Assembly (NCBI RefSeq): GCF_012222305.1
Contig: NZ_CP035730.1
Location: 558,001-622,000, forward strand
DNA from: Sulfolobus sp. S-194
Lineage (GTDB): Archaea; Thermoproteota; Thermoprotei_A; Sulfolobales; Sulfolobaceae
Direction: 5' to 3'
DNA: 64,000 bases
A program made the translations under genes and the position numbers. Numbering within the stretch: position 1 is the stretch's first letter; each line of letters opens with the position of its first letter. Below, in pieces: positions 1-64,000 of this stretch. The notes under the pieces were generated by a model. It saw only the letters and a program-made list of their open reading frames with translations, ran no database searches and was not told the origin of the DNA.

Positions 1-1283
1 AAGGTACAGTAAATGAATTATTAAAAAGAGCTGATCAAAGGGGAAAAATAGACGAGGTTAAGGAACTCCTTAATATGAAAAGTTTTTGGGAAAAGGATGT
101 AAGATATTTAAGTGGTGGTGAATTACAGAAATTACTAATAGCAGCTACATTATTGAAGGACGCTGATATATATCTATTCGATGAGCCTTCGTCTTATCTT
201 GATATTAGGGAGAGAATAAATATGGCTTATGGAATACGCGAATTAACTAAAAATAAATATGTTTTGGTAGTAGAGCATGATCTGATTGTTCTAGATTATT
301 TAGCGGATTTAGTAAACATTATATATGGCAAGAGCTCTATTTATGGAAGGGTTTCTAAAACATATAGTAATAGGGTAGGAATTAATAATTTCTTAAGAGG
401 TTATTTACCAGCTGAAAATATGAAAATAAGACCAGACGAAATAAAGTTCAATTTGAAAGATCTTACAGATTTAGATTTTAATCCACAAGCTTTACAAAAA
501 GTTATTTGGACAGATATTACAAAGAAATTAGAGAGCTTTTATTTAGAAGTAAAAGGTGGTTATGCAAGAGAAGGAGAAGTAATAGGTATAGTGGGTCCTA
601 ATGGAATTGGTAAAACGACTTTTATGCGTATTTTAGTAGGTGAAATAAAACCTGATTCTGGCGAGGTCTTAACAGAGGGGCTTACATTAGCATACAAGCC
701 ACAGAAAATTGTTCCAGATTATGATGGAACTGTTCAACAATACTTAGAAAATGTAAGAAAAGACATATTATCATCTTCCTCCTGGTTCTACGAAGAAGTT
801 ATAAAAAGATTAAATTTACATAGAATTTTAGAATCATATGTAAAAGATTTAAGTGGTGGTGAATTACAGAAATTACTAATAGCAGCAACTCTTTCCAGAG
901 AAGCTGATCTTTACGTTTTGGATGAACCTTCCTCTTATCTCGATGTCGAAGAGAGATATATAGTCGCTAAAGCTATAAAGAGAGTTACGAGGGAGAGAAA
1001 AAGCGTTACTTTTATGGTAGATCATGATTTAGCTCTACATGATTATATAGCAGATAGAATAATGGTATTTTCTGGTACTCCTGGGTTTCATGGCATAGGT
1101 AAAACTCCACAAACTCTGAGTAGCGGTATGAATGAATTTCTAAAGGAATTAGGAATAACATTTAGAAGAGATATGGATACTGGAAGACCTAGAGTAAATA
1201 AACCAGGTAGTTATCTAGATAGATTACAAAAGGAAACAGGGGAATACTACTCTTTAAAGGTTGTAAAAGAAGAATCCGCATAA
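1..1283 (+). CDS. abce1: ABCE1/Rli1 ribosome-recycling ATPase (5' truncated)
   Basis: ABCE1 splits ribosomes after termination using two ABC ATPase domains and an N-terminal iron-sulfur domain. The reading frame is open from the first codon at base 3, so the true start and the FeS domain lie outside the window. What remains is the end of the first nucleotide-binding domain (signature LSGGELQK, Walker B FDEPSSYLD, then EHDL), the hinge, and the whole second domain (Walker A GPNGIGKTT, signature LSGGELQK, Walker B LDEPSSYLD). The duplicated LSGGELQK motif is diagnostic of this family. An ATG at 75 is internal. The gene is 5' of fbp on the same strand, about 30 bp away. Confidence 0.97.
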   Translation, partial: GTVNELLKRADQRGKIDEVKELLNMKSFWEKDVRYLSGGELQKLLIAATLLKDADIYLFDEPSSYLDIRERINMAYGIRELTKNKYVLVVEHDLIVLDYLADLVNIIYGKSSIYGRVSKTYSNRVGINNFLRGYLPAENMKIRPDEIKFNLKDLTDLDFNPQALQKVIWTDITKKLESFYLEVKGGYAREGEVIGIVGPNGIGKTTFMRILVGEIKPDSGEVLTEGLTLAYKPQKIVPDYDGTVQQYLENVRKDILSSSSWFYEEVIKRLNLHRILESYVKDLSGGELQKLLIAATLSREADLYVLDEPSSYLDVEERYIVAKAIKRVTRERKSVTFMVDHDLALHDYIADRIMVFSGTPGFHGIGKTPQTLSSGMNEFLKELGITFRRDMDTGRPRVNKPGSYLDRLQKETGEYYSLKVVKEESA

Positions 1284-1312
1284 AGTTTTTATCTGTATAG
1301 AGTAATAAGAAA

Positions 1313-2470
1313 GTGATGAAAACTACTATAAGTGTAATAAAGGCGGATATAGGAAGTTTAGCCGGGCATCATATAGTTCATCCAGATACTATGGCAGCCG
1401 CTAATAAAGTATTAGCTTCTGCTAAAGAGCAAGGAATAATTTTAGATTACTATATAACTCATGTAGGTGACGATCTTCAACTTATAATGACCCACACTAG
1501 GGGAGAACTGGATACTAGAGTTCATGAAACAGCTTGGAACGCATTTAAAGAAGCTGCAAAAATAGCTAAGGATCTAGGATTATATGCTGCAGGACAAGAT
1601 TTATTATCAGATTCATTTTCAGGTAACGTAAGAGGTTTAGGTCCAGGCGTAGCAGAAATGGAAATTGAAGAGAGAGCATCTGAACCTATAGCTATTTTCA
1701 TGGCTGATAAAACTGAGCCTGGTGCATATAATCTTCCATTATATAAGATATTTGCTGACCCGTTTAATACACCCGGCCTAGTCATTGATCCTACCATGCA
1801 TGGTGGTTTTAAGTTTGAGGTATTAGACGTTTATCAAGGAGAAGCAGTAATGCTTTCTGCACCTCAAGAAATCTATGATTTATTGGCACTCATTGGTACA
1901 CCAGCTAGATATGTTATAAGGAGGATATACAGAAACGAGGATAATTTATTAGCTGCTGTAGTTTCCATAGAAAGATTGAATTTAATAGCTGGAAAATATG
2001 TAGGTAAGGACGATCCTGTAATGATAGTTAGGTTACAACATGGTTTACCAGCTTTAGGCGAAGTATTAGAGGCTTTTGCTTTCCCACATTTAGTCCCTGG
2101 ATGGATGAGAGGTAGTCATTATGGTCCTTTAATGCCTGTATCTCAAAGAGATGCTAAGGCTACACGTTTTGATGGTCCACCAAGATTATTAGGCCTTGGT
2201 TTTAATGTGAAAAATGGAAGACTTGTTGGTCCCACAGATTTATTTGATGATCCAGCATTTGATGAAACAAGACGTCTTGCTAATATTGTTGCAGATTATA
2301 TGAGACGTCATGGTCCATTTATGCCACATAGATTAGAACCAACGGAAATGGAATATACTACATTACCTTTAATTTTAGAAAAACTAAAAGGTAGATTCAA
2401 AAAAGAATCGGATGTTTACAAAGCTAAAGAAAGTATTTATGCTAAAGAAGAAGGTCAAGGTCATGATTAA
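1313..2470 (+). CDS. fbp: Fructose-1,6-bisphosphate aldolase/phosphatase (bifunctional, archaeal class V)
   Basis: This cytosolic Mg-dependent enzyme condenses DHAP and GAP to fructose 1,6-bisphosphate and then dephosphorylates it to fructose 6-phosphate, making gluconeogenesis one-way. The 385-residue protein has the family length. The YVGK motif lies at residues 229-232 counted from the GTG. In this family that Lys forms the Schiff base of the aldolase step and the Tyr assists. Acidic Mg ligands lie at the N-terminus (KADIGS) and in HVGDD. The start is GTG at 1313 or the immediately following ATG at 1316. The sequence looks like the structurally characterised S. tokodaii protein from memory. 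Confidence 0.97.
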   Translation: MMKTTISVIKADIGSLAGHHIVHPDTMAAANKVLASAKEQGIILDYYITHVGDDLQLIMTHTRGELDTRVHETAWNAFKEAAKIAKDLGLYAAGQDLLSDSFSGNVRGLGPGVAEMEIEERASEPIAIFMADKTEPGAYNLPLYKIFADPFNTPGLVIDPTMHGGFKFEVLDVYQGEAVMLSAPQEIYDLLALIGTPARYVIRRIYRNEDNLLAAVVSIERLNLIAGKYVGKDDPVMIVRLQHGLPALGEVLEAFAFPHLVPGWMRGSHYGPLMPVSQRDAKATRFDGPPRLLGLGFNVKNGRLVGPTDLFDDPAFDETRRLANIVADYMRRHGPFMPHRLEPTEMEYTTLPLILEKLKGRFKKESDVYKAKESIYAKEEGQGHD

Positions 2471-2490
2471 TTTTTTCTTTCCCTTTCTTT
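2471..2490 (+). terminator. Pyrimidine/T-rich tract, likely terminator after fbp
   Basis: A run of T with scattered C directly follows the fbp stop codon and precedes the S17e gene. Archaeal RNA polymerase terminates at T-rich tracts without a hairpin, so this is a plausible terminator. Inference from base composition only. Confidence 0.4.
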
Positions 2491-2512
2491 ATCTTAATTT
2501 AAGGTGGTTTAT

Positions 2513-2749
2513 ATGGGCAATGTGTACACCAAAGATATAAAGAGAGTAGCCATGCAATTATATGAAAAATTTAAAGACCAAATTTCAACGGATTATCAAG
2601 CTAACAAAAAAATAGTTGATGCATATGTTGATGTCATGTCAAAAAAAGTTAGAAATAGAATAGCTGGTTACTTAACAAGATATGCAAAAATGCAAAGAAC
2701 TCAAGTTAAAAATGAGGTAGAAGAAGAATATATAGAGGGTGAAGGGTAA
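2513..2749 (+). CDS. rps17e: 30S ribosomal protein S17e
   Basis: Small-subunit ribosomal protein of archaea and eukaryotes. The 78-residue chain opens [11 protein letters not shown] and contains the conserved stretch [26 protein letters not shown] typical of S17e, with an acidic tail. The ATG at 2513 is preferred over the in-frame GTG at 2504 because a strong Shine-Dalgarno (AGGTGG, 2502-2507) sits just upstream and the family begins MG(R/N)V. The MoaD-like gene starts 4 bases after the stop, suggesting one transcript with translational coupling. Confidence 0.93.
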
Positions 2750-2753
2750 ATAT

Positions 2754-3002
2754 ATGGTAAATATTATTTTTAAAGGTCCATTAGTAAATTATTTTGGAAC
2801 AGATAAACTTATTCTTAAAAATTCCTATAATAATATAGTAGATTTAATAAAAGAAATAGATAAGAATGATATTATAAGTCATGAGGGTAAAATAAAAGCG
2901 GGGTATATAATTCTTATAAATGGAAGAGATTATAGGATATACAATAAACAACTAGATGAAAATGATACAGTAGAAATACTTCCAATTAATCATGGAGGAT
3001 GA
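2754..3002 (+). CDS. MoaD/ThiS/Urm1-like ubiquitin-fold protein ending in Gly-Gly
   Basis: An 82-residue beta-grasp protein of the MoaD/ThiS family. It opens VNIIFKGPLVNYFG, has the usual 'ILINGRDY...NDTVEILPINHGG' end, and stops immediately after the Gly-Gly that is adenylated by E1/MoeB-like enzymes. Such proteins act as sulfur carriers (molybdopterin, tRNA thiolation) or as protein modifiers. A Urm1 modifier linked to the proteasome has been described in Sulfolobus acidocaldarius, and this gene lies near psmB, PAN and PAC2. ATG 2754 is preferred to GTG 2739 because a GGTG motif sits 12 bases upstream. Whether it is Urm1 or MoaD cannot be decided from sequence alone. Confidence 0.75.
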   Translation: MVNIIFKGPLVNYFGTDKLILKNSYNNIVDLIKEIDKNDIISHEGKIKAGYIILINGRDYRIYNKQLDENDTVEILPINHGG

Positions 3003-3006
3003 AAAA

Positions 3007-3375
3007 ATGGAGATTAGTGAGCTCTTGCCGGATATAGATGATATTAAAAAATATATTGGATTAAATGAGAATTGTATAGTTCAGATCATAGATTTTATAC
3101 CTAAGGATATTTTAGCTAGTTATGCTTGTGAAGTGTTCTTTTATTATTTAGATAAAGGATATAAAAACAGAATAAAATCTCCTGAAATATTTTTCTTAAC
3201 ATTATTATACGGATCACTTAATATAAATAAAATTCTAAATAAAATAAAAAATTCTCAAAAAAAGTATATTATAAAATGTTGCAGGAATGAGAAAAATAAT
3301 TATAAGAAAATTAACAAAGAAACCAGAATTCAGTTATCTAATATAGCTATTAATTCACTTGAGACTCTCATATAA
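3007..3375 (+). CDS. Probable KEOPS subunit Cgi121-like protein
   Basis: A 122-residue protein with the layout of archaeal Cgi121, the KEOPS subunit that binds the tRNA 3' end and activates Bud32. I see the acidic start, then the hallmark helix pattern around 'IKSPEIFFLTLLYGSLNINKIL', which resembles the family's 'E(I)LLYLSG..QI..AL' segment, and a basic C-terminus. The match is by eye and divergent. ATG 3007 is chosen over ATG 2992 because GGAGG at 2994-2998 is well spaced. The gene overlaps or abuts the MoaD-like gene and precedes a HerA-like ATPase. Kae1 and Bud32 lie at 62.1-63.7 kb. Confidence 0.5.
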   Translation: MEISELLPDIDDIKKYIGLNENCIVQIIDFIPKDILASYACEVFFYYLDKGYKNRIKSPEIFFLTLLYGSLNINKILNKIKNSQKKYIIKCCRNEKNNYKKINKETRIQLSNIAINSLETLI

Positions 3376-3393
3376 GTTTAGAACCAATATTAT

Positions 3394-5016
3394 ATGAATC
3401 AGAAATATGTTGCTTTTGTTCCTTTTATTATTGGTGCATATTTATTACTAACCTCTTTACATCTAATTAAATATAGCAATTTTATTATTTATATATTAGT
3501 ATTTTTAATAATTCTATTAATACTAATATATAAATTAAATCTTAATAATAGAATACAAAAAATAATGCTTAAATCAATCATAACTAATTCCATTTATGAA
3601 ATAGAAATAGAGAACCAAAAATACTACTTTGTAGGGTTCAGAATAATAGGAAAAGAAAATAACGAGGGAAAGATAGATTATAACTCTGAGCTTCAGCTAG
3701 CTATTGATACAATTAGAAGAAATAAGGAGAGGAATTTAAAAATAGCTATAGTTACTCTTTTAGATCCATCGCCCGGAAGTGCAATTATATTTTATACTAA
3801 AAAAGATAATAATTATGAAAATTTTAAAAATGAAATTATATTAACTAAAAATATGATTGAAAGTATTGCACCTCATATCACATTAGAACCCGTAGAACTA
3901 AAGACCGATACTGTATTTCCAATACCTAAAGTCTTAGGAAGTGTCTCATATGGCGGATATGTGGGTCAAATGAAATATGATATAAAAGCTAACCGCGTAA
4001 TTATTGGAGAATATGACATAGAACTAGGTAATATAATAGATTCTACTGAATTACCCATAGGGATAAGATCAAATGATGTTTTTAGGCATATAGGAATTTT
4101 TGGATCTACGGGAAGCGGCAAGTCAAATACAGCTGCACTAATTGCTAATGAACTTTATAAAAAAGGATTTGATGTAATTATATTAGACTGGCATGGGGAA
4201 TATAGGAATTTACTTCCTAAATTTAATTTGTATAATAATAAGAATTATCTAGTTCTAAATCCTATTGATATAGATGATTTAACAACTATGGATATAACAG
4301 AATTAATTGGTGATGTTCTAGAACTTACTGAACCACAAAAGTTTATACTTTACTTGGGTCTAGAAGCTTTAAATCAGATGAAGGAATTTAGTTTTAAATC
4401 ACTTTTGCAAATAATATCTGCAAATGTGCCAGATAATACCTATATGCAGAGAGATATTAAATTCGCTCTGATTAGAAAGATAATAATGATATTTTCTGGG
4501 TTAGGTGAAAAGCTCATATCATCGGAGAGTGGTTACACTTACTTAGATTTAGGTGAAAAATTAAGAGGAGGAAACATAATTGATTTAAGCTTTATTAGAA
4601 ATATAAAGCTTAGAAAATTATACGGCCTAATGATATTAAAGTTTTTATTAGAATACGTAATAGAAACCAAGAATAGAGACAGAAAAATACTTATTATAAT
4701 TGAGGAAGCTCAAAACTATTTTAGCCAATTGAATACTGTAATAAATAGAGCATTGCAAGAAATTAGAAAGTTTAATGTAGGATTATGTATAATATCTCAG
4801 AGTCCTTCTAATGTAGATCAAGAAGTTATTAAGAATACAAGTATAAAGATAATTCACTCTATTAAATCCAACATAGATAAAAAAGTTATTGCTGACTCAA
4901 TATCACTAGAAAAAGAAGAGATACAAATATTAGATAAACTTGATGTAGGAGAAGCCTTATTGGTTGCACCAAATTTAAGAAAAGAAACTCTAATAAAAGT
5001 AAAAAAAGTGAGTTAA
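3394..5016 (+). CDS. HerA-like/DUF87 ATPase with N-terminal membrane anchor
   Basis: A 540-residue HerA/FtsK-type P-loop ATPase. Residues about 4-50 contain two strongly hydrophobic segments, so the protein is probably membrane-tethered, unlike soluble HerA that works with NurA in end resection. Walker A is GSTGSGKSN near residue 237, followed by 'ILDWHGEYRN' typical of DUF87. Walker B is 'ILIIIEEAQNYF' near residue 433. The arginine-finger region 'REIRKFNVGLCIISQSP' follows. No nurA, mre11 or rad50 is adjacent. Its stop overlaps the stop of the convergent thermosome gene. Possible roles include DNA or protein translocation at the membrane; substrate unknown. Confidence 0.8.
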   Translation: MNQKYVAFVPFIIGAYLLLTSLHLIKYSNFIIYILVFLIILLILIYKLNLNNRIQKIMLKSIITNSIYEIEIENQKYYFVGFRIIGKENNEGKIDYNSELQLAIDTIRRNKERNLKIAIVTLLDPSPGSAIIFYTKKDNNYENFKNEIILTKNMIESIAPHITLEPVELKTDTVFPIPKVLGSVSYGGYVGQMKYDIKANRVIIGEYDIELGNIIDSTELPIGIRSNDVFRHIGIFGSTGSGKSNTAALIANELYKKGFDVIILDWHGEYRNLLPKFNLYNNKNYLVLNPIDIDDLTTMDITELIGDVLELTEPQKFILYLGLEALNQMKEFSFKSLLQIISANVPDNTYMQRDIKFALIRKIIMIFSGLGEKLISSESGYTYLDLGEKLRGGNIIDLSFIRNIKLRKLYGLMILKFLLEYVIETKNRDRKILIIIEEAQNYFSQLNTVINRALQEIRKFNVGLCIISQSPSNVDQEVIKNTSIKIIHSIKSNIDKKVIADSISLEKEEIQILDKLDVGEALLVAPNLRKETLIKVKKVS

Positions 5017-6671
5017 TCTTCTTCTTTCTTTTCTTCACTCTTAGATTCTCCGCCTTTGCTTTCTGACTTCTTTCCTGCGGCTATTAGATCATCAATTCTT
5101 AATATCAATGTTGCAGCTTCGGTTGCGGCTTTAATTGCATTCATCTTTACTACTGCAGGCTCTATTACCCCAAGTTTCCACATGTCCTCTACTTGACCAG
5201 TAAACACATTAATACCATACCATTTGTTTGCCTCATTCTCGTGGGCACTTCTTAACTTTACTAATAAATCAATAGGATCATAACCACCGTTTTCAATTAA
5301 TATCATTACAAGGTTTTCTAATGCTGATGCATAAGCTTCAATAGCTAGCTGTTCTTTGCCTCCAATTTGTGGTGCATATTTCCTTAATCTTTTTGCAATT
5401 TCCAATTCTACAGCTCCACCACCAGCTACAGCTCTACCATCTCTTATTACATCAGCTACAGTACCTAAAGCATCCCTCAGAGCTCTTTCCGTTTCATCAA
5501 CTACTCTTTCCAATCCGCCTCTTATTAGTATGCTAACGGATTTTGGATTCTTTGCACCTTCTACGAAAACCATCTTATCCTCTCCTACTTTTCTCTCCTC
5601 TACTAATGCAGCGTAGCCTAGGTCTTGCGAAGTCAATTCGTCAATATTTGATATAACTCTTCCTCCAGTAGCTCTGGCTAATTTTTCTAAATCGCTCTTC
5701 TTAGCTCTTCTAACTGCTAGTATACCTTTCTTAGCTAGATAGTGTTGTGCAACTTCATCAATACCTTTCTGACATATTACAACGTTAGCACCAGTAGCTG
5801 CAATCTTATCTACCTTTTCTTTCAGTATATTTTCTTCTTCTTCTAAGAATTTCTTCATTTGCGTAGGATCATTTATACGGATTTCTGCATCTAATTCTGG
5901 CTTTTCTACCTCTAAGGAAGCATCAAGCAATGCAATTTTTGCATTTTCTACTCTCTTAGGCATCCCAGGATGAACAACTTCTTTGTCGACAACAATTCCA
6001 TAAATTATTTGTGTATCATTAACACTACCACCATGTTTCTTAACTATTTGTACATTATCTAGATCAACGTACCACTTATCACCCCTTAATTCAGCTACTT
6101 GCGCTACTGCTTTTGCGACTATATCTGCAAGGTATTCCCTTGCTCCTGCTACTGCTTTACTATTTAGTGAGGTCATAGCAACTTTCTTTAATACATCCAT
6201 ATCATTAACAGATACTTTCTGAGCAATTTCTTCTATTGTTCTTAATGCTTGCTCTTCTGCCTTCTTATATCCACTAACAATTATTGTGGGATGAATCTCC
6301 TTATATAAGAGATCTTCTGCCTTTTTAGCTAATTCTCCAGCTAGAATTACAGCAGTTTTAGTACCATCAGCTGTCTCTTCATCTTGTCCTTTGGCTATTT
6401 GTACTAATAATTTAGCTGCTGGATGTTGTAAGTCCATTTTGTCAAGGATTGTAGCACCATCATTCGTAATAGTAATATCACCCAAACTATCAACTAACAT
6501 TTTATCCATTCCTCTAGGTCCATAAGTGCTTTTTAGAGCTTCTTCTACAGCTTTTACAGCAGCTATGTTTATTCTTAATGCTTCTTTTCCATATGTTCTA
6601 CTTGATCCTTCTTTTAAAATAATTACAGGTATACCTTCGGGTGTAGTTGCAACTGTAGCTGTGGTTGACAT
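5013..6671 (-). CDS. thsB: Thermosome (TF55) beta subunit, group II chaperonin
   Basis: Cytosolic ATP-driven double-ring chaperonin subunit that folds proteins and is heat-inducible in Sulfolobales. The chain (552 residues from ATG 6671) has [10 protein letters not shown], the ATP loop [26 protein letters not shown], and the C-terminal GGGAVE. Its N-terminus '[13 protein letters not shown]' matches TF55-beta rather than alpha or gamma. The longer frame back to 6692 is rejected because GGTGG lies directly upstream of ATG 6671 and the family starts there. The C-terminal tail is Lys/Glu/Ser rich instead of the classical GGM repeat. It is transcribed toward the HerA-like gene. Confidence 0.97.
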
Positions 6672-6703
6672 TTTTTCCACCGCTGAAAGCACATAAGAAG
6701 TGC

Positions 6704-6713
6704 TTATATAAAA
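6704..6713 (-). promoter_or_regulatory. TATA box of thsB
   Basis: Read on the minus strand, TTTTATATAA lies about 35 bases upstream of the thermosome ATG. That places the start site near 6682, only about 10 nt before the start codon, with room for the GGTGG ribosome-binding site. Assignment is by position and consensus; heat-shock regulation is family knowledge. Confidence 0.6.
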
Positions 6714-6852
6714 AATTTTCTGTTAATATTTTGCGTGAATTTATACCGTAGTGATTTAATGCAATATCTTAATTCTTTATATAATAAAAGTTGTATTTAA
6801 AGAAGTAGAAAGAATAATGCTTTTGTTAAATATTATAAAAACTATTAATAGC

Positions 6853-7386
6853 TCACTTTTCTATTTTATTTTTTAAAATATATTGTATTTTAGTTTTTTC
6901 ATTAATTTTTATTTTAGATAATATTTTATTCATATATTTATTGCTAATATTTAAATATCTTGATAATCTGTTAAATTCTTTTTTATCATAAAAATATAAC
7001 GCAATTGCCAATTTATATTTAATGCTTTTTGAATGAAATCGTGGAAGAATATCAATAGCATCATATAATAATAATAATTTCTCGTTATTTTCCAAAAATT
7101 TCATTGCATTCAACGAAGTCTCTTTAATTAATGAGCCGTTATATATAATTGTAGGTTGTAATTTATTTCTTCTACCTTTAAGAGTTTTATTCTTGAATTC
7201 CTTAATTCTTTTAGTTTTAGAGAAAAAATCAAAATATAAAGTTTCTGGAAAATAAACACTTTCCTCATAATTAGTAGAATCTTCGTAATATATCTTATCA
7301 ATTACTGAACCGCAATTTGTACAAACTAAATTGCCATTTTTATAATCCCAAATTAAATTCTCACTTTCACAATATGGACACTTCAT
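6853..7386 (-). CDS. tfb3: TFB3, truncated TFIIB paralogue (DNA-damage response activator)
   Basis: A 177-residue protein with a TFIIB zinc ribbon (CPYC at residues 3-6, CTNC near residue 22) followed by a Lys/Asn/Tyr-rich region with no full pair of cyclin repeats. This is the architecture of Sulfolobales TFB3, which works with TFB1 to activate UV-inducible genes such as pili and DNA-import operons. The position next to thsB and the structural tRNA endonuclease gene agrees with the neighbourhood I recall in other Sulfolobus genomes. The zinc ribbon keeps all four Cys, unlike TFB1 at 53.4 kb. The start ATG 7386 is close to a TATA-like element. Confidence 0.8.
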   Translation of the reverse strand: MKCPYCESENLIWDYKNGNLVCTNCGSVIDKIYYEDSTNYEESVYFPETLYFDFFSKTKRIKEFKNKTLKGRRNKLQPTIIYNGSLIKETSLNAMKFLENNEKLLLLYDAIDILPRFHSKSIKYKLAIALYFYDKKEFNRLSRYLNISNKYMNKILSKIKINEKTKIQYILKNKIEK

Positions 7387-7450
7387 AAGTATATAGGATT
7401 CCTAAAGTATATATGATACTTATAAGGTATAACTTACTATAGAGACCCAG
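7387..7450. promoter_or_regulatory. Divergent promoter with a palindromic TATA element (tfb3 / endA structural subunit)
   Basis: The 64-bp gap between the two divergent starts contains CTTATAAG at 7419-7426, a perfect palindrome. It lies 29 bases from the ATG at 7451 and about 36 bases from the ATG at 7386. It could therefore serve as the TATA box for both genes: leaderless on the plus strand and a leader of about 10 nt on the minus strand. The position fits archaeal promoter spacing. Shared use is inference. Confidence 0.55.
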
Positions 7451-7729
7451 ATGAATGAAGATATTGATATGTTAATAATAGCAAACGATCTTAAGCAAAG
7501 AGGAAGAAAATCAGTAATTAGTGGAAAATTTATTTTCATTAGCATGTCAAATGAGTATGAATATGTAATATATCCTGTAAATGAAAATAAAACCCTTAGT
7601 GTAAAAGAGTTGGAAGAGTTTGTGGATTTTTCTAATAGAATTAAGAAAAAAGGTGTGATTGCAATAGTGGACAAATATGGTGATGTGACATACTATTTAT
7701 TATCCGAAATAAATTTAGGTAAAAAGTGA
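7451..7729 (+). CDS. tRNA-splicing endonuclease, structural (beta) subunit
   Basis: A 92-residue protein matching the C-terminal domain of EndA: 'DLKQRGRKSVISGKFIF', then a 'LSVKELEEFVDFSNRIKKKGVIAIVDKYGDVTYYLL' strand/helix pattern. It lacks the catalytic Tyr-His-Lys set that is present in the 58.9 kb gene. In Crenarchaeota the enzyme is a heterotetramer of catalytic and structural subunits, so this is the structural partner that lets the enzyme cut relaxed bulge-helix-bulge motifs. It starts about 29 bases from a TATA box (probably leaderless) and lies 7 bases before hisS. Confidence 0.8.
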   Translation: MNEDIDMLIIANDLKQRGRKSVISGKFIFISMSNEYEYVIYPVNENKTLSVKELEEFVDFSNRIKKKGVIAIVDKYGDVTYYLLSEINLGKK

Positions 7730-7736
7730 GTAAGAA

Positions 7737-9017
7737 ATGATTTCTTACGAGCCAGTAAGAGGAATGAAAGACTATTATGGCGAAGAGCTTTATAAAATAA
7801 AAGTAGTCGAGAATGCGTTTCTGAAAATTGTAAAACTAGCTGGATACCAAGAAGTGGAAACACCTATTGTAGAGGATTTTCAACTATTCGCTTTAAAAGG
7901 AGGAGAAGAACTTAGAAATACAATGTATGTTTTTAAAGATAAGGCAGGTAGAGAAGTTGCATTAAGACCCGAGTTCACACCTAGTATAGTTAGATTTTAT
8001 CTTAATTCATTACAACATTTACCTAAGCCTATACGCCTATACTATTTAGGAACTGTATATAGATACGATGAGCCTCAATTTGGTAGATATAGAGAGTTTA
8101 GGCAAGCTGGTATAGAGTTATTAGGATCTTCTAATATTTATTCGGATTTAGAAATCTTACAAATACTAATAGAGATATATAGGGAATTAAATCTTATAAA
8201 TAAAATTAGACTAAAAATAAATAATATTTCATTGATAAGAAAAATACTTAATAAATTAAATATGAATGATAATCTTCAAGAACATTTTTTACATCTAATA
8301 GATAAAGGAAAAAGTGATGAGGCGTTATCACTTTTACCAAATTCAGAATATACAGAACTTATAACTAACATTCTAGGTGTAAGTAATTTAGATATCTCAA
8401 GATATGATAAAATTAAAGAAGATCTTACAGAAAAATATAATTTGAAAGATTTAGTTCAAGATCTAGATAGAGTTATGTTACTCAAAAATATATTAGATAA
8501 TCTAGGTGTAAATTCATATATAGACTTAGGTTTTGTTAGAGGTTTAGCTTACTATACTGGTTTAATATTTGAAGTATTACATCCTTCTGTTTCTTTTAGT
8601 ATTGCCGGTGGAGGAAGATATGATAACCTTGTAGAACTGTATGGTGGTCCTCAAACTCCAGCTATAGGTTTTGCTATAGGAGTTGAGAGGACAGCATTAG
8701 TACTTGAGGAGCCTAATATTGTAAAAGAGAAGCAAAACAAAATAGGTGTAATAGTTTTATCAGACGAAGCTATACTATATGCTATTAAAATAGTGGATAA
8801 ATTAAGATCAAATAATTATATTGCTACGATTAATTTAAAATCTATATCAATTTCTAAATTAATTCCTTCTTATGCTGAGGAAGGATACTCGTTCTTAATT
8901 TTCATAGGTAAAAAGGAATATGAAGATAAAACTGTAACTTTGAAAAATCTCAGTACAAAAGAGCAAGTGACTATTAAGGAAGAAAACCTTTTGGACTATC
9001 TTAAGCAAATAATTTAA
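7737..9017 (+). CDS. hisS: Histidyl-tRNA synthetase
   Basis: Class II synthetase charging tRNA-His in the cytosol. The 426 residues include motif 1 near 'VETPIVEDFQLF', motif 2 'YRYDEPQFGRYREFRQ', the histidine-specific 'RGLAYYTGLIFEV', and motif 3 'GGGRYDNL...AIGFAIGVER', followed by an anticodon-binding domain. The length is normal. The ATG starts 7 bases after the endA structural-subunit stop, so the two tRNA genes are probably cotranscribed. Confidence 0.96.
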   Translation: MISYEPVRGMKDYYGEELYKIKVVENAFLKIVKLAGYQEVETPIVEDFQLFALKGGEELRNTMYVFKDKAGREVALRPEFTPSIVRFYLNSLQHLPKPIRLYYLGTVYRYDEPQFGRYREFRQAGIELLGSSNIYSDLEILQILIEIYRELNLINKIRLKINNISLIRKILNKLNMNDNLQEHFLHLIDKGKSDEALSLLPNSEYTELITNILGVSNLDISRYDKIKEDLTEKYNLKDLVQDLDRVMLLKNILDNLGVNSYIDLGFVRGLAYYTGLIFEVLHPSVSFSIAGGGRYDNLVELYGGPQTPAIGFAIGVERTALVLEEPNIVKEKQNKIGVIVLSDEAILYAIKIVDKLRSNNYIATINLKSISISKLIPSYAEEGYSFLIFIGKKEYEDKTVTLKNLSTKEQVTIKEENLLDYLKQII

Positions 9018-9052
9018 GTTATCAAATAATCATTTTCATGGGTTATTAAAAC

Positions 9053-9646
9053 ATGGAAGAACTTCCTGCAACAGCGTTAGGTATTAAACTTAATGACGGT
9101 ATAATTCTTGCTGCCGAAAGAAGGCTTAGTTATGGCAGTTTCGTACTTAGTAGATCAGCTAAAAAAGTTTTTAAAATAGGAAGATTCGGCATAGCTGGAG
9201 CTGGTATCATGGGTGATATTCAAACATTAACACGTTTAATGAATGTTGAGATAAAGTATTATGAAATGTATAATAATAAGCCTATATCAGTAAAGGCGGC
9301 AGCTAAGTTATTATCAGTTATACTATACCAATATAAGTGGACTCCCTTTATCTCGGAATTATTATTTGGTGGTGTAGACGATGAAGGTCCCAAACTATTT
9401 GTTTTAGATCCTATAGGTTCATTAATTGAAGATAATTATGCTGCTGTTGGTTCTGGTGCTAGAGTAGCAATAGGAGTTTTAGAAAGTGAGTATGATCCAA
9501 GCATGAGTTTAGATAAAGGAAAAGAAATTGTTCTAAAAGCACTAAAAGCTGCAATAGAAAGAGATGTGACCTCAGGTGACGGAATAGACATATTAACAAT
9601 AAAAAGGGATAATGCATCAAGCGAGGATTTTATAAAGATTTTTTAA
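9053..9646 (+). CDS. psmB: 20S proteasome beta subunit, atypical N-terminus
   Basis: A beta-type proteasome subunit of 197 residues. Aligned on the invariant Gly of 'TTTVG', this protein reads ATALG at residues 6-10, so Ala6 occupies the Thr1 position and Thr7 the second position. Glu22 and Lys38 fall at the places of residues 17 and 33, and the Ser-Gly region is kept (TSGDGIDI). It may thus be a non-catalytic beta subunit, or be processed after Ala6 with a one-residue register shift. Sulfolobales carry a second beta gene with canonical TTTVG elsewhere. Its 3' end overlaps convergent rpo8 by 17 bp. Confidence 0.9.
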
Positions 9647-10010
9647 CACAAAAATAGATATGGTCCATCATCTTAAATAGATTATTACCTATTAATCCTT
9701 TTTCGCTATAGATTTTTACAATCAATCCAAACAGAGATATTTGATCCAATATTTTGTTGCTTTCTGGTTTTTCATAAAAAAGATATCCATGTGCGCAAAA
9801 ATCATTAGAAGTATAAACTGGTTTTTCTCTAGATATAATCATAGATACATTTTCTTCCTGTTTAAAGATATTAATACTCTCTAATATATCAAATTCTACT
9901 TGATACATTCCACAATCCATTTTGATTATAATAAGTCCCTTTAAACTACCCTTATCTATTGAGGTTATTTTACATGAAGTCTCGATTTTACCTTCAACTT
10001 GAACTGACAT
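9630..10010 (-). CDS. rpo8: RNA polymerase subunit Rpo8 (RpoG)
   Basis: A 126-residue protein with the features of crenarchaeal Rpo8, the homologue of eukaryotic Rpb8: an N-terminal beta-strand rich half, the central 'FCAHGYLFY' segment and '[12 protein letters not shown]' near the end. This subunit is found in Crenarchaeota and a few related lineages and packs on the Rpo1 side of the enzyme. Identification is from remembered motifs, so moderately sure. It sits alone on the minus strand between psmB and SmAP3. The start is ATG 10010. Confidence 0.7.
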
Positions 10011-10060
10011 ATCCTTTATAATAGTTTAATCTTAAATAATATTAACTATTATTCATTTTG

Positions 10061-10492
10061 ATGAGTAGTAGAAGAGTTGCAACGGAACTAAATTCCCTTT
10101 TAGATAAAGCAATTGTTGTAAGGCTTATTAATAATAAAATCTACTATGGTAATTTATCTTCATATGAGCTATCACCATTTATTTTAACACTAACAAACGC
10201 AAAAGATAATGATAATAATACTTATTATAAAGTTATTTTAAATGGAAATTCTATAACTGAAATTCTAGTCAAATCTTCGCCTATATTTGATCCGAAAGAA
10301 TTTGCAGATTTAGTAACGAAAGAGCTTAATCTACGTGCAGGAGATGTAAAAGTCTATGAGGAGGCGGGGGTCTTGGTAATACTTGATAGAATAAAAGTTT
10401 CTGAAAATGGAGTAGAAGGAAGCGGACCTATGGCACAAAGAATTTACGACTTATATAATGATTATATAAATAAAAAGAAGAAAGGATCTTAA
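10061..10492 (+). CDS. Sm-like archaeal protein with C-terminal domain (SmAP3 type)
   Basis: An Lsm/Sm-fold RNA-binding protein (about residues 1-75: '[24 protein letters not shown]' is Sm1, and the '[12 protein letters not shown]' strand is Sm2) fused to a C-terminal alpha/beta domain. The 143-residue length and this extra domain are typical of SmAP3 from Sulfolobales and Pyrobaculum. The ATG at 10061 is chosen over TTG 10058. It is followed by tgtA after 2 bases, indicating an operon. Confidence 0.8.
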
Positions 10493-10494
10493 AA

Positions 10495-11970
10495 ATGGTA
10501 GGAGAATTTGAAATAAAAGATGAGGATTTAGCTGGTAGAATAGGAATCGTAGAGACAAAAAGTGGAAAACTAGAAACGCCAGTATTCTTTCCAGTGATTA
10601 ATCCTTTTAAATCTGAAATTTCAATAAAAGATATAGAAAATTTAGGATTCAAGAATTTAATTACAAATGCATATTTAATAAAAAGGATAACTAATACTAA
10701 AATTCAAGATATTCACAACTTTTTACAATTTAATGGTGTAATAATGACTGATTCTGGAGCTTATCAGATACTTCAATACGGAAACATAGAAGTTACAAAT
10801 AGAGAGATAGTTGAGTACGAGAGGGATATAAATACAGATATAGCAGTCTATTTAGATCTTCCTACTGGGGATACAAATATCAGAGATGAGGCTATTAACA
10901 GTGTAAAAATCACGTTAGAGAGAGCTAAAGAAATTGAGGATGTAGTCAAAAATGATTCAGAAAGGATTTGGGTACATCCCATTCAAGGTGGAAGATTTTT
11001 AGATCTTGTCGAATATTCAGCGATAGAGGCTGATAAAAACGAGGCATTTAAAATGCTGGCATTAGGAAGTCCTACAGTAGTAATGGAAAAGTACGACTAT
11101 TCCTTATTAATTGATATGATATTTATAGCAAAAAGTAATGTAAGTAGAGGCAAACCTTTTCATCTTTTTGGTGGCGGTCTTCCTCATATAATGCCTATTG
11201 TTATAGCATTAGGTGTAGATTCTTTTGATTCTGCTTCATATATACTTTATGCTAGGGATAATAGGTATATAACGAGAAGTAGAGTATATAGACTAGAAGA
11301 GTTAGAATATTTTCCATGCTCATGCCCAGTCTGCTTAAAGTATACACCCCAAGAGCTACTAGAGTTACCAAAAGAAGAAAGAACAAAACTTTTGGCTCTT
11401 CATAATCTTTATGTAATTAGGGAAGAACTTAATGCTATAAAACAAGCTATTAGAGAAGGAAGATTATTTGAGTATATTCAAGAAAAAGCTTACTCCCATC
11501 CAGCAGTGTATTCTGCTTTTAAAAAATTATTAAAATATAAAGATTATTTAGAAAAATATGATCCAAGAGTAAAAGGGAATATTAGAGGAATTTTCTTGTT
11601 TGATCTTAAGTCTTTAAATAGACCAGAAATTGTTAGACATTATAATTTCTTAGATAAGATTAATAAGAATAGCGATAAAGCTATTATAATCTGTGAAAAA
11701 AAGGAAAATATATTAAAAAAAGTGAAAAATGATGAGGATGTAGACATATATCTTTTCGATCCTTTTTATGGTTTAATACCGATAAACTTAATAGAAGTTT
11801 ATCCATACTTTCAAACTGAGTATCCAGAGGAAATAGATGAAGATGTTTTACGTTACATAAAAAATAAAATAGTCGAATTTATAAAGTCCAAAGGATATAC
11901 AAAAATTGATTTCATAGGATGTGACAAATATTTATCACATATAGACTCTATTAGAGCCTTCTTTAGTTAA
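10495..11970 (+). CDS. tgtA: Archaeosine tRNA-guanine transglycosylase, catalytic subunit (no PUA domain)
   Basis: Exchanges guanine 15 of archaeal tRNAs for preQ0, the first step to archaeosine. The N-terminal TIM-barrel carries the catalytic-acid region 'MTDSGAYQ', the 'GGGLPHIMP' substrate loop and a zinc site 'CSCPVC'. Later residues match the C1/C2 region, but the protein ends at 491 residues without the PUA domain found at the C-terminus of euryarchaeal ArcTGT (about 580 residues). The missing PUA module is encoded separately at 12.6-13.2 kb. The 3' end overlaps the convergent PAC2 gene by 36 bp. Confidence 0.92.
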
Positions 11971-12657
11971 TTCTTTTTGAACTAACTCTAATTGCCTCTG
12001 TAATTCCTCTTCAATCTTTCTTGCATCTTCATATAGTTCTGATACATCAACCTTTAATCCATATAATTTGTTAATTTCCTCTAATGCGATGGCTGCAGCT
12101 GCAGGATCTATTCTTTCTCTATCTGCATAAGGTAATAATACTGTAGCTGGAAGATCCTCAATTTCAGCATATATAGTAAATAAAGCTAAGGGTCCAATAA
12201 TTAGTAGCTGTTTTTCCATTAGTGGATAAGGGAGAGCAATTTTACTAGCAGAAGTCTTTAACCATCTTAAGTTACTACTATCATTTTTGTATCTTTTATC
12301 TAGTCCCCCTATTAGTAATATATCTGAAACTTGTATATTTTTTAACCATTTTATTATTTTTGCCGAGAAAATGTTCATTTCTCTTTGTAGTGGTAATAAA
12401 TGGCTTAACAGCACTAAGATGTTATTATTATTATCATAAAATAATTCAAAAGGTGTTGCTAGTCCGTATTCATCAATAAATGTAACATCTCTTAAATATT
12501 TAGTTAAAATGAAGCCTATTCTTTTCATTCCTAACTTTAGAACTAAATATCTAGTAGCTATATAACCTACTTCACCTAATGTTCTGAATCCGGTAATAAA
12601 CTTAGCACCTTTTAGTTCATCTTCACTAATCCCCTTTAGAATTATCTTGATCGACAT
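11935..12657 (-). CDS. PAC2-family proteasome assembly chaperone homologue
   Basis: A 240-residue PAC2/DUF75 protein: '[23 protein letters not shown]' at the N-terminus, the '[11 protein letters not shown]' strand, '[32 protein letters not shown]' and a C-terminal coiled coil (Glu/Leu/Gln rich). Archaeal members (PbaA/PbaB) help assemble or open the 20S proteasome. It is the last gene of the PAN-PUA-PAC2 operon and overlaps the PUA gene by about 32 bases, supporting a proteasome role. Confidence 0.85.
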
Positions 12658-13156
12658 TTTTTATTCCTCTCTTTACAATTACAGCTAATCCCCTTTTATA
12701 TTGTTTTACTTCCTCACCAGAGACTCTTGCTCTTCCTACAGCTAACAAGTTATCTTGTTCATCAACAACTAAGACTTCATCACCAGCTCTAATATTGGGA
12801 TCAGAGTTTATGACGAACTTACAAAAAGCATTTCTTCCTTCTCTAATAAAGCTAGCTACCTCATTCTTAATAATGAACCTGAAAGAAGGAGGAGAAGTAC
12901 AATTCTTAATTATTCTCCCACTTATTTCTGTAATAGAGAAAAGATTATCTTGTGCTCTTAATACTAGGAATAATCTTTTATCTTCTGTAAGAATATTTCT
13001 TATTCTATTAGTAGTTAGTGATCTCTGTATAAAAAATGTAGAATCTTCTGGAAATAAGCAAGAAGCTACTTTTGAAGAAAACTGATATATTGCAATATAA
13101 CGCAAATAACCTATTTCATTTTTTTGGGCTTTTAAAGGTTTAGTTAAGTTAAACAT
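12626..13156 (-). CDS. PUA-domain protein, probable RNA-binding half of split archaeosine TGT
   Basis: A protein of about 176 residues whose C-terminal 75 residues form a PUA domain ('[46 protein letters not shown]'). The N-terminal part resembles the C2 region that precedes PUA in euryarchaeal TGT. Because tgtA here lacks PUA, this gene is the likely missing RNA-binding part. It sits inside the PAN operon, overlapping both neighbours. An in-frame GTG at 13174 would add six residues; ATG 13156 gives less overlap with pan. No clear ribosome-binding site distinguishes them. Confidence 0.75.
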
Positions 13157-14327
13157 ACTTTTCTGTTCTGTCACTATTTTTAGCTTTATTATTTTTAGCT
13201 TTAGTTTTTTCTATAGCTGTAATTAAATCAGTCATATTAACATACTTTCTTCCATTTCTAATTGCAATATACCCTGCTTCCGTACACACATTTTTAATCT
13301 CAGCACCAGTAAATCCTTCAGTCATGCTAGCTAGTATATCATATCTAATATCGCCATCTGTTTTCATTTTTTGCAAATAGATTCTAAATATTTCCTTTCT
13401 TCCCTCAAAATTCGGTAAAGGTACCTCGATTAATCTATCAAATCTGCCTGGTCTCAGTAGTGCTGGATCAAGAATGTCTAACCTGTTTGTTGCAGCAATA
13501 ATTTTAACATTATCTAAGGGTTTAAATCCATCTATCTCAGCTAATAATTGCATTAAAGTCCTTTGTATTTCCCTCTCTCCGCTAGTTCCCATATCCACTC
13601 TTTTAGCACCAATCGCATCTATTTCATCTATAAATACTATTGATGGAGCTTTTCTTCTTGCCAATTCAAAGACTTCTCTAACTATCCTAGCGCCTTCCCC
13701 CACAAATTTTTGTGCAAATTCGGAGGCAACGACTTGAATAAATGTTGCATTACTTTCTGTTGCCACGGCTTTTGCTAGTAAAGTTTTACCAGTACCTGGA
13801 GGACCATAGAGTAATACTCCTTTAGGTGGATCTATTCCTATTTCCTTAAATAATTCTGGGTTTTTTAAAGGTAATTCTATAACTTCTCTTATTTCGTTTA
13901 TTTGTTCATTCAATCCTCCTATGTCAGAATAATGAACATTAGGTTTTTCTACAATTTCAAACGACTTTACGTATACATCTTCTCTATCTGGTAGTATTTC
14001 AACTATAGTAGATCCTCTTTGATTTAAGGCTACTAGAGAGCCAGGTTTAAGCTTTTTAATATCAACATTAGAGGAAACATTTACTATTAAATTAGGTCCA
14101 GAAGAACTTCTAACTATTACTTTCCCGTCTGGTAACATGTCTAGTACAATTGCTTCAATATATGGAGGAGCTAATAGTTTCTCAAGTTCACCTTTATACC
14201 AATTTAAATCTTGACGTAGTTTCTCAAGTTCTTTAGTCAGAGATTCTATTTTTTCTTCAAGTAATCTTACTATTGGATCATCACTATTATAATGTTTGGC
14301 TCTGTAACTGTCTAATTCGTCAGACAA
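13149..14327 (-). CDS. pan: PAN, proteasome-activating nucleotidase
   Basis: Hexameric AAA+ ATPase that unfolds substrates and feeds them into the 20S proteasome. The protein has an N-terminal coiled coil (about residues 14-50), an OB domain, then the AAA module with Walker A GPPGTGKT, Walker [10 protein letters not shown], the sensor region '[21 protein letters not shown]', and a tail ending Tyr-Val. Pan proteins need a C-terminal hydrophobic-Tyr-X motif to open the gate, and the final residues here are K-Y-V, consistent with HbYX (preceding residue Lys is not hydrophobic). The start is a TTG at 14327. First gene of the operon. Confidence 0.95.
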
Positions 14328-14397
14328 TTTACCCCAATAATATCTTTGTATAATTAAACCTAAAAACGTTTAAGAGTAGTAATAAAGAATATATAGT
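14328..14397. promoter_or_regulatory. Divergent promoter region pan / mbf1
   Basis: A 70-bp gap between divergent starts. A TTTAAG element around 14368-14373 lies about 27 bases before the mbf1 ATG, which would make mbf1 leaderless. On the other strand GGGGT lies a few bases before the TTG of pan. Assigned by position and consensus only. Confidence 0.4.
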
Positions 14398-14895
14398 ATG
14401 CAAAGCTCAGCTCAAAAATACTGTGAAATGTGTGGTGCTCCTATAAAAGGAAGTGGTATTACAGTTGCATATGAAGGGAGTATTATTACTATATGCCCGT
14501 CTTGTTATAATAAAATTAAAAAATCTGCAAAAATAGTTAATGAGAAAGAATTAAAGAAAAAAAAGGAGAAGAAAAAAATAAAAGCATCGGCACCAAAATT
14601 ATCTACTGAAGTGGAATTAGAAATAGTAGATGATTATTACAAGTTAATTAAAGAAGCTAGAGAAAGACATGGGCTTTCTCAACAACAGTTAGCTCAGCAA
14701 TTAAAAGTGTCAGAAAATGTAATAAAAAGATTCGAAAGCGGTAAATTAAAACCAACAATACAACAAGCTAAACAATTAGAAAAAATCTTAGGAATCAAAC
14801 TACTAGTACCAGTTGAGTCAGAAGAGGAAGGAGAGGAAAAAGATTTTGAGTTAACACTGGGTGATGTAGCAAACATCAGAGAGGGAAAGAAGTGA
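14398..14895 (+). CDS. mbf1: MBF1 (multiprotein bridging factor 1)
   Basis: A 165-residue MBF1: N-terminal zinc ribbon (CEMC near residue 9, CPSC near residue 34), a Lys-rich linker (about residues 50-65) and a Cro/C1-type HTH ('[32 protein letters not shown]'). Archaeal MBF1 associates with ribosomes and affects translation, while eukaryotic MBF1 bridges TBP and activators. It overlaps the next gene (hflX) by 4 bases, so the two are translationally coupled. Confidence 0.92.
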
Positions 14896-15944
14896 AAGCA
14901 ATACTCTTTACGGCAGATGAGTACAAAGATGAAGCTTTATCATTAGCAGAAACAGCATTTTATGAAATAACAAAAATTTATAAAATACCAAAAAAACCAA
15001 ACCCAAATTTTTATATTCAAAAAGATAAAATAGAGGAAATTAAAGAACTAAATGATATAGATGCCGTTATAATTTTTGATTTATTAAAATCAAGGCATTT
15101 TATAAATCTTAATAAAGAATTTTTAGGAAAGAAAATATTAGATAAAGTTCTACTTCTTCTAGAAATATTCGCGCTTCATGCAGGATCTAAAGAGGCAAAA
15201 TTACAAATAGAATTAGCTAAGTTAAGGTATGAATTACCTATCCTTAAAGATATGTATAAAAAGGCTAAAATTACTGAACAGCAAGGTCCTTTAGGTGCCG
15301 GTGTATACGGAGTAGAATCTACAATTAGACTTTATCAGAGAAGAATAGTAAAAATAAGAAAGGAGCTAGAAGAAATGAAGAAAGCTAAAGAAGATCAAGT
15401 AAGAAGAGTTAATTTCAATAGTGTAGCAATCGTAGGTTATACTAATGCTGGTAAAACTACTATTTTTAATTGCCTGACTGGATTAAATCAAAAAGTAGAT
15501 TCTTCAATGTTTACAACTACGTCACCTAAAAGATACGCAATACCAATAGATGGAAAGAAAATAATGCTTGTAGATACTGTAGGTTTTATTAGGGGTATTC
15601 CACCCCAAATAATTGAGGCTTTCTTCGTTACTTTATCAGAGGCAAAATATGCTAATGCTCTATTACTAGTATTAGATTCTTCTTTGTCAAGTACTTTACT
15701 AGTTGAAATGTTACAAAGCTCTCTTGAAATATTACGTGAATTAGGAATATCTGGGAAGCCTATGATTATAACGTTAAATAAAATTGATAAAAATAATAAA
15801 GAGAAAGAAGTAGAGGAGAAAGTAAGTTTAGTAAAAGAATTAGCAAACTCGCTCTACACTCCAATAATAGATGTAATTCCAGTATCAGCGTTAAAAGGAA
15901 TAAATATGAATATATTAAGGGATAAGATATTAGCATTAATTTAA
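14892..15944 (+). CDS. hflX: HflX-family GTPase
   Basis: Ribosome-associated GTPase of the HflX family that binds the large subunit. Residues 1-about 160 are the HflX N-terminal domain with a long coiled coil ('[29 protein letters not shown]'). The G domain follows: G1 [10 protein letters not shown]2 TTTSPKRY, G3 DTVGFI, G4 NKID, G5 SALKG. The start is GTG overlapping the mbf1 stop. An S. solfataricus orthologue has been studied structurally. Length 350 is typical for archaea. Confidence 0.93.
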
Positions 15945-16477
15945 AAGATATTTATGTTTTAAGATTACATCACAGACCAGAAAGGGACAAAAGAGTTACA
16001 ACACATGTAGCTCTTGTTGCTAGAGCATTTGGGGCTAAAGGAATATTTATTCATGGAGAGGATATGAATCTGCTAAAGACCATAGAAAAAGTAAAAGCTA
16101 ATTGGGGCGGAAAATATTTTTCAATGGAGTTTATCAAAAATCCAAAAAAAGTAGTTAGAGATTGGAGAAATAATGGAGGCATTGTAGTTCATTTAACAAT
16201 GTATGGAGTTCCAATAGATAATGTAATAGAAAAAATAGTAAATAAAAATACAAAAATACTAGTTGTTGTAGGATCAGAAAAAGTAGAAGGCTGGTATTAT
16301 TATAATTCAGATTATAATGTTGCTATAGGTAATCAGCCTCATTCTGAAGTAGCTGCACTAGCTATTTTTTTGGATAGAATATATAAGGGTGGAGAACTAA
16401 ATATACAATTTAGTGATGCAAAATTATCTATTATACCCCAAGAAAGGGGGAAGAAGGTGAGGAAAAATGAGCAGTAG
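15935..16477 (+). CDS. trm56: Trm56, tRNA (cytidine-56) 2'-O-methyltransferase, probable ATT start
   Basis: SPOUT methyltransferase making Cm56 in the T-loop of archaeal tRNAs. The first ATG in frame (16064) is far too late: the 43 codons before it encode '[20 protein letters not shown]' and '[17 protein letters not shown]', the conserved N-terminus of the family. A stop at 15923 limits the frame. Between it and the conserved region there is no ATG, GTG or TTG, only ATT codons at 15929, 15935 and 15950. ATT 15935 gives the usual length of about 180. The start overlaps the hflX stop by 10 bases; AGGGAT lies 13 bases upstream. Confidence 0.85.
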
Positions 16478-17003
16478 GGCAGAAGAATTGATACTTAGTT
16501 TGGCAAAGGATCTGGTTGGTGAAGATGCGACAGAATTATTAAAGTTTCTCTTAAGGAAGAGAGTTGAAATGACAGATGATGATATAGCGAAAGAACTTAA
16601 CGTAAAAGTGAATGAAATTAGGAAAAAGTTATATTTACTTTCTGAGCAAGGTTTTATAACCTATCGTAAAACAAGAGATAAAGAAACGGGTTTATTTATA
16701 TATTACTGGAAAGTAAATCTAGATCAGATAAACGAATTATTACTTAATAGAAAAAGATTAGTACTAGAAAAATTAAAAGCAAGATATGAGCAAGAAAAAG
16801 ATTCTTTATATTATTATTGTCCTCAAGATAATATTCAATATAATTTTGATGAAGCATTAGAAAATGAATTCAAATGTCCAAAATGTGGATCACCACTAGA
16901 GTATTACGACTCAGAAAAGACTAAAAAATTCTTAGAGTATAAGATAAAACAAATTGAAAACGAAATAGAAAGAGAGACACGGCATGGCTCCAATAGTCGT
17001 TGA
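16467..17003 (+). CDS. tfe: Transcription factor E alpha subunit (TFE)
   Basis: Helps TBP and TFB open promoter DNA. The 178 residues comprise an extended winged helix (about residues 5-95: '[32 protein letters not shown]') and a C-terminal zinc ribbon with CPQD near residue 117 and CPKC near residue 138. The first knuckle reads YYCPQD, so one of the four expected Cys is replaced. It overlaps trm56 by 11 bases and the C5-methyltransferase gene by 20 bases. Confidence 0.93.
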
Positions 17004-17952
17004 CCTTTTTTCTGGAGCTGGAGGGTTTTCTTTAGGATTTAAAAGAGTAGGCTTTGATATTAAATTTGCAATAGATATTAACCATGCTGCAACAAGAACT
17101 TATGCGACAAATTTTCCAAATACATTAGTTATAGAAGATGATATACGGAATATTACAGGAAGAGACATAGAATATTTAATAGGTAGAAAAGTCGATATCG
17201 TAATAGGGAGTCCTCCCTGTGAACCATACACTGGGGCAAATCCATTAAGAATGAAAGAACCTTTAGATAGACTTTACCTAGATGAAGATGGACAATTAAC
17301 ACTTGAATATATAAGAATTGTGGGTGAACTTAGACCAAAGATATTTGTTATGGAAAATGTACCATCCATTATAGGTACTGAATCCCTTAAATCTGCTATA
17401 GAATATGAATTTTATAAAATAGGTTATAAGATATTCTTTAATTTTTTAAATGCAGAAGACTATGGTAATCCGTCAAAACGAACGAGAGTATTTATTTCCA
17501 ACATAGAAATAAATCCGCAAAAAACTAAGGAAAAAAAGACAGTTTGGAATGCAATAAAGGATTTAGAAGGAAGAACAGATGTTCCAAACAATGAAATTTC
17601 AGAGTTAAACGAGGATAAAATAAAGGAAATATCTAAATTAGATTACGGAGATTATCTGACCATGTTTAGAGGCAGTAATGGTAGGAATATACCCTTATAT
17701 GTTAGACTTAATCCTTATGATATAGCTCCAACAGTGTTAGGAAATTCAAGATTCATTCATCCTTTCGAAAATCGATTCTTAACAGTCAGAGAACAAGCTA
17801 GATTAATGAGTTATCCAGACGATCATATTTTTCTAGGTAGTAGAGATGAGCAATATAATCAGGTAGGAGAAGCAGTTCCAGTAGTCTTATCTACCGCTAT
17901 TGCGCGAGAAATAATGGGAAAAGTATATGGAATTGTTTATAGTACTACATAA
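16984..17952 (+). CDS. C5-cytosine methyltransferase (DNA or Dnmt2-like RNA)
   Basis: A 322-residue m5C methyltransferase in the core transcription/tRNA operon. Motif I '[13 protein letters not shown]' binds AdoMet, motif IV '[10 protein letters not shown]' contains the nucleophile Cys (Glu replaces the usual Gln), motif VI is ENVPS, the motif VIII region is '[10 protein letters not shown]' and motif X is '[10 protein letters not shown]'. The target-recognition segment between VIII and X is short. No restriction endonuclease gene is near. The compact size and location between tfe and a SPOUT-like gene permit either a solitary DNA methylase or an RNA enzyme. AT content matches the neighbours. 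Confidence 0.88.
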
Positions 17953-18388
17953 CATAAGTAGTACTCAAAGAATTATTGATTTCGCAAAATTAATTTTTAA
18001 TTTAAATATAAATCACTTTATAGTAACAAAAGTAGGTGGAGTAGCGGCACAAGCTGGTGTGCCAGAAGTAAGTAAACTTGCTTATAAAAATAACAAATCT
18101 TTTATAATACTACCAGATCTGAAAGATGCAATAGAAATTTTTAAGCCAGAAGTAGTTTATCTTTTTACACAAACAGCAGAAAAAACATTTACAAAAAATT
18201 TACTTAAAGATAAAAGTAGAGTAATGCTTGTCTTTCCTGGAAGTGAAAGTGGATTCAATAAATTAGAATTAAATTTAGGCGAACCAGTTAAAATAGAAGG
18301 GTTAAGTAACGAAATATCACCAGTTGCTCTTGTGGGTATAGTGGCATACTGTTTAATTAATGAAGGGAAATTTTTGGATAAACAATAG
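17927..18388 (+). CDS. SPOUT-like protein of the DUF2122/COG4080 family
   Basis: A 153-residue protein with the '[22 protein letters not shown]' segment and '[12 protein letters not shown]' typical of archaeal DUF2122 proteins, which are related to SpoU/TrmH RNA methyltransferases. The C-terminal half '[45 protein letters not shown]' looks like the trefoil-knot AdoMet region (…[12 protein letters not shown]…). It overlaps the m5C methyltransferase by 26 bases and is the last gene of the run before tRNA-Val. Substrate unknown. Confidence in the family is moderate. Confidence 0.65.
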
Positions 18389-18432
18389 TTGAAGAAACTT
18401 TTATAAGTCAAAATATATAATAAGTTGTACAA

Positions 18433-18507
18433 GGGCCCGTCGTCTAGCCTGGTTAGGACGCCGCCCTTACAAGGCGGAGGTCCTGGGTTCAAGTCCCAGC
18501 GGGCCCA
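18433..18507 (+). tRNA. tRNA-Val (anticodon TAC)
   Basis: A 75-nt cloverleaf. The acceptor GGGCCCG pairs with CGGGCCC, with discriminator A at 18507. The anticodon stem CCGCC/GGCGG encloses loop CTTACAA, giving anticodon TAC. The T arm is CTGGG-TTCAAGT-CCCAG. There is no intron and no encoded CCA. It is nearly identical to the tRNA-Val(GAC) at 24.9 kb in opposite orientation. Confidence 0.96.
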
Positions 18508-19037
18508 TATTTTACTATAATCACTTTCTTTCAATTTTATGTAGGTTTCCATAACCTTATCTAAAAGACCTATGTAGGTTTCCATTGTCTTACTCTTTAT
18601 CGTTTACAACTTATAGATATAATATCAACCTTTCTTCTCAAGTGAAATATTGTTGCCAAAACGCATTTAAAAACTTTGACAACCCGTTAATTTTTTGCCG
18701 TAAAAATGCATCAAGTTGAAAGAAAATATCAAAGAATCAATATTAGTAATAATTATGTGATATATGAGAGTATAAAGGAAAAACTTGATCGTAGTTTAAC
18801 AAATAATAATATCTATAAAACATTCTTAACATTAAATAGAAAGTATAACCCTTTAAAGTCTCAGAAGTATAAGAAACAAAAGAAATTGATTAATTACTGA
18901 GGAAACTTCCCATACTCCTTTAACGTATAATATGAATAACAAAGTAAAGGAATAAACAGTTTAATTTAACTAATTCATCATAAGACTTAGTTTAGATAGC
19001 CAATTCACTAAATATTAAAAAATCAACAAAAATAAAG
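18508..19037. other. 530-bp intergenic region with a short direct repeat
   Basis: No convincing core gene. TATGTAGGTTTCCAT occurs twice (18538-18552 and 18571-18585), 33 bases apart. A TATA-like CATTTAAAAA at 18663-18672 precedes a 64-codon open frame, listed separately. The rest is AT-rich sequence without recognised structure. Confidence 0.5.
18706..18900 (+). CDS. Doubtful small basic protein
   Basis: A 64-codon frame starting ATG, Lys/Asn/Tyr rich with a strongly basic C-terminus and no recognised domain. A TATA-like element lies about 38 bases upstream, which is a little far for a leaderless gene. In such AT-rich DNA, a chance frame of this length is common. Listed only because it is the sole frame in this gap that reads outward from a possible promoter. 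Confidence 0.2.
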   Translation: MHQVERKYQRINISNNYVIYESIKEKLDRSLTNNNIYKTFLTLNRKYNPLKSQKYKKQKKLINY

Positions 19038-19132
19038 TCCCGCCGCGGGGACTTGAACCCCGGACCACCCGGTCACCGCGTGCCCTCCTTCCCTACAGCC
19101 GGGCGCTCTACACCGGGCTGAGCTACGGCGGG
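19038..19132 (-). tRNA. tRNA-Tyr (GTA) with a 19-nt intron
   Basis: The minus strand gives acceptor CCCGCCG/CGGCGGG with discriminator A. The anticodon stem CCCGG/CCGGG is split by an insertion after position 37: loop CTGTAG, then the intron at 19074-19092, then A38. The T arm is CGGGG-TTCAAGT-CCCCG. Removing 19 nt leaves a 76-nt tRNA. The canonical 37/38 intron needs the splicing endonuclease, both of whose subunits are encoded in this window. No CCA encoded. Confidence 0.95.
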
Positions 19133-19265
19133 ACTACCATCAATATTTCAATACATCTTTACTAATAAACTTTACCATAATAATTCGCGCTTTCTCATTG
19201 TTATTTTTAAATCCCTTGCTTATTCAAGTATGACTAATTTATAACAAATAGCTAAGGAATAAAGA

Positions 19266-19358
<93 letters not shown>

Positions 19359-19411
19359 AATAAACAAATATGCTAAAATGATTTAAAAGAGTTACGCTAA
19401 GTAAAAAATGG

Positions 19412-20659
19412 TTAAGTGCCATATCTCCATTGTTTCATGTATTCTATTTGTTCTTGCGTCATTGACTCTATTTCTATCCCCATTCCCTTTAATTTTAATT
19501 TAGCTACCGTTTCATCTATCTCTTGTGGAACATTATATACTTTATTCTCTAACTTCCCTCTATTTTCATAAATATACTTTACCGATAAAGCTTGATTTGA
19601 AAAGCTTAAATCCATAACCTCACTAGGATGTCCCTCAGCTGCAGCTAAATTAACTAATCTGCCTTCAGCTAATAGATAAATCCTTTTTCCATTAGGTAAT
19701 TCATATTCTTCTAAGTTTGGTCTTATTAATCTAGATGATTTTGCGATTTCTTTTAGTCCTTTTACATCTATCTCTACATTAAAATGTCCAGAATTTGCTA
19801 AAATCGCACCATCTTTCATTTTTAAAATGTGTTCTTTTCTTATTACATTTATATTACCAGTAGCAGTGATAAAAATCTCCCCCAATTCTGCAGCTTTACT
19901 CATTGACATTACATCAAAACCGTCCATAACTGCTTCTAATGCTCTTAAAGGAGATACTTCGACTACTATAACCCTAGCACCCATACCTCTAAGCCTTTGA
20001 GCTATTCCTCTTCCTACCCATCCGTATCCAGCTACCACAGCTACTTTACCAGCAATTAGTATATTTGTTGCTCTAAGTATTCCATCTACTGTACTCTGTC
20101 CAGTACCTATTCTATTATCAAATAAGTATTTTGTAAAAGCATTATTTACAGCAATTACTGGATATCTTAGAACTCTTTGTTCTTCCATAGCCTTTAATCT
20201 TATTACTCCAGTAGTTGTTTCTTCTGTACCCCCAAATAGTTTTAACTGTGGCATATTTTCGTGAACATACGCATGAAGATCTCCTCCATCATCCATTATT
20301 ATTTGAGGTTCATATTTTAGAATTTCTTTAATATTATCGTAATAATCTTTTTCACTTTCACCTCTCCATGCAAATACACGAATTCCTTCCTCAACTAGTG
20401 CAGCTGCAACATCATCTTGAGTAGATAATGGATTACTGCCAGCTAATGCAACTGTAGCTCCTCCTATTTTTAGAGTCTTAACTAATGCGGCAGTTTCCTT
20501 AGTTACGTGAAGGACAGCACTAATTCTTAATCCTTGAAGAGGTTTTTCTTTCTCGAATTGCTTCCTTATCTCCATTAATGCTGGCATATGTATTTCTGCC
20601 CATTCTATTTCTTTTTTACCTTGTTCAGCTAAACTAAGATCTTTAACCTTATAGTCCAT
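19412..20659 (-). CDS. ahcY: S-adenosylhomocysteine hydrolase
   Basis: NAD-dependent cytosolic enzyme that splits S-adenosylhomocysteine into adenosine and homocysteine, recycling the methylation by-product. The protein has 415 residues, the short archaeal length. Features are '[12 protein letters not shown]', '[13 protein letters not shown]', '[14 protein letters not shown]', the NAD motif '[13 protein letters not shown]', 'GHFNVEID', and the tail '[14 protein letters not shown]'. The start ATG 20659 is followed upstream by a decayed membrane-protein gene on the same strand. Confidence 0.97.
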
Positions 20660-20694
20660 AGGGTGTAAAAAGAAAATAATTAAAAAAGTTTAAC

Positions 20695-21330
20695 TTATGC
20701 TCCTATTGCCCTAGCAACTCTTACTGATATAAGTGTAGCTATCGCACCAACCATGGTCGTAAACGGAAAAGACGTTAGAATATCGAAACCTATTTTATCC
20801 CAATTTACTATACCACCATACATAAAGGGTCTTAGAAATCCTTTCCACAGTAGAGGATCTGGCAAACTCCACAAGAAGCCTACTAAAGCACATTGAAGTG
20901 CAGCATATTTCCTTCAAAAGGTCTTCACTTAGTTATTATAATAATCAAGTCGATGAACAAACCATATGTTAAACCTTCATAAATAAAGAATAGCAGTTGA
21001 CCCGACCAGCCATAATGCACAGCATCTGTCAAAACGTCAAATACTACTAATGATAACATTCCAGCTCCAAACTTTACTTATAATCACGACTACTATAATT
21101 AGGTATTCTTCCCCCAAACGCTAAATCAATATATCTTATTGCTATTACTCTATCTAAAAAACTCCCATAGTGTAGCAATAGCTGCACTTATCCCAATATA
21201 TACATAATCTAGAGTAGTAAATTTTTTGATTATATATTTTCTTTTTCTTGCAATCAAATACAATAGTGTTGGCGCTGTTACAAAATATATTAATACTATT
21301 ACCTAGGGTATTTCCCTTGAAATATTCGCA
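20695..21330 (-). pseudogene. Decayed multi-spanning membrane protein (ECF S-component-like?)
   Basis: No intact frame, but minus-strand translation gives a coherent hydrophobic protein in pieces. The 3' part ends 'VGAIATLISVRVARAIGA' at 20695, preceded by 'ALVGFLWSLPDPLLWKGF'. Upstream are 'FDVLTDAVHYGWSGQLLFFI' and 'TLDYVYIGISAAIATLWEFF'. They are separated by in-frame stops (for example after 'IIITK') and at least one frameshift. The fragments resemble archaeal energy-coupling-factor-type S components of unknown substrate, a weak family guess. Inactivation by several lesions is seen directly. Confidence 0.7.
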
Positions 21331-21455
21331 TTCCCTTCGATATGATTAAATACTATATGTAACTCTTTTTTTTTAAATATTTTTTCTATTTACTATATAT
21401 ATATTACTTTAGAATATATTTATATCTATGTTGCTAAGATTGATATTTTTATAGA

Positions 21456-22598
21456 TTGCAAATAAATATTAGTGGGAGTTACGCATTAAGATTTAGTTAT
21501 ATGAAAAGAGTCATCATAGGTAGCTTACTATTAACAATATCACAATGGTATGCATTTTTCTTATTTTCTCAATTTTCATTTATAGTATTTAGTGAATTTA
21601 TAGGGTTGTCAATATTTATAATGGGTTTTATAAGTAGAGCCTTAGGCAGTATTTTATTTGGATATATAGGGGATAAAATTAGCAGAAGAACAGCACTATT
21701 GCTAACTGGAATTACGTTAATCATATCTTCCTTAATTGTTTTAATACCAAATATATTTATTATTTTTATTTCTAGGATTTTACAAGGTTTAAGTCTAGGA
21801 GGTGAATGGGGAGGAGCTAGCACTGTAATAATAGAAACTTATTCAAGTCATAGACTTAGAGGAACTATTGCGAGTATAATTCAATTATCCGTACCTATAG
21901 CCATAATACTTTCATCTTCTACACTTCTTCTAATTTTCTTATACTCAATTCCTTGGAGAGAATCTTTCTTAATTATAACTATTTTAACTCTAATAGCATT
22001 ACCTTTAATCAGAGGTGTAAATAAGGAAAAATTGCTCAGTAGTAAAATTCCATTATTTGAGGCAATAATGAATGATTGGAAAAATATACTAAAAACTATT
22101 AGTATAAAAGTGAGTGAAAGTGCAAATTTTTACGTCTTTTCAACTTATATTTTTTCTCTATATTCTAATTTAAAAGAGCTTCCTATAATAGTTTTAGAAG
22201 CAATTATATTTCAATTGTTCACAATGCCACTTTTTGGTTTTTTATCAGATATTATTGGAAGAAGATTAGTAGTTATCATAGGGCTCATTATAATGAGCAT
22301 TGGAAGTTATCTTTTAACATTAAAGATCATTTATTATGGAGAAATAGTTATGTCTATCTCGGATTCTGCGTTATACGCTCCTCAATCATCAATTTTTACT
22401 GAAACATTTAATAAAAAATATAGATTTACTGCATCTAATTTCTCATATCAAACAGCAAGTATAATTGGAGGTGCTTTAGCCCCTCTCTTAATTTCAGACT
22501 ATTCTAACCTCTTTATATTCATAATGTTAAGCTACATAGCCATTACATGTATAGGTATACATTTCATAGAAGAAACGAAAGGGAAAGGAATAGTATAG
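21456..22598 (+). CDS. Major facilitator superfamily transporter
   Basis: A 380-residue integral membrane protein with about 12 hydrophobic helices. The loop 2-3 motif is 'GYIGDKISRRTALLLTG' and its counterpart between helices 8 and 9 is 'GFLSDIIGRRLVVIIG', both diagnostic for MFS. 'SRILQGLSLGGEWGG' resembles the metabolite:H+ symporter (MHS) subgroup. The substrate is unknown. The frame opens with TTG at 21456; ATG 21501 is an alternative that would remove 15 residues before the first helix. It stands alone between pseudogenes, preceded by a long T/A-rich promoter region. Confidence 0.88.
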   Translation: MQINISGSYALRFSYMKRVIIGSLLLTISQWYAFFLFSQFSFIVFSEFIGLSIFIMGFISRALGSILFGYIGDKISRRTALLLTGITLIISSLIVLIPNIFIIFISRILQGLSLGGEWGGASTVIIETYSSHRLRGTIASIIQLSVPIAIILSSSTLLLIFLYSIPWRESFLIITILTLIALPLIRGVNKEKLLSSKIPLFEAIMNDWKNILKTISIKVSESANFYVFSTYIFSLYSNLKELPIIVLEAIIFQLFTMPLFGFLSDIIGRRLVVIIGLIIMSIGSYLLTLKIIYYGEIVMSISDSALYAPQSSIFTETFNKKYRFTASNFSYQTASIIGGALAPLLISDYSNLFIFIMLSYIAITCIGIHFIEETKGKGIV

Positions 22599-22888
22599 TT
22601 ATCAGATTGGAAGTAGTTGTTTAATTGAGTCAGAAACTTAAATTTTAAAATATTTTTATATAATTAATAATTATACAAAATTTGAAAAAGAAATTAATGA
22701 TTATCATGTGAATAGAAAGAAAAATTGTATCAACTACTTAGATGTTAGCATAAAAATAAGTGTGGAAAATAATTGTATATGTAGATTTTATATAGAAATT
22801 AATCTATGAGAAATCTTTTACATCACGTAAAGTATCATAACATAATCAATAACATGAGTTTTTTAAATTACCTTATTAACCATATATA
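22599..22888. other. 290-bp AT-rich gap
   Basis: Between the MFS gene and the HEPN remnant I see no coding frame, repeat or RNA gene. AAATTACCTTATTAACCATATA just upstream of 22889 may hold the promoter of the HEPN gene. Confidence 0.4.
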
Positions 22889-23300
22889 GTGTATGAGCTT
22901 CACATAGCTTTGCGTAAAAGGTCTTTAGAATATTTAAAAGCTTCTGAAGAAACATTTATTCATGGATTCTATAGCGCTTCTGGATTAATATCACAAATTT
23001 CCGCAGAACTTGCAGTTAAGGCAACTATTGCCTTTCTTGGCTATTCATTCCCAGAAACTCATGAAATAAGGAAGCTTTTGTCTGTGCTATCAACACTTAT
23101 ATTAAAAGATGAAATTTCAGCATTCATAAAAGCTAAGGGGGGAGCATATCCTTTTAGAAGATGGTAGACAAAGGGGGCAATATTTTTCTTACGGACTTGG
23201 AAAGGATGATGCAGAAATCTGCTTAAATACTACTAGGGAGATAATTAATCTTGTAAGAAAAGTCTGGGAAGATAAATGGTGTTCGGAATCGAGAGAATAA
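22889..23300 (+). pseudogene. HEPN-domain protein, frameshifted in a G6 run
   Basis: The first 92 codons (GTG 22889) match a HEPN protein: 'ALRKRSLEYLKASEETFIHGFYSASGLISQISAELAVKATI'. The frame ends at a stop at 23165, but shifting by one base after the run of six G at 23137-23142 continues the domain as 'EHILLEDGRQRGQYFSYGL' and 'DDAEICLNTTREIINLVRKV' to 23300. With five G instead of six the gene would be one intact frame of about 136 codons. HEPN proteins are usually RNase toxins or partners of an MNT nucleotidyltransferase, and one follows here. Confidence 0.8.
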
Positions 23301-23605
23301 AATACCCTGAAGAAAACTGGAAGAATATTGCATAACTACTACTTAATACTGCTAAAAAATTCGTAGATGTTAAGGAGGCTATAGTTTACGGTTCTGTTAT
23401 AAAAAGGAGGGCTATGGGGAGCAGTGATTTAGATATAGCTCTAGTTATTGGAAACTTAGACGCCAAGAAAGTAAGTGAACTTCTCATTAAAATTCATCTC
23501 TCTTTACCAGAGGATATTTCTGAACTTGTAGATTTAAACTTAGTAGACGAGAAAGATGAAAAGGAGTTCTTAAAGTTCGCTGGATATTATACAACACTTA
23601 AGTAA
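23276..23605 (+). pseudogene. MNT-type minimal nucleotidyltransferase, interrupted by a stop
   Basis: From ATG 23276 the frame reads 'MVFGIERIKYPEENWKNIA', then TAA at 23333-23335, then 'LLLNTAKKFVDVKEAIVYGS' and the catalytic pattern GS-x7-GSSDLDIA of MNT antitoxins. The part after the stop is intact to 23605. It overlaps the HEPN frame, the normal layout of HEPN/MNT toxin-antitoxin pairs. With a stop here and a frameshift next door, both partners look inactivated. A downstream ATG at 23414 lies after the catalytic GS, so reinitiation there would not rescue it. Confidence 0.8.
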
Positions 23606-24037
23606 TAAATCGTCTTGTCCATAAAATACTTTATAATTAGATATAATACTTATCGTGTTTTTAAATATTCCAGTTATAGGTCATTATACATAGGTTACTC
23701 TGTGTTAGGCTGTAATTCTATTCTATGCAATACTTAATTTGATATACGCGCACTCACTTTATATTTCATGATAAAAACTAAAGATAAAGTAAGATATTCT
23801 TAACTCTTCCATGTTTACAAGTTATTATCTCATAAGGCTAAAAATGATATTCCTAATACCTAACTAAGACATTAAGGATATAAATTGAGATAAGCGTTTA
23901 CGATATAATCTATAAGGAATGTAATAAAAAATTGCCAAGAAATATTAACTGAGCCTACTCAGTAAGGCAATATTCACTATATCTACAAAAAACTGGGACT
24001 ATAAACTAAAAATGAAATTTCAATATACGATTCTCTT
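23606..24037. other. 430-bp non-coding stretch
   Basis: AT-rich sequence with frequent stops on all frames. I recognise no gene, RNA or repeat. It separates the HEPN/MNT remnant from the PaREP1 remnant. Confidence 0.4.
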
Positions 24038-24490
24038 ATGGAAGAGCTAATTAGAAGAGCTGAAGAAGAATGAATTGATATATGAGGAGTTGATCATACG
24101 CATTGTAAAAAAGATCTTCAAAATGAGGTTAAGCTTAGACTTGAATTGACCGAAAATTATATGAAAGAGTAGGATAAATATTTAAAGAAAATAATCCAAT
24201 TAAAGCATAGAAGGAGTCTTATAAGATCACTGAGGAGATTGTTAAAGCTGTAGCTGAAAGTTTTACTTATCAGAATATCAGCAAGTAATGAAAGAGGATA
24301 GATAGTACACTTATCTCCTAGCTAAAGCCTCTAATACTCTTCCAATCAAGTTAGGAAAATTGGTTTGGATAGTTAAAATTAGTGTATATGTGCTCTATGT
24401 CTGGGGTTTCATGAATTAATACAGTTAACGATATTACTTCATGCGTGGAGAGGTCTAGGGAAATTCTAGTAGAGAGTAAAAATATTATTA
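24038..24490 (+). pseudogene. PaREP1-family (HEPN superfamily) pseudogene
   Basis: Translation in pieces gives a PaREP1 protein: 'MEELIRRAEEE', stop, then 'KKDLQNEVKLRLELTENYMK', a frameshift, 'NPIKA' and 'ESYKITEEIVKAVAESF', and a C-terminal part 'LLAKASNTLPIKLGKLVWI' and 'VYVLYVWGFMN', equivalent to the family's LHVWGFHE. Stops at 24071 and elsewhere and at least one frameshift rule out a working gene. PaREP1 proteins are abundant paralogues in Crenarchaeota. Confidence 0.75.
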
Positions 24491-25006
<516 letters not shown>

Positions 25007-25058
25007 ATCATATTTTAAATTAAGATTTAAAAGATTATAGGTTAAGAATTACCTAGTT

Positions 25059-26972
25059 TTAAACTACTCTTATACTATCAAGTATCTGTGGAGCATAGAC
25101 TTTAGTCCCTTTCATTCCAATTTTTTCTTTCTCTCTTTCTACTAATCTTCTGAAAGACTCTATAGAGCCTGGCTCACCATGATTTAGTAATAGATTCTTA
25201 GGTTTTACATTTAGATTCTTAAGGAAGTTTAAGAGTTGTCTTCTATCAGAGTGACCGGAAAATCCTTCCACTTTTGTGACTTCCATCTTTATTTGTATAT
25301 TTTCAATCCTACCATCTCTATCAATAATTTGTATTTCTTGTGCTCCGTCACTCACTTTTCTACCCAATGTTCCCTCTGCCTGGTAACTCACGAATATTAT
25401 CGAATTCTTATTATCTGGAGCCATTGTCTTAAAGAATTCTACTGCTGGGCCTCCGTTTAACATACCAGATGTTGCTAAGATAATTGATGGCTCGCCTTGT
25501 GCAATGTCTTCTCTATATCCTTCAATTCTGTGGAAGAATTCCGACATGAACGGATTCTCATCTTTATATAGTATTGCTTCCCTTACTTCTCTGCTTAACA
25601 TTTCTGGGTAAGCGTTATGTATTGCTGTAATTTCTTCAACTAAACCTGTAATATAGATTGGTACTTCTGGTATTAACTTCTTTTTCATTGCATCATTTAA
25701 AACCAGCATTATTTCTTGACCTCTTCCAACGGCTAGAACTGGGATTAGTACTCTTCCTCCTCTACTAATAGTTCTATTTATAATCTCTATAAGTTTTGCC
25801 TCAGCTTCTTCTCTGTTTTCTTGCTCATGGTCTCCATATGTTGTCTCCATAATTAACGTGTCAACTCTTGGAAACTCATCATTAGCCTTATCTAATAATT
25901 TAGTTCTAGAGTATTTGAAATCACCAGTATAAACGATATTATGCGTTCCATCACCTATATGAAGATGTGCCATAGCAGAGCCTAATATATGCCCAGCATT
26001 ATAGAATGTTAGTTTAATATCTGGAGCTATATCAGTAACTTCTTCATAATCAAGTGTTATAGTGTGTAGTAATTCTTTCCTAACTTCCTTGGCTGTATAG
26101 GGTAAGGGTCTTCCTTCTTTTTCTGCTACATCTAGTGCATCTAATTGCATTAATGCCATTATATCTCTTGTGGGTGCAGTTGTATAGACAGGACCATTAT
26201 ATCCATATTTAAATAATAAAGGAACCATTCCACAATGGTCTAAGTGCGCATGTGTTATTACGACTGCATCAATATCTTCAAGTCTTACTTGATCAATGTC
26301 AAGTTTTGGAAATAATTTTTCTCCATAACTTACACTTGGATTTAATCCCACGTCTAATAATACTTTGCTTTCTGGAGTTTCTACTAATACTGCAGATCTA
26401 CCTACTTCTTGAAATCCACCTAGTGCAGTTATCCTAACATTTCTATCTTTGAATAACAGTTCTCTATGTATTCTTTCACCAAAGATTTTTAACATCTTTG
26501 CTCTATACTCAGTCTCGTTATAAATATGTGTTAAAATACTATCATATGTCCTAGATTTTAATGGTGGTTCTCTTACTATTATAGGTCTCCAAAAAGTCTC
26601 GAAAAATATTTTATTCTGGATTGTTCCTCCTTTTCCTATCACAAGTCCAGGCTTTTTAGCTTTTATTAGTACTTCACCTAATTCATCATCAAACTTTATA
26701 TCTGTAATTTCTGCCTCTTTTGGTACAATATTCTTTATAATCTCTATTGTCTCTTTCTTATCTTTTCTTGCTTTCTCATCAGCTTTTAGTACAATCCTCT
26801 TTCTAATGTCCTTCGCAATTTTCTTTAACAATTCTGTTTTATCAGCTAATATTGTTGGATTCTTAACGTATATCGCTATTTCTGGACCTTCAAACTCAAT
26901 TTTTGTTATTCCAGCTTCTTTTGGTATATTATTATATATTGTTGCTATTATGTTTAATCTAAGAGACGACAC
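25059..26972 (-). CDS. fttA: FttA/aCPSF1 transcription-termination ribonuclease
   Basis: Archaeal homologue of the eukaryotic CPSF73 nuclease, acting as a general transcription termination factor. The 637 residues hold two N-terminal KH-like domains (about residues 1-150, with 'GLVIGKGG'), then a metallo-beta-lactamase domain (zinc motif 'THAHLDHCG', 'GHILGSAM', '[11 protein letters not shown]') and a beta-CASP domain ('TYGDHE', '[11 protein letters not shown]', '[11 protein letters not shown]', C-terminal 'LLLNHGE'). The start is GTG 26972, since a stop lies two codons further upstream. Single gene divergent from egsA. Confidence 0.95.
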
Positions 26973-27051
26973 CTATTTCACCAACTATAAGAAGTAGATG
27001 TACAAATTAGATATGGTAATTTTTAATATATAAATGCTTGTTATATAAGTT
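26973..27051. promoter_or_regulatory. Divergent promoter region fttA / egsA
   Basis: A 79-bp gap between divergent starts. TTTAATATATAAAT at 27022-27034 is centred about 25 bases before the GTG of egsA, so that gene is probably leaderless. The fttA promoter must lie in the same gap, but I cannot single out its TATA box with confidence. Confidence 0.45.
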
Positions 27052-28104
27052 GTGGAGCTGAAAGAACATATAATTGACTTGCCAAAGAAAGTTTACATCG
27101 GTTATGATATAATTGATAATATAAAAGAATACATATTATCACTTAATCTTTCCGGTCCTTTCTTGGTAGTAACTGGTCCACTAGTTAGGAAAATTATTAC
27201 GGATAAAATTATAGAAAATTTCAAAGACGAGAACATTGAGGTTGTTGAAGTAAAAATAGCATCAATTGATGAAGTAAATAAAGTAGAAGAATTTGCAAAA
27301 AGTTCTAAAATTAATACAATAATTGGTGTTGGAGGAGGAAATATAATAGATGTAGCAAAATATGTTGCTTATAGGATTGGAAAAGAATTCGTTAGCCTTC
27401 CTACAGCCCCTTCGCATGATGGAATCACTTCTCCATTTGCATCTATTAAAGGCCTAGGAAAACCTACTTCTGTTAAAGCAAAAGGTCCAATAGCAATAAT
27501 TGCAGACATAAATGTTTTAGCCTCAGCACCTAGAAGACTAATTAATGCTGGAATAGGTGATACCATAGGTAAAATAACAGCTGTAAGAGACTGGCAATTA
27601 GCCGCTAAATTAAGGGGAGAATATTACGGAGATTATACAGCATCCTTAGCCCTTATGTCCGCTAAACATGCACTTTCTTGTGCTAAAATTCTTGAGAAAG
27701 ACGTCAGAGCTGGCGTTAGAGTTCTAACAGAAGCTTTAATAAGTAGTGGTGTTGCAATGGGTATGGCAGGAAGTACGAGACCCGCTAGCGGTTCTGAGCA
27801 TTTATTTGCACACGCTATTGAAATCCTATATCCAGACAAGGCTTTACATGGAGAGTTAGTAGCTTTAGGAACAATTATTATGGCTTACTTGCATGGTATA
27901 AATTGGAAAAAAATTAAGAAAGCGATGAAAAAAATTGGTTTACCTACTAAGGCTAAACAATTAGGAATTCCAGATGAGATAGTTATAAAAGCACTGACTA
28001 TTGCTCACACTATAAGGCCAGAAAGATATACTATCTTAGGAGATAGAGGATTAACATGGGAAGCTGCTGAAAAAATAGCTAAAGAGACTGGAGTTATTGA
28101 GTAA
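27052..28104 (+). CDS. egsA: sn-glycerol-1-phosphate dehydrogenase
   Basis: NAD(P)H- and Zn-dependent enzyme reducing DHAP to glycerol 1-phosphate, the stereo-specific backbone of archaeal ether lipids. The 350-residue chain has the nucleotide motif '[15 protein letters not shown]', '[12 protein letters not shown]', the metal-ligand regions '[12 protein letters not shown]' and '[10 protein letters not shown]'. The start is GTG 27052, supported by the TATA box about 25 bases upstream. Its 3' end overlaps the convergent FKBP gene by 11 bases. Confidence 0.96.
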
Positions 28105-28795
28105 AAACTTCTTTGTTATAGTTCTCTATATATATTACAGTTGATTCTGGTAATACATAATTTATAATGTCTTTTGCTAACATATATTTTCTAATTTGTA
28201 TATCTTCAACTAGATATAATTCTTTAGGTAATGTGAACTTAACATTTTTCTTCTCATCTAACTCCATATTTAATTTATCAACATAAGATGATCCTAACCA
28301 TCTCTCTATTAAGGCCTTTATTTTATCTCCCTCATTTTCTAAAACTTTTACAATCTTTACCTTATATACTAATGTTTTGCCAGCTAATGGGTGGTTTAAA
28401 TCTAATATTACTCTTCCACCCGATACACTTTTTACTACGGCTAAGGAACCATTAGATAATCTTACAACCATATTAGGATAAGGATTTATACCTTGTCTTC
28501 TTAATTCTCCTAAGGAAATTGTTTTAACTTTAGTATTGTCTCTAGGTCCATAAGCTTTTTCTGGAGGAATTTCAATTTCTTTCTCTTCACCTGGATTCAT
28601 TTGATATAATGCTTCTTCTAGTCCTTGAATAACATTATGTTCGCCCAGTATAACTAGCTTAGGCGCATATTTAGTTTCTTTATTATAAATATTAGCCTTC
28701 TTTGCTTCCTCCTCAATAGTTGTATCGAATACTTCACCAGTATCTTTTACTTTTCCAATGTAATCTATATAGACAAAATCTTTATCTTTTAACAT
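28094..28795 (-). CDS. FKBP-type peptidyl-prolyl cis-trans isomerase (long, SlyD-like)
   Basis: A 233-residue FKBP: residues 1-30 '[20 protein letters not shown]', '[32 protein letters not shown]', an inserted flap domain ('[43 protein letters not shown]') and a C-terminal extension of about 75 residues found in archaeal long FKBPs. It assists proline isomerisation and chaperoning in the cytosol (no signal peptide). The ATG is divergent from rpl37e. Confidence 0.92.
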
Positions 28796-28884
28796 TTTCT
28801 AATCTAAAATCTGTAGGGCTTGTAGTTTATAAAGCTAAGTAGAAGGTTAAAGTTTTAATTTAGTATCTTAATGTTTTTAATGAA

Positions 28885-29070
28885 ATGAAAGGAACGCCCT
28901 CTTTTGGAAAAATGAATAAATCACCAAGTCATGTAAGATGCAGAAGATGTGGTAGGAATTCGTTTAATGTTAGAAAAGGCTATTGTGCAGCTTGTGGATT
29001 TGGAAGGACGAAGAAGATAAGGAGATATAGCTGGCAAAATAAGAAGGTTAATGGTTTGAGGCTCGTATAA
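28885..29070 (+). CDS. rpl37e: 50S ribosomal protein L37e
   Basis: A 61-residue ribosomal protein with the L37e start 'MKGTPSFGK' and a zinc ribbon (CRRC ... CAAC), followed by '[19 protein letters not shown]'. In many archaea L37e is paired with an Lsm gene; here the partner is an aminopropyltransferase whose ATG directly follows the stop codon. Confidence 0.95.
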
Positions 29071-29973
29071 ATGTATGAGTGGCATTGGCATATAGAATGG
29101 CAAACTCCATACGAATTTCATGGACATGCTATAACTAAAGTAATTGCGGAAGAAAAAACACCTTATCAAAGAGCCCTTTTGGTTGAATTGGCTAGGTTCG
29201 GAAAGGCACTAATATTAGACGGAAAAATACAATCTACAATAACTGACGAGTTTATATATCATGAGGCACTAGTACATCCATTACTTTTATCTATAAATAA
29301 CCCAGAAAAAGTTTTAATATTAGGAGGAGGAGAAGGAGCAACATTAAGAGAAGTTCTTAAACATAAAACTGTAAAGAACGCTATTATGGTTGATATAGAT
29401 CCTATAGTCATTGATTTTGCTAAGAAATATTTACAAGAATGGCATCAAGGGGCTTTCGATAATCCAAAAAGTAAATTGGTAATAGATGATGGCTATAAAT
29501 TTATTAGGGAAACAAAAGAGACGTTTGATGCAGTGCTTATTGATCTTACGGACCCAATAAAAGATTCGCCTTCTCAGATGCTATATACTAAAGAATTTTA
29601 TGAAGAAGTTAAGAGAATAAGTAGATGGGGTATAGTAACACAAGCTACTTCACCCTCATTTAGTTTAGAAACTTTCTCCATAATCTATAATACAATAAAA
29701 CAAGTTTTCAAAAAAGTAAGTGCTGGTATAGTGTATGTTCCAGCATTTGATGGCTTATGGGGATTCGTATATGCTTCAGATATAGTTAATCCAGTAGAAG
29801 TTAATAAAGAAGAAGTTAATAATAGAATTAAAGAAAGAATAGAAGGAGGTCTTAGGTTTTATGACGGTGAAACTCATATTACAATGTTTAGTATCCCGAA
29901 ACATATAAGGGAAGTACTAGAAAAAGAAAATAGAATTTCGACTAGAGAAAATCCGGTAGCTGTTCCAGCATAG
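29071..29973 (+). CDS. speE: Polyamine aminopropyltransferase (spermidine synthase family)
   Basis: Transfers the aminopropyl group of decarboxylated AdoMet to a polyamine or agmatine acceptor. The 300 residues include '[22 protein letters not shown]', the nucleotide motif '[16 protein letters not shown]', '[14 protein letters not shown]', '[10 protein letters not shown]' and a C-terminal helix bundle. The exact acceptor cannot be read off; crenarchaeal homologues accept several amines. The ATG abuts the L37e stop, so the genes are coupled. An agmatinase is encoded at 54.9 kb. Confidence 0.93.
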
Positions 29974-30005
29974 TCTTTTTATTTTATGTTTTCAAATTTA
30001 TACTT

Positions 30006-30116
30006 GCCGGGGTGCCCGAGCGGTCAAGGGGGTAGGCTCGAGACTTTCCGGCATCACAAATGGCGGGCGACCTACTGCCCCTATGGGGCACGCGGGTTCA
30101 AATCCCGCCCCCGGCG
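30006..30116 (+). tRNA. tRNA-Ser (CGA) with a 27-nt intron
   Basis: Class II tRNA. Acceptor GCCGGGG/CCCCGGC, discriminator G. Anticodon stem GTAGG/CCTAC, loop CTCGAG, then an intron at 30043-30069 and A38. The variable arm TGCCCC-TAT-GGGGCA and T arm GCGGG-TTCAAAT-CCCGC follow. Mature length is 84 nt. The long variable arm plus discriminator G support Ser. Confidence 0.94.
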
Positions 30117-30158
30117 CGTAATAATTTAAAGCCTCAAGAAAAATAATAAATAATAGAA

Positions 30159-30259
30159 GCGGGGGTGCCCGAGCAAGGTCAAAGGGGTCGGGCTCAGGAC
30201 AAGATATGTGAGATCCCCGATGGCATAGGCCTGCGTGGGTTCAAATCCCACCCCCCGCA
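30159..30259 (+). tRNA. tRNA-Leu (CAG) with a short intron
   Basis: Class II tRNA. Acceptor GCGGGGG/CCCCCGC, discriminator A. Anticodon stem TCGGG/CCCGA with loop CTCAGG, then an insertion of about 16 nt (30199-30214) before the last loop base. The variable arm and T arm GTGGG-TTCAAAT-CCCAC follow. Mature length is about 85 nt. The exact splice points could shift by a base or two. Confidence 0.9.
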
Positions 30260-30540
30260 TTTATCAATAGTTTTCAATAAACATATGCAGTTTAATGCCC
30301 AATATGACAAAGAATTTTAGTAGATGTTAAAGATTGCTATAGAGTTAATTAGCACATTTTTATCTCATGTAAAAACTATATTGTTAAAAACTTGCATATC
30401 AAGTCTATGAGATTATAATTTTGAAAGCTATTTTATCGATGTAAAGCTATAATAAAAATATACTATTTCATTAAAGAAATAGAATATATCTTGATATTTT
30501 AAAATAAGTTGATTAAAAAGATTTTGGAATAATATGGGAT
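30260..30540. other. 280-bp AT-rich gap at the edge of the accessory region
   Basis: No gene, tRNA fragment or integrase remnant is visible downstream of tRNA-Leu. Bases 30532-30540 are the left copy of the 9-bp target duplication of the following IS. Confidence 0.4.
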
Positions 30541-31689
30541 AGCAGTTTACGGATTTCTCTTCCGTTTAAATAATTTTTTGATTCCTCCGCCTCCTTGATA
30601 AATTCTTTTTATCAACCTAGAGAGCCTTTTAGCTCCTAGATTTAAACCTAAGGAATACTTGAAGACCAAGACTACAAGCAAAGAAAAGGTCTTTAAGATA
30701 ATGAAACCGGTGTTCCTCAACCAGGTGAGGAAGGAACCCTTCTCCAAACCTAGAGCCTTTAACTCCCTGATTAACACCTCGATGTCCCAACGGTTCTCCC
30801 AAGTGGTTAAGATGTCCTCGGGAGAATCGTTGACGTTCGTTGAGAAGAAATACCTCCTCCCGTAACCCTTATAATCATCTATAACAAGTAACTTTATGGG
30901 AGTACCCAAGTATTCTACTAAGTACTCCCCTTGGGGGAACTCGCCAACGGGTACGGATCTGCCACCCTCGACGACTCGCGCGCTGGACTTGAGTTCCCCG
31001 ACGGTATCTTGTAGAAGAGTCTTAGAATTAACATACCAAGAGTCGAAGACCTTGCCCACAATGTTGAACTCCTTTTCAAGTCCCGGTAATATTTCCAAGT
31101 ATTCTTGTATTTTGGTCTTGAACTCAACTTCCTCTCCCCTCTCCCTTAACACCTCAACAACCTTTTGTGGTATATACGGTATTATTGAGACCGTATAAGT
31201 TTCGTTTGTTTTCAAGTCCTTTATTGTTATTATGAGGAGTTGTATTGTTGGTTCGTATCTCTTGTGTTCTTTGCAGTAGTATACTTGTGCTCCGTTTCTT
31301 GATACCGGTATCGCTCTCGCGTATTCTTTGTGGTCGTGTGTGTCGTCTATTATTAGTAGTACCGGGTGGTCTTTTACTATGTTTTTTACTGCTTTTACTA
31401 GGTTTGCGTTTGCTATCTTGTCTAGGTTTTTGAGTAGTGTCATGTAGTCCATGTTTATCTCTTGTGATATTTCGTATGCTCCCTTGCCTATTATTCCTCC
31501 TAGTAGTAGTCTTACTGCAGTATCTTTTCTTATGTTTTCTAGTGGGGCTAGTGCAGCATGTATTGCATCGTTTAAAGCTTGGTAATACGTATCGTTGCTG
31601 ATGTTTTTATTCACACGATATTTTGTTTGGTTAATTTTTAAAAAGTTTTCAAGCCTCCCTCAGTCTACAAGGATTTTCCAATAACTGCT
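30541..31689 (-). mobile_element. Intact insertion sequence (DDE, IS4-like), 1149 bp
   Basis: Boundaries come from a 9-bp direct repeat ATATGGGAT at 30532-30540 and 31690-31698, a target-site duplication. The element begins AGCAGTTTACGG and its other end, read inward, begins AGCAGTTATTGG, so the terminal inverted repeats share at least AGCAGTT and then diverge. One full-length transposase fills the element. The perfect duplication suggests recent insertion. Confidence 0.85.
30547..31614 (-). CDS. IS4-like DDE transposase
   Basis: A 355-residue transposase. The catalytic carboxylates are probably in 'LLIIDDTHDHKEYA', 'VGKVFDSWYVN' and the C-terminal 'WENRWDIEVLIRELKALGLEKG' (YREK-like region of IS4-type enzymes). 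The N-terminus is helical and DNA-binding-like; the tail is strongly basic. Codon use is richer in G and C than the surrounding genes, as usual for a recently arrived element. It ends 6 bases inside the left IS end. Confidence 0.85.
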   Translation of the reverse strand: MNKNISNDTYYQALNDAIHAALAPLENIRKDTAVRLLLGGIIGKGAYEISQEINMDYMTLLKNLDKIANANLVKAVKNIVKDHPVLLIIDDTHDHKEYARAIPVSRNGAQVYYCKEHKRYEPTIQLLIITIKDLKTNETYTVSIIPYIPQKVVEVLRERGEEVEFKTKIQEYLEILPGLEKEFNIVGKVFDSWYVNSKTLLQDTVGELKSSARVVEGGRSVPVGEFPQGEYLVEYLGTPIKLLVIDDYKGYGRRYFFSTNVNDSPEDILTTWENRWDIEVLIRELKALGLEKGSFLTWLRNTGFIILKTFSLLVVLVFKYSLGLNLGAKRLSRLIKRIYQGGGGIKKLFKRKRNP

Positions 31690-31778
31690 ATATGGGATTA
31701 ATTTTTACATTGTTTTCCTAGTGTTCCTTTAACATTTAAATTATACTCATGTGTTATCCAAATTTGTGGTGAAAAGAA

Positions 31779-32534
31779 ATAACAATTACTAAAGAGCAGC
31801 TCTTAGAAAGAGGAAAAGAAATAATTGATAAAGCTAAGGAGAAAAACGTAATACTAAGATTAATTGGAGGAGCCGCAGTTGCCATATTAGCTCCTAAGGG
31901 TAGTGAAATGTTTGCAAGAAAATATAAAGATATTGACTTCTTTGGTATTTCTAATCAAAGTAAAAAAATAAGTGAAGTATTAGAAAGTGTAGGAATGATA
32001 GGAAATAAACGCTTCAATGCCTTACATGGTGATAGAAGATTAATGTTTTACGATCCTAAGATGGACTCCACAGTAGATGTTTTTCTTGATGTTTTTGAAA
32101 TGTGCCATAAAATTACTCTAAAAGATAGATTAACAATAATGCCTTATACAATTCCTCCTTCGGATCTATTACTAACAAAACTACAAATTATTAAATTAAC
32201 TGAAAACGATATAAAAGATATTTTTGCCTTATTAACAGACTTAGAACTAGGTGATCATGATGACGAGAAAACTATTGATATAAAATATATTGCTAAGCTT
32301 CTTGCGGATGATTGGGGATTTTACACAACTGTTACTGATAACATTGAAAGACTATCAAATGAATTTAACCCACCATCAAATATAGCTGAAAAACTTAGAG
32401 TGCTAAAAGAGAAAATTGAGAAAGAGCCTAAATCCTTAAAGTGGAAGATGAGAGCAAAAATTGGTAGAAAAGTTAAATGGTATGAGGAACCAGAGGAAGT
32501 AGGGCAATTTAAGATATCTGATGAAGGTCTATAA
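31779..32534 (+). CDS. AbiEii-like nucleotidyltransferase-fold protein, start unclear
   Basis: The first ATG (31908) would lose the conserved N-terminus. In frame from 31773 the sequence encodes 'RLIGGAAVAILAPKGSEMFA' followed by 'RKYKDIDFFG', the GG...DxD signature of AbiEii/AbiGii-type nucleotidyltransferases, some of which are toxins. No ATG, GTG or TTG exists between the upstream stop (31770) and the motif. ATA 31779 or ATT 31785 may be used. Alternatively one A too many in the A4 run at 31772-31775 has uncoupled a GTG at 31769 from the frame. The remaining 208 residues are intact. No partner antitoxin is adjacent. Confidence 0.6.
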   Translation: MTITKEQLLERGKEIIDKAKEKNVILRLIGGAAVAILAPKGSEMFARKYKDIDFFGISNQSKKISEVLESVGMIGNKRFNALHGDRRLMFYDPKMDSTVDVFLDVFEMCHKITLKDRLTIMPYTIPPSDLLLTKLQIIKLTENDIKDIFALLTDLELGDHDDEKTIDIKYIAKLLADDWGFYTTVTDNIERLSNEFNPPSNIAEKLRVLKEKIEKEPKSLKWKMRAKIGRKVKWYEEPEEVGQFKISDEGL

Positions 32535-33212
32535 AATTTTATTTACGTAGGTACATTCTTAAAAAGGGAAAAGTTGCCCCTTATTTTTATCTAGTTTATA
32601 TTATGTCTTCTTATTAAGTTTATGTATTAATAGAGAAAGTGGAATATGTAAATAATAACTGATTTAATGGTATCAATAGGAGAACTATTAACTACTCTAT
32701 GAATAGTATAAAAATCTTTCCTTTCATCTCTAATGAATATTATTAACTGGAGAAATCTTCTTGTATAAAGATTCTGTCAAATCAAGTAACCCTCTATGGA
32801 TAGGATGTCGCAAATCACTCTTACCTTCTTGGGAGGAGAAGTAATTTATGATGAATAAAATATATTTCTGTAATACTAATAAATTTGGAAAACATTATCA
32901 ATAAGACAATAGAATATGAGTAAATCCTCAATAAGAAAACAGTAACGTTCTATCTCTTTCTGAGGGATATAGAGGTAAAGCACAAGAACAAAATTTCTTC
33001 TATTGTTTCAAACTCAAGACTGTTAGAGGTAGAGCATGTAGTATCTAGCCATATGATGATAAGAAAGAAGAAGTTAGAAAATTCGCTAGGAATTTATCTT
33101 TATAAAGTTCTATGAATCTCACAAGGATAGTTGTAAGGTTTATACACTGCTTTAGATATGGTGTTATTTAGGATAAGTTTTAGGAGCTCAAGTGATTAAA
33201 GATTAATCCCCC
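32535..33212. other. 680-bp degenerate stretch before the inverted-repeat element
   Basis: No intact gene. On the plus strand around 32960-33110 a broken frame gives 'GKAQEQNFFYCFKLKTVRGR' and 'YDDKKEEVRKFARNLSL', which looks like protein-coding sequence in decay. I cannot name the family. The rest is AT-rich. Confidence 0.35.
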
Positions 33213-34247
33213 TATACGGTAGACCCAAAATCACCTCCTTGAAAATAAATCTATAGTGTAAATAAGTGTTTTTAGTAGATTAGATGTAATTTCTGAGTTG
33301 AATAAATTAGGAAATAAAAGAATTATTAGTAATTTAAATTCTTGTCTCCTTATCTTTCTCTTGAGTATTGTGTGTAGGGAGTGGAGTGTAATGCTTAATA
33401 CGAAGTGAGGAAACAGGCTTTGTAGAGGTAGTGAAGGGGGAAATGTTTTTATATAAGAGGTCTCTATGGGACTCCTTATTTTATTGTACAGTTTTAACAC
33501 TTGTAGGTTAGTATTCCTGGTGAGGTAGTCAAGTGTCTTCATCCTTACCTTCTCTTTGTTATAGAAGTTCTGCTTGTTCGTCCTATGCTTCTTACTATAT
33601 GTAATTTCCGTCAAACTCTTTATATACCCTTATATTCACAACTGGGACTGGTATCATGTAGTTAAACTGTGATATGAGGTTGAGTACGTCTATAGAAATT
33701 GTGTTATTTTTTTGTCTTGAATCCTTTTGTAATGGTTTTATTATCTTGTTTTTGCTTGTTTATTTGTTGGATAAGGGCAAGTAAGGGTGTTTTTGTCATT
33801 TGTGGTTTTTTGTGAGTTTCTTTATTTTTTTGTTCTCTAGTTCTTCTATTTGTCTCTTGTATTATGTGTAGTCTGTTGTTTATCTCCTTTGTTTCCACTT
33901 TTGTTTTTTTGTGAGTTTTTTTATTACTTTTATTCTTTGTTTCTCTATTTGGTTTCTACTGTTTGTGATGTTGTGTTTGGCCTTGTTCTCTATGTGGTGG
34001 TTTAATAAGTATGTTGGTATTAGGGTTTTTCGCTGTCTCTTCTTCTTTCCCTTGAAGTTTAGTATGGGAAGTGATTTATATTTGTTGTTGGTGGGGGAGA
34101 GCTGGTGTTATTATCTTTCCTCTTCACGTGGTGATCTTCCTCACCTTAACTTTAATTTATTGAGCTCCTAATAGTTATAAATTCCGATATTTTTTATATT
34201 ATCTTGTAAGAGTTATTTTTGTAATATGATTTTGGGTCTACCGTATA
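33213..34247 (-). mobile_element. Decayed transposable element with 21-bp perfect terminal inverted repeats, 1035 bp
   Basis: The segment is bounded by a perfect 21-bp inverted repeat: TATACGGTAGACCCAAAATC plus A at 33213-33233 and its reverse complement at 34227-34247. A TA dinucleotide flanks both ends, which would fit a TA target duplication. Between the repeats, minus-strand frames give the broken transposase listed separately. Family assignment is uncertain. Confidence 0.8.
33231..34171 (-). pseudogene. Broken transposase inside the inverted-repeat element
   Basis: Minus-strand fragments run in order. A Lys/Asn-rich N-terminal region lies at about 33.9-34.17 kb, then 'MIPVPVVNIRVYKEFDGNYI', a stop, and a 127-codon C-terminal frame with 'KKHRTNKQNFYNKEKVRMKT' and 'YNKIRSPIETSYIKTF', the second resembling the catalytic Glu region of DDE transposases. 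Several stops separate the pieces, so the element cannot move by itself, although a relative could act on its intact ends. Confidence 0.6.
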
Positions 34248-34427
34248 ATGCAAAGTGAATCTAAAGGATCAATAATAGCAATATTAATTAACATTACGCT
34301 TAAGATCTGATCAAAAGGTTTATCACTAAATGTTACCATATTTTTCCAAACTTTTTAAATAAAGTTTGCAACTAATCCTTTTAAGAGAAAGATAAATTAG
34401 GGAGTGTTATAATCTTACATATTAGAA

Positions 34428-35303
34428 ATGAACTTAAATACACATATAGTATTTGCTTTAGCAGTAGGCTTAGTTTTATTTCACAATAACTTATTATTGG
34501 CAGTTGTAGTAGGCATAGGTGCGGCATTACCGGATTTAGATAGGGAATATGTCTTTACAAATAGAGCATTTTTTGCACGACATCAACTCCATAGAGCTCT
34601 TTTCCATAACGTGTTTTTCGGTATTGCGTTAACTCTTTTTAACCCTTATTTAGGACTAGGAATATTTTTGCACATGTTATTAGACATGCTTACTTCTCCT
34701 CCTGATAGGGGTATAGAACTCTTCTTCCCACTTGGAAGACTTATTAAGGAGTTTAAATTAGATTATGAAGGAAGAGTAAGAAAGAAAGGAGGATTAATGT
34801 GGTTACTAGAAGATCCTCTAACCCTAGTGAATAGGACGGCTGACAAGGGTTTAAGAGAAGTTAGTAAGATGCCCTGGTTACGAATTTATGGGCCTTTTAA
34901 GAATAGTAGATTAATTGACTGGACAATTTTTTATTCAAGTGTCATTTTTATTCAACTCCTTGAGATAAATCAGCTGTTGAATTGGTGGGTACAGTTTCTT
35001 TCCATAGTATTTCTGAAATATAATTTCATTACTCTAGGTATAATTCTCTTTTATGGTATAGGTGAGTTATGGAGAAGAAGGTTACAGTTCATGAGAGTAT
35101 CAAAGAACACTAAAATAGTTATTATTTCATTAATGACTTTAGGAGGGTTAATGATAGTATATCAAGGACTAGAAATGTTTAATCCTATCAAGCTCACATC
35201 TTATGAAATAAGAATGGTAGAATTAATTCTAATATCCTTAGCAATAGGATTCATTAGCAGTATTATTCACATGAAATGGAGGTTTAAAGAAATAGTCATG
35301 TAA
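34428..35303 (+). CDS. YdjM/DUF457-family membrane metal-dependent hydrolase-like protein
   Basis: A 291-residue membrane protein. The N-terminal half carries the family pattern: 'NTHIVFALAVGL' (His5), 'GAALPDLDREYVF' (Asp pair), 'HQLHRALFHNVFFG' and 'LGIFLHMLLDMLTSPPDRGIELFFPL', with histidines and aspartates able to bind metal. At least five further hydrophobic helices follow. Homologues occur in Sulfolobales chromosomes and plasmids/viruses as DUF1286; the physiological substrate is unknown. It stands alone downstream of the decayed transposable element. Confidence 0.75.
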   Translation: MNLNTHIVFALAVGLVLFHNNLLLAVVVGIGAALPDLDREYVFTNRAFFARHQLHRALFHNVFFGIALTLFNPYLGLGIFLHMLLDMLTSPPDRGIELFFPLGRLIKEFKLDYEGRVRKKGGLMWLLEDPLTLVNRTADKGLREVSKMPWLRIYGPFKNSRLIDWTIFYSSVIFIQLLEINQLLNWWVQFLSIVFLKYNFITLGIILFYGIGELWRRRLQFMRVSKNTKIVIISLMTLGGLMIVYQGLEMFNPIKLTSYEIRMVELILISLAIGFISSIIHMKWRFKEIVM

Positions 35304-35790
35304 TAAGATTTTTTATCCTAGAATAAATATTTTTTCTAGATTCTTAAAATGTGTTTTGTGTTGTTTAAAAAGAGAAGTTTACCGTCTATTTATAAATAGA
35401 AATTCATCATGAGATTAAACTATCTCGTATAAATTATTAGCCTAAAATCAACGTTAGTAGTACTATTCTTGATGACGCTATAAAAACACGAAGTAAACAA
35501 GATTATCTATAAGGAACTAAACACAATATAGTATCATTATTAAGCTATTTATATTTCTATATATTTTCTACATATTGTAATACCTTAATTTAATATTTAT
35601 ACTTTTCTCACAGGAGAAACTGTTTAATAAATTTATATGTCAATGAGAGCTCTATGAAACACAAGATTGATTCTGTAATTCTGCTAATTTTTTAGAATAA
35701 CTACATTATTATCTAAGTTAAGTAAAAACAGTAATTAATAAGTAATATTAACAAGAGCTAAAAATAAAATATTATTTCCCTTAAAAGTTA
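35304..35790. other. 490-bp gap with a weak terminator-like inverted repeat
   Basis: CTAGAA at 35318-35323 pairs with TTCTAG at 35334-35339 around a T-rich loop just after the DUF457 gene, a weak terminator candidate. No coding frame or RNA gene is seen in the rest. Confidence 0.35.
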
Positions 35791-37449
35791 TTAGAAGCTC
35801 TTCCTATTAATATATATTAAAATACCTATGATGATAATAACGATTACTATTAAGATCATAAATAGTGAAGTGGGCAAGTTACTTGGAGTATTAGTAGTAA
35901 CACTACTAGGACTCGTTGATTTATAAATAGTTGATGACGAATTAAAAGTAATCAAGTACACGTTTATTTGAGTATTAGGCACTAGAGAAGAAGGATTAGT
36001 ATATGTTGATGTATATGCTAAGTAATAACACTCTGGTGAAACTTCTGCTACCTTAACTCCAACTAAGCTAATTATGTTAAGTAAATTAACATTAGAAATT
36101 TCTCCGAGATTATAGTAAAATTTCAGTGAGCCATTAGTATTAAGGAATATTACATAATAATCACTTGACTTGTTTCCTAGTAATATCATAGAATTGGATG
36201 TAAGCGACTGAGTAACCTCTAAATCGATAGTGTAGGAATAAACTTCATTATATATAACTGTTATATTACTCCCTACACTAGCTTCTTCTGGATTACTTAC
36301 TAGAATGAAATTATTAGAGATAAAAACATTAGTTAAGGGTTGAGTATAGTTAAATGAGATTATCTTGCCATTAGGAGTTGTTACGGTCTTTAAAATTGTT
36401 CTCTCTTTAAACGGTATCTTAGCTATAGTATATATTTTCCCGTTATTGTATTTTTGAATAACTATATACTTTATTGGAGTATTAATAGTAACTCCTTCAT
36501 ACTGTAGTACTATTCCATAAAGATTATTTTCAACATTTGCCAATCCTACAGTATTAGGGGAAATACTGAAGTTATATATTATATTACCATTATTAAGTGA
36601 AACCCCCAATAAACTTTCGTTTACTATAGTATAGCTGTTATCACTTTTTACTATCGTGTAGTTAATGAGATATAGTATATTTCCAATGATAGCGTAATTT
36701 GTAAGAGTACCAGAGAAAGATATATCGCCAAATAAAATTTGTGGATTATAGTAGCTTAGATTATATGATTTTGACCAGAGTACTTTTCCGGTAAGCGATA
36801 GTAAAGTAAGATTGTAGGGGATTATAAGATTTTGTGAAATTAAGGTGTCACTGACGTTATATGATAGTACGAGGATTCCCTCTGGCAATTGAAGTGCGAA
36901 AACTGGTAACTCGTCCTTAAAGACTATCTTTTCACTAGGAAGTAAGATCGTATAATTAGCGTGTGTGAAATTAGATGAATATTGAATAAGCGATAAGTAA
37001 GTTAAATTGTATGAAGGTGGTTCGTTCGTTAGTATCAAACCGTTAAGCGTGTAGTAATTTTGAAATTGAAGACCTGAAAAGTTATATATTATAGACTGAG
37101 GTCTCTTATTACTTGAACTTTCAACTATTACTATTAAATGGCCATTTAGTATCGTACTTATTATTCCCGAAACTGAACTTACAGTTGATGAGTACATCTG
37201 ATACTTCATTGAGGAGTTTATGAAATACACTATAAGTTCAGATTGAGTGTTTTGGGACGATGAGAGATTAACGTATTCTAGAGTCAATACTAATCCGTGA
37301 TCATAGGCAATTGCAGAAGTTATTTCAACTACCGGAAGCTGAAATTGTATGGATGATATTGGAGTAACTGAAGCATAATAAGTAGGAATTATTGTGCTAA
37401 TAGTAATAAATAATATAATTAAAATAGTGAGATTATATATTCTTCTCAT
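35791..37449 (-). CDS. Large secreted, membrane-anchored protein of unknown function
   Basis: A 552-residue protein with a signal-like N-terminus ('NLTILIILFITISTIIPTYYA') and a single C-terminal membrane helix followed by a short basic tail ('IYINRKSF'). The external part is rich in Asn, Ser, Thr and Tyr with many N-x-S/T sequons, typical of heavily glycosylated Sulfolobales surface proteins. Alternating strand-like segments suggest a beta-propeller or beta-sandwich, but I recognise no domain. A Ser/Thr/Pro-rich stretch precedes the anchor. Confidence 0.75.
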   Translation of the reverse strand: MRRIYNLTILIILFITISTIIPTYYASVTPISSIQFQLPVVEITSAIAYDHGLVLTLEYVNLSSSQNTQSELIVYFINSSMKYQMYSSTVSSVSGIISTILNGHLIVIVESSSNKRPQSIIYNFSGLQFQNYYTLNGLILTNEPPSYNLTYLSLIQYSSNFTHANYTILLPSEKIVFKDELPVFALQLPEGILVLSYNVSDTLISQNLIIPYNLTLLSLTGKVLWSKSYNLSYYNPQILFGDISFSGTLTNYAIIGNILYLINYTIVKSDNSYTIVNESLLGVSLNNGNIIYNFSISPNTVGLANVENNLYGIVLQYEGVTINTPIKYIVIQKYNNGKIYTIAKIPFKERTILKTVTTPNGKIISFNYTQPLTNVFISNNFILVSNPEEASVGSNITVIYNEVYSYTIDLEVTQSLTSNSMILLGNKSSDYYVIFLNTNGSLKFYYNLGEISNVNLLNIISLVGVKVAEVSPECYYLAYTSTYTNPSSLVPNTQINVYLITFNSSSTIYKSTSPSSVTTNTPSNLPTSLFMILIVIVIIIIGILIYINRKSF

Positions 37450-37601
37450 AATTATAGCTACTGTCCTAGATTTAAAAAATTTTTTATAAGAAACATTGCC
37501 ATAACAGAGCTATAAAATATTAATATTTATATGTTATTCAAATATTTTATCTAGAACTTGAATATTTTAAAAATCAAACTAGTGTAAATAAAACTTTAGC
37601 T

Positions 37602-37784
37602 TTATATGTTGAATCTTCCCATGATCAGATATATCTTCCTTTTATCGTCCACCTCAATTCTAACAGTTGCCAGCGGCTTTGTTTTTAGTGTTTCTCCGCT
37701 TTCTAACTCTATGTATATATTTTTAACTTCTATATCTATTGCATTATAACCTCTTTCTTTTAGTTTTTCACCTAATCTTATCAT
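37602..37784 (-). CDS. Small hypothetical protein
   Basis: A 60-residue frame with a regular charged/hydrophobic pattern ('GYNAIDIEVKNIYIELESGETLKTKPLATVRIEVDDK') suggesting a small beta-sheet protein. Its ATG overlaps the stop of the upstream 148-codon gene by 4 bases (ATGA), the classic coupling in archaeal operons, which supports a real gene. No domain recognised. Confidence 0.55.
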   Translation of the reverse strand: MIRLGEKLKERGYNAIDIEVKNIYIELESGETLKTKPLATVRIEVDDKRKIYLIMGRFNI

Positions 37785-38227
37785 AATTTTATTCTTGATC
37801 TCGCAATATTTATTATTTTCTCTGGATCTTGCACTTCAATACTAAAAGTTTTTCCATGAACAGTATATATTTCTAGTGCCTTTCTCGAAATTATTTTTCT
37901 GGTAATAGGTGATACTACTAGACTTTTATATCTAATATCAACATCTTTTATCTCATTCCAAGGTAGAACAATATGTCTAAATTTCTTTATTTCGATTTTA
38001 TCATCATAAATTATTATTTTTCCTTTATTAATAGCAATCACTGTCAATATTCCAAAGAATATTAAGCAGAAAAATGAAATATCAAAAACATATTCTAATA
38101 TTATAAATAGAGGATTTGGAATATTTCTTATTGATAAAAAAACTGGAATTAAAATAAATAGTGCGACACTTACTGAAAGATATAAAAAAGCTCTCTCATA
38201 TTTAACACCAGTTTCGTATATCTTCAA
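37781..38227 (-). CDS. Two-helix membrane protein with PH-like C-terminal domain
   Basis: A 148-residue protein with two hydrophobic helices (about residues 15-33 and 42-66), followed by a soluble domain 'GKIIIYDDKIEIKKFRHIVLPWNEIKDVDIRYKS' that has the strand pattern of bacterial PH (bPH2/DUF304) domains. It lies between the small gene and the secreted 352-residue gene on the same strand, 9 bases after the latter. Function unknown. Confidence 0.65.
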   Translation of the reverse strand: MKIYETGVKYERAFLYLSVSVALFILIPVFLSIRNIPNPLFIILEYVFDISFFCLIFFGILTVIAINKGKIIIYDDKIEIKKFRHIVLPWNEIKDVDIRYKSLVVSPITRKIISRKALEIYTVHGKTFSIEVQDPEKIINIARSRIKL

Positions 38228-38236
38228 TTACGTCAC

Positions 38237-39295
38237 CTAATAAAAAGAGGTGTTAGTAACATCAGTAATGTGATAATTTAATCCTAACCTTTGTGCAACT
38301 AGTGCAATCCCATTCTGAGTACCTATAACAAGATATTTTTCTCCTATTGATCCTCCGTATATATTGTTTGGTGGTGGATATAAGCCTGCCATAAATCCAT
38401 AGTCTTCAGATACATTAATTGACTGCGCATAGTATAAGCTAGTATTCGTACCATTAACATAAAAGTTAAACAGAGCAGCAAAATATGGATTATTTATTGT
38501 AAATTGGTATTGAGATCCTGTATGTACTTCAATTCCTGCAGAGGGCAAGACTGTGTAAACTTTAGTAGATACTGAATTTATACTTAGATTTGCAGCACTA
38601 ACGTTTGTCCACGGCCAAATTAAGCCTAAAAAGTAAGTAGCTATTATCTCTTGCGAAGAAGAAAGATAATCTATAACTCCATTGTTAGTAACTCTAGCAA
38701 TTTTATCTCCATTCAGTTCTATAATCCATCCACTATTATGATAATATACTGTTTCATTATATGGACCGTTAGTGCTTATGTTCATTCCTCCATAAATAAT
38801 ATATATCACCGCATAGAACGGTGGATAATTATCTATAAACCATATGTTCAATACTGGAAATACACTACCGTTTGGTAACATCTCTACAGCGTCTTGTATC
38901 CACATCCAATTAAACTGCAATTCTACTGGAGGAGGTATCCAGAACCCTGGGAAATACAGGCTGACATTTAGATATCCCGAAATATTTACTGGAATATTCA
39001 ACATATAGGCTATTGCACAGTTAGAAGCATTTATATTAAATCCTGAATGCCAAACTACCGTGTAAAGATTATAACCTGTTTTTGTTGAATATCCTCCTAC
39101 TGCCCAGTCATAATTTGTAAAATTCCCATTAGTACTAGTCGATAAAATCTTATTATCAACTATAGGTAAAAGTAAAAATTTACTAAGCTTTGGCATATTA
39201 TTTACAGTAGGTATAGTCGAGGTGATTGAATATACTGATGATAATATTAATAGATTAACTATTATTATCGTGCTAATTAAAGAGATCTTTGACAT
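38237..39295 (-). CDS. Secreted protein of unknown function
   Basis: A 352-residue protein with an N-terminal signal ('ISTIIIVNLLILSSVYSI') and no C-terminal anchor. It is rich in Asn, Tyr, Ser and aromatic residues with many N-x-S/T sequons. Segments such as 'YDWAVGGYSTKTGYNLYTVVWHSGFNINASNCAIAYMLNIP' resemble secreted beta-rich proteins. I do not recognise a catalytic motif. It is the first gene of the minus-strand group and is divergent from the 42-residue peptide gene. Confidence 0.7.
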   Translation of the reverse strand: MSKISLISTIIIVNLLILSSVYSITSTIPTVNNMPKLSKFLLLPIVDNKILSTSTNGNFTNYDWAVGGYSTKTGYNLYTVVWHSGFNINASNCAIAYMLNIPVNISGYLNVSLYFPGFWIPPPVELQFNWMWIQDAVEMLPNGSVFPVLNIWFIDNYPPFYAVIYIIYGGMNISTNGPYNETVYYHNSGWIIELNGDKIARVTNNGVIDYLSSSQEIIATYFLGLIWPWTNVSAANLSINSVSTKVYTVLPSAGIEVHTGSQYQFTINNPYFAALFNFYVNGTNTSLYYAQSINVSEDYGFMAGLYPPPNNIYGGSIGEKYLVIGTQNGIALVAQRLGLNYHITDVTNTSFY

Positions 39296-39435
39296 TTATA
39301 AATTAGTAAGAAGAAGAAGTATTTAAAATTTTATGATCGAGATTTATATAGGAGAAAGATTAATATAGACATAGCATGATCATCATTATTTGAATAGAAT
39401 ATATATAGAAATAAAAAATATTATAATTTGTCACT

Positions 39436-39454
39436 GACTATGTTATACATAGTC
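39436..39454. promoter_or_regulatory. 19-bp dyad, possible operator
   Basis: GACTATG-TTATA-CATAGTC is a perfect 7-bp inverted repeat around an AT-rich spacer of 5 bp. The spacing fits binding by a dimeric HTH protein. The nearby zinc-ribbon/HTH gene at 39869 is one candidate binder. Alternatively the repeat could form a small hairpin in RNA. Function is inferred from symmetry only. Confidence 0.35.
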
Positions 39455-39601
39455 AAAAAGAGTATTAACATAATATTAAAAACACTATAATATATGGTAA
39501 AAGAAAGTATAATTATAAATATCTATATAAATATTATTGTATAACTTTACAGTGTATATCAAAATAATGATAACGGCATAGTTTCAGTTTTTTATAGAGT
39601 A

Positions 39602-39612
39602 ATATTTATATA
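39602..39612 (+). promoter_or_regulatory. TATA box of the 42-residue peptide gene
   Basis: ATATTTATATA is centred about 36 bases upstream of the peptide ATG (39643). A start site 26 bases downstream would fall near 39633, giving a leader of about 10 nt. Position and consensus only. Confidence 0.45.
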
Positions 39613-39642
39613 GTTTGTTGAAATAGAGAAAAATGACCAAAA

Positions 39643-39771
39643 ATGGCGGCAACAGCAGCAGTAGGTCTTGGTAATATACTACAACTTTTAGAGCAACTTT
39701 TAGATGCATTATTAGAACTCTTAATGGAGATAATAAACGCTCTAATAGGTGCACTATTAGGAGCACTTTAA
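39643..39771 (+). CDS. 42-residue hydrophobic acidic peptide
   Basis: The frame ATG 39643 to TAA 39771 encodes an Ala/Gly-rich start ('MAATAAVGLGNI') followed by a very Leu-rich helix ('LQLLEQLLDALLELLMEI') and a 'LIGALLGAL' end. Acidic residues fall at positions 17, 21, 25 and 29, exactly four apart, making one acidic stripe on an otherwise greasy helix. There is no Lys, Arg or Cys. A TATA box is well placed. It resembles leaderless amphipathic peptides in pattern (pore-forming or self-assembling), but no family is recognised. A 13-codon frame from ATG 39633 overlaps it out of frame. Confidence 0.6.
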   Translation: MAATAAVGLGNILQLLEQLLDALLELLMEIINALIGALLGAL

Positions 39772-39868
39772 AATCTGAACTAAGATATATATTATTTTTT
39801 TAGTTATTTTCTTGTTTCTTCTTATACTTATTACAAAAATTTATATGCAATTGATGATAATTTATAGT

Positions 39869-40138
39869 ATGGCAATTAGATGTATTTATTGTGGTTCAAC
39901 AGATGTCATAAAACACGGTAAAACTAGGACCGGTAAACAATTGTATTATTGCAAAACATGTAATAAATATTGGGTTAAGGGGGGCATTTTCCACAGATAT
40001 CCTAAGGAAGTTAAGGATATGATAGTTAGAATAATACTAGAAGGGAAGTCAGTTAAAGAAGTATCAAAGGAATTCAATATACCAGTGACAACTATCTATA
40101 AGTGGCTAAAGGAGGTAAAAATTAATGAAAATAATTAA
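39869..40138 (+). CDS. Zinc-ribbon/HTH small protein (InsA-like)
   Basis: An 89-residue protein: a zinc ribbon 'CIYCGSTDVIKHGKT...YYCKTC' (residues 5-36), then a homeodomain-like HTH 'EGKSVKEVSKEFNIPVTTIYKWLKEV'. This pair occurs at the start of IS1/IS630-type transposases and in stand-alone regulators. ATG 39869 is used because ATTTATATG at 39839-39847 is about 26-30 bases upstream (leaderless) and the family starts just before the first Cys. No downstream transposase part follows; instead it overlaps the next gene by 14 bases, which favours a regulator. Confidence 0.7.
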   Translation: MAIRCIYCGSTDVIKHGKTRTGKQLYYCKTCNKYWVKGGIFHRYPKEVKDMIVRIILEGKSVKEVSKEFNIPVTTIYKWLKEVKINENN

Positions 40139-40931
40139 AAAGGGGCTTATATTTCTCTTTATACTCTTGATGAGTATATCTATTTATATAACAGTTTCTT
40201 ATTCACATCCTTATTACCTGGTTTATCAAGTAAACCTAACAATAAATTCATTTATTACAGAAAATTATAACGCTACCATTATATTATATCTGAAAAATTA
40301 TTCCTCTACTGAGATAATATTCTCTGTAGTGGGAATCGGGAATCTCTACTCGTTTGCTCAAAAAACTAATTTCAACATATCAAAGGTTATCTTAATGGAA
40401 GCCTATAACGGTACTTACATAAAACCTATAGGGTTAGGTGAAGGTTTCCCTATGCTTAATAGTACTGAACTAAAATCCTTGCGCTCTGAGAAATTTTTCG
40501 GTAACAATAACGGTACTTACTACAATGTGAGTAAAGAAGTAATAGATATAAAAGGCATGAAATATCAAACATACAAGATTTACGGAAATAGGATCGAAGT
40601 GGGTGAGTCTGGATCTATATGCATATTCGTGAATCAGTCTAATGGTATGGTAATTAAACTCGTAGAGAATGCCAGCAGTTTTTTGGGGTCAATATTCATT
40701 ACAGTGACGTTAGTAAAAGCTTCATTACCATCTTATCTATTACAAAGTAATATAGTATCAACAACTACTGTAATGGCTTTTACAGAAACTTCTTCTATTA
40801 AAACTACATCTAGCTCTCCTTCTCACGAGTCCAATAATTTATCTTCTAATATTCTAGTATTCATTACATTTGTTGTGATTGCTATAGTAATAATCCTTGT
40901 GATATTATTGAAGAAAAGTGAATTTAAATGA
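40125..40931 (+). CDS. Secreted, C-terminally anchored protein
   Basis: A 268-residue protein: N-terminal signal ('KGLIFLFILLMSISIYITVSY'), an Asn/Ser/Tyr-rich exterior domain with several N-x-S/T sequons, a Ser/Thr-rich stalk ('TETSSIKTTSSSPSHES'), then a membrane helix and the basic end 'LLKKSEFK'. No recognised domain. It overlaps the zinc-ribbon/HTH gene and lies 59 bases before the ABC ATPase, so it may be the sensor or effector of this transporter locus. Confidence 0.7.
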   Translation: MKIIKKGLIFLFILLMSISIYITVSYSHPYYLVYQVNLTINSFITENYNATIILYLKNYSSTEIIFSVVGIGNLYSFAQKTNFNISKVILMEAYNGTYIKPIGLGEGFPMLNSTELKSLRSEKFFGNNNGTYYNVSKEVIDIKGMKYQTYKIYGNRIEVGESGSICIFVNQSNGMVIKLVENASSFLGSIFITVTLVKASLPSYLLQSNIVSTTTVMAFTETSSIKTTSSSPSHESNNLSSNILVFITFVVIAIVIILVILLKKSEFK

Positions 40932-40990
40932 CGTAAAGGCAAAAATTTGAGATACAATTTTTATAAGTTAACTCATAATATAAAAATAAG

Positions 40991-41905
40991 ATGAGTATAG
41001 TCATAGAGCATGTGAGCAAATCTTATGGTAAAATTAAGGTATTGAAGGACATTAATATTCCAATAAAGGAGCCTGGTTGTTACGCAATACTTGGCCCTAA
41101 TGGTGCTGGGAAAACTACATTATTCAGGGTGATTTCTACCTTAGTAGTACCAGATAATGGTACAGTAAAGATTAATGGCTATGATGTATTTAAGGAACGT
41201 GAGAAGGCATTAAAAGATGTGGGTTTTTTGGTCAGTGTGCCAGAGCCTCCGGATTTTCTCACAGTTAAAGAATTTATAGCTTTTTCAGCAAGTCTTAGGG
41301 GTAAAACAGCGGATATACAAAAGTTAAATAAAATGCTTGATCTTCCCCCTTTAAATCAAAAATGTGGTAAGCTTTCAAAAGGCCAAAAAAGAAGAACATA
41401 TTTAGCTGCATTATTAGCACAAGACCCTAAAATTCTAGTACTTGATGAACCTACAGATGGATTAGATCCAGTAGAGATGATAAAGGTAAAAGATGTGATA
41501 AAAGAGATAAAAAAAGATAAGATAATCCTTTATTCTTCACATATACTTTCAGAAGTATCTGATATTTGTGATTATGTGTACATTATGGATAAGGGAAAAA
41601 TAATTTACAATGGTTCCATATATAATATAAAAAGAATGTTTAGACCCAAAAATGTTAAGGTTGAATTTAACTATGAGATCCCATTAGATGATATCAAACG
41701 AACTTTAGGAACTCTAGTTACTGATGTAAGACAAGATGGTAAAATGACTTTTGAACTAGAATTTGATGGTACTTCAATGACTAGAAGGGAAATACTTAGA
41801 AGATTGGTGGATAGGTATGAAGTAAGGAATTTTTATGATGTTGAGACTAATTTGGAAGAAGCATTTGTAAAAATTTTGAGAGTGTTTGGGAATGGGGGCG
41901 TTTAA
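40991..41905 (+). CDS. ABC transporter ATP-binding protein (ABC-2 exporter type)
   Basis: A 304-residue ATPase of the CcmA/drug-export class: Walker A 'GPNGAGKTT', signature 'LSKGQKRR' (Lys replaces the usual Gly), Walker B 'ILVLDEPTDGLDP', switch 'SSHILSE', and a C-terminal domain of about 80 residues. A TATA-like TTTTTATAAG at 40958-40967 is about 28 bases before the ATG, so a transcript can start here. The permease gene overlaps its end. Confidence 0.93.
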   Translation: MSIVIEHVSKSYGKIKVLKDINIPIKEPGCYAILGPNGAGKTTLFRVISTLVVPDNGTVKINGYDVFKEREKALKDVGFLVSVPEPPDFLTVKEFIAFSASLRGKTADIQKLNKMLDLPPLNQKCGKLSKGQKRRTYLAALLAQDPKILVLDEPTDGLDPVEMIKVKDVIKEIKKDKIILYSSHILSEVSDICDYVYIMDKGKIIYNGSIYNIKRMFRPKNVKVEFNYEIPLDDIKRTLGTLVTDVRQDGKMTFELEFDGTSMTRREILRRLVDRYEVRNFYDVETNLEEAFVKILRVFGNGGV

Positions 41906-42647
41906 TAATATATATAAATATAATTTACTTTTCTATATTAGAACCAAAAGATTTTCGGTTATGTTGCCTTTGGCTCTAGTTATATCACTTATTAATACCA
42001 TGCTTATAGAGGCCGGAATAGTTCAAAAACCTACTTCTGTATACTTATTTACTGAAGCTAATTTAGCATACTCTGAAATTCTTTTCATAATTCTCAGCTC
42101 TATGTTTGCAGGAGATCTTATCTCTAGGGATTTCTCTAAAGAGGGATTATATATGCTAACACAACCTATAAGCAGAGAAAAGATATTTTTAGCAAAGTAT
42201 ATTTCAGCGGTCACTATAACACTAATAGTAGTCTTAGTTTATATGCTTGGAGTTTTCGGAACTTCTATAGTCCTTTATAATTATTTAATTCCTAACTGGT
42301 ACGAAATAGTGTACGTCTCCTTCTTAGCGGTATTATCATTATTATCTTTTGTATCACTTTTCAGTGCAATTGTAAAAAGTCCCACAATTTCAATAACTGT
42401 TTCTATATTTATTTTGTTAATAATATTCCCTCTAATACAACAGATAATGGAAGACCTTCATAAGACTCCTTTCTTCGTCATAACTTATGCACTGCAGATT
42501 ATATTAGCTCTAGCCCAACCAAATATAACACCGTTTATCCCATCACCATCTTTAAGCGAAAGTATTGAGATATTTGTAAGCTACCTAATATTTGGAGTTA
42601 TAGTAAGTATGATAACTTATAAAAAAAGACAGCTAAGTGATGTTTGA
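41892..42647 (+). CDS. ABC-2 type permease
   Basis: A 251-residue membrane protein with about six hydrophobic helices and the pattern 'GDLISRDFSKEGLYMLTQPISREKIFLAKYISA', typical of ABC-2 permeases (short charged loop before the second helix). ATG 41892 is used; an in-frame TTG at 41886 would add two residues. It overlaps the ATPase gene by 14 bases. Together they probably export a lipid-like, drug-like or peptide substrate. Confidence 0.88.
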   Translation: MGAFNNIYKYNLLFYIRTKRFSVMLPLALVISLINTMLIEAGIVQKPTSVYLFTEANLAYSEILFIILSSMFAGDLISRDFSKEGLYMLTQPISREKIFLAKYISAVTITLIVVLVYMLGVFGTSIVLYNYLIPNWYEIVYVSFLAVLSLLSFVSLFSAIVKSPTISITVSIFILLIIFPLIQQIMEDLHKTPFFVITYALQIILALAQPNITPFIPSPSLSESIEIFVSYLIFGVIVSMITYKKRQLSDV

Positions 42648-42703
42648 GCATCAGATGAAGTTAAGACTAAGCTTATTAATATCTCAATACTAACTAGTAT
42701 TTG

Positions 42704-42889
42704 ATGACAATCGATATTTCAAAAATATTAGGAGCTAAGGGTGTAAATGCTGAGAGCCTATCAGGTATTATGAAGATTACAATAGAGACTGATAAGGGAG
42801 AGAAAATTATACTGGCTAACCCTAATGTATCTAAGGTATCATTTCTTGGCTTTGACATACTAGTGGTCATAGAAGAAAGAAAAGATTAA
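42704..42889 (+). CDS. Small hypothetical protein of the ABC locus
   Basis: A 61-residue frame 'MTIDISKILGAKGVNAESLSGIMKITIETDKGEKI...', with a beta-rich pattern. It vaguely recalls the 60-residue product at 37602-37784 (a 'KG-NA' turn, then 'I-IE---GE'). It has no signal and no recognised domain. It lies between two ABC units on the same strand, which is the main support for it being real. Confidence 0.45.
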   Translation: MTIDISKILGAKGVNAESLSGIMKITIETDKGEKIILANPNVSKVSFLGFDILVVIEERKD

Positions 42890-42965
42890 AATAGGCAAAA
42901 ATCATATTTATACATTCTTTTTGCTTATGATTAAACTTATAATAATATAAAAACTATAAAAGCAT

Positions 42966-45437
42966 ATGAGAAAGAGAAATCAATTACTGTTAGTAGTATT
43001 TCTATTTCTTATCTCATCTCTATTGCTTTCTACTTTCGCACTAGCCTATAATTCTTCGCAAAGTTTTACTGCAACAGCTAAATGGGGATATAATGTAGTA
43101 GCATCAGGAATGACAGAAGTACCTATAGAAATTACAGTAACCAATGATGGGCCAAATGTTGTAGGAAATGTAACCGTTTACGCAACTCCGTCATATCCAT
43201 TCTGTGGTTATATAAACTCCGTTTTCGTATCTGATTGGCAACCAGGTCAATCAATCACCTTAGTAGGTTACCTTAATATAAGTCCTTCAGCATCCTTAGG
43301 AGATTATAATATTCAAGTTTATGTTACACCACTCAATTACGCAAATTACGTTTACTATGAAACTACGGCCGAGGTTGCTATTAATGGCTATGTGAATATC
43401 TCTGTACAGTCTGCCTTAATATCTAACAATCACTTAAGCATTAATCTTATAAATACAGGTAATGTTGAAAGCGGACCAGTCTATATATATTTCTATAATA
43501 CATCATTAGTGAGATTTCTTGAGAGTTACGAGATTTTGCCCTCAATTCAACCTGAGCAATCAATACAAGTTGTAATTCCCATAGAATTAGATGCTCCTCC
43601 ACAGCCAGGTATATATATTGTACCTATGAAATTCCTGTATATGAGAGGAGTACATGAGATTCAAACTCCTGTTATTATACCATCTAATAATTCCATAGTA
43701 TTCTCACTAACGGGGAACTGGGTAGGAAAATATGCTACAATAACCTTAATTTACTCCTCTCCTTATAACGTTAGTGCTGTAAGAATTATAGGGCAATTAC
43801 CTCTAGGCGTTACTAACTTCACTGGAGGTTCTGAAATCTACATAACAGTACCACTAACTTCACTATCTGGAATGGTTAAGTTTAATATTTACTTGGACTC
43901 CAACAGTTCTCCTTATCTAATTCCAGTAGAACTTGAGTGGTTCACAAACAAGGGTATAATAACACAGAAAGGATACTTAAGTCTATATATTTATAATCAG
44001 CCTAACATTGAAGTGGTTTCAATTGAGGGCATACTTTACGCTGGATTAGAGGATAATATAACAATTACAGTTAAGAATATAGGAAATGCACCAGCCTATA
44101 ACTTAACTGCTAGCGAGAACACGATACCTATAATTTCGTCCACGACTTTACCGTATCTAGAACCAGGCAAGGAGGGTAAAATAACTATTCTAGTATATAC
44201 TCCATTTTCAGAAGAAGGAAAGGGTATTACAACAAATATCACAATATCTTATATGACATTACAAGGTATAGTAAATGTAACTTCAATCTCCGAAACTTTT
44301 ACAGTATACCAGCCAATAGTGCCTATTGTAGTTTCAGATCCTGGTTTAGATTTGATCGCTGGTATTGATAATACGATTAATTTAACATTTACTAACAACT
44401 TAGGTGAGACAATATATGACCTTGTAATTAACATAACCCCCTCTGAAGGAAGTATAATAGGTAGTTCTCAAATTTATATTAAATCCTTACTCGTTGGAGA
44501 GAGTATAAGTATTCCAATAGTCTTAAACGTACCTTCAACTGCTTCTAATACGTTGAGTATTACAGTTAGTATGTCCTATTTAACCCCTTCAGGAACTGAA
44601 AGTAGTTATACCACAACGTTAAATTATCAAGTCGAATCCTTAAAAGAAATATCCCAAGAATTTGAGGTTAGTATATCCCCTTCAGTCGTAGAATACGGTA
44701 ATCTCTCTTCAGTGCAAATAGCTATATCGAGCTTCTTTAACTCACCCATACTAGATGCCGTCTTAGAAGTCTCATCTCCTAACGGATATGTATCACCTTC
44801 TATACTTCCAATTCAAGAAATAAGTCCTTTTACTACTGTCACTAAAGATGTAAATATAGAATTCGCACCACCCTCTAACGGAAGTTCACTTCTTGAACCA
44901 ATTAATATTACGCTCAGGTTCTATTATGAGGGTGCATTTTTAAACTTCACTAGAGAACTAAAAATACTTGCCATAGGCAAACCACTTCTATTAATATCTG
45001 GACTCTCCTATGCTGTGGTTGAAGGGAATAACAGCGAGGTCACAACTAGTGTTAGCTTTCTTGTAGGCGATAGTGGATCCGCTAGTATATCTTCAGTTAC
45101 AATAGTCCCGTTACCCCCTTCTGGAATAACCATTATTGAGCCTTCAGTTATTGGTGTATCAGATCTAAAGCCCTCTGAAAGTCAAGCTGTATCATTTACT
45201 ATAGTAGGTAAACCAGGAAATTATACTATTCCACTGCATATTATATATACTACACCTTTAGGACAAGAAGTAACTGAGACGTATAATATTCAAATTACTT
45301 TAACTCCTCCATCAACATCTACAACAACCTCAACAGTCTCTCCAGTAAATATATTGCTCCAGAACCCCTTATTCCCAGTAGTTATTGTCTTAATTGTTAT
45401 AATAATTTTGCTAGTGAGAAAGGTGGAGAAGAGGTGA
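42966..45437 (+). CDS. Large secreted protein with CARDB/NEW3-like repeats, membrane anchored
   Basis: An 823-residue protein: signal peptide ('LLLVVFLFLISSLLLSTFALA'-type), at least five repeats of an Ig-like strand pattern ('ITVTNDGPNVVGNVTVYA', 'ITVKNIGNAPAYNLTAS', 'LTFTNNLGETIYDLVINI'), a Pro/Ser/Thr linker and a C-terminal helix with basic tail 'LLVRKVEKR'. This matches archaeal COG1361/CARDB-type surface proteins. It overlaps the FtsX-like permease gene by 4 bases, so it is the extracellular partner of that ABC complex. Confidence 0.8.
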   Translation: MRKRNQLLLVVFLFLISSLLLSTFALAYNSSQSFTATAKWGYNVVASGMTEVPIEITVTNDGPNVVGNVTVYATPSYPFCGYINSVFVSDWQPGQSITLVGYLNISPSASLGDYNIQVYVTPLNYANYVYYETTAEVAINGYVNISVQSALISNNHLSINLINTGNVESGPVYIYFYNTSLVRFLESYEILPSIQPEQSIQVVIPIELDAPPQPGIYIVPMKFLYMRGVHEIQTPVIIPSNNSIVFSLTGNWVGKYATITLIYSSPYNVSAVRIIGQLPLGVTNFTGGSEIYITVPLTSLSGMVKFNIYLDSNSSPYLIPVELEWFTNKGIITQKGYLSLYIYNQPNIEVVSIEGILYAGLEDNITITVKNIGNAPAYNLTASENTIPIISSTTLPYLEPGKEGKITILVYTPFSEEGKGITTNITISYMTLQGIVNVTSISETFTVYQPIVPIVVSDPGLDLIAGIDNTINLTFTNNLGETIYDLVINITPSEGSIIGSSQIYIKSLLVGESISIPIVLNVPSTASNTLSITVSMSYLTPSGTESSYTTTLNYQVESLKEISQEFEVSISPSVVEYGNLSSVQIAISSFFNSPILDAVLEVSSPNGYVSPSILPIQEISPFTTVTKDVNIEFAPPSNGSSLLEPINITLRFYYEGAFLNFTRELKILAIGKPLLLISGLSYAVVEGNNSEVTTSVSFLVGDSGSASISSVTIVPLPPSGITIIEPSVIGVSDLKPSESQAVSFTIVGKPGNYTIPLHIIYTTPLGQEVTETYNIQITLTPPSTSTTTSTVSPVNILLQNPLFPVVIVLIVIIILLVRKVEKR

Positions 45438-46660
45438 AAGTTAAAGATTTGTTCTGGGTTGCTTTACTGAGTTTTTTCAGTAACAAAGTAGCATCAGTAC
45501 TCATTATTGTGGTAATAGCAATAGCCACGGGGGTCTCAGTTACTCTTGTTTCACAAACTCAAGGCCTCATAAGTACTGTAGAACAAGATGTCTTATATTT
45601 AGGTCCTAATACTGTACTTGTGGAGAATTCAGGAAATGTAAACGTAATTAACGGCCACGAAATACAGCTCAACTCAACACTAGTAAGCTATTTCAGTAAA
45701 ATACCTCATGTTAAGGAAGTATACCCGGTAGTATGCACAACTGGAACCATAGACTTGTCTGGCTACAAGAGGAATATAACTATAGTAGGGATTTCAAATT
45801 ACAGTATTTTAGGAGACTACAATGTAGTGTACGGAAAGCTAGCTACATCAGCAAATGCTGGAATAATGCTTCCCTACGCACTTTTTAAATCCTTTGACTT
45901 AGTTGGAAAAGAAGCAGAGCTGAACATCTCTGGACATATCATTAAACTTAGGGTTACAGGGATAATAAATTACTCTACTAGACAACTGTTAGACTTCACA
46001 ATTTCTTCTAAAGATGTTGTGATTCCGCTCTCGATTTTGCAAGATTCTCTTGGCATTAGCCAGTACAAGTTAGTTGTAATTAAAGTAGATAACCCGGTTT
46101 ATGATAACTTCGTTACATCATATATAAAGACCTTCTTAGGCCCAACAGTTATAGTTCAAGGGGTAGGATTTCACGGAATATCTGTCGCAATCTATTACAG
46201 TAACTTACTTATAATATCTGCAGAACAATTAGCACAAGCATATCTTAAAAGTATAAACATTAATCAGGGACTTTCTCAATTCATCAGCATAATTGCAGAT
46301 GTGATATCAATAGCCTCAATAACTTTAGTCCTAACACTCTCAACTTTCAGTCAAATAAAAGATATTGGAATATTTAGGACTTTAGGGATGAAAAGAAAGG
46401 ATATAGTAGTAGAGAAGCTTATAGAAGCACTTTACGGTGGATTAATAGGCTCACTTATAGGAACAGGAATGAGCATCTTATTTGGTGGATATATTCATGT
46501 GTTCTCATCTGCCTTTAGTTACACACCAATTTATTCGCCAAAGGAATTAGTAGAGCTATTTTCTCTGGGAGTTATTACGGCACTGCTTGGAAGTATATAT
46601 CCTATTGTATGGATAATTAAGTTGACTCCAGTAGAAACCATAAGGAGGGGTGAGATGTGA
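45434..46660 (+). CDS. MacB/FtsX-family permease 1
   Basis: A 408-residue permease with the four-helix FtsX layout: one N-terminal helix (about residues 10-35), an extracellular domain of about 230 residues, and three C-terminal helices preceded by 'IKDIGIFRTLGMKRKDIVVEKLIEALYGG', the conserved loop that contacts the ATPase. The GTG start overlaps the previous stop (GTGA). Such proteins transmit force rather than move substrates in a channel. Confidence 0.9.
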   Translation: MKVKDLFWVALLSFFSNKVASVLIIVVIAIATGVSVTLVSQTQGLISTVEQDVLYLGPNTVLVENSGNVNVINGHEIQLNSTLVSYFSKIPHVKEVYPVVCTTGTIDLSGYKRNITIVGISNYSILGDYNVVYGKLATSANAGIMLPYALFKSFDLVGKEAELNISGHIIKLRVTGIINYSTRQLLDFTISSKDVVIPLSILQDSLGISQYKLVVIKVDNPVYDNFVTSYIKTFLGPTVIVQGVGFHGISVAIYYSNLLIISAEQLAQAYLKSININQGLSQFISIIADVISIASITLVLTLSTFSQIKDIGIFRTLGMKRKDIVVEKLIEALYGGLIGSLIGTGMSILFGGYIHVFSSAFSYTPIYSPKELVELFSLGVITALLGSIYPIVWIIKLTPVETIRRGEM

Positions 46661-47790
46661 AGTTCAGTGATATATTTGAGCTAACTATAACCGATATATC
46701 ATCAAGGTGGCTATACTCTCTTTTAATTATATTTATGCTCTTAATAGGAGTAAGCAGTGCATTTATAGCAATATCACAATCTCAAGGCATAGTAAGTAAA
46801 GAAGAACAACTGTTTGAGTTCCTCCGTCCTAACCTTTTGATAGTTTATCCCAAATCCCCAATTACAAACTCACAAGTAAATGTGGCCAAGTCGATGAAAT
46901 ATGTAAGTCAAGTTTATCCTGTAATAAATCAAAGTATAGAAGTGGAAGTTAATGCCCAGAACTATACTTTTTACTTGTTGGGTATTGATAACATTAGTAT
47001 AATCACATCCTACACTCTTGTAGCTGGAACTACATTTGACTATTCTAGTTTAGTAATACCTTCATCAGCATCTCTTCATCTACCTCCTGGTACATTGGTT
47101 AAGGTCTACATAAACAAAGACGCCAAATATACCTATATAAGTGGGGTTATATCTTATTCTCATACAGTATTTCAGAGGATAGGCGTTTCATCCTCAACCC
47201 TCTTCCCTTCATATAATTGCCTTTTTACCTCACTTCAATACGCTGAGAAGCTCACTGGAGATAAAAATTATACTTTCTTAATAGTACTAACACAATCTCC
47301 TCTTTACAATTCAAACGTTACTAATGAGATACTTTCAGTGTTTCCTAATGCAACAATTAAGTCTCTTGGCGTTTCCTCTACAGCTATAGCGAGACAATAT
47401 GCATCTTTCACAGCATATTTAGTATCCCTAAGTATAATAGCCATACTCACTTCTATAATAACTAACGGTAGTGTAACTTCAATAAGCTTTAACAGAAGAT
47501 TAAGGGAAATAGGAGTGTTGATGGCTTTGGGAATGAAGAGGGATCATATAGCATTACTGTATTTGCTTGAAAGTTTTATACTCGGGGCGGTAGGCGGTAT
47601 TGCGGGTCTAGTTGCAGGTTATTACATTACCGAAAATATAATGCTTACAAAGACTGTTATTTACACGCCAGTTTACTATCCAATTCAGTTAGTAGAGCTA
47701 GTTGTTTTAAGTGTATTAGCCTCAAATATAGGTAGTATTTATCCTATATTTAGAGTATTTAAGTTAACACCATCGGAGGTGATGAGATGA
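46657..47790 (+). CDS. MacB/FtsX-family permease 2
   Basis: A 377-residue paralogue of the preceding gene with the same layout: an N-terminal helix, an extracellular domain, then 'LREIGVLMALGMKRDHIALLYLLESFILG' and two further helices. The GTG start overlaps the preceding stop by 4 bases. The two permeases probably form a heterodimer served by the downstream ATPase. Confidence 0.9.
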   Translation: MKFSDIFELTITDISSRWLYSLLIIFMLLIGVSSAFIAISQSQGIVSKEEQLFEFLRPNLLIVYPKSPITNSQVNVAKSMKYVSQVYPVINQSIEVEVNAQNYTFYLLGIDNISIITSYTLVAGTTFDYSSLVIPSSASLHLPPGTLVKVYINKDAKYTYISGVISYSHTVFQRIGVSSSTLFPSYNCLFTSLQYAEKLTGDKNYTFLIVLTQSPLYNSNVTNEILSVFPNATIKSLGVSSTAIARQYASFTAYLVSLSIIAILTSIITNGSVTSISFNRRLREIGVLMALGMKRDHIALLYLLESFILGAVGGIAGLVAGYYITENIMLTKTVIYTPVYYPIQLVELVVLSVLASNIGSIYPIFRVFKLTPSEVMR

Positions 47791-48476
47791 AACACACTGT
47801 TCAACTTATAGATGTAAGTAAGGTATATAAGTCTGGGGGCAATGAATGGGTCGCGCTAAGAGACGTTAATTTATATGTTGAAGAAGGAGAGTTCATAGCC
47901 CTAGTTGGACCCTCAGGTTCTGGAAAGACTACAATGTTGAACATTATTGGCTTAATGGATTCTCCTACAGAAGGTCATGTAATTCTTGAGGGTAAGGATG
48001 TAACTTACTTAAGTGAGAAAGAGAAGTCAGAGTTTAGGAATAAATATATTGGCTATGTCTTTCAGTCCTATAACCTCATTTCCTTTTTAACAGTGTATCA
48101 GAATGTGGAACTACCTCTAGTTATTTCTGGGATACCAAAGAAGGAGAGGGAAAAGATTGTTGAGGAAGTATTGAACTTAGTTCCTGGAATTTATGAGCTT
48201 AGGAATAAAAAACCAATACAACTCTCTGGAGGACAACAACAGAGGGTTGCAATAGCAAGGGCTCTAGTAACTAAACCAAAGTTAATCCTCGCTGACGAAC
48301 CTACTGCAAACTTAGATGTGAATACTGGAAAGGCTATAGTCGATCTATTCAAAAAGATAAAGGATGAGATGGGAATAACCATAGTTATGGCTACACATGA
48401 TTTAGAGATGCTGAAAAACTGTGATAGAATAGTTTACATAAGAGACGGGAAAATTGAAAGAATTGAGGACAAGTAG
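47787..48476 (+). CDS. LolD/MacB-type ABC ATPase
   Basis: A 229-residue ATPase: Walker A 'GPSGSGKTT', signature 'LSGGQQQRVAIARAL', Walker B 'LILADEPTANLD', and 'VMATHDLEML'. These are the features of ATPases paired with FtsX-like permeases. The ATG overlaps the permease stop (ATGA). It closes a four-gene unit: surface protein, two permeases, ATPase. Confidence 0.94.
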   Translation: MKHTVQLIDVSKVYKSGGNEWVALRDVNLYVEEGEFIALVGPSGSGKTTMLNIIGLMDSPTEGHVILEGKDVTYLSEKEKSEFRNKYIGYVFQSYNLISFLTVYQNVELPLVISGIPKKEREKIVEEVLNLVPGIYELRNKKPIQLSGGQQQRVAIARALVTKPKLILADEPTANLDVNTGKAIVDLFKKIKDEMGITIVMATHDLEMLKNCDRIVYIRDGKIERIEDK

Positions 48477-49078
48477 TAGCTTAATAATTGGTCAGTAATA
48501 TGTGTCAAGAAAATCTTATTGAATCAACCAAAGATTTTTTAAGTCTTAAAGTTATTCAAATCACTTCTATGAGTATTTTAACTTTAATCTATTATTATAA
48601 TAATTACTATAGTAGTCTAGGATATTTCATTACCATAAAAAATCATAATATTTTATCATAAATTAATAAATAGTTTTAATTTACTCCATCTCTTTTATTG
48701 CTTATCATAGAAAACTTTTCAGCTAATAAGGCACTTTTTCCATATACATTTTTAACGTAACGTGAAAATACGACGATTTTCTAAAGTGCTAATAGTGTTC
48801 TTGCTGAAGTATGTAAGAATGTGTATGAGGCTACTATAATAACTTGGAGGTAATATATGGATTGGCGTAGGATGAACAATAATTCCCTACTCACATAAGC
48901 TTAACTAATTTCCATGGCAATTGATAGTCTAACTTTAATGCAGGTATGTATATAATCTTAGTATTGGTAATTTATTACTAGTAATATAATTAAGGATGGT
49001 CTACTTGTGTTTGCTAACAAATGATATAATTACAGGTAATGGGAAGAAAATGATTTATTAAATATAAGCTTAATATAT
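48477..49078. other. 600-bp gap before the second IS
   Basis: AT-rich, no intact frame. Around 48.79-48.86 kb a short broken frame ('VLAEVCKNVYEATIITW') may be residue of a former gene. The last 10 bases (49069-49078) are the left target-site duplication of the following IS. Confidence 0.35.
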
Positions 49079-50159
49079 GAGTCTGGGACAAAAACTTTAG
49101 ATACCCTCCATTTTGTATATAATAGCATATGAATAAGAAGTTAACCCAAAAGGCCTTTGATAATTTCAAGGCATCAATAGAAGATTTAATCAAGCTGTAT
49201 AAGGAGAGCAAGCTTGACAAGGAGAAAACTGCTGAGATGAGTGAGGAGGAAAGGTTGGCAACGTTAAGGAGATTTGGGCAAGACTTGAAGGAAGACTTGG
49301 AGAAGGCTGCAAAATTCGTGAAAGTTAGGGAAGGACCTGGGAGGAAGAGTAAACTAACCCCACAAGAGAAAGCATACATACTGATAATCAAGGAATATCT
49401 AGGCTTATCCAACAGGGAAACCGCAGAACTAGCATCACTACTCAACTTGACAAGTGTGGAAATAAGTTACAAGACTGTGGAAAGACTATACTCAGACCCA
49501 GATGTTTTCGTTGTACTCTACAACCTACTATCACAAATTGTTGAGGGATTATCAATTGATGCAGCAATGGACGGTACGGGTTATTCAGTGGTGATTACAA
49601 GGCATTATAGGAGTGAGAGGGAGGAGTCTGGAGAGGAGGTGAAGGAGGGGAAGGGTTTCGTATACTCCTTCTTCATCTTTGACTTAGCTAGCAACCTAAT
49701 CATAGCTTACGGGTATTCATTAAAGAGTGAGAGGGAGGCTTATGAAAGAGCCCTCAAGGTTCTGAAAGATTTGGGCGTACACGTTGAATTCTTGAGGGCT
49801 GACAAGTATTATGGTAAGTCAACACTGAAGGAATTCCCAAACACGACAGTCTACTTGATACCAAAATCAAACGCGTCAATCAAGGGAGGGAAAAGGTGGA
49901 GGGAGATGATATTGAAGTTCATGAAGAACCCACTGGAGTATTTGGAGGAGTATTTTAAGCGTGAGAGGGCTGAATCATTGATCTCTTGGATTAAGAGGAA
50001 AACAGGTTGGGTTATAAACAAGGTTAGGGAGGAGAGGATACATTTAACAGTACTTGCAAGGGTTGTAATCCATGATCTGTATTGGTCTAAAGCGTTAGAT
50101 TAAAAATCTCAAAATACTATACATACTTGGGGATAATAAAACTAATTTGTCCCAGACTC
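49079..50159 (+). mobile_element. Intact insertion sequence, 1081 bp
   Basis: The ends carry perfect 14-bp inverted repeats GAGTCTGGGACAAA (49079-49092, and its complement at 50146-50159). A 10-bp direct repeat CTTAATATAT flanks them (49069-49078 and 50160-50169), a target-site duplication of about 10 bp. One transposase frame fills the interior. Complete ends and duplication suggest recent, possibly active, insertion. Confidence 0.9.
49129..50103 (+). CDS. IS transposase (ISNCY/ISC-type DDE)
   Basis: A 324-residue transposase. A helical, charged N-terminus with HTH-like 'LGLSNRETAELASLLNLTSVEISYKTVERLY' is followed by a DDE core: 'LSIDAAMDGTGYSVV' (first Asp), 'VEFLRADKYYGKST' (second Asp) and 'YFKRERAESLISWIKRKTG' (Glu). 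Codon use is richer in G than neighbouring genes. The exact IS family name cannot be given without a database. Confidence 0.85.
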   Translation: MNKKLTQKAFDNFKASIEDLIKLYKESKLDKEKTAEMSEEERLATLRRFGQDLKEDLEKAAKFVKVREGPGRKSKLTPQEKAYILIIKEYLGLSNRETAELASLLNLTSVEISYKTVERLYSDPDVFVVLYNLLSQIVEGLSIDAAMDGTGYSVVITRHYRSEREESGEEVKEGKGFVYSFFIFDLASNLIIAYGYSLKSEREAYERALKVLKDLGVHVEFLRADKYYGKSTLKEFPNTTVYLIPKSNASIKGGKRWREMILKFMKNPLEYLEEYFKRERAESLISWIKRKTGWVINKVREERIHLTVLARVVIHDLYWSKALD

Positions 50160-50459
50160 CTTAATATATAATTTCTTCACGCGTCACTATCAAATAATAT
50201 CATAAACCTATACTTGACTGTAGTTTAAAAGATTAAGAATATTTCCAAAATTATACGATAACATTCGATATTAAAGAGAAACTTCATCCTTCAAAGCCTC
50301 AGAAAGTATAACTTCATTAGATTTATTTTTATCACTACAAAGTCTAGTTTATAGTTTACGAGGATTATAATATTGCTTACTAATTGGTTGAATTTACTTT
50401 AAACTATGGTTAGTAGAAGCAGAATAAATAATAATGTAGTAGGAGTATAAAAAGAATTT
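50160..50459. other. 300-bp gap after the second IS
   Basis: AT-rich; begins with the right copy of the IS target duplication. No frame, repeat or RNA gene recognised before the stop codon of the convergent oxidoreductase. Confidence 0.4.
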
Positions 50460-52427
50460 TTAGCAATTTAATTTTATTATTTTTATTTCTGTATACTTAT
50501 ACTTTGGAGTTTTTGTAATTTCATCAAGTTCATCACATATAATATAATTAACTTTAGGATCGTGCATATACATTATCGCAATTCCTTTCTGAATGTCATT
50601 GGAAATCTTTACTCTAAAATTCATTTTCCCACACTCAGAAGTTACTAGAACTTCTTCATCATCCCTTATTTTTAATTCTAAAGCATCCTCTGGGCTAATA
50701 TACATTGGACTTTCATATTTTCCGTATCCTGGTATTCTCCCAGTAATCACGTCGGTATTATATCTGGTTACATTTCTAACGGTAATTAATATTATTCCGC
50801 TCTTAACTTCTGGCTGTTCTACGAAAATTAATTTAGCTTTATTTGTATCCGTATAGAACTTTTCATCATATAAATAAATTTCATGGTTAGGATACCTTGA
50901 GTTCGCAGAATAATCCATGACTTCATCTAAAGTTAGATTAGAGTATAGTGGAATAACTTTTTTCATTTCTTCAAAAATTTCCTTTGGATCTGAGTTAAAA
51001 TTATAACCTAATTCCTCTGCAAGTTTCTTTAATATTTCATAATCTGGCTTCGCCTCCCCTGGAGGATCTATAGCCTTGAATCTCCACTTGACTAACCTAT
51101 CTAAATTAGTAACTGAGCCCTCTTTCTCAGCCCATATTGCAGCAGGTAAAACATAATGTGCCAAATTAGCTGTCTCTGTCATAAATGCGTCAATTACTAC
51201 TAACAGATCTAGGCTCTTTAATTTTCTTTCAACTTTTTCTCTATTTGGCATACTGATTAAGGGATTAAATCCCATGAATATAATAGCCCTAATATTATTG
51301 TCCCTTAATAACGCTTCGGTTACTGATAATCCACGTTTAGTTGATGGTAAAAAATTCCATATTTTTAATAGCTTTTCGGCGTTTTCTTCATTCATTGGAC
51401 CGCTAGGAAATCTATCTGGCTTTAAAAGATCTCCAGCTCCTTGAACATTAGTTTGTCCTCTAAAGACTAAAAGTCCTCCATTAGTTCCTACATTTCCAGT
51501 AAGTAATGCTAAATTTATATAAGCTCTAACACCATTAATCCCTGAAGACTGAGTTAAGCCAAGTCCCCATGAAAATATGACTCCTTTTTGGGCAATTAAT
51601 TCAGCAAATCTTTGTATACTCTCTCTCTTTATTTGTGTTACTTTTTCAGCATATTCTAACGTATATTTTGATACTCCTTTAGCATAATCTTCAAATCCAA
51701 TCACTTTTTCTTTAATGAATTTTTCATCAAATAATGAATTTTTAATTAAATAATTTCCTACTGCATTAAACAATGTTATGTCTGTTCCTGGCCTTAATCT
51801 CAAATGAAGGTCCGAGAATCTCGCAGTTCCAGTTATTCTAGGATCTATTACAATAAGTTTAGTACCGTTCTTTTTTGCCTCGGTCAGATATTGAGATAAT
51901 ACGGGATGACTTTCAGTTATAGATTCTCCCGTGATTACTACTACTTTCATTTTAGGAATCATTTCTACAGAAACTGATGAGGCCCCTATCCCAACCATCT
52001 CCTTTAATGCAGTCGCTGAAGGATCATGACATACTCTAGCACAAGAATCGATGTTATTAGTACCCAGAGCTCTTGCTAATTTCTGCATTAAATAGTCTTC
52101 TTCTAAAGTGTTTTGACACCCACCATAAAATGCTATTGTGTCGCTACCATATTGCTGAATTATTTTCTTTAATTCAGAAGCTATTTCTTTTATCGCCATT
52201 TCCCAACTTATTCTTAAATGTTCTTCCTTAACTTTCTTCAAAGGATAAATCAATCTATCCCAGGCAAAAATGGGCTCGTAGGCCAAAGTGCCTTTTCCAC
52301 ACAGGTGTCCTCTACTTACAACATGTTCTTTAGCAGGAGATAATCTTATAATAGTTGAACTGTCTACATATAATTCAACACCACATCCTACCCCGCAAAA
52401 TGGGCATATACTCTTTACTAATTCCAT
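50460..52427 (-). CDS. Molybdopterin oxidoreductase, formate dehydrogenase alpha-like
   Basis: A 655-residue MGD/4Fe-4S enzyme. The iron-sulfur site is 'CPFCGVGC' (residues 8-15) plus Cys43 in 'GHLCGKG'. 'SCARVCHDPSATA' gives the Cys-His pair at the Mo-ligand position of formate dehydrogenases. 'QGAGDLL', 'GFNPLISMPN' and the C-terminal dinucleotide-binding domain 'VRNVTRYNTDVITGR' follow. No signal peptide and no beta or gamma subunit gene adjacent, so the electron partner is elsewhere. It could be a formate dehydrogenase, or a related oxidoreductase of unknown substrate. Confidence 0.85.
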   Translation of the reverse strand: MELVKSICPFCGVGCGVELYVDSSTIIRLSPAKEHVVSRGHLCGKGTLAYEPIFAWDRLIYPLKKVKEEHLRISWEMAIKEIASELKKIIQQYGSDTIAFYGGCQNTLEEDYLMQKLARALGTNNIDSCARVCHDPSATALKEMVGIGASSVSVEMIPKMKVVVITGESITESHPVLSQYLTEAKKNGTKLIVIDPRITGTARFSDLHLRLRPGTDITLFNAVGNYLIKNSLFDEKFIKEKVIGFEDYAKGVSKYTLEYAEKVTQIKRESIQRFAELIAQKGVIFSWGLGLTQSSGINGVRAYINLALLTGNVGTNGGLLVFRGQTNVQGAGDLLKPDRFPSGPMNEENAEKLLKIWNFLPSTKRGLSVTEALLRDNNIRAIIFMGFNPLISMPNREKVERKLKSLDLLVVIDAFMTETANLAHYVLPAAIWAEKEGSVTNLDRLVKWRFKAIDPPGEAKPDYEILKKLAEELGYNFNSDPKEIFEEMKKVIPLYSNLTLDEVMDYSANSRYPNHEIYLYDEKFYTDTNKAKLIFVEQPEVKSGIILITVRNVTRYNTDVITGRIPGYGKYESPMYISPEDALELKIRDDEEVLVTSECGKMNFRVKISNDIQKGIAIMYMHDPKVNYIICDELDEITKTPKYKYTEIKIIKLNC

Positions 52428-52832
52428 TATATAACTATATGCTGTTATAAATAAAAATTTGCGTTAAAAATAGTTCTTTAGAGTAAATATTTAGTATTAT
52501 AATATATATAATAATTATTTTCTAGAATTTAAATAAAAATTATTATTTAATAATCTAAATATTTATGAAGGAAAAAGTATAGTTACACTTTTTATATTAT
52601 CTTCTTGCTAATAGTAGTATTCGGCTGTCAATGAGCGAGACTACTAACACACCGTAGAATCTAACAAGATATATTCTAATTTTCTATAAAAAGCTGGTAT
52701 AAGATAGAATCTTATAGAATTAAATTATAGCAAATAAACATATAAGGACAAGTCCTAAAAACAAGATAATCTTTGTAATTTCTCACTTCAACAGTATTTT
52801 CTCATTTTATATTGAATTTTACTTAAATTTAG
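52428..52832. other. 400-bp gap before tRNA-Glu
   Basis: AT-rich and without recognised coding frames, repeats or RNA genes. It holds the promoter of the oxidoreductase gene near its left end (ATATAACTATAT around 52.43 kb may be part of it). Confidence 0.4.
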
Positions 52833-52923
<91 letters not shown>

Positions 52924-52969
52924 ATTATTATATTAAAATTATAAGGATAAAAAGTTTAAGCTCAATTTC

Positions 52970-53236
52970 TTATGGATATTTTGTTTTGCGACCTATTATC
53001 CATGGTAAGAGGAAGAAAATTAACGCAATTATCGTAAATACTATTCCGAATATAAATAGATAAGGTAATTGAGAAGGATTACCAGCTCCAAATACTATCG
53101 GTATAGGTCCTAAAAATACTATACCTGCGAAACCTCCGCTTGTAGTTGTGGATACATTAGTTGGGCTTACAGAAGCTAAGGTTAAAATTATTATACCTAA
53201 AAATATTAAACCTAAACCTGCATAGATTAGTTTCAT
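52970..53236 (-). CDS. DUF131/TIGR00304-family membrane protein
   Basis: An 88-residue protein with two long hydrophobic helices (about residues 3-22 and 58-80). Between them 'GGFAGIVFLGPIPIVFGAG' is the core of the DUF131 family, found widely in archaea. Function unknown. Its tail is basic. The promoter lies in the gap shared with tfb. Confidence 0.8.
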   Translation of the reverse strand: MKLIYAGLGLIFLGIIILTLASVSPTNVSTTTSGGFAGIVFLGPIPIVFGAGNPSQLPYLFIFGIVFTIIALIFFLLPWIIGRKTKYP

Positions 53237-53338
53237 ATGTAATCATTTTGTTCTGTTATCATTTAACTTTTATTCAAATTAATTTCTTCTGTATTTATTA
53301 AATCCTAGAAAAGTTTATATATAGATATGAGCATAAAG

Positions 53339-53348
53339 TTTATAAGGG
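53339..53348 (+). promoter_or_regulatory. TATA box of tfb1
   Basis: GTTTATAAGG lies about 40 bases before the ATG at 53383, which predicts a leader of about 15 nt that contains GGGTGG as ribosome-binding site. A second TATA-like stretch lies at 53312-53323. Confidence 0.4.
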
Positions 53349-53382
53349 GTTTTAAAAAGTTTCCCTCTTCATGGGTGGTTTT

Positions 53383-54306
53383 ATGTCAGAAAGTAATAAA
53401 TCTCAAGCTTCTACTCCTTGTCCTCCAGATAAAATAGTTTTTGATGAGGAAAGGGGAGAGTATATTTGTACAGAAACTGGAGAAGTAATAGAAGAAAGAG
53501 CAATTGATCAAGGGCCTGAATGGAGGGCTTTCACTCCGGAAGAAAAAGAGAAAAGAAGTAGAGTTGGAGGCCCATTAAATCAGACTATACATGATATGGG
53601 TATATCTACTGTAATTGATTGGAAAGACAAGGATGCTATGGGAAGAACTTTAGACCCTAAGAGAAGACTTGAGGCATTGAGATGGAGAAAGTGGCAAATT
53701 AGAGCGAGAATTCAATCTTCCATAGATAGAAACTTAGCACAAGCTATGAATGAACTAGAAAGAATTGGGAATTTACTAAACTTACCAAAATCAGTTAAAG
53801 ATGAGGCTGCATTAATCTATAGAAAAGCAGTAGAGAAAGGATTAGTGAGGGGAAGGAGTATAGAAAGCGTTGTTGCTGCATCTATATATGCAGCTTGTAG
53901 AAGAATGAAAATGGCAAGGACATTAGATGAAATTGCTCAATTTACAAAGGCTAATAGAAAGGAAGTAGCGAGATGCTATAGACTAATTTTGAGAGAATTG
54001 GATATTAATGTCCCTGTTAGTGATCCAAAGGATTATGTTACTAGAATTGGTAGTTTATTAGGCTTAAGTGGTTCTACAATGAAAATGGCAATAGATATTA
54101 TTGAAAAAGCTAAAGAGTCTGGGTTAACTGCTGGTAAAGATCCAGCTGGTTTAGCTGCGGCTGCAATTTATATAGCATCATTACTACATGATGAAAGAAG
54201 AACGCAAAAAGAGATAGCTCAAGTTGCAGGTGTCACGGAAGTTACTGTGAGAAACAGATATAAAGAGTTAACACAAGAGCTAAAAATTCAAATTCCAAAC
54301 CAATAA
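53383..54306 (+). CDS. tfb1: TFB1, transcription initiation factor IIB
   Basis: General transcription factor that binds TBP-DNA and recruits RNA polymerase. The 307-residue chain has an N-terminal ribbon region, B-reader '[26 protein letters not shown]', and two cyclin repeats (about residues 110-200 and 205-300, HTH '[25 protein letters not shown]'). The ribbon retains only two of the usual four Cys ('CPPD' and 'CTET'), a feature I recall for Sulfolobus TFB1. ATG 53383 is chosen over 53371 on GGGTGG placement. Confidence 0.96.
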
Positions 54307-54336
54307 AAGTTTTAACTTTTTTCTTGGTCTAACTCT

Positions 54337-54358
54337 TTTTATTTTCTTTCTTTTTATT
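54337..54358 (+). terminator. T-rich terminator after tfb1
   Basis: A run of T with a few C and A bases follows the tfb1 stop and reaches the stop of convergent aIF1. Typical intrinsic archaeal terminator composition. Confidence 0.5.
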
Positions 54359-54656
54359 CTATTATTATAATGTTAGATTCTGGGTAACCCATTTTCATAA
54401 GAAGTTCTTTTACTCTTTCTCTGTGGTCTCCTTGTAATTCTATTTTTCCATTTTTAACTGTTCCTCCTGCAGCAAGCTTTGATTTCAGTTCTGAGGCTAT
54501 TTTCTTTAATTCTACATCAGAACCAGAAAGACCTTCTATTATTGTGACCTCTTTTCCATATCTTCTTTTTTCTACTTTTATTTTTATGAATTGTTCTTCT
54601 TTATTTAATTGTTCACAAATTTCGGGTGGTAGACCTCCACACAAATTATCAGACAT
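54354..54656 (-). CDS. Translation initiation factor aIF1 (SUI1)
   Basis: A 100-residue SUI1-domain protein. '[12 protein letters not shown]' at the N-terminus and '[40 protein letters not shown]' are the family signature. aIF1 helps select start codons on the small subunit. ATG 54656 is preferred to ATG 54662 because the family begins MSDN(L)CGG. Confidence 0.95.
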
Positions 54657-54740
54657 TCTCAAAGATTTTTATTGTATTTGGGATTTTTCAACTTTTCTGT
54701 TAACAGTTAGGTTTTTAATTTGAGGTTTTTATTATATCTT

Positions 54741-54887
54741 ATGGCAAAATATAGGTGTGGCAACTGTTGGAGAGAATTTGATGATGAACAATTAAGAGCT
54801 CTTCCAGGTGTGAGATGTCCTTATTGTGGCTATAAAATAATCTATATGGTAAGAAAACCTACAGTGAAAGTTGTTAAAGCGATCTAG
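54741..54887 (+). CDS. rpo12: RNA polymerase subunit Rpo12 (RpoP)
   Basis: A 48-residue zinc-ribbon subunit: '[10 protein letters not shown]' and '[17 protein letters not shown]', ending 'VKVVKAI'. This is the length and pattern of archaeal RpoP, the homologue of eukaryotic Rpb12. It is short but clear. The 3' end overlaps the convergent agmatinase gene by 14 bases. Confidence 0.95.
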
Positions 54888-55761
54888 CCTTATAAATTTG
54901 AGCAGATGTTTCTAAGATTATTCTAGCTCCTAATACTGAAGTTATTCCAGATGGATCATGAGGTGGTGAAACTTCTACCACATCAAAACCTATTACTCTT
55001 TTATCTATTATAAGTGATATAATATCTAGCACTATAGTTGGGTCTAATCCCTCAGGCTCTGGGGTAGCTACACCTGGTGCATAGGCGGGGTCTATTCCAT
55101 CCATATCATATGTTACATAGATTTTTTCACAATCTCTGAAATTGTTAGCAATTTTTTTTGCAGTCTCTCTTACTCCTAATAATCTTATTTGGTGTGGTGT
55201 AAAGTAAGCTATTCCGTTTCTATTTGCGTAATCTAATTCTTCTTTAGAGACAGCTCTTGTACCTATTTCCATTATTTTAATCCCTTGTTCTGATATTCGC
55301 CTCATAACACAAGCGTGGTCGTATTTATAACCCATGTATTCGTCTCTAAGGTCTAGATGTGCATCAATACTAAGTATACAGTCTGGTTTAATTCCTCTTA
55401 CAGTTCCTATGGTGACTGAATGTTCTCCACCTATACCTATTACTATTTTTCCTTTTTCAGCAAAATAGCTAGTTACGTCAGATATTCTTCTTATATTTTC
55501 TTCTACATCAGACGGGTGCATTACTACATCCCCTACATCATTGAAACCTATTTCCCCCATATCTATTCCGGTTCTTATAGAGTAAAACTCAATAAATTGT
55601 GCATATTCTCTTATAGTAGATGGTGCAAATCTGGAACCTGGTCTGAAACTACTTGTTATATCTAATGGTAGACCGATTATAACAAATGGAGATGTTGGCT
55701 TGTTAAATCCAGCAAATTTCCTACTATTCTCATTTAAGTATAATAACCTACTATCTGACAT
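54874..55761 (-). CDS. speB: Agmatinase/arginase-family ureohydrolase
   Basis: A Mn-dependent ureohydrolase of 295 residues. Metal ligands are in '[11 protein letters not shown]', '[12 protein letters not shown]' and '[16 protein letters not shown]', with '[15 protein letters not shown]' following. Archaeal members mostly hydrolyse agmatine or an aminopropyl-agmatine to a polyamine and urea. Together with the aminopropyltransferase at 29.1 kb it supplies polyamines. The ATG is close to the divergent glyS start. Confidence 0.9.
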
Positions 55762-55802
55762 GAGAGTAGAAATTTTTAATCTTGTTTATATGCTTATCTC
55801 GT

Positions 55803-57518
55803 ATGAGTGAGAAGTTAATTGAGTTGGCGAAAAGAAGAGGAATATTTTGGCCTTCATATGAAATTTATGGCGGTGTTGCTGGGCTTTATGATATTGGTCC
55901 TATTGGTGTTAAGATAAAAAATAAGATTATTGAGCTATGGAGAAAATATTTTATCTATGATAATTCAGAGTTTGTAGTAGAAATAGAGACACCAATGATA
56001 ACGCCTTATAAAGTATTAGAAGCTAGTGGTCATGTGGAAAACTTTACAGATCCAATTGTTGAATGTACAAAGTGTCATAAAATTTATAGAGCTGATCATC
56101 TTATTGAAGAACTGGCTAAAATAAATGTTGAAGGTCTTTCGCCATCAGAATTAGATAGAATAATTAGAGAAAAAGGACTAAAATGTCCTGCTTGCGGTGG
56201 TGAATTGGGTGAAGTAAGATTATTTAACTTACTTTTTGCTACAAATATAGGTCCATATGCTGGCAATCAAGGATTTTTAAGACCAGAAACAGCACAAGGA
56301 ATGTTTACCTCATTTAAGAGAGTTTTTGAAGCATTTAGACAAAAACTGCCTTTAGGTATTGCACAAGTAGGTAGGGTTGCTAGGAATGAAATTTCTCCTA
56401 GGCAAGGTCTAATAAGAATGAGAGAATTTACCATAATGGAAGTAGAATTTTTCTTTGACCCAGAAAGTAATGTAAATCCACCTCTTGAGAAATTCAGCAA
56501 TATGAAGCTTAATATCTTAAGGGGAGAGGATAAACTTAAGGATGAAAAACCGAAAGAGTATAGTATTGAGGAACTTCTAAATGAGAAGATAGTGTTGAAT
56601 CCCTGGATGTTATATTGGATGGCTACTGCTGCTAAATTTGTTACTGCGTTGGGGATGAAATCATATTATTTTGAAGAAAAATTACCTCATGAAAGAGCAC
56701 ATTATTCTAAGCAAACTTTTGATCAAATAGTTGTTATAGGAGATGAAAAAGTTGAAATATCCGGGCATGCATATAGAACGGATTATGATTTAAGTAGACA
56801 TATGAAGTACAGTGGACAAGATATGACTATTTTTAAAAAATATGATAAGCCAAAAACTATAAAGAAAAAGATAGTTGTAATTAATAAAGATTCTCTAAAT
56901 AAGGAAGATAAAGAATTTGTGAAGAATTTTATGACTTTTATATCTTCTAAGAAACCAGAAGAAATAGAGGAACTTATTAAGGTAAACGAGAAAGTGGATG
57001 GTAAAAACATATCTAATTATGTAAAAATATTAGAGAAAGAAGAGAAAGTTAACGGTGAGAAAATTATCCCTCATGTAGTTGAGCCCTCTTTTGGTGTTGA
57101 GAGATGTTTGTATCTAACTTTATTAAATGCTTATAAAGAGAAAGAGGGAAGAATAGTGTTATCATTACCTAAATATTTAGCTCCTTATGATGTTGCTGTG
57201 TTTCCACTTTTAGAAAGAGAGGAGCTTATCAATAAGGCTAAAGAAGTGTATAATCTCGTTCGAGGAAGATTTGATACAATTTTTGATGATTCTGGTAGTA
57301 TCGGAAAAAGATATGCTAGAGCCGATGAAATTGGTGTTCCTTATTCTATAACGATTGATCCACAGACTTTAGTTGATAATTCTGTAACTATTAGGGACAG
57401 GGATACTTGGCAGCAAATAAGGGTTAATATTAACGAGATTGTCTCGATATTAGAAAGGCTGTTTAAGGGTGAAGAGTTTAATAAGGTAGGGAAAGTAATT
57501 AATAATGAAAATGAGTAA
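55803..57518 (+). CDS. glyS: Glycyl-tRNA synthetase
   Basis: Class II homodimeric GlyRS of the eukaryote/archaea type, 571 residues from ATG 55803. Visible are '[23 protein letters not shown]' near the N-terminus, a zinc-like insertion with two CxxC pairs ('CTKCHK', 'CPACGG'), motif 2 '[18 protein letters not shown]', motif 3 '[17 protein letters not shown]', and an anticodon-binding domain. A longer frame to 55782 is rejected because the protein conventionally starts just before '[10 protein letters not shown]'. Confidence 0.96.
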
Positions 57519-57861
57519 GGATGAAAAAGAAGAGGAAAAGAAGGTTGATGTAAAATCTTTAGTAAATATTATACCTCCTGCATCTTCTTTAAAGAAGAGT
57601 AAAGCTCCACCTAAAGAAAAGAGAGTGAAAATGAAAAAGAGACCTGATATAGATCAAGGTATTATTTTAATTTCAAGTAAATTGGCCACAGAACTAGGAA
57701 TAAGTGATGAGGCAGAAGTATCAGTAAAGGGAAAAAGAGCTAAATTTAAGGTTATCATTCAAGATGGATTGCCAGATACAGAAATTTATGGAAATGATGC
57801 AGACATGATAAAATTAGGTCTTGAGGATAACAGTACAGTGAGCGTGAGGGCTTCTAAATGA
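57511..57861 (+). CDS. Conserved hypothetical protein, basic linker plus small beta domain
   Basis: A 116-residue protein with a highly charged N-terminus (Lys/Glu rich, residues 1-55) and a compact domain '[46 protein letters not shown]...[15 protein letters not shown]'. The domain looks like a small beta-barrel (double-psi type) of the kind seen in molybdopterin-dinucleotide binding and AbrB-like proteins, but I cannot name it. It overlaps glyS by 8 bases and the next gene by 4, so it is part of the glyS-endA operon. Confidence 0.65.
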
Positions 57862-58256
57862 ATGAGAGCGATATAGAAATAGGTAGAGTTTTACTTCAAT
57901 TTGACCAAGTTATTGAAGAGCATAATTCTTATCTTGAGGAATTGGAAAATTTAATAGAGTTACCTAATGCCGAGACGGATAGAATTCACAGAATTTTAAA
58001 AAGAATGAGAAGAACTAGAAAGGAAATATTAAGCGGTATATCAAATATAGTCAAGCATATAGCTACTTCTAATGATAAAAAAATAAAAGAGGAAGCATTA
58101 GGTATCATGAATTATTTTTACGTTGTTGGAATTAAAGATGAGGAAAATGCTTTAAGAAAAGTTATGGAAATAGATTTTTCACTTAAAGATGACGTAGAAA
58201 AAGATATTGAAATACTGGAAAAGATTAAGTCATTAGTAATGCAATTTATTTATTAA
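57858..58256 (+). CDS. Helical hypothetical protein
   Basis: A 132-residue, almost entirely alpha-helical, charged protein with no signal, helix or zinc motif. Its start overlaps the previous stop (ATGA). 'RIHRILKRMRRTRKEILSGISNIVKHI' and 'KDDVEKDIEILEKIKSLV' suggest a coiled-coil bundle. It may be a partner of the downstream PhoU-like protein; no family recognised. Confidence 0.6.
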   Translation: MNESDIEIGRVLLQFDQVIEEHNSYLEELENLIELPNAETDRIHRILKRMRRTRKEILSGISNIVKHIATSNDKKIKEEALGIMNYFYVVGIKDEENALRKVMEIDFSLKDDVEKDIEILEKIKSLVMQFIY

Positions 58257-58279
58257 CTATGAGTTACTTTGTATCATGA

Positions 58280-58909
58280 ATGAGTGTTCCAGAGTTAAAC
58301 ATAGAGGAGCAAGTACAAAATATATTAAATAATATATTAGATCAGCTTAGATTATTATACCAACAATTTATGGAAAACGATGTTAATCATATGCAGATTT
58401 ATTCTAAAATTGATGGATTGAAATCTGTAGTTGAAGATTCTAAATATAAACTAGGTGAGTACATTATAAAAGTTAAAGAGGGAATAGAAACAGCAAGTTT
58501 ATACTTAGATATATTAAATTATATAGAAAAAGTCTCTCAAAATTTAAGTGCAGTTTCCTATAGATATACAGTTTTGCAAAGTAAAATAAAAATTGAAGAT
58601 AAGATAATCCAATCGCTATTAATTAGTATGATAGAAAAATTAATTGCTGCAACTAGTAATGCTCTTGAATCGTTTAGATTATTATCTCTTAATACTAAAA
58701 AGTCAGCTGAAAAAGCTAGGAATATTATAAAAATAGAAGAAGAAGTAGATGACCTATATAGGAACTTTGAGTTAAAATTGTTTGAAAAAGAAAGTGAACT
58801 TGCATTTATGATGTTAACAAAAGACATAGGCGACAGATTAGAAGATTGTGCTGACTTATTACGTGATGCTGCAAATAATATACTGTACATTAGCTATCTA
58901 AGGGAATAG
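58280..58909 (+). CDS. PhoU/DUF47-like helical protein
   Basis: A 209-residue all-helical protein. The C-terminal half carries the PhoU/DUF47 pattern: '[23 protein letters not shown]' and '[28 protein letters not shown]'. Such proteins bind metals and regulate phosphate uptake, although no phosphate transporter gene is near. It precedes endA by one base, suggesting cotranscription with an unrelated function. Confidence 0.7.
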
Positions 58910-58910
58910 A

Positions 58911-59453
58911 ATGATAGGCGAACTAGTAAAAGATAAGATTATTATAAAAAATATTGAAGATGCTAGATTAATTTATAAAATGGGATATTATGGTAAACCT
59001 ATTGGTATTTCAAAGCCTAAATCTGCTGAAGAAATAAATTCCGAACTAATATTATCCTTAATAGAAGGAGTGTATCTGGTTAAGAAAGGTAAGTTAGAGA
59101 TTGTTTCAGATGGTGAAAAATTAGATTTTGAGAGATTATATCAAATAGGAGTTACGCAAATTCCTAGATTTCGTATACTCTATAGCATTTACGAAGATTT
59201 AAGAGAGAAGGGATATGTAGTAAGATCTGGAATTAAGTATGGTGCAGACTTTGCCGTTTATACTATAGGCCCTGGAATCGAGCATGCTCCTTATTTAGTT
59301 ATAGCTCTTGACGAGAATTCCCAGATCTCATCTAATGAGATTCTAGGATTTGGAAGAGTTTCACATAGTACCAGAAAAGAACTTATTTTAGGTATTGTTA
59401 ATTTAACTAACGGAAAAATAAGATACATAATGTTTAAATGGTTGAAGATGTAA
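58911..59453 (+). CDS. endA: tRNA-splicing endonuclease, catalytic (alpha) subunit
   Basis: A 180-residue EndA. The catalytic triad lies in the C-terminal domain: Tyr in 'YGADFAVY', His in '[13 protein letters not shown]' and Lys in '[12 protein letters not shown]'. The N-terminal domain '[21 protein letters not shown]' is the EndA N fold. This pairs with the structural subunit at 7.45 kb to give the crenarchaeal heterotetramer that removes introns from tRNAs such as those at 19, 30 and 52.8 kb. From memory it matches a structurally solved S. tokodaii protein. Confidence 0.95.
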
Positions 59454-59491
59454 TATGATTATAGGCTTAATAAAAATTGGGTGATAAATAA

Positions 59492-59884
59492 TTGAATCCC
59501 AGAGACGGTACCTTTAGGCAAAAACCCAGCTTTAATGCGGATGAGCCAAAACCAATGCCTTTAGGAGATAAATGTAATTATCTATGTCCTTATTTTAGAT
59601 GTAATAAAAAAGCGCTTAACATACAGAAGAAATATGTCAAAGGGACTCCTCAAAAAATTGGATATTGTATGTGGGTTGGAGATATATGTATAACCGGTGA
59701 TTGTCAATATGCTTACTGTGAAAAAAGGGCCTTATTGCCCGGTAATAAATGTGCCTTTGCCATAAAGAGGAATGAAAACGGGGAAGATATGGAGAGAGAG
59801 TTAAAGAAAGAAGAAGAATATGATAGTAAAATGAAAGATATATTGTCTAAGAGGTTTGGTCACAAGGGATATGATTTATTGTAA
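59492..59884 (+). CDS. Cys-rich conserved hypothetical protein
   Basis: A 130-residue protein starting TTG 59492, 7 bases after GGGTGAT. It contains about nine cysteines in the pattern '[10 protein letters not shown]', '[20 protein letters not shown]' and 'GNKCAFA', suggesting a metal cluster or structural zinc sites, followed by an acidic, helical tail. No recognised family. Its end overlaps the convergent ubiX by 38 bases. It sits downstream of endA on the same strand. Confidence 0.7.
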
Positions 59885-60485
59885 CGCTATGCCAATGCTT
59901 ATATAAGGAATTAGATATTTTTAGTAAATCTAAGATTTTTCCAACTATGAAATTTATTAGATCATCGACACCTTGTGGTGAGTGATAGAAACCTGGTGAT
60001 GCTGGCATAATTATTCCTCCAGCTTTAGAGACTTTTAAGGCGTTTAGTAATTCTATAGTTCCCAGTGGTGTTTCCCGTACTACTAGGATTAACCTTTTTC
60101 TGACTCTTAAAAAATTAAGAGCTGTTCTAGATAATAAATTAGATGCTATTCCATTAGCTATTTCTGCTAGGGTTTTTATGCTACATGGTACTATAACCAT
60201 TCCTCTTGTCTCTACTATATGACTTGAACTAGAAGGAGGTGCCTCTATTTGATCTTCTTCGTAAACTAGAGAATCTTGTGTTTTAAAGAAATAGTCTAAA
60301 TCCATATTACATTCTATTTTAGCTACCTTTCTTGCTTCTTTGCTTAAAATAACTTCAGTTTTGTAACCTAATTCTTTAAGTACTTTAACTGTTCTTATAC
60401 CATAAATTATTCCGCTAGCACCACTTATACCTACAATAACTGTCCTTTTCTTGTCCCTACTTTCTGTTCTTGTCTCCTTATCCAT
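59847..60485 (-). CDS. ubiX: UbiX flavin prenyltransferase
   Basis: Makes prenylated FMN, the cofactor of UbiD-type decarboxylases. The fold signature is '[19 protein letters not shown]', followed by '[40 protein letters not shown]' (FMN binding) and '[14 protein letters not shown]...MPASPGFYH'. ATG 60485 is preferred to TTG 60497 because GGGTGAG lies just before it. No ubiD gene is adjacent in this window. Confidence 0.93.
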
Positions 60486-60637
60486 TCCCTCACCCAATTA
60501 TTATAGCATTGCTTACTACAAAAAACCCATGGTTTATTATTACAGCATGTTTTAACAACTATGGGATTATCTCTTATTATTTTACCACACCAGCTACAGT
60601 GTAGTTGATTCACTTTTGTGTCTAACTGAAAAGGCAT
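60431..60637 (-). CDS. Small zinc-finger protein (TRASH/MYND-like)
   Basis: A 68-residue protein: '[39 protein letters not shown]', a C-x2-C ... C-x3-C knuckle pair reminiscent of TRASH domains, which bind metals or act as regulators. It overlaps ubiX by 55 bases, so translation of the two may be linked. The divergent thi4 promoter is upstream. Confidence 0.7.
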
Positions 60638-60715
60638 AGATGTTAATTTGGGTTATAAAATAAATAGATTTTTCATAAAAATGCTATATTAGCCAGTTTA
60701 TAATCTACTTAATTC

Positions 60716-61516
60716 ATGGATTCCAATTCAATAAAGGTTAAACAGATAGATGAGGTTAAAATAAGTAAATATATTTTGAAGTATACTTTTCAAGACTGGG
60801 AGGATATAGTAGAAAGTGACGTAGTTATAGTAGGTGCCGGTCCTTCTGGAATGACCGCTGCGTATTACTTAGCTAAAGCTGGTCTAAAAACTGTGATTTT
60901 TGAAAGAAGATTAAGTTTTGGTGGTGGTATTGGTGGTGGTGCTATGTTATTTCACAAGATAGTTATTGAATCACCAGCTGACGAGATATTGAAAGAAATG
61001 AATATTAAACTAAACAAAGTTGAGGAAGGAGTTTACATAGTAGATTCAGCGGAATTTATGGCAAAGTTAGCTGCTTCAGCTATTGACGCTGGAGCTAAGA
61101 TTATTCATGGAGTAACAGTGGACGATGTAATATTTAGAGAAAATCCTCTAAAAGTTGTAGGAGTTGCAGTAGAGTGGACTGCAACACAAATGGCCGGACT
61201 GCATGTTGATCCTTTATTTATTTCAGCAAAAGCTGTTGTTGATGCTACTGGTCATGATGCTGAAGTGATCTCTGTTGCAGCAAGAAAGATTCCAGAATTA
61301 AACATAGTCATTCCGGGGGAAAAATCTGCATATAGTGAGATAGCCGAAGAGCTAACAGTAGAAAATACTGGTATGGTTGCACCTGGTTTATATGCTACTG
61401 GTATGGCTGTAACTGAAGTGAGAGGATTACCTAGAATGGGTCCAATCTTCGGTGCTATGGTTTTATCTGGTAAAAGAGTTGCTGAAATAATTATAAAAGA
61501 TCTCCGTTACTCTTAA
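60716..61516 (+). CDS. thi4: Thi4-family thiazole synthase
   Basis: Makes the thiazole of thiamine from NAD and glycine. The 266-residue flavin-fold protein has '[21 protein letters not shown]', '[12 protein letters not shown]', 'DATGHDAEV' and a C-terminal '[25 protein letters not shown]'. At the position where yeast Thi4 has the sacrificial Cys (in SCMDP) this protein has His (GLHVDP). It is therefore of the archaeal type that takes sulfide from solution and can turn over many times. It is a single gene before rps24e. Confidence 0.93.
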
Positions 61517-61541
61517 AGCCTATTATTATATTTTTTATTCG

Positions 61542-61904
61542 ATGAGTGAAGTACAACAAACTAAAATAAAGATTTCAGAAAAAGCTGAGGGTATAGTTGA
61601 AAGAGATATAAGAAATAACGTAGTTGGTAGAAGAGAATTATATATTAAAGTTTTTCATATTGGTAGTGGAACTGTATCAAGAAAGGATGTAATTAAAGCG
61701 ATTGCATCAAGTTATGGAGTTCAAGAAGATCTTGTAGTAATAAAGAAAATTCATACACTTTACGGTGCTGGTATTAGCTATGTTAGAGCGAATATATATA
61801 ATGATAAGAAAACTTTACAAGAGTTTGAACCTCAATATTTAATAGGAAGAGATACTGGTCAAAAAGTAAAGAAAGGTGGTAAAGGTGCCCAAAAACAAGG
61901 ATGA
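61542..61904 (+). CDS. rps24e: 30S ribosomal protein S24e
   Basis: A 120-residue S24e. '[46 protein letters not shown]' and '[25 protein letters not shown]' are the family core; a basic tail of about 20 residues follows. It overlaps rps27ae by 20 bases, forming the usual S24e-S27ae pair. Confidence 0.95.
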
Positions 61905-62076
61905 AAGTCAAAAAGCTATAGTTAGGACATACTATATAATAGAAGGAGATAAGATTAAACTTAAAAATAAAAAATGTCCTAGATGCGGTAGTATTATGGC
62001 CCATCATATGAAGCCTGTTGAGCGCTGGGCTTGTGGGAAATGTGGATATACTGAGTTTATAGGTAAAGGGAAATGA
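61885..62076 (+). CDS. rps27ae: 30S ribosomal protein S27ae
   Basis: A 63-residue zinc-ribbon protein: '[43 protein letters not shown]'. GTG 61885 is preferred over GTG 61876 because GGTGG precedes it and the family starts MPK. It overlaps kae1 by 4 bases (ATGA). Confidence 0.93.
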
Positions 62077-63083
62077 ATGTTTTAGGGATTGAATCTACTG
62101 CTCATACTTTTGGGGTAGGTATAGTTGCTGATGATGGTAATGAAATAAGAATATTATCAAATGAGAGAGATACTTTTATCCCTAAACAAGGTGGAATGAA
62201 ACCTAGTGATTTGGGTAGACATCATTCTGAAGTTGCACCAGAAGTATTACAAAAAGCCTTAATAAAGGCCAATTTAAACATAAGAGATATTGATTATATA
62301 GCGGTTTCTTTAGGTCCTGGTATAGGACCAGCATTAAGAGTAGGAGCTACAATTGCTAGAGCATTAGCTTTAAAATATAACATTAAACTTGTACCCGTAA
62401 ATCACGGAATCGCTCATATTGAAATAGGAAGATTTACAACTAAATCTAAAGATCCTTTAATTTTGTATCTTTCTGGAGGGAATACTATAATAACAACTTA
62501 TTTAGATGGTAAGTATAGAATTTTTGGCGAAACGTTAGATATAGCATTAGGGAACATGTTAGACACATTTGTTAGAGAAGTAGGACTAGCTCCTCCTTAT
62601 GTTGTAAATGATGTTCATCAAATAGATATATGTGCAAATAATGGTGGGAATTTTATCGAATTACCCTATATAGTAAAGGGTCAAGACATGTCGTATAGTG
62701 GTTTGCTAACTGCTGCTTTAAGAGCGACAAAAAATAACAGACTTGAAGACGTATGTTATAGTGTTAGGGAAATAGCATTTGACATGTTGTTAGAGGCTAC
62801 GGAAAGGGCATTAGCATTGACTGGAAAGAAAGAAATTCTTGTTGTTGGAGGTGTAGCAGCTAGTGTAAGTTTAAAGACTAAGTTATATAATCTTGCAAAA
62901 GATTGGAATGTTGAAGTAAAAATAGTTCCACGAGAATATTCTGGGGATAATGGGGCAATGATAGCTTTTACTGGTTTACTTGAGGCAAGACATGGGGTTA
63001 CAATTCCAATAGAAAAAAGTATTATTAGGCCTAGATGGAGAGTAGATCAAGTAGATGTGATATGGAGATTATCAGAGAATTAA
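62073..63083 (+). CDS. kae1: Kae1/TsaD, tRNA N6-threonylcarbamoyladenosine synthase subunit
   Basis: Catalytic KEOPS subunit transferring threonylcarbamoyl to A37 of ANN-decoding tRNAs. The ASKHA fold shows '[18 protein letters not shown]' and the metal ligand motifs '[10 protein letters not shown]' and '[10 protein letters not shown]', with the 'LYLSGGNT' loop and C-terminal '[17 protein letters not shown]'. It overlaps bud32 by about 22 bases; in some archaea the two are fused. Confidence 0.97.
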
Positions 63084-63718
63084 AGAGAGGAGCTGAGTCC
63101 ATAATTTATGAAGGATATTTTGCGGGTATTCACGCTGTATTTAAGAAAAGAATAACTAAATCTTATAGAGATCAAACACTTGACTATAAAATTAATAGTG
63201 AAAGGACAAAATTGGAAGCTAGATTAATGTATTCAGCTCTAAAAAATGGTATCAATGTTCCAGCACTATTACTTGTTGATCCTTATGAATACTTAATTGT
63301 TATGGAATATATAGACGGACTTCCTGTGAAGGACATAGTTCCTAAGTATAAGGAAAATTTAATCCGAATCGGTGAAATGATAGGAGAAATTGCTGGAAAA
63401 CTACATAAATCTGGGATATCGCATGGTGATTTCACTACAAATAATCTTATATATACTACTGATAACGAGATATTTTTAATAGATTTTGGACTATCTAAGA
63501 GAAGCGATGATATTGAAGATTTCGCAACAGATGTACATGTTTTTTTAAGGAGTTTGGAGAGTGTTCACTATGAATTTAAAGATTTAATTTTCAAAGGTTT
63601 TGAAAAAGGTTATTCTAAGTTTATGGATTTTAAGAGTGTCATGAGTACAGTGAAACAAATAAGAATGAGGGGAAGATATGTTGAAGAGCGTAGAAGTAAA
63701 CGTAATAACGTCCAATGA
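63062..63718 (+). CDS. bud32: Bud32 KEOPS-associated atypical kinase/ATPase
   Basis: A small RIO-like kinase of 218 residues. Visible are '[15 protein letters not shown]', the ATP Lys in '[13 protein letters not shown]', '[21 protein letters not shown]', the catalytic loop '[11 protein letters not shown]' and the metal-binding '[20 protein letters not shown]'. ATG 63062 is chosen because the family starts just before 'RELKRGAES'; the frame could open at 63035. Its end overlaps the ITPase gene by 41 bases. Confidence 0.95.
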
Positions 63719-64000
63719 AAATAAATTTAAGGAATTATATTCCCTAGCCAAGAAATACAATATTAAATTAAAATGGATAAATTTACCTAAATTTGAAGTA
63801 CAATCTGATTCTTTAGAGGAGATTGTTAGGAGTTCTGCTGTTATAGCTTTCAATATGATAAGGTCTCCGCTAATCGTTGAAGATAGTGGTTTATTTATTG
63901 AAGCCTTGAATAATTTTCCAGGTCCTTATACTAATTACGTAAGGAAAACATTAGGGCTAAAAGGTATACTAAAACTTATGGAAGGTATACAAAATAGGAA
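63678..64000 (+). CDS. ITPase/HAM1 (non-canonical purine NTP pyrophosphatase), 3' truncated
   Basis: Removes inosine- and xanthosine-triphosphate from the nucleotide pool. The visible 107 codons start ATG 63678 and contain '[21 protein letters not shown]' and the metal-binding '[26 protein letters not shown]'. The window ends before the C-terminal half. It begins inside the bud32 gene, a common neighbour arrangement in Sulfolobales. Confidence 0.92.

Follow-up and report, generated by a model that had tools for sequence, protein, structure and literature searches.

Conserved amphipathic-helix peptides encoded beside an ABC-2 transporter in Sulfolobaceae

To our knowledge, a peptide accompanied by dedicated export or self-protection machinery of the kind considered here is known only from bacteria. 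The staphylococcal phenol-soluble modulins (PSMs) are peptides of about 20–45 amino acids, and the leaderless bacteriocins are cationic. PSMs bind the repressor PmtR and so induce their own exporter, PmtABCD, and this exporter protects the producer too (PMC5080381); they drive the release of membrane vesicles (PMC6247081). The leaderless bacteriocins are saposin-like multi-helix peptides (PMC6795431). For the Sulfolobaceae, the only antagonistic factors that our literature search met with are the 20–22 kDa sulfolobicins and a virus-borne toxin (PMC5733018; PMC8628083), and sulfolobicin production has been reported for S. tokodaii 7 (PMC5733018).

The locus described here lies in a window of 64,000 nucleotides, positions 558001–622000 of the 2,789,526-bp single-contig chromosome of a member of the Sulfolobaceae, a Sulfurisphaera species. 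An open reading frame on the forward strand at 39643–39771, which starts with ATG at 39643 and closes with TAA at 39771, encodes the 42-residue Leu-rich peptide MAATAAVGLGNILQLLEQLLDALLELLMEIINALIGALLGAL. The original prediction, made from the DNA letters, had placed acidic residues at positions 17, 21, 25 and 29 of a peptide free of basic residues and cysteine. The composition agrees exactly: these residues are Glu17, Asp21, Glu25 and Glu29, and Lys, Arg, His and Cys are all missing. The frame is conserved in other genera and is a genuine gene. When 1038 ORFs of 30–60 amino acids from nine loci were filtered for hydrophobic, amphipathic products free of Lys, Arg and Cys, four passed, all of them members of this peptide family; the same short-ORF filter found no second peptide gene within the window's own cluster.

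A search with the single sequence found 98% identity in the nearest relative of the window's genome (G115, inferred to be Sulfurisphaera ohwakuensis DSM 12421), 95% identity over 38 residues in another genus (G090, probably Stygiolobus) and weaker matches in four further genomes. A profile built from ten aligned peptides and run on 31 Sulfolobaceae genomes located ten peptides in seven of them: the window's genome (G000), G115, G090, G011 and G113, together with G114 (two copies) and G096 (three copies). True members score E-values of 8e-17 to 5e-9 and the background 0.15 or worse, which leaves a gap from 4.6e-9 to 0.15. A lack of conservation at the amino-acid level, with synonymous changes not favoured, had been named beforehand as an outcome that would refute the peptide, and the opposite is found. 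The coding sequences of G000 and G090 differ by 12 synonymous and three nonsynonymous changes (pS 0.39, pN 0.034), and those of G011 and one G096 copy give pS 0.75 and pN 0.11. The dN/dS of about 0.06 points to purifying selection on the peptide. Its pS is below that of every neighbouring gene (0.62–0.90) and the intergenic DNA upstream is partly conserved, so that additional constraint at the promoter or RNA level is likely.

In the eight-member main alignment Leu9, Gln14, Leu15, Glu17, Gln18, Leu19, Leu20, Leu24, Leu26, Leu27 and Leu34 are invariant, and the conserved core reads QLxEQLL. The acidic i,i+4 stripe, originally put forward as the defining trait, is retained in the two nearest relatives only. 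Elsewhere Asp21 is replaced by Asn or Gln, Glu25 by Gly or Ser and Glu29 by Ser, Thr or Val, and Glu17 is the sole residue of the stripe to survive in every main-subfamily member. Given these replacements, it is a polar rather than an acidic stripe that is conserved: the family signature is a strongly hydrophobic helix that bears a single polar stripe, and acidity is a trait of the window's branch. The proposed amphipathic helix with a hydrophobic remainder is borne out in all nine distinct peptides, in which the helical moment, taken at 100 degrees, is higher than in shuffled sequences (p<=0.0005) and the best helical angle is 98–100 degrees. Family members are 37–46 residues long and most have a net charge of -1 to -4, with 0 in one, on a single helical stripe. 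No signal sequence is apparent by inspection; the N-terminus carries no basic residue and the helix core begins near it. A second, more divergent subfamily accompanies the first within these clusters (L054, 13407–13523, and L057, 8258–8398), one member being nearly Gly and Leu only and the other 46 residues long with a Ser/Gln stripe. The two subfamilies possibly constitute a two-peptide system.

A TATA-like element, TTTATATA, is positioned at 39605–39612 on the forward strand, 38 nt before the start codon, with a predicted short 5' leader. The TATA box that had been proposed is therefore present, and it is kept in the two closest relatives (conserved in G115 and reading TTATATAG in G090), but with a single-site shuffle p of about 0.09 in AT-rich DNA it is not significant alone. 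A run of seven T residues at 39795–39801 on the same strand, 24 nt past the stop codon, is a putative archaeal terminator; runs of 5–8 T follow all ten family members within about 50 nt of the stop. The arrangement is consistent with a short mRNA of the peptide gene's own. We did not accept a single TATA box or T run as proof of transcription, since for most members no such element reaches significance by itself in AT-rich DNA.

The next gene on the forward strand (39869–40138) encodes a stand-alone protein of 89 residues with an HTH and an IS1/IS1595-type zinc ribbon, the latter scoring above the NCBIfam cut-off. It adjoins the peptide gene in five or six clusters, being intact in five and at a contig edge in the sixth, and is missing in G114. 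The zinc ribbon without a transposase domain, together with purifying selection (dN/dS 0.06–0.08), gives the protein the look of a domesticated transposase, and it is probably a transposase N-terminus that now serves as a regulator. The expectation that related genomes would hold the peptide beside this same HTH gene is thus borne out, yet the peptide is most closely tied to two genes further downstream, those of protein F and the ABC permease.

Protein F (268 residues, 40125–40931, forward strand) has a predicted membrane helix at each terminus and a beta-rich extracytoplasmic domain. At full length it occurs solely in the seven peptide genomes (E<1e-89), other matches being weak, partial and 9e-9 or worse. 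Its structural model is of medium confidence (pLDDT 72), and the best matches include LolA-type and lipovitellin/ApoB lipid-binding folds with TM-scores of just 0.18–0.33, a lead that weakly suggests a LolA-like protein. It is followed on the same strand by an ABC ATPase (ABC_tran, 40991–41905), which family profiles liken to DrrA, GldA and lantibiotic-protection proteins, and by an ABC-2 type permease of 251 residues (41892–42647). The closest solved relatives of the ATPase in the PDB are ABCA lipid transporters, and its profile matches do not separate export from immunity or lipid transport.

Divergently oriented on the reverse strand at 38237–39295, and present in five of the seven clusters, is a gene for a predicted secreted protein of 352 residues, protein D. 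It belongs to no known family: the five D proteins gave no match in Pfam even at E 10, and a PDB search was empty. A motif seemed to resemble thermopsin, but assignment to peptidase A5 was abandoned since both searches were blank. An AlphaFold model (pLDDT 38) was too poor to use.

Further genes adjoin individual clusters. At 42966–48476 the window encodes a CARDB-domain secreted protein, two FtsX-like permeases and a LolD/MacB-like ATPase, a LolCDE-like set (J-K-L) whose association with the cluster is conserved in just three genomes. In G114 a pro-kumamolisin-type (S53) acid protease gene lies between those of F and the ATPase (L057, 10425–12221). A third peptide copy is placed directly 5' of genes for two pilin-like membrane proteins of about 175 and 600–624 residues (L054, 5364–7770; L055, 515–2867), and comparable gene pairs border the cluster in G011 and, in part, in G090.

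The order peptide–HTH–F–ATPase–permease is kept in G000, G115, G090 and G011, and likewise in G096 with extra peptides. The G113 cluster is split across contigs, and G114 retains the peptides, F, ATPase and permease. In G096 three divergent paralogues occur within a single cluster, and in G114 two do. The permease profile matches exactly the seven peptide genomes and none other of the 31. The chance of hitting the same seven is 1/C(31,7)=3.8e-7 per gene, a figure that overstates independence since the genomes are related. In each of four genera some species carry all of the set and others lack it entirely (G078, G059, G110 and G066 are without it), so the set was repeatedly gained or lost as a unit. 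Peptide, permease and F are functionally linked, a linkage which does not of itself make the peptide the transported substrate.

The 17.7-kb segment carrying the cluster (32753–50448) is present in the window's genome and in G115. In G078, which we take to be S. tokodaii 7, the flanks (88–90% identity) are about 58 bp apart at the same chromosomal site. Because the segment is missing at that site, the cluster either forms an accessory island or has been lost from G078. Neither an integrase nor a tRNA was seen at the ends of the segment. Two insertion-element transposase genes are found near the cluster (30547–31614 and 49129–50103), the first of which is missing at the matching G078 site. Further along, ARAGORN reports a tRNA-Phe at 52832–52923 with the anticodon AAA, unusual for archaea and perhaps the result of a misplaced intron.

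Beyond these genomes, no family in Pfam or NCBIfam, PSM families included, matched the peptide above cut-off, and tblastn against phage and plasmid collections gave no match at E 10. Pattern scans of IMG/VR and GTDB contigs returned candidates, none a confirmed relative. Profile matches outside the family in a 398-genome sample of the phylum (E 6e-4 to 6e-3) lay inside or antisense to other genes or were not peptide-like. As these proved spurious, the family appears to be confined to Sulfolobaceae. Weak matches in G004, G010, G033 and G072 were parts of unrelated frames. The peptide profile resembles a designed cross-alpha amyloid peptide (E 0.22) and the surfactant protein latherin (E 1.9) at chance level only.

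Our analysis leans, by a little more than an even chance, to the idea that the ABC-2 transporter encoded nearby is dedicated to the leaderless amphipathic-helix peptide as its substrate, for export, self-protection or both. We infer that this might operate as follows. A very hydrophobic peptide would be produced from its own short transcript, and the transporter (ATPase 40991–41905, permease 41892–42647) would export it or extrude it from the producer's membrane. Membrane-anchored protein F would probably shield the hydrophobic peptide outside the membrane or pass it on in the fashion of LolA, and the small zinc-ribbon/HTH protein would probably control the cluster. At an external pH of 2–3 the acidic side chains would be protonated, rendering the peptide fully hydrophobic and able to insert into or perturb archaeal membranes. 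At the near-neutral pH inside, the stripe would be charged and the producer better protected. This pH switch, argued from chemistry, would apply mainly to the acidic-stripe branch. The likeliest use of the peptide would be competition with related cells, the alternative being a surfactant or vesicle-forming role.

A secreted peptide is favoured, although not decisively, by the diversity of paralogues per cluster, the separate transcription signals and the all-or-none distribution. The multiplicity of paralogues resembles that of multi-peptide toxin or modulin loci. Antimicrobial peptides are mostly cationic, and the acidic or neutral character of this family counts against its reading as a weapon. 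More tentatively, as a possibility to which we give less than an even chance, the locus may represent the first archaeal counterpart of the modulins and leaderless bacteriocins. It would comprise acid-activated peptides, uncharged outside the cell, together with an ABC-2 transporter reserved for them and a LolA-like carrier anchored in the membrane. The whole would be borne on an accessory island that is either complete or absent, and would serve warfare or membrane remodelling at pH 2–3 and about 80 C.

The perfect co-occurrence of the peptide with permease and F would also fit an accessory subunit or regulator of the transporter, a membrane-associated helix retained in the producer, and bacteria are known to have small helical proteins that attach to transporters. 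We consider this unlikely, though with a real chance of being correct: one permease needs no three different subunits, as the up to three divergent copies per cluster would imply, the peptide gene is not part of the permease operon and has a T-run terminator to itself, and one G096 copy heads a pilin-like gene pair instead. The association with pilin-like genes, seen for the third G096 copy and for the G113 copy, could rather indicate a component of the cell surface (a coat, vesicles or biofilm) that is exported by the ABC system, self-assembles and acts as structure or surfactant, not as a weapon. The many secreted and membrane-anchored proteins of the cluster fit such a role, as does the promotion of membrane vesicle release by PSMs (PMC6247081). 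The weak profile likeness to the cross-alpha amyloid design and latherin points the same way but scores at chance level, and the patchy all-or-none spread within genera is more readily expected of an accessory trait used in competition than of a structural necessity. We judge this reading to be unlikely.

Size, hydrophobicity and an isolated short transcription unit would also fit an intracellular membrane toxin restrained by antisense RNA or by neighbouring genes, as in type I toxin–antitoxin modules. A lasting tie to a transporter and F is no feature of such modules, and the peptide is strongly amphipathic, not a plain transmembrane helix; we regard this as quite improbable. That AT-rich DNA has left so short an intergenic ORF open by chance has next to no probability left, and is already refuted by in-frame conservation across seven genomes of four genera at that low dN/dS and by a composition unique among the 1038 short ORFs.

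With a transporter inherited alongside it, a conserved family of micro-proteins would give access to an archaeal system of peptide secretion or competition that can be tested directly. If our preferred reading, with the peptide as transporter substrate, is true, external acidity instead of positive charge can render a peptide membrane-active. Profile searches of unannotated short ORFs beside ABC-2 genes can, moreover, recover real archaeal peptide families.

Membership of the PSM, leaderless-bacteriocin or sulfolobicin families is unsupported by sequence, and the likeness is one of architecture only. Like the staphylococcal PSM/Pmt/PmtR system, the family consists of leaderless amphipathic-helical peptides with several paralogues (PMC5080381; PMC6247081). 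PSMs have a dedicated ABC exporter and a linked HTH regulator, to which the ABC-2 genes and the zinc-ribbon HTH protein may correspond here. The archaeal peptide has no sequence similarity to PSMs, its locus has one permease and one ATPase in place of PmtABCD and a zinc-ribbon HTH rather than a GntR regulator, and here the transporter is clustered with the peptide and the extra protein F.

The class II leaderless bacteriocins (aureocin A53/A70, lacticin Q and capidermicin) share the absence of a leader, amphipathic helices, a transporter and regulator cluster, and multi-peptide loci (PMC6795431), whereas the window's peptide is a single Leu-rich helix and acidic or neutral. The sulfolobicins SulA and SulB likewise come from Sulfolobaceae and are membrane- or vesicle-associated antimicrobials, as the window's peptide may be; they are proteins of about 20–22 kDa as against a peptide of about 4 kDa (42 residues), and the producer S. 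tokodaii 7, taken as G078, is without the peptide cluster. In LolA–LolCDE lipoprotein trafficking the cargo differs from the peptide proposed here, there is no outer membrane in the present case, and F matches LolA weakly by fold. Nevertheless, both pair an ABC system with a beta-rich protein that possibly binds hydrophobic cargo, and the LolCDE/MacB-like set J-K-L lies downstream of the cluster in three genomes.
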